Shown: positions 1 through 31,332 of the stretch, one piece after another
Layout: the number at the start of each line of letters is the position of its first letter
Position numbering within the stretch: the first letter of the stretch is position 1
Source: a virus
Length of the DNA: 31,332 nucleotides
Virus record (IMG/VR): IMGVR_UViG_3300032050_000536
Location: 1-31,332 of that record
Strand: one strand, 5' to 3'
The notes under the pieces: generated by a model
What the model saw: only the letters and a program-made list of their open reading frames with translations
What the model was told of the DNA's origin: nothing
The model's database searches: none
Made by a program: the position numbers and the translations under genes

Positions 1-104
1 GTTACGTCTACTGAAACGGTATTGGCACTTGCAGGTGTCACTACGAGTGTGCTCGATGCCAAGGCTGCAACCATGACAAGGGCGATCTTCTTAAATGAAT
101 TCAT
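1..104 (-). CDS. Secreted or surface protein with Sec signal peptide (3' part outside window)
   Basis: Translating leftward from the ATG at 102-104 gives MNSFKKIALVMVAALASS, then TLVVTPASA and NTVSVDV, open to the window edge. This is a textbook signal peptide: Lys-Lys n-region, a hydrophobic core of about 15 residues, and an AxA cleavage site (ASA) near residue 27. An AAAAGGAG ribosome site lies 5 nt upstream. An in-frame ATG 21 nt further up would add MNNKRRK, but the Shine-Dalgarno sits inside that stretch, so I chose the later ATG. The gene follows the large terminase by 26 nt on the same strand. The mature protein lies outside the window, so its function is unknown. It could be an exported cell-surface factor or a lysis or superinfection-related protein. 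Confident that it is coding and exported; nothing more. Confidence 0.75.
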   Translation of the reverse strand, partial: MNSFKKIALVMVAALASSTLVVTPASANTVSVDV

Positions 105-130
105 TTTTCTCCTTTTATTATTCATTTGGT

Positions 131-1912
131 TTATATTGTTTTTAGCCTATCCAAATAGTCTTTAATCTCTTCTATTTGACTAGGTTTATATTGTATCACG
201 TTCTCAGGTAGTTCGTCAACTCGCTTAGGTCTATCCCTAAAAGTATGAACCTCTACCTCAGTGTCTGTATTTTTAGGGGTATAAGATATAGCCCCAAAAA
301 TAGCACCACACACAGCATCAGCCAAGTCCTTTGACTTTTTGCGTGGATGGTCAACTCTATCATTTTTCATAATCTTTAACTGGGTTAGTTCATCAAATAA
401 TAAATCAATTGCAGGCATAGCAAGTCTTTCCTCATACACGAGCATAGCCATATCCTCATAGTGCTTCTTGGCAACAGAAACAGTATCAGTTTTCATTCCA
501 ACCTGCTTGAGTTCATTCTGAATATCAAATGACTGCCAACGGTCAAAGGAAACCATTCCAATATCAAACCCAAGCCTTCTAAGGTTCTGAATCCACTGTT
601 TAACCTCAGAAAGATTAACGGGACCTTCAACTTTTGGCTCCCACCAAGCAACGGCATCTACTACTACAATAGGTGCTACTTGTTCGTAGTTGTTGATTAC
701 TTGTATATTTACCCATTTTTCTACATGTGCAATTGCTACCGCACACTTGTCATGCTTTTGTGCAAGGTCAGCATGAACATAATATTTTTTAGTTGGATCT
801 GGTTTAAATGCTTCGTCAAACCTTTTAAAATTATCTATTGGGTTTCTTAATGTCATACAGGCTCTTACTTTTTCTGCCTGCTTAAAAAATGCATCTGAAG
901 CAAAAGTTGGTACGCATGCAAAGCGCATCATGGCATCACCAAGGTCTGTCATAAATGCAATCATAAAGTCATTAATCTTTCGTGTAGGGTTTACTTCCCA
1001 TGTAGGTCTCTTTAGTGCAAATACTCCTGGATACTTATATGAAATTATATGATCTTCGTCCCACGAAATTTGAAACTTATTGTCTGGGTCTGTCTCTGGA
1101 AGCAATGGATTAATTATGAATTCGTGTGTTCTTTCAACTGATTCTTTTTCAGCAATAACTGCATCATATCTTTCTGAGATAAAGTCTCCTGGATATCTTG
1201 GGAATGAAAGCAAAACAACCTTTCCTAAATCTGGGAAACGAGAGTCTACTGATCCACGGAAAGCCTTATATATATTGTCTGCGGTCTTTCCTTGCTCATT
1301 ACCCGTTCCAACCTCAGATGCAAAACCAGAAATCTCATCAAGAACTGCAAGAAGAAGGTTTAAACCCTCATGTGATTCACGCTCTGAGTGACCAGAGTAA
1401 ACAGTAATTGATTTATCAAACTCAACTGAGTCTGCCTTAGCATTATACTTTCCAGCAAACCATGGGGACTTTTCAATCTTAGATTTAAAACCTTTAAAGA
1501 AAACATTCTTTGCTTGTTGTGCGTTAATAGCAACATTGATAAGGTCAATAGCATCTCCAGAGGGCTTTCCAAAATACTTTGCAGGGTCTTTTAGGCATAA
1601 TAGTTTATATACTATATATGAGCATGCTACGGTTGATGTGAAGTCTTTTCCAGATCCCTTGCCAAGTTGTAGGATGATTTCATTCTTTGTGTACTTATCA
1701 TAATAGCGAGTTCCTTTTTCTTCCCCCATTATGTCTATCAAATCTTCTTTACGATAAATCTGACTCATAGCCTCAACAATGTCATATTGAATATCAGACA
1801 AAGGTGGTTGGCCAAGGTAGTCTGGAGACTCAACAAAAGTCTTTGCATCTACTGGGGTTTCTTCAAAGTGATTACTTTTAAGAACTTCTAAAAAATCATC
1901 AAAGTCTGCCAT
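131..1912 (-). CDS. terL: Terminase large subunit (packaging ATPase and nuclease)
   Basis: Motor that cuts concatemeric DNA and pumps it into the prohead. The 593-residue protein has the full two-domain layout. In the ATPase part, Walker A is GKGSGKD (about residues 84-90), Walker B is LLLAVLDE with D192 and E193, and a C-motif-like VVLLSFPR sits near 232-239. In the RNase H-fold nuclease part, acidic residues appear in YVHADLA (D382), SFDRWQS (D457) and KSKDLADAV (D529/D532), the usual terminase nuclease arrangement. Length is normal for the family. The start overlaps the stop of the small subunit (TAATG), implying coupled translation. The neighbours fit: TerS directly upstream. No portal or capsid gene follows; a secreted protein does. 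Function is near certain; the packaging type (cos, pac or headful) cannot be told here. Confidence 0.95.
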   Translation of the reverse strand: MADFDDFLEVLKSNHFEETPVDAKTFVESPDYLGQPPLSDIQYDIVEAMSQIYRKEDLIDIMGEEKGTRYYDKYTKNEIILQLGKGSGKDFTSTVACSYIVYKLLCLKDPAKYFGKPSGDAIDLINVAINAQQAKNVFFKGFKSKIEKSPWFAGKYNAKADSVEFDKSITVYSGHSERESHEGLNLLLAVLDEISGFASEVGTGNEQGKTADNIYKAFRGSVDSRFPDLGKVVLLSFPRYPGDFISERYDAVIAEKESVERTHEFIINPLLPETDPDNKFQISWDEDHIISYKYPGVFALKRPTWEVNPTRKINDFMIAFMTDLGDAMMRFACVPTFASDAFFKQAEKVRACMTLRNPIDNFKRFDEAFKPDPTKKYYVHADLAQKHDKCAVAIAHVEKWVNIQVINNYEQVAPIVVVDAVAWWEPKVEGPVNLSEVKQWIQNLRRLGFDIGMVSFDRWQSFDIQNELKQVGMKTDTVSVAKKHYEDMAMLVYEERLAMPAIDLLFDELTQLKIMKNDRVDHPRKKSKDLADAVCGAIFGAISYTPKNTDTEVEVHTFRDRPKRVDELPENVIQYKPSQIEEIKDYLDRLKTI

Positions 1913-2457
1913 TACTGCTCACTAATTGATTCAGATACAATCGTTACTACTTCGTTTTGCTTTGCAATAGCAGATAGTCTTTGCATGATAATGTCTCTTA
2001 CTTCTGGATGTTCTGACGCTATATCTCTAAGAATTCCCACCAGAACTTCTTGTCTTCTTTCAATCTCAACCATTTCTTCTGCAAGTTCTTTGTTCTCAAG
2101 CAAGCCAGCCTTCTGTAGCATATCAATTCTTTTAGATTCAATATCCATTACAAGTTTAATTGCAGCAGTCTTTGCGCTAAGGTTATTAGTCATTGATGCT
2201 TCATCAATAACTTCGTATGTACGAGATACCAGTTTGCTATAGTGAGTGTCTGCTGCAGCGAGTGCCTCTTTGGCACGAGCACGGATAGCGTCATTGGCAG
2301 ATGCCATAACCTTCCACTCATTAATAAGTGTTACTACTTTAGTCCTTGGGATGTCTAGTTGTTTAGAGATTACCGTAGGGTCATTTCCCTTAAGATATTC
2401 CTCTACTACTTGATTAACTTGATCAAGATGTTTAACTAAATCATCTTCAGTTGACAT
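1912..2457 (-). CDS. terS: Putative terminase small subunit (HTH DNA-binding)
   Basis: 181 residues. Residues about 17-48 look like a helix-turn-helix (YLKGNDPTVISKQLDIPRTK, then VVTLINEW). Residues 55-150 are predicted long helices rich in Ala, Glu and Lys, fitting the oligomerising core of small terminases. Such proteins recognise the phage packaging site and stimulate the large subunit ATPase. The main evidence is position: its stop codon overlaps the large terminase ATG. An AAGGGA ribosome site lies about 8 nt before its ATG, inside the end of the upstream gene. It could instead be another HTH regulator, but size, fold pattern and coupling favour TerS. Confidence 0.75.
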   Translation of the reverse strand: MSTEDDLVKHLDQVNQVVEEYLKGNDPTVISKQLDIPRTKVVTLINEWKVMASANDAIRARAKEALAAADTHYSKLVSRTYEVIDEASMTNNLSAKTAAIKLVMDIESKRIDMLQKAGLLENKELAEEMVEIERRQEVLVGILRDIASEHPEVRDIIMQRLSAIAKQNEVVTIVSESISEQ

Positions 2458-2719
2458 TGCTTAATTCCCTTGCTATCTTTAAAAGTATAAGATAACCAAT
2501 TAAGTCATCTAAATCGTTATCGCCGACAAAAGATCCGCCTCTAGTTATTCTAGAAAGTTTGTCGTCAATACGAACATGTAGTTGCTCTACGCTATCTGAT
2601 GTAGCAAAAACCCTGACAGGATTTAGGGCAGAGTCACCATAAGATTTATTTTTTGCAATAAGCATCTCTTTGATTTCATCACAAACCTGAGCAATAGTAA
2701 ACTGTGTCTCAGAACTCAT
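2447..2719 (-). CDS. Nmad1/DUF1599-like protein
   Basis: 90 residues from MSSETQF. An upstream ATG at 2737 would add six residues, but GAGGAGG lies six bases before the ATG at 2717-2719, so the later start is chosen. The core KNKSYGDSALNPVRVF, VRIDDKLSRI and LDDLIGYLILLKIA follows the pattern I associate with DUF1599, also called nucleotide modification associated domain 1. Members of that family occur in phages and are linked by context to nucleotide or DNA-base modification; I know of no established reaction. The gene overlaps the membrane peptide gene upstream and the small terminase downstream, so it is co-translated with packaging genes. Family assignment is from memory of the motif; the role is inference. 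Confidence 0.6.
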   Translation of the reverse strand: MSSETQFTIAQVCDEIKEMLIAKNKSYGDSALNPVRVFATSDSVEQLHVRIDDKLSRITRGGSFVGDNDLDDLIGYLILLKIARELSNVN

Positions 2720-2843
2720 CTTTATCCTCCTCATCACTTAAATCAAAAATGTCTGGAAAGTTTTTAAAGGAATTAATAACATAGGCTATACCTACGGAAC
2801 TAGCCACGGTAATGGCCAAAATAATCTTTTTTGTTTTACTCAT
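2709..2843 (-). CDS. Small single-pass membrane protein (44 aa)
   Basis: A 44-residue ORF starting MSKTKKIILAITVASSVG and ending in an acidic tail (DLSDEEDKDEF). Basic N-terminus, then one hydrophobic segment (residues about 7-23), then a polar acidic C-terminus: the expected topology is a single-pass inner membrane protein or uncleaved anchor. An AAGGAAG ribosome site lies about 8 nt upstream. Its ATG overlaps the TGA of the HTH gene (ATGA), and its 3' end carries the Shine-Dalgarno of the next gene, so it fits the operon without gaps. Function unknown; holin-accessory, superinfection exclusion or membrane tether are possible, none shown. Confidence 0.6.
   Translation of the reverse strand: MSKTKKIILAITVASSVGIAYVINSFKNFPDIFDLSDEEDKDEF
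2726..2732 (-). promoter_or_regulatory. Ribosome site deciding the Nmad1-like start
   Basis: GAGGAGG six bases before the ATG at 2717-2719. The upstream in-frame ATG codons would put this site inside the coding region. It lies in the 3' end of the small membrane-protein gene. Confidence 0.75.
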
Positions 2844-2995
2844 CGTTTAGACTTCCTTAATCCAAATTTTGCAAGATACACATAAATAGTTTCCACGCTT
2901 ACCCCACACTCCTTTGCAATCTCGTCTGGAGTCTTTTTGTCCATAAGATAACGCTTACGCATAAAGACTTCTGATGTATATAGTTTAGCAGCCAT
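2840..2995 (-). CDS. Small helix-turn-helix DNA-binding protein (51 aa)
   Basis: A 51-residue ORF starting MAAKLYTSEVFMRKRYLMDK. The second half, KKTPDEIAKECGVSVETIYV, is a clear helix-turn-helix (EIAKECGVSVETIY), followed by a basic tail (GLRKSKR). The fold looks like sigma-region-4 or homeodomain-like HTHs that occur as stand-alone small phage proteins. It begins four bases after the stop of the RuvC-like gene and its TGA overlaps the next ATG, so it is a member of the same operon. It could be a transcription regulator or an accessory packaging or replication protein; the sequence does not decide. Confidence 0.7.
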   Translation of the reverse strand: MAAKLYTSEVFMRKRYLMDKKTPDEIAKECGVSVETIYVYLAKFGLRKSKR

Positions 2996-2999
2996 GATG

Positions 3000-3590
3000 T
3001 TATTTGTCAACTCCTATTGCCTTACCCCAGTTTTTTAGTGCCCAATGCCCAATGCCACATGCATCTGCGACATCGTTATCTGTAATAGTTCTGTCATATA
3101 TAGTATTAATAAACTTAATTGTTCTTTCTTTACGAAGATTTCTTTCATAGGTTTTATACCAAGACTCTGACTTTCCTGGGTGCTGAGAACGAATAAATAG
3201 TTGTTCATCCTTTGATATTTTTTTATTTCCTATATAGTTTTGCCAAGTTATTGGAGAAACTTTTCCAATAGTCTTGGTTCCAGTCTGTCCTGCTGATCCA
3301 AGTATTGCTCCTTGCACTAATGCAAGATCTGCAGCAGTTTTAGGACTATTCATAAATACCGTATGCTCAATAACTATTGCTTCAAACCCTTCGTATATAT
3401 CAAAAAATGCTTTTACCTTTTTACCTGCATCCATAACCTTTTCATATATGTCATTACCTTGAAAGTTTATTTTTCCTACAGTTTTTAAATTTTCTTCCTC
3501 AAACAAAGCAAAAGCAAGACTGTTAGTACTGGCATCAATAGCACAGATGGTATGTGGCTTTAGTTCTAGCCCCCATTTATTTTTTACCAT
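3000..3590 (-). CDS. RuvC-like Holliday junction resolvase
   Basis: 196 residues with the RNase H-fold pattern of RuvC. D19 is in CAIDASTNSLAFALF, E75 in AIVIEHT, and a C-terminal pair D173 and D176 is in DNDVADACGIGHWA, matching the four acidic metal ligands of RuvC. Such enzymes cut four-way junctions symmetrically, which in phages resolves recombination intermediates and branched replication products before packaging. The length is close to cellular RuvC (about 170). The ATG at 3590 has an AAGGA site 8 nt upstream, within the end of the zinc-finger gene it overlaps by 14 nt. Neighbouring RecA-like, Cas4-like and PD-(D/E)XK genes support a recombination role. Confidence 0.8.
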   Translation of the reverse strand: MVKNKWGLELKPHTICAIDASTNSLAFALFEEENLKTVGKINFQGNDIYEKVMDAGKKVKAFFDIYEGFEAIVIEHTVFMNSPKTAADLALVQGAILGSAGQTGTKTIGKVSPITWQNYIGNKKISKDEQLFIRSQHPGKSESWYKTYERNLRKERTIKFINTIYDRTITDNDVADACGIGHWALKNWGKAIGVDK

Positions 3591-3861
3591 CTGTTTTATC
3601 CTTAATCTTTTTTATTGCTTTGCTTACTGCGTCTGGATTTACCGAACAAGATGAGCATACTGCAAAATCATTGTATATTGATAGTGGCATAGAGCAAGAC
3701 TTGCACAGCCTAGTCTTTCCTTTTCTTTTTGCTCTTTTTGATTGCATATACCTTGCAGCAATTTTTTCTTTTGTTGCAAGTTCTCTACATTCAACAGAAC
3801 AGTATATCTGGTAAGATACAGATTGAGAAAATTGTTTATCGCAAAAGTTACAATGTCTCAC
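3577..3861 (-). CDS. Double zinc-finger protein
   Basis: 94 residues, GTG start. Two cysteine knots are visible: C4-x2-C7 with C21-x3-C25, and C53-x2-C56 with C69-x2-C72, separated by a very basic linker (SKRAKRKGKTR). This suggests a nucleic-acid-binding protein with two structural zinc sites. GGAG seven bases before the GTG decides the start, and it overlaps the end of the nuclease gene by 14 nt. Its place between a Cas4-like nuclease and a RuvC-like resolvase hints at an accessory role in recombination or transcription, but no specific family is recognised. Confidence 0.65.
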   Translation of the reverse strand: MRHCNFCDKQFSQSVSYQIYCSVECRELATKEKIAARYMQSKRAKRKGKTRLCKSCSMPLSIYNDFAVCSSCSVNPDAVSKAIKKIKDKTDGKK

Positions 3862-4663
3862 TTAGAATCTCCAGGGGTGCAATCTTTATTACACCTTGTC
3901 CTGCAGACTCACATGCTTTTCTAATTGGGCATGACTTGCATATCTTGGAATTAGATCTATAGTTCTTGCTTGGCAAAGTTTTATCTTCCCAAGCCTTTCG
4001 AACTGTTCTCATCCAATCAAATGCCTGGTCTACCCACCGACGGTAATGATCGTTTACTTCTACGGGAATCAAAAGAAGTTCATGATTGTTTTTGTTTTCA
4101 TAAATCATAACACCCTTTGGCCGTTTTAATATTTTCATATAGATAAGCAATTGCATTAAGTGACCAGTCTTGGCCTTTCCTGATGCCTTTCTATATTCAA
4201 ATCCTTCATTCATCATTGTTTTAATTTCACCAATGAGTTCTTCTCCTTGCCAATCAAGCATAACATCCCCATATCCAAAGATAGGTGGATCATCATGCCT
4301 AATCTTAAATTCAGTAGTTTCGTTATTATCTTCATCACGATATACTTTCGCTACCCCAGAGTCTATCATTGCTGCCTGGATTCTTGCATGTGATAGAGTA
4401 CCAGCAGTCATGTTTGCTGCAGCATAGGCGTCAGCATTGTCTTCAAATGTCTGCCCATCAAAAGCAAGGTACCAATATCTAGCACACTCTCCATGGCCGT
4501 AAGCAATAGTAGAAGGAGCAAAAGTCTTTTTGACTGTGTGCTTGTCTACTCTTTTAATGGTATACCCCTCCCTGATTTTTTCAACAAGGGCATCAACATT
4601 CATCGAATGAACTGGTTTTTCTTCTGGCTTTATCATAACTGTATGTAGTAAATTTTTTGTCAT
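3848..4663 (-). CDS. Cas4/RecB-type PD-(D/E)XK exonuclease with Fe-S cysteines
   Basis: 271 residues. The nuclease core reads H92 (GTLSHARIQ), D133 (YGDVMLD), E146-I-K148 (LIGEIKTM) and Q171 (HLMQLLIYM), the order typical of the Cas4/AddB/RecB family. One cysteine before the core (C60, GHGECARYWY) and three after it (C242, C245, C251, in CKSCPIRKAC) match the 4Fe-4S cluster ligands of Cas4 and AddB. Phage members process DNA ends to single strands for recombination. No Cas1, Cas2 or repeat array is nearby, so this is not a CRISPR adaptation gene here. A promoter-like TGCTATACT lies at 4687-4695, in the small gap upstream. The ATG has a weak AAAAGAGA site. Confidence 0.8.
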   Translation of the reverse strand: MTKNLLHTVMIKPEEKPVHSMNVDALVEKIREGYTIKRVDKHTVKKTFAPSTIAYGHGECARYWYLAFDGQTFEDNADAYAAANMTAGTLSHARIQAAMIDSGVAKVYRDEDNNETTEFKIRHDDPPIFGYGDVMLDWQGEELIGEIKTMMNEGFEYRKASGKAKTGHLMQLLIYMKILKRPKGVMIYENKNNHELLLIPVEVNDHYRRWVDQAFDWMRTVRKAWEDKTLPSKNYRSNSKICKSCPIRKACESAGQGVIKIAPLEILSETL

Positions 4664-4686
4664 TATATCTCTTTTCTAGTACTATA

Positions 4687-4695
4687 AGTATAGCA
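4687..4695 (-). promoter_or_regulatory. Candidate extended -10 promoter
   Basis: Minus-strand TGCTATACT fits an extended -10 element (TGnTATAnT) in one of the few gaps of the window. It would start RNA about 17 bases before the ATG of the Cas4-like gene. No convincing -35 is seen. Confidence 0.35.
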
Positions 4696-4697
4696 GA

Positions 4698-5003
4698 TTA
4701 TCGAATTATATACTTTAGAGCAGACACAAGATTGTTAATTGACTCCGCTGCAGTATAGTAAAGATTCTTTTTTCCCCTGTCAGATTTGTCAACATTGGCC
4801 ATCCAGGTAGCCTTTAATGACATCTTTGCAGCGATTGCTTGTAGGCGAACTATTTCGACTGTTGCCACATTAAGTGGTATGTCTGGCTTAATAATAATCT
4901 TGGCTATAAAGGTAAGGGCTGTAGTCAACTCCTCATCCTGCATGTAGTCTGCTATTTCTGCCAAACCATTTACCATCTCTATTGTTGTCTGTTGCTGTTC
5001 CAT
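4698..5003 (-). CDS. Conserved-looking hypothetical helical protein
   Basis: 101 residues, not assigned to a family. Composition and heptad-like spacing suggest mostly alpha-helices; no signal peptide, membrane segment or cysteine pattern. Residues about 62-98 (SLKATWMANVDKSDRGKKNL, then YYTAAESINNLVSALKYI) look like the more conserved part. Its ATG overlaps the stop of the upstream gene (TAATG), so translation is probably coupled to the PD-(D/E)XK protein. It may be a partner of the recombination proteins, by position only. Real gene on grounds of length, coupling and packing; function unknown. Confidence 0.55.
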   Translation of the reverse strand: MEQQQTTIEMVNGLAEIADYMQDEELTTALTFIAKIIIKPDIPLNVATVEIVRLQAIAAKMSLKATWMANVDKSDRGKKNLYYTAAESINNLVSALKYIIR

Positions 5004-5284
5004 TATTCCTCCATCATGTCTTCTAGTATGCTCATCTCAATTATAGCAAGTCTTACCTTGGCATTACCCTCGCCGATTACGACTACGATGGCTGGATCCT
5101 TGCCATTTTTCATGGCATCCGTAGTAGCCTTAGCCCAAACCTCTTTATTTAAGGTAAAAGATTTTCCAACTTCTTTAAAGTCTACGACAAAAGTTTTCCA
5201 GGAAGCATCGCCTTTTTGGGTATTGCGTCCAGAATTCTTGTGCTGTTTGGCACCAATTCTTTTGCTTTCGCTTTTCTCAGTCAT
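5003..5284 (-). CDS. Small PD-(D/E)XK Holliday junction resolvase-like protein
   Basis: 93 residues. The pattern NSGRNTQKGDASW (D26), then VVDFKEV (D35-x-K37), then KSFTLNKEVW and a DPAIVVV strand near 63-69, is that of compact archaeal-Hjc-like and phage PD-(D/E)XK resolvases: a GD, then D/E-x-K, then a K-S/T-F segment. Such enzymes cut branched DNA as dimers. The assignment is from motif order only; the usual N-terminal glutamate is not certain. Start: the ATG overlaps the end of the zinc-ribbon gene. A second, RuvC-type resolvase lies 1.4 kb downstream, so the two may be redundant or act on different branched structures. Alternative: a non-catalytic DNA-binding relative. Confidence 0.45.
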   Translation of the reverse strand: MTEKSESKRIGAKQHKNSGRNTQKGDASWKTFVVDFKEVGKSFTLNKEVWAKATTDAMKNGKDPAIVVVIGEGNAKVRLAIIEMSILEDMMEE

Positions 5285-5453
5285 CTTTTTTTACTTTCTT
5301 ATATCCTTTTTTAAATAATATTACTTCTGATAAATGTTTTTCTGAGCACATCCAAGACGCCATACCAGTTTCCATATAAACCCTCATGGTTTTTACTTCT
5401 TTTTTGCAAGTCTTACAAGGAAACTTTCCTTCGTATATGCTGTAGTTAGTCAT
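5277..5453 (-). CDS. Small zinc-ribbon protein (58 aa)
   Basis: A 58-residue ORF starting MTNYSIYEGKFPCKTCKKEV and ending in a lysine-rich tail. C13-x2-C16 and C36-x3-H40 (WMCSEKHLSEV) form one likely CCCH zinc site. It overlaps the RecA-like gene at its start by 8 nt and the resolvase-like gene at its end by 8 nt, so it fills the only space between them exactly, which is strong support that it is translated. It sits inside the recombination cluster. Probable nucleic-acid or protein adaptor; no known family assigned with certainty. Confidence 0.7.
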   Translation of the reverse strand: MTNYSIYEGKFPCKTCKKEVKTMRVYMETGMASWMCSEKHLSEVILFKKGYKKVKKDD

Positions 5454-6456
5454 TTAACCTAGACTTAATTGATTCTTGCAAGTCAAGATCCTCTCTTACT
5501 CGATTAACAAATGCTTCTTTACCCTGAACTTTTGTGCCATCAGGAAGTATGTACCATGCTCCTGTACGCTCTACAATACCGTTTAGTTCTGCTGTAGTAA
5601 CCAGATCACCAATGGTATCAAGACCAATATCGTCACCTCTAAAGTAAAAATCATACTCACCAGACTGGAACCCTGGAGAGGTTTTGGAGAATTGGAGTTC
5701 CCACTTAATAGTTCTACCAATTTTTTCTTCAATTAATTTATCTCCTACCTTGATCTTGCCCTTAATCGCTTGATTGTCTGACTCTGAAGAAAAGAGTTTA
5801 ATAATACATGAGGAATAAAACTTAGTAGCCTGACCACCAGAAGGCTGCTGGCTAGTATACATAGCATTGATATTGTTACGAGACTGAGAAATAAGAACAA
5901 GCAGAGTTGGCTTAACTTTATTGTTTGCATAGTTAAGCATTTTCCATGCGTTACTAAAGTCACGAGATTCGGCTCCAATCTGTTTAGTGTTTTCTAATGC
6001 TTTCATTTCATCTGTATCTTTTTCAAAATAGATTGCAGGAAGCATTGATGTAATAGAGTCTACCACAATTAGATCAACTCCAGCATTCATTAATCCGACA
6101 CCTACGTCTACCATGTCGCTAATAGTTCTTGCTTGTGAGTAGATTAGTTTCTCTGGATCTACCCCAAGAGTTCTGGCCCAGTCTTCTGAATATGACATCT
6201 CTGAGTCAATCCACGCACACAACTTGCCTTCTGCTTGAGCAAGAGCAATCATTTGAAGACACATAGAAGACTTTGCAGAGGACTTAGATCCCCAGATAAG
6301 TACCTGTCTGCCGTAAGGAAGTCCACCGCCAAGGGCACGGTTTAAACCAAAACTTGGTGTGGGCTGATACTCATAGTTGATACCTACACCACTGCCCAAT
6401 CTTTTTCTTAACTTGGGGTCTAACTGTGCTAACGCTTCTTCTATACTAACTGACAT
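5446..6456 (-). CDS. recA: RecA-like recombinase with altered Walker A
   Basis: 336 residues; strand exchange and recombination-dependent replication or repair. Against bacterial RecA from memory, the catalytic glutamate is kept (AWIDSEMS, E86), Walker B is LIVVDSITS, the ATP-sensing glutamine is kept (LVLISQSR), and the DNA-binding L2 core is SGGQATKFYSS. The C-terminal TGAWYILPDG is also RecA-like. The Walker A is GSKSSAKSS: alanine stands where the invariant glycine of GK-T/S normally is. Start: a longer ORF begins two codons earlier, but GGAGG (6463-6467) touches that ATG and is six bases from the ATG at 6454-6456, so the latter is used. It overlaps the polymerase gene by 11 nt. Confident family call; whether ATP turnover is normal is open. 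Confidence 0.9.
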   Translation of the reverse strand: MSVSIEEALAQLDPKLRKRLGSGVGINYEYQPTPSFGLNRALGGGLPYGRQVLIWGSKSSAKSSMCLQMIALAQAEGKLCAWIDSEMSYSEDWARTLGVDPEKLIYSQARTISDMVDVGVGLMNAGVDLIVVDSITSMLPAIYFEKDTDEMKALENTKQIGAESRDFSNAWKMLNYANNKVKPTLLVLISQSRNNINAMYTSQQPSGGQATKFYSSCIIKLFSSESDNQAIKGKIKVGDKLIEEKIGRTIKWELQFSKTSPGFQSGEYDFYFRGDDIGLDTIGDLVTTAELNGIVERTGAWYILPDGTKVQGKEAFVNRVREDLDLQESIKSRLND

Positions 6457-9400
6457 GTACATCCTCCAATGTTACGGTTCCGTCTTTCGTCTTGCCAAAA
6501 TCAAACTTGTAATACTTTCCTTCTTCAATATGCATGTATGCTTTTGGAAATGATGTTGGAAACACTGTAATCGAATGAAGATCTCTCTTTGTGTCTGCCA
6601 GTGTAAGCGACGCCATTTTCTTTCCAGCCTTAGTAACTCTTGGTTTAAAAGAAACCACAAACATTTCATCATCTTTAAATGGCAATTGCTTGTATCCTAA
6701 AAACTTTACAAGAGCATGCGATGATTCTTTTATTTCTTCAGATGGTATGAAAGATACAATCCGATTATCATTACAAAGAACCAAATAAGAACGACCCGTC
6801 TCAATAGCGGTATTTTCATCATCAAATATACCGACAGACCCAGTCTTGTCCAAAATTTCAACTCGTGACCATCCTGTTCCCCTCTTAATAGATTTTACCA
6901 TACCCATAAAAATATATGAGCCTTTTTCTTCAAAGTCAACAATGTCCTGAATAAATGCATAGTAATGGGATGGAATGGTAATATTAAACTCTGGAAGGTT
7001 TAAAAACTCATAAAGATTTTCTTTAATTGCTTTATCATCTCTTGGATTGTCTGGAAATGTTGCTGCACCAATAGCCTTTAGTGCCTGAAGGGCTCTACTG
7101 TTTACACCATTTCCCTTAGTAAATGTGAACGCTTCAAGTTCTGCATAAGACTTAAAAGGTCGTGCCTGTATATATCGTTCTGCAATCTTATCAGATATAA
7201 ATTTGATTGCCGTGAGTCCGAACCGAATACCCTTACCCTCAATTTTAAAATCAATATCCGAATCATTAATGTGAGGTAGTTTAACGCTAATCCCCATTCT
7301 TTTCGCTTCAATAAGATATTCAGTTCTCGCATCTTTGTCCTTTTCATTTTTTAGCACTGAGTACATAAACTCAAGTGGATAATAATACTTTAACCACGCT
7401 GTCCAGTATGACAGAGTTGAATATGCTACTGCGTGAGACTTGTTAAATGAATACCCTGCGTGGGCCTCAAAGTCATGCCACAAATCTAGAGCAGCATGTG
7501 GTGTAATGTACTTGGATGCACCCGCTACAAATTTTTCCTTAAACTGATCAAATTCTTTAGCATCCTTTTTCTTTCCAATGATCTTTCTAACTTTATCTGC
7601 TTCCGACATGGACATACCGCCAAGGTGTACGCATGCTTGCATAACTTGTTCCTGGTAAAGAATACAGCCATAGGTGTCCTCCGTAAATTCTTTTAATACT
7701 TGATGAATGTAGGATATGTTTTGTCTACCGTGTTTACGATCAACATAATCTTTTCCAATTGTGTTCATTGCACCTGGACGGACAAGAGCATTGGATGCTG
7801 CAAGTTCGTTTAAGTTTTTAACGCCCATCTTTACAAGAAGGTTTGTGTATGGTGCTGCTTCACACTGAAACACTCCCTTTGTGTGGCCGTCAGAAAGCAT
7901 TTGATAAACATTGGCATCATCCATTTTAATCTTAAGAAGATTTATCTTTTTGCCATCTCGCTCTTTGATTATATCAATTGTGTCTTTAAGAACTGACAAA
8001 GTTTTAAGTCCAAGAGCATCAATTTTAATTAAACCAATTCTTTCTGCTTCTTCCATGTCAACGCCAACAACAGGAATTCTTTCATCAGAACCAGTAGACG
8101 ATCTAGTTTCAAGTGGTGCGTATCTAAAGATTGGTTCTTTGCTTGTTACTACGCCTGCTGCGTGAATACCTGTACCACGAATACGACCACGAAGTTGCTC
8201 TCCATAAATCTCTACTTCTGGATATTTTTCACGAAACTCATATGTTGATTTTGATGTACAGAAATCATCCCATGAGTCTACAGTCTTTAATACCTTATTA
8301 ACATCTGACAAAGGGATGTTGAGAACTCGTGCAACATCTCTAACAATTCCTTTACCAGTAAACTCAAGGAAGGTGGCAATGGAAGCAACATGTCGATACT
8401 GTCTAACTAGATAGTCTTTTACTTCTTCACGACGAGTATCTTGAATGTCTGTATCAATATCTGGAAAGTCATTACGCTCTGGATTAATAAAACGGAAGAA
8501 CAAAAGATTATGCTCAATAGGGTCAATATCTGTAATTCCTAAAGCATAACAAACAAGAGAACCAGCAGAAGAACCTCTGCCTGGACCAACCAAAATCTCT
8601 TCTTTCTTTGCCCAGTTAATCATGTTGCTAACAACCAAAAAGTATGGGGCAAACTTTTTGTCTTTAATAATCTGTAACTCTTCTTCAAGTCTATCAAGGT
8701 ACTCTTGGTTTTCTGACAAACCACGCTCTACCAAACCTTCTAGTGCAACCTTTGCAAGTTCCTTATCAGGACTTTTATACTGTACTGGTAGAAGGTTTAA
8801 TCCTTCTTGAATGCCATAGTCTCCTACTGTATCTGCTAGTAGAAGTGTGTTTGAGTAGATATCTGGTCGATCAATACCCTGCGATTCCATCGCTGCTTTA
8901 ATCTCTTCATATGAGAGCAAGTGGATGTCAAACTTATTAAATGTTATCTGACGGTCTTCGCCATATAGATAATCAAGGCGTTCCATCATGTCTTTTTTCT
9001 TTTTTGATTTTTCATATGTTGCATCTTTTTCAAACTTGCCGTGGGTATTCATAAGCAACTTAAACTCTTGAATTTCTTTTTGTGATGGGTCAACATGATG
9101 GCAGTCTGGTGTAACAATAACCTTAATGCCAAACTCATCAGCAAGTTCGATTAAATATTTATTAATGTGGGCTTCGTTGTGAGGCATGACTTCAATATAA
9201 TAGTCATCGGCAAATCTTTCTTTGAACCAAGAAATGTACTTCTTGGCGAGAGCAAACTCTTCTTCTTCTAATGCTTTTACGAGTACGCTACTTGGGCAAG
9301 CAGAAGAAACAATGATTCCCTCTTTATATTTTTCTAATATAGCAAAATCAAACCTTGGCTTCTTAAAGAAACCATCTGTCCAAGATAGTTCACTGATCTT

Positions 9401-9721
9401 ATTTAAATTTTCTAAACCAATTTGATTCTTGGCTAGAAGGATAATGTGATTATAGACAAGATCTTGTTGACCTTCTCTTTCAGACTTATCTCGTGTATCA
9501 GATATGTCTGCACACATGTATCCTTCTAGACCTAGAATTGGCTTAATGCCCTTTGCTTTTGCAATACGGTGCAGTTCCCTATGCCCAGATAAAGTACCGT
9601 GGTCGGTGATAGCAATTGCTGGCATCCCCAACTCAACTGCACGGTTCACGTATTCTTCTGGAGTAGCAATCCCATCAAACAAACTAAAATGGGTATGGAC
9701 ATGTAAGCCTACGTAGTTCAT
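6446..9721 (-). CDS. dnaE: DNA polymerase III alpha subunit (C-family, DnaE type)
   Basis: 1,091 residues; replicative polymerase of the phage. The N-terminal PHP domain is intact in its metal motifs: LHVHTHFSLFDG (H7, H9), AIAITDHG (D40, H41), H92, and PDCHHV near 205-210. In several bacteria an intact PHP domain is the proofreading exonuclease, so that is possible here; no separate DnaQ is seen in the window. The polymerase core shows GPGRGSSAGSLVCYALG (379-395), PDIDTDIQDTRREEVKDYL with D421, D423 and D425, and IKIDALGLKT with D568, matching the three catalytic aspartates of DnaE. YQEQVMQ near 690 and a C-terminal HhH/OB-like region follow. Slightly shorter than E. coli DnaE (1,160). The C-terminal clamp and tau contacts cannot be judged. 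Confidence 0.95.
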   Translation of the reverse strand: MNYVGLHVHTHFSLFDGIATPEEYVNRAVELGMPAIAITDHGTLSGHRELHRIAKAKGIKPILGLEGYMCADISDTRDKSEREGQQDLVYNHIILLAKNQIGLENLNKISELSWTDGFFKKPRFDFAILEKYKEGIIVSSACPSSVLVKALEEEEFALAKKYISWFKERFADDYYIEVMPHNEAHINKYLIELADEFGIKVIVTPDCHHVDPSQKEIQEFKLLMNTHGKFEKDATYEKSKKKKDMMERLDYLYGEDRQITFNKFDIHLLSYEEIKAAMESQGIDRPDIYSNTLLLADTVGDYGIQEGLNLLPVQYKSPDKELAKVALEGLVERGLSENQEYLDRLEEELQIIKDKKFAPYFLVVSNMINWAKKEEILVGPGRGSSAGSLVCYALGITDIDPIEHNLLFFRFINPERNDFPDIDTDIQDTRREEVKDYLVRQYRHVASIATFLEFTGKGIVRDVARVLNIPLSDVNKVLKTVDSWDDFCTSKSTYEFREKYPEVEIYGEQLRGRIRGTGIHAAGVVTSKEPIFRYAPLETRSSTGSDERIPVVGVDMEEAERIGLIKIDALGLKTLSVLKDTIDIIKERDGKKINLLKIKMDDANVYQMLSDGHTKGVFQCEAAPYTNLLVKMGVKNLNELAASNALVRPGAMNTIGKDYVDRKHGRQNISYIHQVLKEFTEDTYGCILYQEQVMQACVHLGGMSMSEADKVRKIIGKKKDAKEFDQFKEKFVAGASKYITPHAALDLWHDFEAHAGYSFNKSHAVAYSTLSYWTAWLKYYYPLEFMYSVLKNEKDKDARTEYLIEAKRMGISVKLPHINDSDIDFKIEGKGIRFGLTAIKFISDKIAERYIQARPFKSYAELEAFTFTKGNGVNSRALQALKAIGAATFPDNPRDDKAIKENLYEFLNLPEFNITIPSHYYAFIQDIVDFEEKGSYIFMGMVKSIKRGTGWSRVEILDKTGSVGIFDDENTAIETGRSYLVLCNDNRIVSFIPSEEIKESSHALVKFLGYKQLPFKDDEMFVVSFKPRVTKAGKKMASLTLADTKRDLHSITVFPTSFPKAYMHIEEGKYYKFDFGKTKDGTVTLEDVHVS
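6463..6467 (-). promoter_or_regulatory. Ribosome site deciding the RecA start
   Basis: GGAGG lies six bases before the ATG at 6454-6456 and directly abuts the alternative ATG at 6460-6462, which would leave no spacing. It is embedded in the last codons of the polymerase gene. Confidence 0.75.
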
Positions 9722-9722
9722 C

Positions 9723-10379
9723 TTACCAATCAGCGTTGGTAGATGAAGTTACTGAAGGGCCGTCAAAGCCCAGGTAGAACGCTTCTTGTTCCGCATATGG
9801 AATCTTCTTTAGTGCTGACTCCAAAGGATAAGGTTCGATATCTTTCCAATCAAATGGTTCCTTATCTGGTGCTGATGGAATAAGTGTGTAATTGGTTTCA
9901 GTTCCCTGACCATTACGCTTTAACTTCCATACTACGTTTGAGATGCTTCCTGTTTCAAGAGCATACTCACGAATTGTATTAAATGATGATTGCTTGCTGA
10001 TACCCATTGACCAGATCGCAACATATGGTGCTTCAATGCCATCGTCAACTAGAACGTTGCAATAGAAACGAAGACGGCCACGCCATCCAGCCTTTGGATC
10101 TTTACGGTGCATCTCTTCTGCCCAGTCACGGCCTTCTGATTCCATTGTGTCTACAGCCTTACGCTTATAGTCCTTTGGATTGACGTGCTCCTTAACAACA
10201 AGTGCTAGGCCACGCTTTTCATTATAGTTTGCAGAGTCTTCGTCAAGTTCTTCAATGAAGCGAATCTTGACAGATTGTCCATCTGCTAGTTTGAGCCACT
10301 TTACTTTTGGCCCATCGTTTTCATACTTTGGTCTGTCGAGCAGGGCGTTGATGTTCTTGATTCCCTTTACAATGCTCAT
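9723..10379 (-). CDS. Putative single-stranded DNA-binding protein
   Basis: 218 residues. The N-terminal half (KVKWLKLADGQSVKIRFIEE near 25-44, then WRGRLRFYCNVLVD and APYVAIWSMG near 98-127) shows alternating hydrophobic beta-strand pattern with aromatic residues, as in OB-fold or T4-gp32-type proteins. Phage relatives between primase and polymerase are generally annotated as SSB. The C-terminus ends SSTNADW and lacks a long acidic tail. A strong AAAGGAG lies seven bases before the ATG in a short gap after the primase gene. One base separates its stop from the polymerase ATG. SSB role is inferred from pattern and position; a recombination mediator is an alternative. Confidence 0.65.
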   Translation of the reverse strand: MSIVKGIKNINALLDRPKYENDGPKVKWLKLADGQSVKIRFIEELDEDSANYNEKRGLALVVKEHVNPKDYKRKAVDTMESEGRDWAEEMHRKDPKAGWRGRLRFYCNVLVDDGIEAPYVAIWSMGISKQSSFNTIREYALETGSISNVVWKLKRNGQGTETNYTLIPSAPDKEPFDWKDIEPYPLESALKKIPYAEQEAFYLGFDGPSVTSSTNADW

Positions 10380-10404
10380 ATTATTTCTCCTTTGTGTGTT
10401 TGTA

Positions 10405-11349
10405 TTAGTTTAGCATAGACTCTATGGTTTTGTCAAACGAAGACTTTAAACCTTTAATTTCTTCATCTGGCATATCGCCTATGTCTTTATACTGTTTATT
10501 TAGTTGTATAACAGAAACACGAGAACCAAGTTTTTCAATTATCCTGTTTTTCATGTTTCCTCCTGCCTCATCGTTATCTGCAATAACAAGAATGTTATTG
10601 AAATACTTTTGAAGCAATTCTATTTGTTTTCCTGAGACATTGGCCCCAAGCGTTGCTACTGCTGGGATGTCTAACTGGTCAAGTCTGATTACGTCGAATG
10701 AAGACTCTACTACATATACTATATCAGATTTCTTCACACGATGCAAGTTAAAAAGAGTTTTGCTTTTAGGAAGGCCTGGAGTATTTTTAAAGTCCTTTCC
10801 CTCAATGGATCTTCCAACAAAGCCAAGGAGTATCCCGTCTGGACTGTGAACTGGGACAGTAACCATATCTTGCTTTTCAGAATATCCTAAAGAAAATTTA
10901 ACACAAGACTGCTTAGTTAGTTTGCGATACTGGAAATAATTTTTTGCTCTATCAGATGCAATAAGGTTATTGTGAAGTCTTTTTATAATTAGTTCATCAA
11001 ATGGCCTGTATTGTTCTTCTTTGATAAGAGCACGGTCAATCTCTGTAGCAAGATTGCTCACCTTCTCTTTGCTCTTTATAAACCTTGCTGCCTCAAAATA
11101 TGTTCTGCCAGAGGTGTGCATTACTAACTCTATTAGATCTGCAGATTTTTGACATGAGAAACAAAAAAACATTCCGTTAGTCTTGTGAACTTCTCCTGCT
11201 GGCGTTCTGTGGTTATTATGAAATGGACAAAATATTATAAAATCTGCATCTAATTCTGACTCGACTGTTGTGCCTGATCCTGCAAGGACTCTTTTGACTT
11301 GTTCGGCTGTATAGGGACTAGGTTGGTTCCGTCTATTCCTGCTATCCAT
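10405..11349 (-). CDS. dnaG: DnaG-type primase (zinc-binding and TOPRIM domains)
   Basis: 314 residues; makes RNA primers. A CHC2-type zinc site is C41, H44, C63, C66 (FCPFHNNHRTP ... FFCFSCQKS). The TOPRIM core has E215 in VYVVESSFDVIRL and D258-x-D260 in VIADNDEAGG. The intermediate segment HSPDGILLGFVGRSI matches the conserved RNA-polymerase part of DnaG. It lacks the C-terminal helicase-binding domain of cellular DnaG (about 580 residues), as in many phages. The ATG at 11349 has AGGAAGAG just upstream, although that places the first 33 codons inside the preceding gene in another frame. The zinc site and strand order make the function firm. Confidence 0.9.
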   Translation of the reverse strand: MDSRNRRNQPSPYTAEQVKRVLAGSGTTVESELDADFIIFCPFHNNHRTPAGEVHKTNGMFFCFSCQKSADLIELVMHTSGRTYFEAARFIKSKEKVSNLATEIDRALIKEEQYRPFDELIIKRLHNNLIASDRAKNYFQYRKLTKQSCVKFSLGYSEKQDMVTVPVHSPDGILLGFVGRSIEGKDFKNTPGLPKSKTLFNLHRVKKSDIVYVVESSFDVIRLDQLDIPAVATLGANVSGKQIELLQKYFNNILVIADNDEAGGNMKNRIIEKLGSRVSVIQLNKQYKDIGDMPDEEIKGLKSSFDKTIESMLN

Positions 11350-11621
11350 TCGCTCTTCCTTTTCCCTGCGTAAACTCCGTGTACCGATAATTCAAATTCA
11401 AAAAAGTCTTTACTATCATTATACCGTAAAGTGAAGTCTGGGTCAATATCAATCCTTGGAACATACCCACTCAACCTCATCTCTGAAACTAACAGCCTTA
11501 CGTATTCTATCTTTAATCTTCCAAGCAAAGCCTCATCTTGAATTATGCCATTAATATAAAACCTTTTAAGTGGCTTATGATGATAGAAATCTGGAGGTAT
11601 GTTCTCCCTGGTTTGTGACAT
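11250..11621 (-). CDS. Hypothetical protein overlapping the primase gene
   Basis: 123 residues, no family recognised. The first 90 residues look folded (aromatic and charged, with beta-like RLSGYVPRIDIDPDFTLRY and FFEFELSVHGVYAGKRKSEW). The last 32 residues (Q-, S- and K-rich, e.g. KESLQDQAQQSSQN) overlap the first codons of the primase in another frame by 100 nt, and look unstructured. No Shine-Dalgarno is seen; instead TATAAT ends five bases before the ATG. It sits between helicase and primase genes, so a primosome accessory role is plausible by position. Coding status is fairly secure; function unknown. Confidence 0.55.
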   Translation of the reverse strand: MSQTRENIPPDFYHHKPLKRFYINGIIQDEALLGRLKIEYVRLLVSEMRLSGYVPRIDIDPDFTLRYNDSKDFFEFELSVHGVYAGKRKSEWIAGIDGTNLVPIQPNKSKESLQDQAQQSSQN

Positions 11622-11626
11622 ACCAT

Positions 11627-11632
11627 ATTATA
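11627..11632 (-). promoter_or_regulatory. Candidate -10 element, possibly leaderless start
   Basis: Minus-strand TATAAT, then ATGGT, then the ATG of the 123-residue gene, with no ribosome site. In actinobacteria a -10 at this distance often marks a leaderless transcript. Weak: A+T-rich DNA yields such matches by chance. Confidence 0.3.
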
Positions 11633-11633
11633 A

Positions 11634-12854
11634 CTACTTATCTTCATAGTCTTTATACCTATAGTATCCCTTGTCAAAATCGCATTGGACCAAGAAATCT
11701 CCCATAAATCCGTTACGATTCTTTCTAAAGGCACACTCAATAATATCGCTATTTGTCCCACGACCAAGGGCCAACACCCAATCGGCATCGTAGGCAATCT
11801 GTCTAGACCACGCTGTCTGACCTAGGGTAGGTACTGTAGACAAGTCATTGACATCGTCTGGGGTAGCAGAAGAAATAGCAATAATAGGAACTTCTTCACC
11901 AATCGCCATCAGTTTAAGTTCTCGTGAAAGGTTCTTCATTCGTACCGTTTCATTGTCTGACTTCTGATTAGGAGCCATCAATTGAAGGTAGTCAACGATT
12001 ACAAAGTCTGGCTTGTACTGGTCAATCTTTCCACGTAGTACGGATGGGTTAATTTCTCCACCCTGATCGTTTGAAATAATATGAAACTCTGGCTTACCCT
12101 GTAGATTTTTAGCATGCCATTCCTTTAGCATATCCAACTCTACTTCTCCATTGCTTAATTTGCGGTGTGACCAACGTCCCTCGCCCATAATAGTAAAGAC
12201 ACGATTACGAACCTCCGTCTCACTCATCTCAAGGCTTATGACCAGTGGGCTACGACCCTGTTTCCAGGCCTGTACAGCGAAATAGAGAGCCAACCAGGAC
12301 TTTCCGATACCTGGATATGCCAAGAAGACTCCCAACTGCCCTGGCATGATTCCAGAGGGTAAATAGTTGTCAAATCCTGGCAGACCAGTCTTGATGCCAA
12401 TATGACCTAGGGCTTGTTGCTTCTTTACATTTTCAAAGTAAGCAATCGCAGACTCTAGGTCTGTGACATCAATATCACGAATAGCAGCAGTATTCTTTTT
12501 TAGTTCTGAGGTTTTTGTAATGAGGCCTTCTAGGGCCTTGCTGCCCTCACCCTGCTGAACATCTGTTGCAGCAGACCTTAGTATGTCTTTAAGACTGTCC
12601 CGCAGATACTCTCCCTGCAACTCCTCAAGGTGATGCTTAGTAGCGCCAACTCCTGGGACTGGATCAAAGTCACGAAACTTTTCTCTTACCAAGTCTGTTG
12701 GTGGAAGTGACGAGTTATTCTCAAAATACAGACGTATGAAGTTCCATATATCTCCATGGGTTCTCAAAAGATTATCGACATTGGCCTGTAGCAAAACGTG
12801 AATCTGTTTATCCTGAAGAAGGGCTGTAATTAATTTTGACTCTGTGTTATTCAC
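11634..12854 (-). CDS. dnaB: DnaB-family replicative helicase
   Basis: 406 residues; hexameric 5'-3' helicase at the fork and primase partner. The RecA-type motor is complete: Walker A YPGIGKSW (180-187), the LVISLEMSETE motif near 204-214, Walker B FVIVDYLQLM (284-293), and the C-terminal arginine-rich segment FRKNRNGF near 376-383. The N-terminal domain is short and helical, with ALLQDKQIHVLLQ and ILRSAATDVQQGEGSKALEG resembling DnaB N-terminal linker regions. No intein. The ATG overlaps the end of the upstream small gene by 8 nt. The catalytic Walker B aspartate is D288. DnaB and primase lie 285 nt apart, with one small gene between. Confidence 0.92.
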   Translation of the reverse strand: MNNTESKLITALLQDKQIHVLLQANVDNLLRTHGDIWNFIRLYFENNSSLPPTDLVREKFRDFDPVPGVGATKHHLEELQGEYLRDSLKDILRSAATDVQQGEGSKALEGLITKTSELKKNTAAIRDIDVTDLESAIAYFENVKKQQALGHIGIKTGLPGFDNYLPSGIMPGQLGVFLAYPGIGKSWLALYFAVQAWKQGRSPLVISLEMSETEVRNRVFTIMGEGRWSHRKLSNGEVELDMLKEWHAKNLQGKPEFHIISNDQGGEINPSVLRGKIDQYKPDFVIVDYLQLMAPNQKSDNETVRMKNLSRELKLMAIGEEVPIIAISSATPDDVNDLSTVPTLGQTAWSRQIAYDADWVLALGRGTNSDIIECAFRKNRNGFMGDFLVQCDFDKGYYRYKDYEDK

Positions 12855-13155
12855 TTAGCCACTCCTTTGCCATTCGTCGACGCTCTGCTCTTTCTTGACT
12901 ATCTTTTAATCTATCCCTTTTAGCCTGTAATATTTTTTCTGCATTGTATGCAAAATAATTCCATGACGGGGTTTCTGAAACAGCAAAATAGTATTCAAGT
13001 ATCTCATAACATCCCTGCAATGTGTAGGACTCAATGAGGGCATCAGATGCCCACTGTTCTACATTCAAATTTAGAGATGGCTTCGATTCGTACCTTGCGG
13101 TATGATACTTGCTGTATCTTGAAAGCAAAGCCATACGGTCTTTGCGTTCAGCCAT
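12847..13155 (-). CDS. Hypothetical basic helical protein upstream of DnaB
   Basis: 102 residues with a high share of Arg, Lys, Tyr and Trp. N-terminus basic; the middle TPSWNYFAYNAEKILQAKRD faintly resembles the C-terminal part of DnaD-type helicase-loader accessory proteins, but similarity is weak. It overlaps DnaB by 8 nt and the preceding gene by one base (TAATG). A helicase loader or loader-like adaptor is the attractive guess from position, since phage DnaB helicases usually need one and no DnaC-type ATPase is present; this is inference. Coding is likely from coupling and length. Confidence 0.5.
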   Translation of the reverse strand: MAERKDRMALLSRYSKYHTARYESKPSLNLNVEQWASDALIESYTLQGCYEILEYYFAVSETPSWNYFAYNAEKILQAKRDRLKDSQERAERRRMAKEWLSE

Positions 13156-13364
13156 TACTTCTCTTCAGCCTCGGTTTGTGCTTCCAAAATCTTGGCAGTT
13201 AGTTTGTCTTCAACAAATTTGTAGACACGCTCAAAAGCCTGATCAGTATTTTCTCCGTCACGCTTAGAATCCACTACTCCAAGATCAAGTCTTAGTGATT
13301 GAAAATTTCCCAGATTTAGTGTGTATCCAAGTGTTACAGACACTTTAGTTGAATCGTTTTCCAT
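13155..13364 (-). CDS. Small hypothetical protein (69 aa)
   Basis: 69 residues. A longer reading frame opens at 13445, but GAAGGG (13371-13376) is six bases before the ATG at 13362-13364, and the longer version would overlap the preceding gene by 68 nt; the short start is chosen. The sequence KVSVTLGYTLNLGNFQSLRL, then DQAFERVYKFVEDKL, suggests a beta-hairpin followed by a helix. I have no family for it. It lies between a MerR-type HTH gene and a small gene before DnaB, so a replication-associated role is possible. Function unknown. Confidence 0.55.
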   Translation of the reverse strand: MENDSTKVSVTLGYTLNLGNFQSLRLDLGVVDSKRDGENTDQAFERVYKFVEDKLTAKILEAQTEAEEK

Positions 13365-13370
13365 GCTATA

Positions 13371-13376
13371 CCCTTC
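13371..13376 (-). promoter_or_regulatory. Ribosome site deciding the start of the 69-aa gene
   Basis: GAAGGG six bases before the ATG at 13362-13364. It favours the short product over a longer frame that would run back over the MerR-type gene. Confidence 0.65.
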
Positions 13377-13377
13377 G

Positions 13378-13920
13378 CTAAATAGATTCGCCCCATATTG
13401 GGACAAACCGTCCATCTTCTGTTCTCGTATATGTAAGTATACCATCGCCCATTCTGCGTGTCAACTCTTGCTTGCTGGGCGTAATATCATTAGTAATTAA
13501 TTTATCTTTTCTTGGTCTACCAATATGGTATGTAGCAAGTATATCACGAATCTCTCTTACTTGCGATTCAGAGTAATATGACCTTACCTGAAATCCTCTT
13601 GCCCCACCTTTTTGAGATCCCGTCGGAAATGGGATGACTCCTCGTTTCATTAATGATGGCATATATTTTTTATGACGATTAACTAAATCAGCAGTCTGAC
13701 CTACGGTGTAGGCTCGCTCTCTTTTATTTTTAAAATCACTAATTAAACAACTTTCAATTTGGCCCTTTGTTATATTATAAACAGACATTATTCCATTAGA
13801 CTTGTTAAGATGATGTATCCTTACTAAGTCTCCGTTTAAGAACCAAACCTTTTTGTTCCCTGGAATTACAGGGAGGACATTGTAGCCTTCGCTCTCAATT
13901 GTTCCCTTTTTAATAACCAC
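13378..13920 (-). CDS. MerR/excisionase-type HTH DNA-binding protein
   Basis: 180 residues, GTG start with AGGAGGG (13924-13930) four bases upstream of it. Residues 70-128 (AYTVGQTADLVNRHKKYMPS ... SYYSESQVREIRDILA) form a winged HTH of the MerR/excisionase type; the wing is Gly/Arg-rich (GSQKGGARGFQVRSYY). GRPRK at 134-138 is an AT-hook-like core. An N-terminal domain (residues 20-62) of beta-strand character precedes it. It may be a regulator or an origin-binding protein for the replication module; both are inferences from fold and position. The ORF overlaps the zinc-ribbon gene by 55 nt. Confidence 0.65.
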   Translation of the reverse strand: MVIKKGTIESEGYNVLPVIPGNKKVWFLNGDLVRIHHLNKSNGIMSVYNITKGQIESCLISDFKNKRERAYTVGQTADLVNRHKKYMPSLMKRGVIPFPTGSQKGGARGFQVRSYYSESQVREIRDILATYHIGRPRKDKLITNDITPSKQELTRRMGDGILTYTRTEDGRFVPIWGESI

Positions 13921-14057
13921 TTGCCCTCCTGAGAATTACTAGGTGGATGAAAAAATGTTCTTGCTCCACAAGACATACAATACATTTCTATATTATTTAT
14001 TTCTGAATATTGTCGATCAACAAACATTCTGCCTTTGCATCTTTTACAAAAAATCAT
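13866..14057 (-). CDS. Small zinc-ribbon protein
   Basis: 63 residues. C4-x2-C7 and C27-x2-C30 (FCKRCKGR, YCMSCGAR) form a single zinc-ribbon, followed by a basic tail. No ribosome site is visible; the ATG overlaps the TGA of the preceding structural gene (TGATG), so it is probably translated by reinitiation. The last 18 codons overlap the start of the MerR-type gene, whose Shine-Dalgarno lies inside it. It is the first gene of the replication module after the tail genes. Probable nucleic-acid-binding adaptor; not assigned to a family. Confidence 0.55.
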   Translation of the reverse strand: MIFCKRCKGRMFVDRQYSEINNIEMYCMSCGARTFFHPPSNSQEGKWLLKREQLRAKATMSSL

Positions 14058-14503
14058 CAGTTTGGTATGCCTATTGCAATAAGGTTAATGCCAACACTTG
14101 TAACTCCGCCCAGGTTAAATTTAACTGACCCCTCTATACTTGATGTAGTTACGCTAGACAATGTAACAACAACATCTTTGCCAGCATCGGTTACATTTCC
14201 CATATTTACAGGAGTTGCTGTTACAACTGGCGTAAACTTAAACTCTGTAGGAAACGAATAAGAAAATGGAAGGCTAGAACCAGCAGTCTGGCTTACGCCA
14301 TTTGTGACTTGAACATATCCGCCAATAATTCTTGCTTCTGATGTTTTGACGCTCTGCTTTCCTGCATTTGGAGTATCCACTGTAACATATTTATTTACAG
14401 ATGTTGAAGCCTGCGTTGATAAATCATTAACAGCCTTAACAATCTGATATATATATGTTACGTCTAGTGGCTGCCCTCTTTCGGGTACGGGTAAAATGGC
14501 CAT
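14057..14503 (-). CDS. Minor structural protein, likely tail-tip or fibre associated
   Basis: 148 residues. Opens MAILPVPERGQPLDVTYIYQ, with a helical segment (IVKAVNDLSTQAS), then a beta-rich C-terminal domain with many Val/Thr strands (FKFTPVVTATPVNMG, DVVVTLSSVTTSSIEGSVKF) ending in GINLIAIGIPN. This layout of short N-terminal adaptor and a C-terminal beta domain is typical of small phage fibre or receptor-binding modules. It follows an FN3-like protein. No ribosome site is seen before the ATG; a TGGTATAAT element six bases upstream suggests a leaderless transcript. Structural role is inferred. Confidence 0.55.
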   Translation of the reverse strand: MAILPVPERGQPLDVTYIYQIVKAVNDLSTQASTSVNKYVTVDTPNAGKQSVKTSEARIIGGYVQVTNGVSQTAGSSLPFSYSFPTEFKFTPVVTATPVNMGNVTDAGKDVVVTLSSVTTSSIEGSVKFNLGGVTSVGINLIAIGIPN

Positions 14504-14509
14504 AATATA

Positions 14510-14518
14510 ATTATACCA
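14510..14518 (-). promoter_or_regulatory. Extended -10 promoter, candidate leaderless start
   Basis: Minus-strand TGGTATAAT, overlapping the stop of the preceding gene. Six bases separate TATAAT from the ATG at 14501-14503 and there is no Shine-Dalgarno, so RNA could begin at or within one or two bases of the A of the ATG. The same nonamer occurs at 31112-31120. Confidence 0.45.
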
Positions 14519-14948
14519 GACTTACGGTTCCAGAGTTGTATATCTCTAAATCGTCGTTTAAAACTGGATTTATTGATGATACCTGCACAATTACTAGAAC
14601 AGAGTTTGTTCCAGTTTTTAGAAATGAATAATTGCTTGATCCAGTGGTTGCTTTGTAAGTTGGCAAAGCAGAATCAAAACCCACAAAAACATCATATAGT
14701 ATTTGTGTAGAAACATCTCCCGATTCCCAATTTACGATTACTGTATTCCCTACAATATTTATATCACCACTTCCAGGAGCAACTGCTGAGGACTCGGTAG
14801 AAAATATTGGAGAGTAGGCAGATTTTCTATTTTTATCTTCTGCAACTATCCTAAATCTTAAAATTTTGGTGTTCGCTGTCGTCACCTTGCCCAACAATTC
14901 TTTTTTAACAACAACATTTTTAATTCCAGGATCTGGTGTGATCGACAT
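14511..14948 (-). CDS. FN3/Ig-like tail protein
   Basis: 145 residues, beta-sandwich-like. The stretch ILRFRIVAEDKNRKSAYSPI, then NTVIVNWESG and ILYDVFVGFDS near 70-95, carries the Trp and Tyr spacing seen in fibronectin type III domains (core W in VIVNW, a Y in YDVFVG). Phage FN3-like domains decorate tails and can help weak surface binding. The gene lies two bases after the stop of the preceding tail gene. It could alternatively be another beta-sandwich Ig-like domain. Structural role is likely from composition and location. Confidence 0.6.
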   Translation of the reverse strand: MSITPDPGIKNVVVKKELLGKVTTANTKILRFRIVAEDKNRKSAYSPIFSTESSAVAPGSGDINIVGNTVIVNWESGDVSTQILYDVFVGFDSALPTYKATTGSSNYSFLKTGTNSVLVIVQVSSINPVLNDDLEIYNSGTVSLV

Positions 14949-14950
14949 AA

Positions 14951-16114
14951 TTAAACATCCAGTGCAAATCTAAACTCAATATAGTTTGTAGTATTTGCTG
15001 ACTTAATGATTGGCCTTTCTTGTTTATTTTTTATTACAGAATAGCCAGTGAGGCCATACAAAGAGTTTGTGGACGTAACATTTTCAAGTCTTAGTCCATC
15101 TAGACATAGATAGAAAGAGTCTGAAGGAATTCCAGACTTTGTTATTTGTCCATAAATTTTTGACAAAGAAACCTGATCCCACAAGAAACCTGTTGTCTTT
15201 TTTATATTTTGAAATTGTTTTGCTGAAACAACATATCTATTTTCTTGAAGATTTCTTTTGTCTGTAGATACTCCAGAAGCAAATGCCTGATCATCAATAT
15301 CTACCTGAAACTTTGCATACTCTTGGCCTCCTGTAGAATTAACATGAGAAAACTCTATTAAAATTTTCACATTGTCTGGAACTGTCAAAGAGTCTTCGAC
15401 TTTGCTTGCAATAGAAAATGCCAGTCTTAATTCATCAAGAGGACTATTCTTTGAAAAATTAACGGAGGGGCTATCTAATCTTATGTAGTCAGAAGTTGAT
15501 GATGCCTGCATTTCTCCTTGAGCGTCAACTGTAATTGTTGATGTGTCTCCACGCAGAACAATTATATTATTTAAAAATCTGCATCTTTCATTTCTTCCAA
15601 CTCTGTCATCTGATGTAAAAATTCTATTATCGGCATTTGTTGCAAAAACTTTGTCACTTATGTTTATAGTTCCGTTTGCATCTTCTCCGTCTAGAGGTTC
15701 AAGTTTCGGAGGTATTACAACAGGAGAACCTCCTGCCTGACTATATTTCCAGTCATCAGTATCGGTAAAAGAATATACGTTTTTACTATCAAATGATCCT
15801 GCTACTGGGTTTGATGCTGCAGAAAATATTCCAACCTCTGTAATTTCATACCTTTCTGCTGTAGGCAGTTCTGCGGTAAGGACTATCTTAGACAAACCAC
15901 CTTCATCAACAAAACCTCTAGAGATAATTGGCATACGCAACATTTCAAAATCTAAAGACTTCTTGTCTCTTATTACATCTAGTTCTGAATTAGTAAAAGG
16001 ATAATCAGACGCCACTGGCTTTGGTCCACAGCCTATAGCAATATGAGAGGCGTAAGACGTTGTCTGTCCAACAAGGTACTTAGCCAAAAGGTTCTTGCCT
16101 ACATTAGTTATCAT
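14951..16114 (-). CDS. Minor tail protein, putative fibre or tip component
   Basis: 387 residues. The N-terminal 120 residues (ITNVGKNLLAKYLVGQTTSY, IAIGCGPKPV, YEITEVGIFSA near 87-97) resemble the N-terminal attachment module of tail fibre-like proteins that dock to the baseplate or tip. The middle and C-terminal parts are beta-rich (IIVLRGDTSTITVDAQGEM, FQVDIDDQAF) and probably carbohydrate- or receptor-directed. No enzymatic motif recognised. The ATG overlaps the end of the previous gene by four bases (ATGA). Sits in a run of four small tail genes after the hub protein. Confidence 0.6.
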   Translation of the reverse strand: MITNVGKNLLAKYLVGQTTSYASHIAIGCGPKPVASDYPFTNSELDVIRDKKSLDFEMLRMPIISRGFVDEGGLSKIVLTAELPTAERYEITEVGIFSAASNPVAGSFDSKNVYSFTDTDDWKYSQAGGSPVVIPPKLEPLDGEDANGTINISDKVFATNADNRIFTSDDRVGRNERCRFLNNIIVLRGDTSTITVDAQGEMQASSTSDYIRLDSPSVNFSKNSPLDELRLAFSIASKVEDSLTVPDNVKILIEFSHVNSTGGQEYAKFQVDIDDQAFASGVSTDKRNLQENRYVVSAKQFQNIKKTTGFLWDQVSLSKIYGQITKSGIPSDSFYLCLDGLRLENVTSTNSLYGLTGYSVIKNKQERPIIKSANTTNYIEFRFALDV

Positions 16115-16641
16115 TGAGTGCTCCCGTAGTATATTGTATCATCAAAAGTGTTTCCAGCGGTTAATATTTCAACTTCTACCTGCTCATTTTCTTTTATGTT
16201 TATTAAATTAATCACAAGGTCTCCGCTTATTGGGTCTATATAAATAGACTTTCCGTTGTAGACTTTTACTCCATCGACCAGGTCGTATCCGTTTCCATAC
16301 CTAGGAAGATAGTTTGGAATTGATATAGCAAGTGATTTAAAAAATGAGTCAGCAGACTGTAATCTTAAAACATTGTTTGGATTATACTGTAGGTAAAGAT
16401 CTGTTAAATTTTTTATTGGTGTATAAATTACTGTCTGACCATTGACCAGGTCGTGCCTAGATATTGTAGCAAGTTCAAAACCACCTATATCTTCAAATAT
16501 AAGGTCTGTCATTATTTCAATAGCAACAGCCTGTTCTCCAAATATTAGTAAGTCTGGGGTTGCAACTTTGACAGAATCAGAGGTATTGGTTTTGACTGGA
16601 TTTGGAATTCCTGCTGTTGCTGGCATGCTTGTGTCTGCCAT
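16111..16641 (-). CDS. Minor tail protein
   Basis: 176 residues, no clear family. Low-complexity start (MADTSMPATAGIPNPVKT) then a mixed alpha/beta body (LLIFGEQAVAIEIMTDLIFE, NGKSIYIDPISGDLVINLIN) and a strand-rich end (EQVEVEILTAG). No cysteines, signal peptide or membrane segment. The ribosome site GAGGTGG lies five bases before the ATG, inside the last codons of the hub gene, and the two genes abut (stop then ATG). Position between hub and fibre genes supports a tail-tip connector role; this is inference. Confidence 0.5.
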   Translation of the reverse strand: MADTSMPATAGIPNPVKTNTSDSVKVATPDLLIFGEQAVAIEIMTDLIFEDIGGFELATISRHDLVNGQTVIYTPIKNLTDLYLQYNPNNVLRLQSADSFFKSLAISIPNYLPRYGNGYDLVDGVKVYNGKSIYIDPISGDLVINLINIKENEQVEVEILTAGNTFDDTIYYGSTQ

Positions 16642-19600
16642 TTATACCACCTCACTTAAAAATAGTTGCATCTCTGGACCGTTTGAATTTCTTGAAAAAT
16701 CAATATTGTATACAACAAATCTGCTTGAAGAGTCTGCAGCAATATCTATTCCATTCTCTTTGTAGTCTACGCTTACTATATCTCCAAGTTGGATTGTTGG
16801 AATAGAAAATATTTTAACTCCAAGTGCTTTTCTTGGTTTTGATATTTTTGTAACAAGCCACCTCATTAGTTCAGATGCTTCATCTTGTGACTGAATATAG
16901 GCAGCATCTAAAGAAAAATCTTTTCTTCCGTGCTGCATACGGCTAAACTTTATATCTTCGTAGTCTAACTTAAACTTAAACGGATTTGAAATTAGTTTGT
17001 CTGCAACAAATTTTGGATCTGACATTACGCTATTTTTATTAAAATATTGATCAACTGTCAAAGTATTGCTTGACTGCTGAGTAAAAGTAATTCCCTGAAT
17101 TCTTAAATAGTTTCCACTAGTTTCATCTAGATTAAGCGCAGTATCTGTTGCATTAAACACTAGAAATTCTGCGCCATATGATCCTGCTCTAAATCCAGAA
17201 ATAACAAATCCTTTTATTTTATTGAACGTTGGAGAAATTTTTGCTGTTAGTGCTGGAAATGCTTTGTCATATTTAAAACTAAATTCTGCCACTTCTCTCA
17301 TTATACTTCCAAACTCCTCAAAATAAATATCATACTTTGGTGGTTCTGAAGATCCAATTCCAGAAAGATAGGTATTTTGTATTAATCCACTCATAGCGTA
17401 TTTTCTGAAAGAGTTACCTGCATCAATATCAGAGTCTGCAAAAACAGAATTGACAACGGTTCCCAAAGAAAATGACGTGTTCTGAGAATAATTGTTGCAT
17501 AGTGCATAGACATTTTCAAACATTGCTCTTGAAGAACCTCTGGTAAATAAGGCAATATTTGAATACTCTGGCAATGGATCTGAGTCGTCTACTGTTTTTA
17601 CCATGGTTCCATTTATGTATAAGTAGAACCTTCTTATGTTTCCTATGTTTTCATACTCTACTGCTAAGTCATATACCGTCGGATTTTCTTCAGCAAATAA
17701 TCTTGACTGACCAGTAAACCTGCCATCATCTACTATAATCTTGGCTAAGCCTTTGTATAGGGTAAGTGGAATTGCTTTACCATTGTCAGACTTGACTTTA
17801 TAAAACAAAACATTGTGAACATTTTGTTTTTCTTTTTCTGACAACTTATTTAATCCAAGTGCTGCAATTTCAAAATAATATCCAACGTTGGTTGTTGGGT
17901 TTAGCATTACTGCTATACCTCCAGACCCTCCAGATATTGTAACATTTTTATCTGGGGTAGAACCATTTATAACATAGTATGATGCTGCACCATTAGCAGT
18001 TTGACCACGATCACTACTGTTTTCAATTTTACCAACTAGTCGTATTCTAGTTCCAAAGTGCTTATATTTTTTATCTGTCAAAGGCTTATGCACATATGAT
18101 ACAAAATCTCTTGGCTTATCTTTTGTCGTAAAGTTGGGACCAGTCAAAGAAAGCGCTGATGCTTGAACAGATCCAGGAACCTGCTGAGTTTGTGTAGTTA
18201 TCTCTCCTGTTAAAGAGGTTGACAAAAAGTTTCTAATAAGTCCTGTTCGTGTCGAAGTTCTTGCCAAAGCATCAGAAGATGCTCCATTGCTTATTGTTTT
18301 TCCTGCAGAAGCAACTGTTGTTTGTGGCAAATCAGTTTTTGTTTCAAACAAATATTCTGAAGCCATATAGCATCCTTTTACATTGTCTTCAGATTTCCAA
18401 TAATCAGATATACCAGCAGAATGCTCTACAACTGTTGTTCCAAATTGACCACGGCCATGCTTGGCAACTGGACCATTTTTAAGTTTTAAAATTCCTTCTT
18501 GTTCAAAATAATTAGGAACAGAGTAAATTTTGACAAGGCCTGTTGGATAAATTTTTCCATTAAATGGAAGTTTAGAGAAATAGTTTTGATACTCTTCAAC
18601 TGAAGATATCCAAACATTGCCCGAACCAGTTACGTTATATTGAACTGCGTCATACTTTATAACTTCTCCACTAGAGTAAAAGTAACCATTGTATCTTGTA
18701 ATCCAGTATACCGCTTCTCCAAGACTAAACGTATTGTTTATTACGATACCGTTTTTTACCTCTGGGACTTTATCTGATAGGTTAGAACTTAAAGGTATTG
18801 CAGCAAGCACATATGAAGATTGTGTTCCAACCTCGTTATTAATTGACTTTGTGTTCTCAGTACCAGATACTTCCCAAAGTAGTGCTGGCTTATACACATA
18901 CATTCTTTCATCTTCTAGAAGACTCGCCTGTCTTAAAGTACCGATAGATCTTTGAATATGTCTAACAGTGTAATTTATTGTGCCACCGTTGTAAACCGTG
19001 TTTGACTCATTTGATACCGAAATAATGTTTGCTAGTTTTGCATTGTCTAAAGTTTTATTTTTAATTTCTCTATCTTCATACAAATCGTTAGTTCCTTTAA
19101 GAGCAAATGTGGTTGGTCTTTGTTCTTTAGTTGGCATTATATAGTCTTTGCTCATCATAACAAAGTTATTGTACTCATCAAAAAACATTGCTGTCTGTGT
19201 TGATATTGCCAAATCCTGCAACACCTGAGCAACACTTTTATCTGGAGCAACAAAGAAAAATGGCATTACCATTTCTTTTTCATTAGAGACTCTTCTAAAT
19301 GTATAGTTAGAAAAACCGATACTGTCTAACAAAAGAGAAACTGCAGAACTAACAGAAACCTCTGTCATTAATATTTCTGGTGCTGTAATTGATTCTAGAT
19401 ACCAATACATATCTCTTAACGATATAGAAATTCTTTTATTGACCAAATCTGCTTTTGGAAATGAATCAGAGTATAAAGTTTTCATAGGAACCCAATAGTC
19501 CCAACCACCAACATTTATAATAATTTCATAAAACTTAAACTGCACATGACTATCTACATATTTTGCAATAATACTTGATGGGTTATTTTCGTTAAATGCC

Positions 19601-21189
19601 TGATCATGATCAAAAATATTAATGCTTCCATTTGATGCAACTAACTGTCCTACTGGCAAACCACTTAAACCTAAATCAGATGCGCTTTTATTTATTGAAT
19701 AATCTAACACCTTGTCGGAAAGATTCATTGCAAGTCTTGGAGAAATTTCAATAAGATCAAAAGTGGAATCTTTTGCAGTCATAGAATCTACAACAATCCT
19801 AACTCCAGAAATGTATTCAAACTCTCGATATTTAATTTTATTATCTAAAGAGTTGATAAATTTATCTGGGGAGGTTGCATCTGTAAGGAAGTTGGTTAAC
19901 CTATCAACAGTTTCATCCTGCACATACCATCCGTATTTTGGAGTTATAATTGTGTAGTCTGTGCCATTCCATATATAATATTTTCCTATATCATTTTCAT
20001 TTTCTTTAATAAGATATGCATAGCCAATAACAGACTGCTCAGGAAGTAGTGTGTCACTTGAGTATACCTCGGCAAAAACAAATGTGTCTATCCATTCGTC
20101 TGGAACAATAAAGCCATATGATATTTCAACATAGCCATCGCTTTTAATAATTGCAGAACCGTCTTTTCTTCTTTTTGACGGATCAAACGAAATAATATCT
20201 TGCCAATTTCCTTCTTTTAAGAATTGAATTTTCCATCTGCTTGGAACTTTTTGATTTACCTCTCCATAAAATGGGTCAGCAAAAGAGCCTGTTGAGGAGG
20301 AGAATGGCCCAAGGTCTTCAGTACCTGTATGGGTTTGCATTTTGATTACAACCCTGTTTGTTGGTATTTGCTCTTTGTATACCACGAAAGGACAAGCATC
20401 TTCTATGGCATTTTGAACACCATTTATTTTTGATGCAATTCCATACTCAAAATTTTCTGCTACACCTTTCTTTTCTGTATTGTCCTTGTCAATAAATGTT
20501 TCGCTCAATCCATAGGAAACAGAAGCATCATTATATGTGTACTTATATCTAGTTTCAGTCCTGTATGATGTCCAATATTTAAACTTATCTTTTTTATCTG
20601 GCATATAATATCTTGGTCTATCTGCCATAAACATATTTGGATAATGTAGTTTTCCATTTTCAAAATATACAGCCTTATTGATGCCAGATCTAGGTCTAAA
20701 TCTTTCAAAGCAACTTTCTAAGGAGTATAGCGTTTGAGTTTTTTCTTTTTTAGTTAAAAATGTAGTTGGGGTATTATCATTTTCAAAAGTGCCATCTATC
20801 AAAACATCTGCATCTGTTGCTCCTGTATAAAAATTTCCAACATCATTAATATCAAAACTTGTAGGTAAAGAAGAGTATATAGAAGATGGTTGTTCTGTAC
20901 TCACCCTCCATCGATTTCTAGTGTCCGTGTCAGAAATCTTACACTCATAAGTCGCACCTGAAGAAGATTTGCCTATTGCTCCAGCAGGTGAACAAAAAGC
21001 CCCTGGGGTAATGGTCCATACTGAACTTATTGGGTTTGGTGTTGAAGTTTGGGTTGGTCTATATCTATAATTACCAATATGCTTGATATTGTTTGTTCTG
21101 TTCATATTTAATTCTGCAATAACTGCTGACTTATTTCTAACAGTATCAGCAGTCTCTAAAAAGGTTTGCAGGTCTTTGTCTTCAAACAT
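16642..21189 (-). CDS. Tail hub/adhesion protein (Tal-like) with LamG-like domain
   Basis: 1,515 residues. A longer frame starts at 21222, but the ATG at 21187-21189 overlaps the preceding stop (TAATG) and has GGAAGAAG four bases upstream, so that start is chosen. Residues about 480-690 have the pattern of tail-hub (gp27/Tal-type) proteins (VSSAVSLLLDSIGFSNYTFR ... MPFFFVAPDKSVAQVLQDLA). Residues about 1045-1233 resemble a LamG/concanavalin-like lectin (GTRIRLVGKIENSSDRG ... RRFYLYINGTMVKTV). The C-terminal LGVKIFSIPTIQLGDIVSVDY also looks hub-like. It probably caps the tail tube and helps bind the cell surface. No lysozyme or peptidase motif was noticed. Domain calls are by eye. Confidence 0.7.
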   Translation of the reverse strand: MFEDKDLQTFLETADTVRNKSAVIAELNMNRTNNIKHIGNYRYRPTQTSTPNPISSVWTITPGAFCSPAGAIGKSSSGATYECKISDTDTRNRWRVSTEQPSSIYSSLPTSFDINDVGNFYTGATDADVLIDGTFENDNTPTTFLTKKEKTQTLYSLESCFERFRPRSGINKAVYFENGKLHYPNMFMADRPRYYMPDKKDKFKYWTSYRTETRYKYTYNDASVSYGLSETFIDKDNTEKKGVAENFEYGIASKINGVQNAIEDACPFVVYKEQIPTNRVVIKMQTHTGTEDLGPFSSSTGSFADPFYGEVNQKVPSRWKIQFLKEGNWQDIISFDPSKRRKDGSAIIKSDGYVEISYGFIVPDEWIDTFVFAEVYSSDTLLPEQSVIGYAYLIKENENDIGKYYIWNGTDYTIITPKYGWYVQDETVDRLTNFLTDATSPDKFINSLDNKIKYREFEYISGVRIVVDSMTAKDSTFDLIEISPRLAMNLSDKVLDYSINKSASDLGLSGLPVGQLVASNGSINIFDHDQAFNENNPSSIIAKYVDSHVQFKFYEIIINVGGWDYWVPMKTLYSDSFPKADLVNKRISISLRDMYWYLESITAPEILMTEVSVSSAVSLLLDSIGFSNYTFRRVSNEKEMVMPFFFVAPDKSVAQVLQDLAISTQTAMFFDEYNNFVMMSKDYIMPTKEQRPTTFALKGTNDLYEDREIKNKTLDNAKLANIISVSNESNTVYNGGTINYTVRHIQRSIGTLRQASLLEDERMYVYKPALLWEVSGTENTKSINNEVGTQSSYVLAAIPLSSNLSDKVPEVKNGIVINNTFSLGEAVYWITRYNGYFYSSGEVIKYDAVQYNVTGSGNVWISSVEEYQNYFSKLPFNGKIYPTGLVKIYSVPNYFEQEGILKLKNGPVAKHGRGQFGTTVVEHSAGISDYWKSEDNVKGCYMASEYLFETKTDLPQTTVASAGKTISNGASSDALARTSTRTGLIRNFLSTSLTGEITTQTQQVPGSVQASALSLTGPNFTTKDKPRDFVSYVHKPLTDKKYKHFGTRIRLVGKIENSSDRGQTANGAASYYVINGSTPDKNVTISGGSGGIAVMLNPTTNVGYYFEIAALGLNKLSEKEKQNVHNVLFYKVKSDNGKAIPLTLYKGLAKIIVDDGRFTGQSRLFAEENPTVYDLAVEYENIGNIRRFYLYINGTMVKTVDDSDPLPEYSNIALFTRGSSRAMFENVYALCNNYSQNTSFSLGTVVNSVFADSDIDAGNSFRKYAMSGLIQNTYLSGIGSSEPPKYDIYFEEFGSIMREVAEFSFKYDKAFPALTAKISPTFNKIKGFVISGFRAGSYGAEFLVFNATDTALNLDETSGNYLRIQGITFTQQSSNTLTVDQYFNKNSVMSDPKFVADKLISNPFKFKLDYEDIKFSRMQHGRKDFSLDAAYIQSQDEASELMRWLVTKISKPRKALGVKIFSIPTIQLGDIVSVDYKENGIDIAADSSSRFVVYNIDFSRNSNGPEMQLFLSEVV

Positions 21190-21830
21190 TATACTTCTTC
21201 CAAGGTTACTGAGACATTCCAATAGTCAAACTTAGTTCCTCTTTTTTCAACTGAATAAGAAAAGTCAGTAATAAACATTTCAATCAATTGATTGTACTGC
21301 CGAAGATGATCATATGGCGCTTCTGTTCCTTTAAAAATTCCTTTTCTATCATATGCAAGAAATACCCAGAAAGAACCTTTGTGTGCATCATACCACTCAA
21401 GCATGTCAGCACCACCTGCCCCCCCATCTGTTGTGTAGGACCTTTTTGGAGAAAGCCCACTAATTGTGTCAAATGTGGGAACATCATCGTGAGACCTAGA
21501 AGGAATCAATGTCCAACTAGTACTTAGAGTGAGTTTGTCTGAAATATGATATGATCTCATGCGACCATTAATCATTCTTTCTCTTTTTTCTATTCTTTCA
21601 TTTTTAAACTGTATTGGCTGCCTATTGTCATCAGTTATCAGTAGGAATTGATCTGCTAATGATGGATCTTCTATTCCTTCTGGATCTGCCCCGATTTCAT
21701 AGCCATTAGGAACATAAATTCCATTTTGCAAAGTGCCAGTATTTTCTGACCAAAGCATACCGCTTGGTCTATAATATTTTTGACGACCAAGCATGTAAGT
21801 AACTCTTGGGTCTATCACTTCTTCAACCAT
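21189..21830 (-). CDS. Distal tail protein (Dit-like)
   Basis: 213 residues. The C-terminal half (WYDAHKGSFWVFLAYDRKGI near 145-164, then IEMFITDFSYSVEKRG and YWNVSVTLEEV) has the shape I associate with actinophage minor tail/Dit proteins placed directly after the tape measure gene: a beta-rich ring protein connecting tube and tip. The preceding SYHISDKLTLSTSWTLIPSR strand run fits. AGAGGAG lies nine bases before the ATG, in the end of the tape measure gene, which it overlaps by eight bases. Assignment rests on position plus this motif, not on a search. Alternative: another tail-tip ring protein. Confidence 0.6.
   Translation of the reverse strand: MVEEVIDPRVTYMLGRQKYYRPSGMLWSENTGTLQNGIYVPNGYEIGADPEGIEDPSLADQFLLITDDNRQPIQFKNERIEKRERMINGRMRSYHISDKLTLSTSWTLIPSRSHDDVPTFDTISGLSPKRSYTTDGGAGGADMLEWYDAHKGSFWVFLAYDRKGIFKGTEAPYDHLRQYNQLIEMFITDFSYSVEKRGTKFDYWNVSVTLEEV
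21194..21201 (-). promoter_or_regulatory. Ribosome site deciding the hub protein start
   Basis: GGAAGAAG four bases before the ATG at 21187-21189, within the last codons of the Dit-like gene. The longer frame starting at 21222 is therefore not used. Confidence 0.65.
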
Positions 21831-24800
21831 TTAATGACACTCCTCTAATTCGTCTATTTTCAACATTTTTAATTGTCGACATAACTGCTTGTGCAATCTC
21901 GTTAGGATTTGCATCAGTTTTAGCGTTAACTGTTAATGTGTATGTATTATTATACACTGCTCCGCCAACTGGCTTTCCGCTATTTAATGACTTCATTGTG
22001 TCGACGCCGTGAGTATTTACAGCATACTTACTCATTACAAATTCTCCAGGGGTAAGCATTGCAGGAACAGTATCAGTTCCTTTAGCAAATCCTCCACGAG
22101 CAAAGAACTTAGGAATTAAGCCACCCTTTGATATATATCCAAACTTTTGTCGTCTATCAGCAATAATGTTTAGTCCAGTATTAAATCTTAATGCACTTTC
22201 TGCTGCTGCCAATTGTGCTGCTATTGATGCTGCTCCAATAGCCCCAGACTCTCCTGATGCTAATGCACTTGGATTTACTCCTGCTGCAGCAATGGCTGCT
22301 GCATTCATATCTCCCGCTGCTTTGGCTAGAGCGTATGCGTCTGCTGCTGCTTTTGATGCTGCTGCTGCATCTGTAGTTGCCCCAACTATTGCATCAGTTG
22401 CTGCTTTGTCTGCTGCTACGCTTGCTGCTGCTGCTGCAGCGTTTGCTACAACTGTTGATTGTGCATTTTTAACAGAAACTGGTGTTGAGTTATATTCTTT
22501 TAACTTAGCAAGTATGCTTGCCCACTTTGCGTCAATCGCAGCGGTTGATGCAAGCAACGCTCCTAGTACAGCATCAAAATCTTTTCCTGCAAGAGAGTTT
22601 GCTGCAATTTTTGCTTTTATGGCATCCCACTCTAACTTAGTTTTATCTAGAACTGTTAGTTCTGAAACAAGTTTATCTATTTGTGCCTGTATTAGTTCGT
22701 TGGCAAAAGTTAGGTCTGCAATTTTATCTTCTAACGGCTCAAGTTGATTCTTTTGTATTTCAAAGATAGCATCTTCTTTTTTCTGAATCTCAAGAAGTTT
22801 TGCTTCACGTGCTTCTTCTAAATCATAAATTTGATCTTCCAGATTTCTAATGTCTTGAAGAATTGTAACTCGTCTTGGATCGTTTTCCATTTGATAAAGT
22901 TTTTGAGCATTCTCAAACTGCTTTTGATCAATTTCTTCTTGAGACAAACCAGTCTCTGCTCCTCTAAGGCCTCTAATTTCATTTTCTCTTGACTGCTGCA
23001 AAGCATCAGCCACAGATCCACTAAACCTTTGTGCTGATTGTGCACGAGCATCTTGTGCTGCTTTTGCTGCTGCCGATATATCTCCACTGGTTAGTGCGCC
23101 TGCAATATCAAGTTGACTCTTTTGTTGATTGAGAATTTCTTCATTAACTTCTGCAACCTTAGCAAGAGCCTCTGCTTGCTTGTCATATTCTTTATTAATT
23201 TGCTCTGCTTGATTAGCCATAATTGCAGAGTCATTAGACATCTTCGCATTTTGCTTGTTAATTTCCTCCATGGCACGATCACCAAATTCTGGATCCATCT
23301 CCAAAATTCTTTGCTTATCGCTAATTTTTTCTTGCATTTCTTCTATAGGTCTTGTATAATTCTTTTCAATATCTTTTTCTATATCTCTAATCTCACGATT
23401 AATTAACTCGATTTGACGCCTAAAACCTTTTGCTGCTATTTCTGCATCTTGAATTTGTTTATTGTTAGCATTCATTTGCTGAACCATACCCGATGTTCTT
23501 GGGTCTGCGCCTGTTCTTAGCATTTCTTCCTGCACAGAAAACATCTCGTCTACAAGATCCATACCAGGCTGAGCAGACTCAGAATATTTTCCAGAGTTAT
23601 AGTTTACTTGAATATCAATAATTTTCTTTGCTTCAATAGAGTTTAAATAATCAGCAATTTCTTGAGCATCAACCTTTCCATCCTTTAAGTCTTCAATCAA
23701 GTGTTTTGCAAGTGCTGGGTCATTTAAAACTTCAGACATCTGATCTGCAGAGAAGCCTGCTGCCTGCATTGCTGTTCCAAGTTTAGGCATCTGCTCAAGA
23801 AGTTTAAACTCTTCGTTAGCCTGAATCATTTTTTGCTTAAGAGCAAACCTTTCTGTTTCATCAGTAGCCTTTTTAAGATCTTCAATATACTGCTTTCTTT
23901 CCTTGCTTCCCTTTTTGCCAAGTGCTCCTGCTGCAATTGCTGCTGCAGTAGCAGCATCCTGAACATGTTCTAATGCTTCTGTTGCAGTCGCTCCCTCTGA
24001 AATTAAAATTCTAAAAGCCTTCTCCTGATTTGCAACTTGCTCTACCGCTTCTCTATTAACAACGTTAGCCTCTCCTACAATAGCCTCGTTGTAGGTTCTC
24101 ATAATCTTTTTACCAGTGCCAGTAAATCCTTTTATGTTTGCCTTTGTTTTTGGCTTACCTTTTTCAAATTCAAATATAGCCTTTTTGCCTTTAAGATTTG
24201 CCAGTTTCTTAAAGTCTTCTGAAGACATAGAAGCAATCATATCTCTAAATTCTTTTGGAGCCTTTAGATTTATAAGTCTTTGCTGCAAACCATCAAACAA
24301 GTCAAATGCACGAGAAATATCCTTTTGTGCTTTTTTACTACCGAATGCAGCAAGCATAGACTGTAGTGGCTTGGTTGCATCAAATGCCCCATCACGAACA
24401 TTTTTAATTCTCATTGCAAGGTCATCAAGGAAGTCTAATGGATTTGACCCCTTACCACCATCAGGAGTAGTGTCAACAGGGGCACCGAGAGATGTCACTC
24501 CTCCAACAGAACTGGTTTCTAGTTTTTGTACTGCCATTTCTTCTGGGCTAAGTTTTGCTAATTCTTTTTTAAATTCTGCGACAATTTCTAAGTATCTAGC
24601 ACTTCCGTATGCAACTCCATCTGCTGATGCTTTTTGGAAAGCCAATGTACTTGCTAACTGTTCTCTGTCTGCTTCCCTCATTGCATCTGTTACTGTTGAC
24701 TCATAAGCAAACTGTGTAGCAAGTTTTTGTAAGTATTCTGCCTGACCGTCTAAACTTAGTTTTTGGAATTCTTTATATCTTTCTGTATTTGCTTTAAGGG

Positions 24801-27800
24801 CATCAATTGCTGCTGCTTGTGCAGGGTTGACAGCCTTTGCTGCCTCAAGGTCCATATCCTCTGCACCCTTTTTGGCTGCTTCATCTTTTAATTTTTCAAT
24901 ATTATCCATTTGTGTTTTTAGTGTTTCAATTCCTTCTAAACCAATTGTATTTACCAAAACCTCAAAGTCAATAGTGTTTCCATCCAATGATTGAATGCCC
25001 TTTAGAGTTTCCATAATTGCATCAAACTCTTTTGGATCTTTCTTGTTCATAATAATTGTAGTAATTATGTTTTGTGCTTTCTTTCTTCCCTTGCTACTAA
25101 AGCCTGCAAACATGTTAAACAATTCTTTTGTTTTTGCTGCACCCTGAGTTTTAAGTCCAGCATTAAGCAGAAGATCTAGTTGTGGAAGTTTGCCAGTAAA
25201 TAGATCCATATAACTTGTTGCTTCTCCTGGACTTAGAACCTTGCTTCCAACAAGCATTTCCATTTTTGCTTGGAATCTTTGTGCTCCTTGTTGTCCTTCA
25301 AGGCCAGTCTTTACGTACTTTCCTGTTTTAGAATTATATTTACCCATAGTGGTGTCATCCACAAGTCTTTCAGTTTTATTTAAAAACTTCTTTGCAGCAT
25401 CTTCTTGATCTGTACCCTTGTATGTTGACTCAACCTGTGATCTAGATGCATCAAAGAATGCATCTTCACGCATAGCCTGTTTGCCCCAAACGGAATTGCT
25501 ATAAACCTTATCAAAACTTGCTTGACTTTTAGCAATTTGATTAACAATAAGATTATTCATCTTTTCAGTATCTGCTACATTTTGAGTATTTAGTTTTTTA
25601 ATTTTTTCTTCAATGTCTAATTTCTTTTGTGCATTTGTTGTTGACGCTAACTCTGTTTCTAGTTTTTTCTTTTGAGTTTCATATTCGAACTGAACCTGGT
25701 CAGCCATCATTGTTGCCATTTCGATATTGTTCATATTCAGTGCTGCTAATGCTGCAACCTGTTTTCTTGAACTTTCAAACAATCCAGATTTTTCACTAAT
25801 TTCATTTTCAAGTTTATCAGTTCTAACATTTGCTTTTGCAACAAGCATTATTCTAGTTTCAATTGGACTATCTTTTAGGTTCTTTCCATCTGGTCCAAGT
25901 AATGTAACTATCTGTCCAATTATCTGTGATTCAATTTTTTGATCGCCAAGTTCTAAAGCAAGGTTGCTTGCAATACTATTTGCTGCATTCATATCTAAAA
26001 CACCGTCTGCAACAGCAGTTGAAAGTTTTAATGCTAGATCTGAAACAGCCTTGTCGTTACCAAAGTCTTTAACATTTTGCTGGAACAGTGCCTTTTCTTT
26101 TTTACCAGGATCTGACCCTAGGAACTGCTTTCCAAATGTATCATCAATCTTTGTTGTTTCGTTGTATTTTCCATACTGGCTAGACTGTCTGCGCTTATCC
26201 ATTATTTCGGATGCGCCAACTTTGCCACTTATTTCACCAATTGCCTGAAGTCCACTTCTTGTTGCTGAAAGGTCTTTTGCAAACTGTGCTGCCTTGCTTG
26301 CCATATTATTAAGATGCTTGTTAAATAGATATGCTCCTGCTGCTACGGCTGCTAGTGCTACGACAATGCCCTGCGGTCCTGTGAGGCCTGCAAGCATTGG
26401 TGCAAACTGTGCAACTGTTGCAACTGCTCCTAAGCCAGCAACTACTTGTGGTGGTGCTCCTGCCATACCCGCAACCATCGCTGCTGTTCCTGCTGCTCCT
26501 GAAATCTTGCCAGACACTCTTCCAACTTTTTCTCTTCTCATGCCTCGCTTTTTTTGAGCAATTTGTTTTTCTGAAAGAGTTGTTGGCTGCTTCTTTCCGT
26601 CTGCATCGAGTTCGGGATCAAATAAAATCTGTCCATTTTTATCTCTTGTGTAAGTGGATGCTTCCTCATATGCTTCAACAGAGCCCATTCTATTATCTAC
26701 TGACTGGCTTCCAGGAGGAACAATTCCATTCTCTGCTGCTTGTCTTGCTGCTTCTTGAGCATTATATGCTTTTAGTCTGTCTAATTCTTTTCTTTTTTCT
26801 GCTTCTATTTCTTCGTTTGTCTTTGCAATATTTGCTGAAGATTGTGCAATATCTTGTTGTGCAATACCTGCTTGATCCATTGAAGGAAGCATCTCTCCAA
26901 GGTTGTTATTTGCTGCATTGGTTAGTTGGTTGGTTGTGATCAGGTTAGACGTGTTTGTTGTTTGAGCATCTACTGCAGCCTGAGTCACATTGGCAAATTC
27001 GTCTGTTTCTTCTGCAACAATAACAGTTGAGTTTGCCAGGTTCTCTGTTTCCTTAGCAATTTCCTTACTCTGTACCTGTGTCTTCTTTGCTAAACTAACT
27101 CTAGTTTTTGTTGCTGTTTTTTCTGCTGGAAGTTCTACAGAACCCTTAGCGCCACGCTTACGTCTTTGTCTGTCAAGAGATTTAAGAACTTGTCTTTCAT
27201 CACGCATTTCTGGAGTATTAATATCATCATAGAATGCTTTATTTCCAAGATCCATTTTTGAAACTTTTGATTGTGTTTCTGCTGCAGAAGGCAGTGCAGC
27301 GTCAGTAAGTCTTGAAGACTGGGCTCTTACTGCAGTTTGCCCCTCTTCTAAACCTTGTGCAAGTCCATCTGCAATGTCTTTTCCAAGACGTTTTGTTCGT
27401 CTTGACGGTGATGCGGTTTCTGCTTTTTGCTCTGCAGCAGTTAAGTCTGCATCTACATCTTCTGCAATTTTAACTGAATCAAGTTTTGCTTTTCTCTCAG
27501 CATCTGATAATGGAACAAAGCCTTGTTCGGAACCGACACCTTCTGGATTATTTTTTCCAAATCTTTGTGCAACTTTTGCTCTTCCTGATGCTAGTCTTTC
27601 CTCTGTAGACCTTGTGTCTGCCCCAGTTGGAATTTGGATTGCAGCACGACCCTCTGCATCATACATAGTGGCAAGCATTGTCTTTTCAATTGACATAGGC
27701 TTGCCTCTGCCTGCCTTCTTTTGTTCGGCAGCCATGAAATCTTTATCAGAAAGCATACTTCTAAGAACCTCGCCTTGAATTTGAAGTTCTCTTTCATTTA

Positions 27801-30744
27801 ATGCGCCATTAGATGTCACCTTTTTAGAAATAGATAAAATTTCTTCTTCAGTTGCAGATGACTGCTTTAATTTTTCTAAATAGACACGCCTTGCATCATT
27901 ATTAGATGAAAGTGTTTGAGCCATTTCATTTTCTGCATGCGTTGACAAATCCCATAAGTCTGGATCCCAACCTTCTTGAATTCCCTTTTCTGTTGTTCCT
28001 ATTGCACCAATGTGTCCTCTGTCTAATTGAACATTTTTCTTATCTGGTCTTTGAAGTGCTGGTAGGTCTGGGCGTTCTGATGCCAATCTGTCTCCAGTTT
28101 TATTTGCAATCGCCTGAAGCCTTTCATATTCTTCTCCACGACCTGCTGCATACATTTGCTCTCTTACATTTTTTGAAACCCCAGCCTCTGTTGCTGAGTG
28201 ACCTGCAACTTTTGCATTTGCTCCAGATACTCCTGCTGCTGTGTTAATTTGTGCTGGAGTAAGTTCTACCCCGCCCATTGCTTTTGTTGCAATTCTTAAC
28301 TCTTGAACAAACTCTGTAATTGTTACACGAGAATCATCTGCAAGTCTTGCAAAAACTTCCTTAAGAACATCTGCCCCATTTTCAACACCTAGGGTTCCAT
28401 CTTGCATTGCTGCAGCAAGTTTTTCTACTTGGGCTACAACTTTGTCAGACTTTGGACTTATAGCAAGTCCGAAGGTTTCTCCAGCAATACTAAATCCAGT
28501 TCTTCCTGGCCTGGTCTGTGTACCAGTCTTTCCAGTTCCCTTTGCATACTTTGCTACTGAGCCATTTTGAAGTGCTGCAACTAATTCTGGATTTTCTTTT
28601 GCAGTCTGCTTAGTAAGAACAACTTCTCCAGGAGTTAATAATGCTGGGACTGTGTCTCCATTGCCAGTACCTGGAACAACTCCACCCTTTGCAAATTTAA
28701 CTGGTGGTATTCCTGCAACTGCTCCTGCTGGGCCTGGAACTGAATTAAACAATCCTGGTGATGATGCTGCAAGGTTTCTAGCCTGAGTACCTGCATTTTG
28801 ATAGGCCAACGCCAGTGCGTCAACTGCAGACTTTTCAACATTAAAAGTGCTTATGAGTTGTTGATGAGAAGTGTGAAGAGCATTTGTTTCTGCAAGCAAT
28901 TCAATTTGTTTATTAGTTAAATAGTCAAACCCTCCACCGAGAACATTGTTTTGTCCGTTAAGTTTAGCAATTCCTCCACGTAGCATTGCAAAGAACTTAA
29001 TTATGTTTGCAAGTCCGTTAGCAAGGATACCGAATGTCATAAGAGCAACTGGGGCAATAGCACCAAGTACGCCGATCATAATAGTTATTGCTTTTTTGGT
29101 TCCGTCGCTTAAGCCGTTAAACTTTGCTAGTAGTTTTCCAACAAATCCAACTATTGGGGTTATTGCCTCTAAGAATGCTTTTCCTACTGGTACTAGTTCA
29201 TTCTTTAAATTTTCCATGGCTTTTTTGAATTTAGCCCCTGTTGAATCTTCAACTCTTTTTAATTCTCGTTCAGATAAGATTGCAAGTTCTTCTACTGATG
29301 CTCCAGCAAGGTCGAGTGCTCTAGACGCTTGTGTACCATCTTTTACAATGTTTTGAAATAATGTAGAAATACGAGCAAACTGGAACTTGCCAAATAGTTG
29401 TTCAATTGCCCTTGAACGATTAAGTGGGTCTAATGTATCTAGTGCTCTAGCAAGTCCTACTACAGTACCTTTTAAATTTCCAGCGTTGTTATCAACAATG
29501 CCTTTTATGTTAATGCCCATCTCTGCAAGAAATTCGCTAGTTTTCTTTGCTGGGTTAATGATGGATGCAAGTCCAGACTTAAGTGCGTTAGCACCTTCTG
29601 ATGCGTTAATTCCACCTTCCTTCATTGCCGTCATAAAGAACGCTAGATCTTCAACAGATCCACCAAGTTGTTTTACAACTGGTCCAGCCTTTGGAATTGC
29701 AATAGTCAAGTCTTCAATAGATAAGACAGTTTGGTTTTCTACTGCGTTGAGAAAGTTAATTTTTTGTGCAAGTTGCTCTGACGATACTCCAAAAGCGTTT
29801 TGTAAAGAAATTGTTGTTTCAAGTGCTTGCTGCTGTTCTACTTGGCCAAGGACAGAAAGTCTTGTTGCCTGAACTACTTGAGACTCAAGAGCATCTCCCA
29901 TCATACCCATTGCTGCAGCGGTTGCAGCCATTTCCATAGTATCTTTTACTGCAATGCCATATTTTGTAAACTCTTTACCCAGTCTTTGTATGTCAGCAAC
30001 TGCCTTATTGGTTGCATCTCCAGAAGTAGTTATATCTCCGTATACCCTTGTAAACTTGAGAACAGCCTCTTCCATTTCCATAAATGTTTTGGCTGCTGCT
30101 GATCCAAGGATGGAAAGAGGAATTGTCAAACCAACCATCAACTGACGACCAGCCCACTGAGTATTCTTACCAAAGTTTAGAAGGTTTGTAGAGCCTTGCT
30201 TTAATAATTGGTTTAAGAACTGCTGCCTTTGTGCAGCCATCTGAACTCTTGTGGCATAGTCTGTATATCTGCCATTGGTCATTTGTAGATGTTTTGGAAC
30301 TACCTGCAAAACCTTGACAAGATCTCCATTGGCATTGCCCAATTGAATGTACTGAGACTGAAGAAGTTTTACTCTATCTTTACGAGCACGGTTAATAATT
30401 TCACGCTCTTGAGCAAACATTCCTTTAAAAGTTTTTGTATTTGCCGTCGCTGCTGCTGCTGTATACCTAAAGTACTGTCGCATTGACAGTTGGTTTTTTT
30501 CAAGGGCGGATGTAAAAGACGCTGTACTTGTTGCTATTTCTTTTTGACTTGCAACAAACTTTCCAGTTGCATTGATAGACTGCATGAGTCTTTCGTTGAG
30601 GCCCTTCTGGGCATTCATTGCTGCAACATTTCCCTGAGTTAGGGATTGATTAAAAGTGCTTAAGCCAGCCTGAAGTTTACGAAGAGATGCGAGGGCTGCT
30701 CTGGTATCAAAATTAATACCAATATTGGAGTTTACATCAGCCAC
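21823..30744 (-). CDS. Tail tape measure protein
   Basis: 2,973 residues, GTG start. Residues about 220-420 match the TP901-type tape measure core (MEMEEAVLKFTRVYGDITTS ... IAIPKAGPVVKQLGG ... MKEGGINASEGANALKSGLA). Hydrophobic segments lie at about 551-590 and 1414-1474, as expected for the part that enters the membrane. Long coiled coils occupy about 2415-2700 and an Ala-rich stretch about 2750-2850. The motif DTVPA-x-LTPGE occurs twice (about 697-707 and 2891-2901). DRGH at 908-911 is discussed in the findings. By the usual 1.5 Å per residue this predicts a tail of roughly 450 nm. Encodes tail length and DNA-ejection functions. Start: GTG with AGAGGG nine bases upstream; it follows the chaperone gene by 18 nt. 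Confidence 0.95.
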   Translation of the reverse strand: MADVNSNIGINFDTRAALASLRKLQAGLSTFNQSLTQGNVAAMNAQKGLNERLMQSINATGKFVASQKEIATSTASFTSALEKNQLSMRQYFRYTAAAATANTKTFKGMFAQEREIINRARKDRVKLLQSQYIQLGNANGDLVKVLQVVPKHLQMTNGRYTDYATRVQMAAQRQQFLNQLLKQGSTNLLNFGKNTQWAGRQLMVGLTIPLSILGSAAAKTFMEMEEAVLKFTRVYGDITTSGDATNKAVADIQRLGKEFTKYGIAVKDTMEMAATAAAMGMMGDALESQVVQATRLSVLGQVEQQQALETTISLQNAFGVSSEQLAQKINFLNAVENQTVLSIEDLTIAIPKAGPVVKQLGGSVEDLAFFMTAMKEGGINASEGANALKSGLASIINPAKKTSEFLAEMGINIKGIVDNNAGNLKGTVVGLARALDTLDPLNRSRAIEQLFGKFQFARISTLFQNIVKDGTQASRALDLAGASVEELAILSERELKRVEDSTGAKFKKAMENLKNELVPVGKAFLEAITPIVGFVGKLLAKFNGLSDGTKKAITIMIGVLGAIAPVALMTFGILANGLANIIKFFAMLRGGIAKLNGQNNVLGGGFDYLTNKQIELLAETNALHTSHQQLISTFNVEKSAVDALALAYQNAGTQARNLAASSPGLFNSVPGPAGAVAGIPPVKFAKGGVVPGTGNGDTVPALLTPGEVVLTKQTAKENPELVAALQNGSVAKYAKGTGKTGTQTRPGRTGFSIAGETFGLAISPKSDKVVAQVEKLAAAMQDGTLGVENGADVLKEVFARLADDSRVTITEFVQELRIATKAMGGVELTPAQINTAAGVSGANAKVAGHSATEAGVSKNVREQMYAAGRGEEYERLQAIANKTGDRLASERPDLPALQRPDKKNVQLDRGHIGAIGTTEKGIQEGWDPDLWDLSTHAENEMAQTLSSNNDARRVYLEKLKQSSATEEEILSISKKVTSNGALNERELQIQGEVLRSMLSDKDFMAAEQKKAGRGKPMSIEKTMLATMYDAEGRAAIQIPTGADTRSTEERLASGRAKVAQRFGKNNPEGVGSEQGFVPLSDAERKAKLDSVKIAEDVDADLTAAEQKAETASPSRRTKRLGKDIADGLAQGLEEGQTAVRAQSSRLTDAALPSAAETQSKVSKMDLGNKAFYDDINTPEMRDERQVLKSLDRQRRKRGAKGSVELPAEKTATKTRVSLAKKTQVQSKEIAKETENLANSTVIVAEETDEFANVTQAAVDAQTTNTSNLITTNQLTNAANNNLGEMLPSMDQAGIAQQDIAQSSANIAKTNEEIEAEKRKELDRLKAYNAQEAARQAAENGIVPPGSQSVDNRMGSVEAYEEASTYTRDKNGQILFDPELDADGKKQPTTLSEKQIAQKKRGMRREKVGRVSGKISGAAGTAAMVAGMAGAPPQVVAGLGAVATVAQFAPMLAGLTGPQGIVVALAAVAAGAYLFNKHLNNMASKAAQFAKDLSATRSGLQAIGEISGKVGASEIMDKRRQSSQYGKYNETTKIDDTFGKQFLGSDPGKKEKALFQQNVKDFGNDKAVSDLALKLSTAVADGVLDMNAANSIASNLALELGDQKIESQIIGQIVTLLGPDGKNLKDSPIETRIMLVAKANVRTDKLENEISEKSGLFESSRKQVAALAALNMNNIEMATMMADQVQFEYETQKKKLETELASTTNAQKKLDIEEKIKKLNTQNVADTEKMNNLIVNQIAKSQASFDKVYSNSVWGKQAMREDAFFDASRSQVESTYKGTDQEDAAKKFLNKTERLVDDTTMGKYNSKTGKYVKTGLEGQQGAQRFQAKMEMLVGSKVLSPGEATSYMDLFTGKLPQLDLLLNAGLKTQGAAKTKELFNMFAGFSSKGRKKAQNIITTIIMNKKDPKEFDAIMETLKGIQSLDGNTIDFEVLVNTIGLEGIETLKTQMDNIEKLKDEAAKKGAEDMDLEAAKAVNPAQAAAIDALKANTERYKEFQKLSLDGQAEYLQKLATQFAYESTVTDAMREADREQLASTLAFQKASADGVAYGSARYLEIVAEFKKELAKLSPEEMAVQKLETSSVGGVTSLGAPVDTTPDGGKGSNPLDFLDDLAMRIKNVRDGAFDATKPLQSMLAAFGSKKAQKDISRAFDLFDGLQQRLINLKAPKEFRDMIASMSSEDFKKLANLKGKKAIFEFEKGKPKTKANIKGFTGTGKKIMRTYNEAIVGEANVVNREAVEQVANQEKAFRILISEGATATEALEHVQDAATAAAIAAGALGKKGSKERKQYIEDLKKATDETERFALKQKMIQANEEFKLLEQMPKLGTAMQAAGFSADQMSEVLNDPALAKHLIEDLKDGKVDAQEIADYLNSIEAKKIIDIQVNYNSGKYSESAQPGMDLVDEMFSVQEEMLRTGADPRTSGMVQQMNANNKQIQDAEIAAKGFRRQIELINREIRDIEKDIEKNYTRPIEEMQEKISDKQRILEMDPEFGDRAMEEINKQNAKMSNDSAIMANQAEQINKEYDKQAEALAKVAEVNEEILNQQKSQLDIAGALTSGDISAAAKAAQDARAQSAQRFSGSVADALQQSRENEIRGLRGAETGLSQEEIDQKQFENAQKLYQMENDPRRVTILQDIRNLEDQIYDLEEAREAKLLEIQKKEDAIFEIQKNQLEPLEDKIADLTFANELIQAQIDKLVSELTVLDKTKLEWDAIKAKIAANSLAGKDFDAVLGALLASTAAIDAKWASILAKLKEYNSTPVSVKNAQSTVVANAAAAAASVAADKAATDAIVGATTDAAAASKAAADAYALAKAAGDMNAAAIAAAGVNPSALASGESGAIGAASIAAQLAAAESALRFNTGLNIIADRRQKFGYISKGGLIPKFFARGGFAKGTDTVPAMLTPGEFVMSKYAVNTHGVDTMKSLNSGKPVGGAVYNNTYTLTVNAKTDANPNEIAQAVMSTIKNVENRRIRGVSLNG
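22190..22450 (-). repeat. GCT/GCA-rich low-complexity coding segment
   Basis: Inside the tape measure gene, a run of Ala codons (plus-strand tgctgctgc units) encodes a stretch of mostly Ala, Asp, Ser and Lys residues. It is in frame and probably a long helix. Not a CRISPR array; there are no spacers. Confidence 0.7.
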
Positions 30745-30762
30745 TCATTAACACCCTCTTCT

Positions 30763-31086
30763 TTATTTAATTGAGTTTAAAAGACCTGTTGCATCTGCCA
30801 GTTTCATTCCTGACGCTGCATCAATAATCTTATAGACTGTAGGAAGATCTAGATTTTCCTCAATCGCCTCTCTGTTGTCTGCTACTGCAGGCAAATACTG
30901 CTTGAATGCGATCTGTACGCAATCTAGCAGAACATTCATTGACTTTTCATTATCTTCTGCCACTTCTTGCAACTCATTAAACTTCTTCATAAACGGTTTT
31001 AGCAATGAGATTTTTAGTGGTCTTACTTCAAACTTTGTTCCATCGATAAGTTGTAGTTGTTCGTTTTCTTCAACTTTTGTAGGCAT
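30763..31086 (-). CDS. Putative tail assembly chaperone
   Basis: 107 residues, directly before the tape measure gene. Helical, with ISLLKPFMKKFNELQEVAED near 27-46 and LLDCVQIAFKQYLPAVADN near 53-71, the size and position of the short tail chaperone (gpG-like) that binds the tape measure protein during tail assembly. A GGAGGGG ribosome site lies a few bases before the ATG, preceded by a TGGTATAAT promoter-like element. No longer frameshifted partner ORF is available, since only 18 nt separate its stop from the tape measure start. Function is inferred from position and size. Confidence 0.65.
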   Translation of the reverse strand: MPTKVEENEQLQLIDGTKFEVRPLKISLLKPFMKKFNELQEVAEDNEKSMNVLLDCVQIAFKQYLPAVADNREAIEENLDLPTVYKIIDAASGMKLADATGLLNSIK

Positions 31087-31111
31087 TTCCCCTCCTTATA
31101 AGGTTTAGTTA

Positions 31112-31120
31112 ATTATACCA
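31112..31120 (-). promoter_or_regulatory. Candidate extended -10 promoter before the chaperone gene
   Basis: Minus-strand TGGTATAAT in the 55-base gap, about 26 bases before the chaperone ATG. No -35 hexamer is evident. A start about seven bases on would give a short leader with the GGAGGGG site at 31089-31095. A CCTTATAAGG palindrome overlaps that site. Confidence 0.45.
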
Positions 31121-31141
31121 TAGGACAGGCTTATTTTTTGG

Positions 31142-31332
31142 CTATTCTAAAACCTCATAGGTAAGGCCCATGCCGATTCCAAACCCAGCCCTTTCTGCAT
31201 TTTTACCTTGCAGGGCAAGTATGTCATTTCCACTGGTTGCTTTGCCTTTACTAAATACCCTGGCTTTCATGTCTTCCCATTCGTTACCCTTGCCTGACTT
31301 TTTGTCCAAGTCAATACCCTTCATTGCAGCAA
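31142..31332 (-). CDS. C-terminal part of an unidentified protein (5' end outside window)
   Basis: About 63 residues are visible, ending ERAGFGIGMGLTYEVLE. The frame stays open to the window edge, so the ATG at 31322-31324 need not be the start; two alanine codons precede it in frame. Sequence is Lys/Gly-rich (KGIDLDKKSGKGNEWEDMKA). Location immediately before the tail chaperone would suit a tail tube or major tail protein, but nothing in the visible part proves that. A TAG ends it at 31142-31144, followed by the gap with a promoter-like element; no terminator hairpin is seen. Confidence 0.4.
   Translation of the reverse strand, partial: AAMKGIDLDKKSGKGNEWEDMKARVFSKGKATSGNDILALQGKNAERAGFGIGMGLTYEVLE

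Follow-up and report, generated by a model that had tools for sequence, protein, structure and literature searches.

An exported-protein gene begins directly after terL

The left end of the window (the whole 31,332-nt stretch analysed, which is an entire record, a linear virus contig) cuts into a minus-strand gene. The translation from position 104, MNSFKKIALVMVAALASSTLVVTPASANTVSVDV, is open to the contig end and, as the window is the complete record, the gene is cut off there and could not be extended in place. After the signal peptide, MNSFKKIALVMVAALASSTLVVTPASA, the mature protein is predicted to begin NTVSVDV. The original prediction had placed a Sec signal peptide with an AxA site at this edge, directly downstream of terL and behind a strong ribosome site. 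All of this stands, including the frame, start, strand and coordinates (Table 1): the terL stop codon (133–131) is separated from the ATG by 26 nt, and the terL assignment is confirmed by PHROGs (phrog_2, E 2e-16).

Table 1. Features at the left end of the window
Feature	Position	Strand	Basis
Exported-protein gene, 5′ part, 34 codons	1–104	minus	Translation; 131 nt at 99.2% to L079, L083, L084 and L142
Sec signal peptide MNSFKKIALVMVAALASSTLVVTPASA, predicted cleavage after ASA (residue 27)	24–104	minus	Translation and signal-peptide test
Shine-Dalgarno AGGAG, 4 nt 5′ of ATG (104–102)	109–113	minus	Sequence; also in relatives
Alternative in-frame upstream ATG, adds MNNKRRK	123–125	minus	Not general in exported-gene family
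terL, terminase large subunit, 593 aa, upstream neighbour carrying the promoter	131–1912	minus	PHROGs
Approximate recombination border, L079 lineage leftward, L003-lineage terL rightward	134–210	minus	Identity profile
Extended −10 promoter TTGACG-N15-TGA-TACAAT (TTGACGAACTACCTGAGAACGTGATACAAT), inside terL 3′ end	190–219	minus	10/12 matches

The signal-peptide test called for two K/R residues early in the protein, an uncharged hydrophobic core and an AxA site at 18–30. The start of the left-edge gene was alone among the window's 868 open starts in passing, and in shuffled windows the same test was passed by ∼1e-4 per open start. A like N-terminus is kept in ∼150 distinct relatives. Because the upstream ATG is not general in the family, the ATG at 104 is the likelier start.

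One element of the original prediction did not hold, namely that a portal gene would be usual at this position. Here terL is the last gene of a replication and recombination run, and in Streptomyces phage relatives small hypothetical genes come next. The run encodes DNA polymerase, UvsX-like, Cas4-like and RuvC-like proteins, not head proteins, and minor tail proteins lie further upstream; the stretches concerned are 6446–9721 and 16642–21222.

A cassette with its own promoter and terminator

A sigma-70-type motif, TTGnnn-N15-TGn-TAnnnT, sits in the last 60–90 nt of terL. It was found at exactly the same 30-nt geometry in 151 of 152 distinct relatives, compared with 15 of 2797 control windows (0.5%), and it is kept even where the encoded terL residues differ between relatives. 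A codon-usage test of the promoter had n = 18 sequences, and the geometry test on 152 regions was used instead. One further extended −10 with this geometry, and no more, occurs on the window's minus strand (10436–10407), directly before the replication gene ssb. On the other side of the gene, a terminator consisting of a hairpin and T-run is present within 110 nt of its 3′ end in 134 of 143 distinct relatives; the window ends before this point.

With its own promoter, one gene and its own terminator, the exported gene is a self-contained, moron-like cassette. The properties of a moron recur here: a promoter of its own; a terminator of its own, seen in the relatives; and acquired, mobile status, with absence from this position in more distant relatives. 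Streptomyces phage Francob, for example, has other genes after terL. The promoter is of host type, and from the promoter alone we infer that expression would be early.

Beyond the cassette on its 3′ side, a second likely exported protein is encoded in L003 (11374–13221; PA14, E 2e-6) and in L079 (11209–12705; a different beta domain), with a Pro-rich linker and a conserved C-terminus resembling a membrane anchor. Further downstream (L079 13583–14176 and 14987–16456; L003 14750–15622 and 15695–16315) lie genes for CHAP endolysins and a metalloprotease-like protein (weak M66 match, HEFGHSIGLPH motif); a small protein there that has a signal peptide was judged subtilisin-like by eye and had no Pfam match.

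Complete alleles share a signal peptide, Ig-like domains and a C-terminal helix

Searching viral contigs with terL gave 80 loci, and the ORF after terL was readable in 67. In all 67 usable loci a member of the exported-gene family lies directly after terL. In one locus (L007, from 9777) the frame is broken shortly past the signal peptide, which represents either a pseudogene or an assembly join. Complete alleles are 350–590 aa long and comprise a signal peptide, Ig-like domains, an Ala-rich helix and a basic tail. In their alignment (A1) the signal peptide is conserved; it is followed by a beta region rich in Thr/Ser, an Ala-rich helix that varies in length and a tail that is again conserved, (F/Y)NxLAxxWNxxNPKAKVxLxK.

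The window fragment is 99.2% identical over 131 nt to one complete allele, that of L079 (386 aa). The model of this protein (mean pLDDT 74) has about two Ig-like domains in the beta region and one 120-residue helix. The window allele belongs to the short type, its relatives having two Ig-like domains and ending in KWNxKNPKAKV. A long type, represented by L065, is ∼560–587 aa in length and lies directly after terL in 64 of 70 cases. Signal peptide, tail and locus place both phage types, short and long, in one family. It is single-copy, with no paralogues inside long phage records. The ectodomain is variable even between close relatives, and in close pairs its dN/dS is 0.21 versus 0.04 for terL; such a value is relaxed or mildly diversifying and does not prove positive selection.

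Database searches placed the family apart from known phage proteins, with no counterpart among known phage families or isolated phages. With 27 members as queries, PHROGs gave no matching family, structural ones included, and Pfam gave weak Ig-type matches only (Big_1, 0.00015). A sequence search of the PDB found nothing significant for the family, no match was present in 50,697 phage records, and a scan of genome contigs with A1 found no relative. Foldseek searches with two models, in each of which a single long helix comes after the Ig-like beta domains, returned many unrelated Ig proteins. Among the matches were the bacterial S-layer proteins SbsB, SbsC, Sap and EA1 (PDB 4aq1, 4uic, 9g93 and 8opr), which likewise have tandem Ig-like domains; their resemblance to the phage protein is one of fold only. 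S-layer membership by fold was not accepted, as TM scores were ∼0.2 and generic Ig proteins ranked equally.

Ig-like domains are common on phage particles. Together with the variable ectodomain, this could indicate a virion or adsorption protein, that is, an Ig-domain decoration or fibre binding the host surface. We consider this highly improbable. The Sec signal peptide is kept in nearly all alleles, and a cleavable signal makes a virion role unlikely; the host homologue described below bears the same signal peptide; and the family has no phage structural match and a locus outside the tail genes. The original prediction, that the phage exports a protein by way of a host-type signal peptide, is supported at the level of sequence. 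A frame break shortly left of position 1 would have refuted it, but a relative with an identical N-terminus is open for 386 aa; so would a mature part known as a virion protein that is not exported, and PHROGs gave no virion family.

The cassette has recombined as a unit

Within the body of terL, the window DNA is ∼92% identical to L003 and 71–86% identical to L079. From about the promoter leftward it becomes nearly identical to L079, whereas the signal-peptide DNA is only 74% identical to L003. As terL resembles L003 but the cassette DNA resembles L079, the cassette is judged to have recombined as a unit in the window.

Contig ends are clustered at this place. Eight of 58 downstream ones fall 86–146 nt past the terL stop, against ∼0.45 predicted for an even spread over 7.9 kb, and the end of the window lies 130 nt past it. 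Contigs that end just inside the signal-peptide code are the window (1–150), L012, L013, L028, L032, L039, L043, L050, L058 and L060. It is likely that assemblies branch where the shared signal peptide meets divergent alleles, giving clustered ends, and assembly breaks may systematically be hiding the exported gene from view.

A secreted host homologue of the long phage type

Host genomes were reached through a published acI probe sequence, which led to Planktophila isolates including LanE43. These encode a secreted protein of ∼580–840 aa (MSTKTTFKRIALVTVAALGFGVL..APSTAA). Its signal peptide and Ala-rich C-terminal coil are conserved, whereas the Ig-like ectodomain that they enclose is very variable. 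Between Planktophila species the ectodomain is 30–40% identical, with both ends conserved (L184–L188). In these genomes the gene follows a sigma-factor or regulator-like gene and, in several, precedes polysaccharide-type genes (neighbours named by eye). A profile of the host protein finds the gene in 82 of 296 Nanopelagicaceae genomes, many of them incomplete. Its architecture suggests that the host protein may be a surface layer or phage receptor.

The long phage allele is 36% identical to the host protein over ∼500 aa (135 bits with composition correction), and it matches 34 of 201 Nanopelagicaceae genomes at 35–42%, with E-values down to 3e-55. The Candidatus Planktophila protein (P. versatilis NZ_CP016774, ∼50470–52356) has the same type of signal peptide and long Ala-rich C-terminal helix, and shares its multi-Ig ectodomain with the long phage type at 35–42% identity. 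The phage gene differs in being carried in its own cassette after terL; the short type differs further, with only two Ig-like domains and a KWNxKNPKAKV tail specific to phages.

The ectodomain and C-terminus appear to have separate histories. Long-type phage ectodomains form one clade separate from the hosts (100/98), to which they are 36% identical; the ectodomain was therefore not taken recently from hosts. Nevertheless, 44 of 69 complete long alleles carry host-type C-terminal coils, with the motif VKIQKKVKA, VNKLLKK or the related VAKIAKKVKA, the first two of which are also those of the host protein. Phage and host coils are on average 74% identical over 34 aa, and up to 88.5% identical in DNA over 208 bp. 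The remaining 25 of 69 have the KWN tail of the short alleles, with just a 26% match to hosts. Given host-like coils despite divergent ectodomains, the C-terminal module appears to have been exchanged with hosts.

The window allele, of the short type, has the signal peptide type of the host family, FKxIALxxxAALxxG, and with composition correction its short-type relatives match the host protein in the signal peptide only. In host genomes no counterpart of the KWNxKNPKAKV tail was recovered, while phage controls scored 43–58 bits; the top host matches to this query proved on inspection to be unrelated periplasmic-binding-type proteins. A match of the A1 profile to P. versatilis (7e-8) was set aside for the short type, as it may stem from the two long-type rows in A1. 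The link of the window allele to the host thus consists of signal peptide, architecture and shared locus, with no direct ectodomain match.

Proposed function

Of the cell-surface roles named in the original prediction, superinfection exclusion through surface masking is the best reading. We consider it probable that the moron-like gene displays an S-layer-like protein on the infected cell, most likely for superinfection exclusion. This fits best because of the host-type promoter, the separate terminator, the host homology of the sister alleles and the fast-evolving ectodomain. In outline, a phage of freshwater Nanopelagicales-type actinobacteria would carry the cassette, most likely transcribed alone by host RNA polymerase, and the protein would be made in the infected cell and exported via Sec. 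The long C-terminal coiled coil and basic tail would hold it on the envelope, where the host protein is presumably held by its helical C-terminus, while the Ig-like ectodomains would mimic the S-layer-like Ig-domain surface protein of the host or take its place. The altered surface might then mask, dilute or replace the receptor, such that competing phages no longer adsorb; the phage's own progeny could perhaps likewise be kept from adsorbing to debris. As there is no evidence of lysogeny, exclusion would act during infection only.

A wider proposal is that a widespread freshwater phage group uses a swappable cassette to re-coat infected cells with a viral version of the host surface protein, trading host-matched C-terminal anchors and excluding rivals. 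We advance this more tentatively, as a possibility falling a little short of even. What the sequences support is the export signal, the architecture, the cassette structure, its conservation, module swapping, the host homology of the long type and the likeness of the coil DNA. Surface display, receptor masking, early expression and the blocking function are predicted from these.

A role in lysis is one rival reading. The phage version could be a poison subunit that co-assembles with the host surface layer and weakens it so that endolysin succeeds. Sister alleles do share both ectodomain and coil with the host protein, and a few genes downstream, relatives encode a CHAP endolysin along with exported proteases and a small membrane protein. 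In most alleles, however, the terminator separates the gene from this CHAP endolysin group, and its own host-type promoter resembles that of the replication gene ssb, with no obvious late context. We therefore regard a lysis helper as unlikely. Alternatively, a released or displayed factor might be aimed elsewhere, at grazers, at aggregation of infected cells or at nutrient capture. The protein is exported, multi-domain and different between close relatives, and in relatives other exported proteins, of PA14 and protease type, are encoded close by; nothing points specifically to such a role, however, and homology to the host's surface protein favours integration into the surface, making this unlikely. 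Superinfection exclusion accordingly ranks first, lysis weakening and other surface roles next, and a virion part last.

Exported phage exclusion proteins are already known, such as Ltp of TP-J34 and Llp of T5. In addition, gp41 of a C. acnes phage has been proposed as an exported superinfection-exclusion protein (PMC11480721). Like the gene described here, these are phage-encoded, have a signal peptide and act, or are thought to act, at the envelope; here the signal peptide and phage locus are observed, and an envelope location is probable. They are, however, small lipoproteins or membrane-tethered proteins, whereas the present family consists of 350–590 aa Ig-domain proteins with host-homologous sister alleles. 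C. difficile CwpV, a host cell-wall protein for which antiphage protection is reported (PMC4737114), is likewise a large cell-surface protein, but it is bacterial and phase-variable, whereas here the phage carries the gene.

Implications for freshwater actinobacteria and their phages

Nanopelagicales rank with the most abundant bacteria of lakes. Their micro-diversity has been attributed to phage predation (PMC10202952). In the open literature on freshwater actinophages, S-layers and exclusion, surveyed non-exhaustively, we met no earlier account of a phage carrying a relative of the Nanopelagicales surface protein. The Ig-domain gene, with host-homologous sister alleles, is real and well conserved, and would be a variant of the exported exclusion proteins already known. 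If the proposal is true, a near-universal phage cassette mirroring the variable surface protein of the host would mark that protein as the contested surface and make it a concrete candidate for the receptor. Phages of hosts without CRISPR could in that case be linked to them by a marker, the C-terminal coil DNA that phage and host have in common.

Follow-up and report, generated by a model that had tools for sequence, protein, structure and literature searches.

Enzymatic domains within tail tape measure proteins have been documented, among them lytic transglycosylases in the tape measures of enterococcal phages (available text of PMC10194240). The ejection proteins gp16 and gp20 of P22-like phages leave the virion with the DNA and are encoded by some of the most variable virion genes; gp20 contains modules that have been swapped inside the gene, and gp16/gp20 are the target of an exclusion protein (available portion of PMC10883804). 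Polymorphic toxin systems, in turn, exchange toxin cassettes (PMC3482391, in the part accessible). In the accessible text of the publications among the matches listed, no exchangeable slot in a tape measure like the one reported here is described. We analyzed a viral stretch of 31,332 nucleotides, hereafter the window, in which the tape measure gene carries the four residues DRGH. Our favored explanation, which we hold at about even confidence, is that DRGH marks the conserved His of a folded module of ~350 residues, belonging to an undescribed family, located in an exchangeable tape-measure slot, with a putative entry-stage role and a probable His/Asn site.

The tape measure gene lies at 21823..30744 on the minus strand, as do all features below, and encodes 2973 amino acids from a GTG start, with 10 histidines and no cysteine. 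Its identity is supported by a match to Pfam PF10145 (1e-24), by matches to nine tape-measure families of PHROG (all 3.4e-10 or better) and by its listed annotated homologues, which are named tape measure proteins. The contig of one relative, L160, is nearly identical to the window, with identity that rounds to 100% over positions 1-10,000 and 10,001-19,000 and reaches 98.6% over 18,412-27,456 and 28,705-31,332. Nothing matches between: 27457..28704, which encodes residues 681-1096, is replaced by some 1071 bases of unrelated sequence. In this pair the cassette is the sole stretch of the window that finds no nucleotide match, and hardly any change is seen in the genes as far as about 25 kb. 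The difference is unlikely to reflect a chimeric assembly, because a contig from another metagenome (L161) repeats the foreign module at 99.3% identity, and two further contigs (L001 and L010) repeat the window type, matching at 99.95-99.96% over 10-12 kb. A second pair, L026/L027, has flanks of 93-94% and 95-99% identity around cassettes of 25-26%. The module is exchanged as a cassette at a fixed slot of the protein. On the downstream side the break, at residue 1096, falls where the predicted domain ends; on the upstream side it lies at residue 681, before that domain. The flanks are recognizable by an upstream motif, KGGVVPGTGNGDTVPALLTPGEVV (28618..28689, residues 686-709), and a downstream motif, SPSRRTKRLGKDIADGLAQGL (27349..27411, residues 1112-1132), with SPS[KR] common to the cassette types. 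These results point to the tape measure, usually viewed as a ruler, as a site of difference between near-identical phages.

The initial annotation had taken DRGH at residues 908-911 (28012..28023) as the signature of a NucA/EndoG-like nuclease, with the Asn-rich AENEMAQTLSSNN at 937-949 and YLEKLK at 955-960 loosely resembling the N...N...E order of that family. All three elements are present as described, with DRGH exactly where it had been placed. In Endonuclease_NS proteins, a second Asn and a Glu form part of the DRGH signature. Among 17 aligned rows of the window's own cassette family (A1, window counted; 7 of the 17 are mutually close, at 86-93% identity to the window, so that the rows are not independent), R909, H911 and N939 are invariant. 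The remaining signature positions vary: D908 is kept in 15/17 and G910 in 12/17 (otherwise Ala), N948 in 9/17, N949 in 11/17 and E957 in 12/17. Taken whole, the proposed signature fails at its second Asn and its Glu, as it does at D908 and G910. Homologues lacking D, H and N had been named as evidence against a nuclease; the His and the first Asn persist in every row, whereas the Asp is lost in 2/17. The Endonuclease_NS profile PF01223 gave no match in the single record at E<=10 and did match in 4 of 14 control genomes; neither the window module nor its 75-residue piece recovered it among their Pfam matches at E<=1. Sequence searches of Pfam, NCBIfam and PDB gave the module no significant match, and fold searches gave none. 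Membership in NucA/EndoG is rejected on both the profile and the signature test.

DRGH occurs in 0.1% of 2000 shuffles of the protein, a figure that says little alone, since a scan for any known motif often meets a four-letter match. The motif is lifted above chance because its residues are conserved in homologues, and a plain chance occurrence is ruled out by the invariant H911 and N939 together with a small residue followed by His ([SAG]H) in 54/54 distinct cassettes. These 54 sequences derive from 116 loci, some contigs being represented twice (L048-L072 repeat contigs already included and were left out), with the best 80 of 115 relatives taken; of 121 tape measures carrying the upstream anchor, 5 had no downstream anchor within the contig. 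The cassettes form five groups, several of which have no detectable mutual similarity. Profile comparison did not detect any relation of A1 to groups A4, A5 or A6, and related A5 to A4 only via a shared tail, so that the shared His could be convergent. Two loci (L033 and L046) are tied to the window's family through a shared tail only and were counted as a separate two-member group. The longer motif [FRY][SAG]H, picked after inspection of the cassettes, is found in 51/54 of them, whereas 300 shuffles averaged 5 and never exceeded 14; its density is 51 in 20,406 cassette residues versus 4 in 142,311 residues of the remaining protein. Histidine itself makes up 0.94% of cassette residues and 0.30% elsewhere in the proteins, about a threefold difference. 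A His and an Asn are both invariant in A1 (17/17), A4 (22/22) and A6 (5/5), and the A4 rows, one near copy excepted, share only 18-42% identity with the first row; the group behind A4 has 23 members, one of which, L141, is related to L138 and was omitted from the alignment. Group A5 instead keeps His and Glu (7/7), with no conserved Asn after the His.

That a folded domain lies inside the tape measure, as originally proposed, is borne out by AlphaFold2, which models the window module (27457..28506; residues 747-1096, or residues 28-377 of A2) confidently over ~350 residues, with pLDDT mostly >85 (mean 86.3 over the 391-residue query, pTM 0.78). The bulk of the module is predicted to be helical. 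At the motif, where a purely helical or disordered model would have spoken against the initial reading, two strands followed by a helix are predicted, an order taken from the DSSP strings of the models: strand 907-911 (28012..28026) ends with H911, strand 931-935 (WDLST, 27940..27954) follows, and helix 936-947 (27904..27939) carries N939 (27928-27930) as its fourth residue. A module of the A4 group (L144), modeled with moderate confidence only (pLDDT 74.8, pTM 0.63) and also mostly helical, places H105 at the end of strand 101-105 and N164 as the fourth residue of a helix that follows a strand. Two families with no detectable similarity thus share the same predicted layout of a His at the strand end and an Asn at the fourth helix position. 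Foldseek returned no match below E 0.001 for the window model in PDB and BFVD or for the A4 model in PDB, although such a search may overlook a small motif when the model is large and helical; of the structural check originally suggested, the element order appeared and the fold match did not. The best VIA Z was 3.8 for the window model and 6.9 for the A4 model, the rows for the latter falling mostly on the N-terminal helices (residues 1-99).

The layout invites a reading in which the module is a His-Me finger (beta-beta-alpha-metal) nuclease that has diverged strongly, with H911 as general base and N939 as metal ligand, cutting host or competitor DNA on entry. In His-Me fingers the motif's first strand bears the His (PMC5758888, available text), a feature that the models reproduce at H911 and H105; the further feature of an Asn (or Asp or His) early in the helix that follows the second strand is reproduced at N939 and N164, conserved in 17/17 and 22/22, with Glu in A5. 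The DRGH text, the small residue before the His in all 54 distinct cassettes and the modeled passage from His strand to strand to helix with an early Asn resemble Serratia/NucA nucleases, and the spacing of 28 residues from His to Asn is close to the 30 (His89, Asn119) of the reference enzyme in the accessible text of PMC5758888; the recurrence of the same predicted element order in the very divergent A4 group points the same way. We nevertheless judge a nuclease of this kind improbable. Unlike those enzymes, the window module has no profile, sequence or fold match, even though PF01223 finds its targets in controls, and its His/Asn site is embedded in a large helical module. The Asp, Gly, second Asn and Glu are not conserved, and A5 has Glu for Asn. 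The His sits mid-strand in the part of PMC5758888 consulted but at the strand end here, the A4 group places about 59 residues and extra strands between His and Asn, and a nuclease injected before the phage's own DNA would require control. A separate HNH match (PHROG 12980, E 0.055, on L041) spans residues 124-163, misses the His motif at 266-268 and is attributed to chance.

The module may instead be an enzyme that cuts the cell wall and belongs to a family not yet described, occupying the slot in which other phages carry known wall hydrolases. Lysins within tape measures are on record (PMC10194240, in its available text), and M23 or SLT domains occur in actinobacterial phages whose tape measures have the N-terminal part (Angela, Trina) or the flank motif (Clark, Clawz) in common with the window protein. 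By eye, those domains sit in the same protein parts as GG...GE-type motifs. The window resembles these tape-measure lysins in having an extra folded domain in the tape measure and GG...GE-type motifs in the same proteins. The window tape measure and three neighboring, probably tail, proteins yielded no known wall hydrolase. No wall-hydrolase Pfam domain was found in the scanned cassettes either (17 of A1, 22 of A4 and seven single modules). This explanation is on the unlikely side: the module lacks similarity to any lysin or other hydrolase family, and it is exchanged at strain level, whereas an invariant peptidoglycan substrate would not predict swapping among near-identical phages that presumably share a host. 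Furthermore, a single His is common to the groups, and the window's family has two, its second being H849 of GHS (28195..28203, residues 848-850; 17/17), contrary to M23-type zinc sites.

A third explanation dispenses with catalysis and treats the module as a variable folded spacer or decoy, its His kept for folding. The mostly helical models, the many further residues invariant in the window's family and the lack of any enzyme relative are consistent with a purely structural domain, to which we give a small chance. The most divergent alignment, however, retains 12 invariant columns only, with His and Asn among them, and both the roughly threefold enrichment of His in cassettes and the recurrence of the motif in groups that cannot be aligned argue against it.

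Under our favored explanation of an exchangeable module with a probable His/Asn site, the module would travel out of the tail together with the tape measure before the DNA does, and its place of action may be the envelope, the inner membrane or the region immediately within the cell. Its strand-end His and the Asn near the beginning of the helix would constitute a functional site, more probably catalytic than merely structural. The module may be a nuclease, a wall hydrolase or a docking domain with no enzymatic activity. Because the compared phages are almost the same elsewhere, even in their tail genes, the slot has presumably been diversified by a variable host partner, which could be an inner-membrane docking protein or the exclusion protein of a resident prophage. 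This suggests that the swapped piece meets something variable during DNA entry into the host. The likeness to gp16/gp20 is one of description: those are proteins of short-tailed phages, whereas here a recurring His motif occupies one fixed tape-measure slot. Like polymorphic toxin systems, the locus combines a conserved carrier with an exchangeable module; in contrast to them, the slot is internal rather than C-terminal, and the carrier is a phage tail rather than a secretion system. A bolder extension, which we regard as doubtful, holds that long-tailed, apparently actinobacterial phages carry, at a fixed tape-measure place, swappable modules from one very divergent superfamily of enzymes, each with one His and one Asn/Glu in a layout related to His-Me fingers. 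These payloads would precede the genome into the cell and, having diversified in the manner of polymorphic effectors, would disable variable functions of the host or a prophage while the DNA enters. If the module does meet a host or prophage factor at entry, phages sharing receptor-binding genes could differ in the cells they can enter. H911 and N939 offer a testable residue pair for what tape measures do after leaving the tail.

Bacterial genomes searched with A1 and A3 yielded no relatives, and none of the four cassettes tried against annotated phages matched, the N-terminal part of the tape measure and the flank motif alone doing so. Further weak, partial matches were to catechol dioxygenase (0.00087), apolipoprotein (0.0011), ZorA (0.0013), ADH_Fe_C (0.0047), phrog_3922 (0.0062) and Csx1 (0.0093). 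An ADP-ribosyltransferase-like reading of one cassette family, based on FAHG and a Tyr-containing second motif, was dropped, the models holding few strands. Seven loci found later and standing outside the 54-cassette count (L159, L162, L164-L166, L168 and L169) also have [AS]-His within the module. One of them, L159, has a shorter tape measure (2123 aa) and no SPS anchor, yet keeps the His and Asn motifs of A6.

The DRGH motif noted in the initial annotation is present at residues 908-911 (28012-28023, minus strand) of a 2973-residue tape measure protein (TMP; 21823-30744, minus strand) that matches tape measure families. Its reading as a NucA/EndoG-like nuclease insertion was not supported, as no significant profile, sequence or fold match was found and the NUC signature varies among homologues; NucA/EndoG membership was rejected on the profile and signature tests. 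A first scan of viral contigs recovered 47 loci, 26 with recognizable motif surroundings (only the last part in L025); of the remaining 21, 20 retain both flanks, yet residues ~741-1090 are largely not kept. The contig of L031 starts within this slot. In an alignment of 17 representative sequences from the window's own cassette family (A1; 42-93% identity to the window, several rows being near copies), R909, H911 and N939 are unchanged throughout, and D908, G910, N948, N949 and E957 vary; three rows have DRAH and two have SRAH in place of DRGH. A second histidine, H849 of a GHS triplet (28195-28203, minus strand), is invariant in 17/17 rows of this family.

The slot between the conserved flanks is occupied by distinct, exchangeable cassettes. 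Across the first scan and a second, queried with the upstream flank (alignment A3, 53-85% identity to the window) and represented by the best 80 of 115 relatives, the downstream SPS[KR] anchor is present in 116 of 121 upstream-anchored TMPs. These 116 TMPs carry 54 distinct cassettes, which sort into groups of 23, 17, 7, 5 and 2. Profile comparison linked groups A4 and A6 (probability 96.8%), aligning His with His and Asn with Asn, and returned no link between A1 and A4, A5 or A6, nor between A5 and A4 except for a common tail. An A6-like cassette also lies at 8809-9738 of L159, in a more distant, shorter TMP (2123 residues) without the SPS anchor that retains YVAAH and PEEANKK; the module is thus not confined to one TMP type.

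The module swap between the window and L160, a contig of 60,815 bases, is recent. L160 matches window positions 1-10,000 and 10,001-19,000 at a rounded 100% identity and positions 18,412-27,456 and 28,705-31,332 at 98.6%, with zero nucleotide match between 27,456 and 28,705, and its similarity restarts at the window's predicted domain end (residue 1096). Mismatches are sparse far from the slot and denser next to it, numbering 1 to 9 per 500 bases at 18.5-25 kb, 0 to 31 from 25 kb to the slot, and 15 dropping to 0 beyond its other side. The foreign module recurs at 99.3% identity in L161, a contig from another metagenome that matches the window at 88-96% outside the module, and contigs L001 and L010 match the window at 99.95-99.96% over 12.5 and 10.4 kb that include its own module. 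Cross-group pairs with both protein flanks at least 80% identical number 27 (2 at 90% or above), though these are not independent because most involve L026/L027, whose cassettes are nearly alike; among the rows listed, their cassettes share 21-33% identity, against a baseline of 21-29% for unrelated cassettes in the same global alignment.

A small residue followed by His occurs in 54/54 distinct cassettes. Because the motif was picked after being seen, the following counts are descriptive: [FRY][SAG]H is found in 51/54 (exceptions L121 EGH, L135 EAH and L119 AAH), or 51 times in 20,406 cassette residues vs 4 in 142,311 outside, and shuffled cassettes carried it in a mean of 5/54 and a maximum of 14 over 300 rounds. 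[AS]-His is also retained in 7 later-found loci (L159, L162, L164-L166, L168 and L169). His and Asn are both invariant in A1 (17 rows), A4 (22 rows) and A6 (5 rows), and A5 (7 rows) has an invariant His with an invariant Glu 29 residues downstream. Histidine is about threefold more frequent in the cassettes than in the remainder of these TMPs; the window's TMP has 10 histidines in total and no cysteine.

The AlphaFold2 model of window TMP residues 720-1110 (alignment depth 17 sequences; mean pLDDT 86.3, with 87-92 in the blocks around the motif; pTM 0.78) predicts a strand at 907-911 terminating at H911, a next strand at 931-935, and a helix at 936-947 with N939 at its fourth position. The L144 module (A4, 22 sequences; pLDDT 74.8, pTM 0.63) is likewise predicted to have a strand (101-105) terminating at H105 and a strand (156-160) leading into a helix (161-169) with N164 at its fourth position, two extra strands and two helices separating the two strands. 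Fold searches gave no match below E 0.001 for the first model in PDB and BFVD or for the second in PDB, although such searches can overlook a small motif within a large helical model. In His-Me fingers as described, His lies in the middle of the first strand, a loop of variable length follows, and the helix that succeeds the second strand bears an Asn close to its beginning; in the Serratia enzyme, Gly precedes the His (PMC5758888). The modeled order of His, strand, helix and Asn agrees with this arrangement; however, the module's His is predicted at the strand end rather than its middle, and A5 has Glu in place of Asn, and we regard a His-Me-like nuclease as improbable. The invariance of the His/Asn pair argues for a real, possibly catalytic site; a module working without catalysis appears similarly improbable.

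TMPs exit the tail ahead of the DNA. The module would leave the tail with the TMP and may act at the envelope, at the membrane or just inside, and its partner would vary and the receptor would not, because the module is the unmatched stretch between two near-identical phages. M23 or SLT domains occur in actinobacterial phage TMPs that share the N-terminal part or flank motif of the window's TMP, where by eye they neighbor similar GG...GE motifs; this favors an entry-stage role for the slot occupant. The general reading as an entry-stage module, the leading one here, is about as likely as not. Lysins are reported within TMPs (PMC10194240), and in Gordonia phage Clawz (L173, 3413-8593) an NlpC/P60-like stretch, seen by eye only, follows the GGSVPGSGNGDTVPALLTPKEFV motif; Pfam reported TMP_3 and SLT alone for this TMP, and the stretch, if real, would be a further enzyme adjoining the motif. 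We consider a wall hydrolase unlikely, and an exclusion or docking partner more probable than invariant peptidoglycan. A conduit role has been proposed for TMPs, superinfection exclusion is described as overcome by changes in tape-measure or ejection proteins, and genes 16 and 20 are given as among the most variable in the P22-type virion assembly cluster (PMC10883804).

The window (IMG/VR virus record; 31,332 bases, 38% G+C) presumably derives from a phage of an actinobacterial host, since the N-terminal part of its TMP is nearest to Streptomyces and Gordonia phages in the annotated collection. The TMP carries two copies of TVPA(L/M)LTPGE(V/F)V, one near residue 696 (28618-28689, minus strand) and one near residue 2889 (22033-22080, minus strand), which gives it the look of a shorter, complete TMP that was then extended. 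Two genes after the TMP, a 1526-residue protein (16642-21222, minus strand) gave zero Pfam matches at E 0.001. Several bacterial-type replication and repair proteins are encoded within the phage at 3848-12854 on the minus strand: a Cas4-like nuclease (3848-4663), RecA (5446-6462), DNA polymerase III alpha with a PHP domain (6446-9721), a DnaG-like primase (10405-11349) and a DnaB-like helicase (11634-12854).
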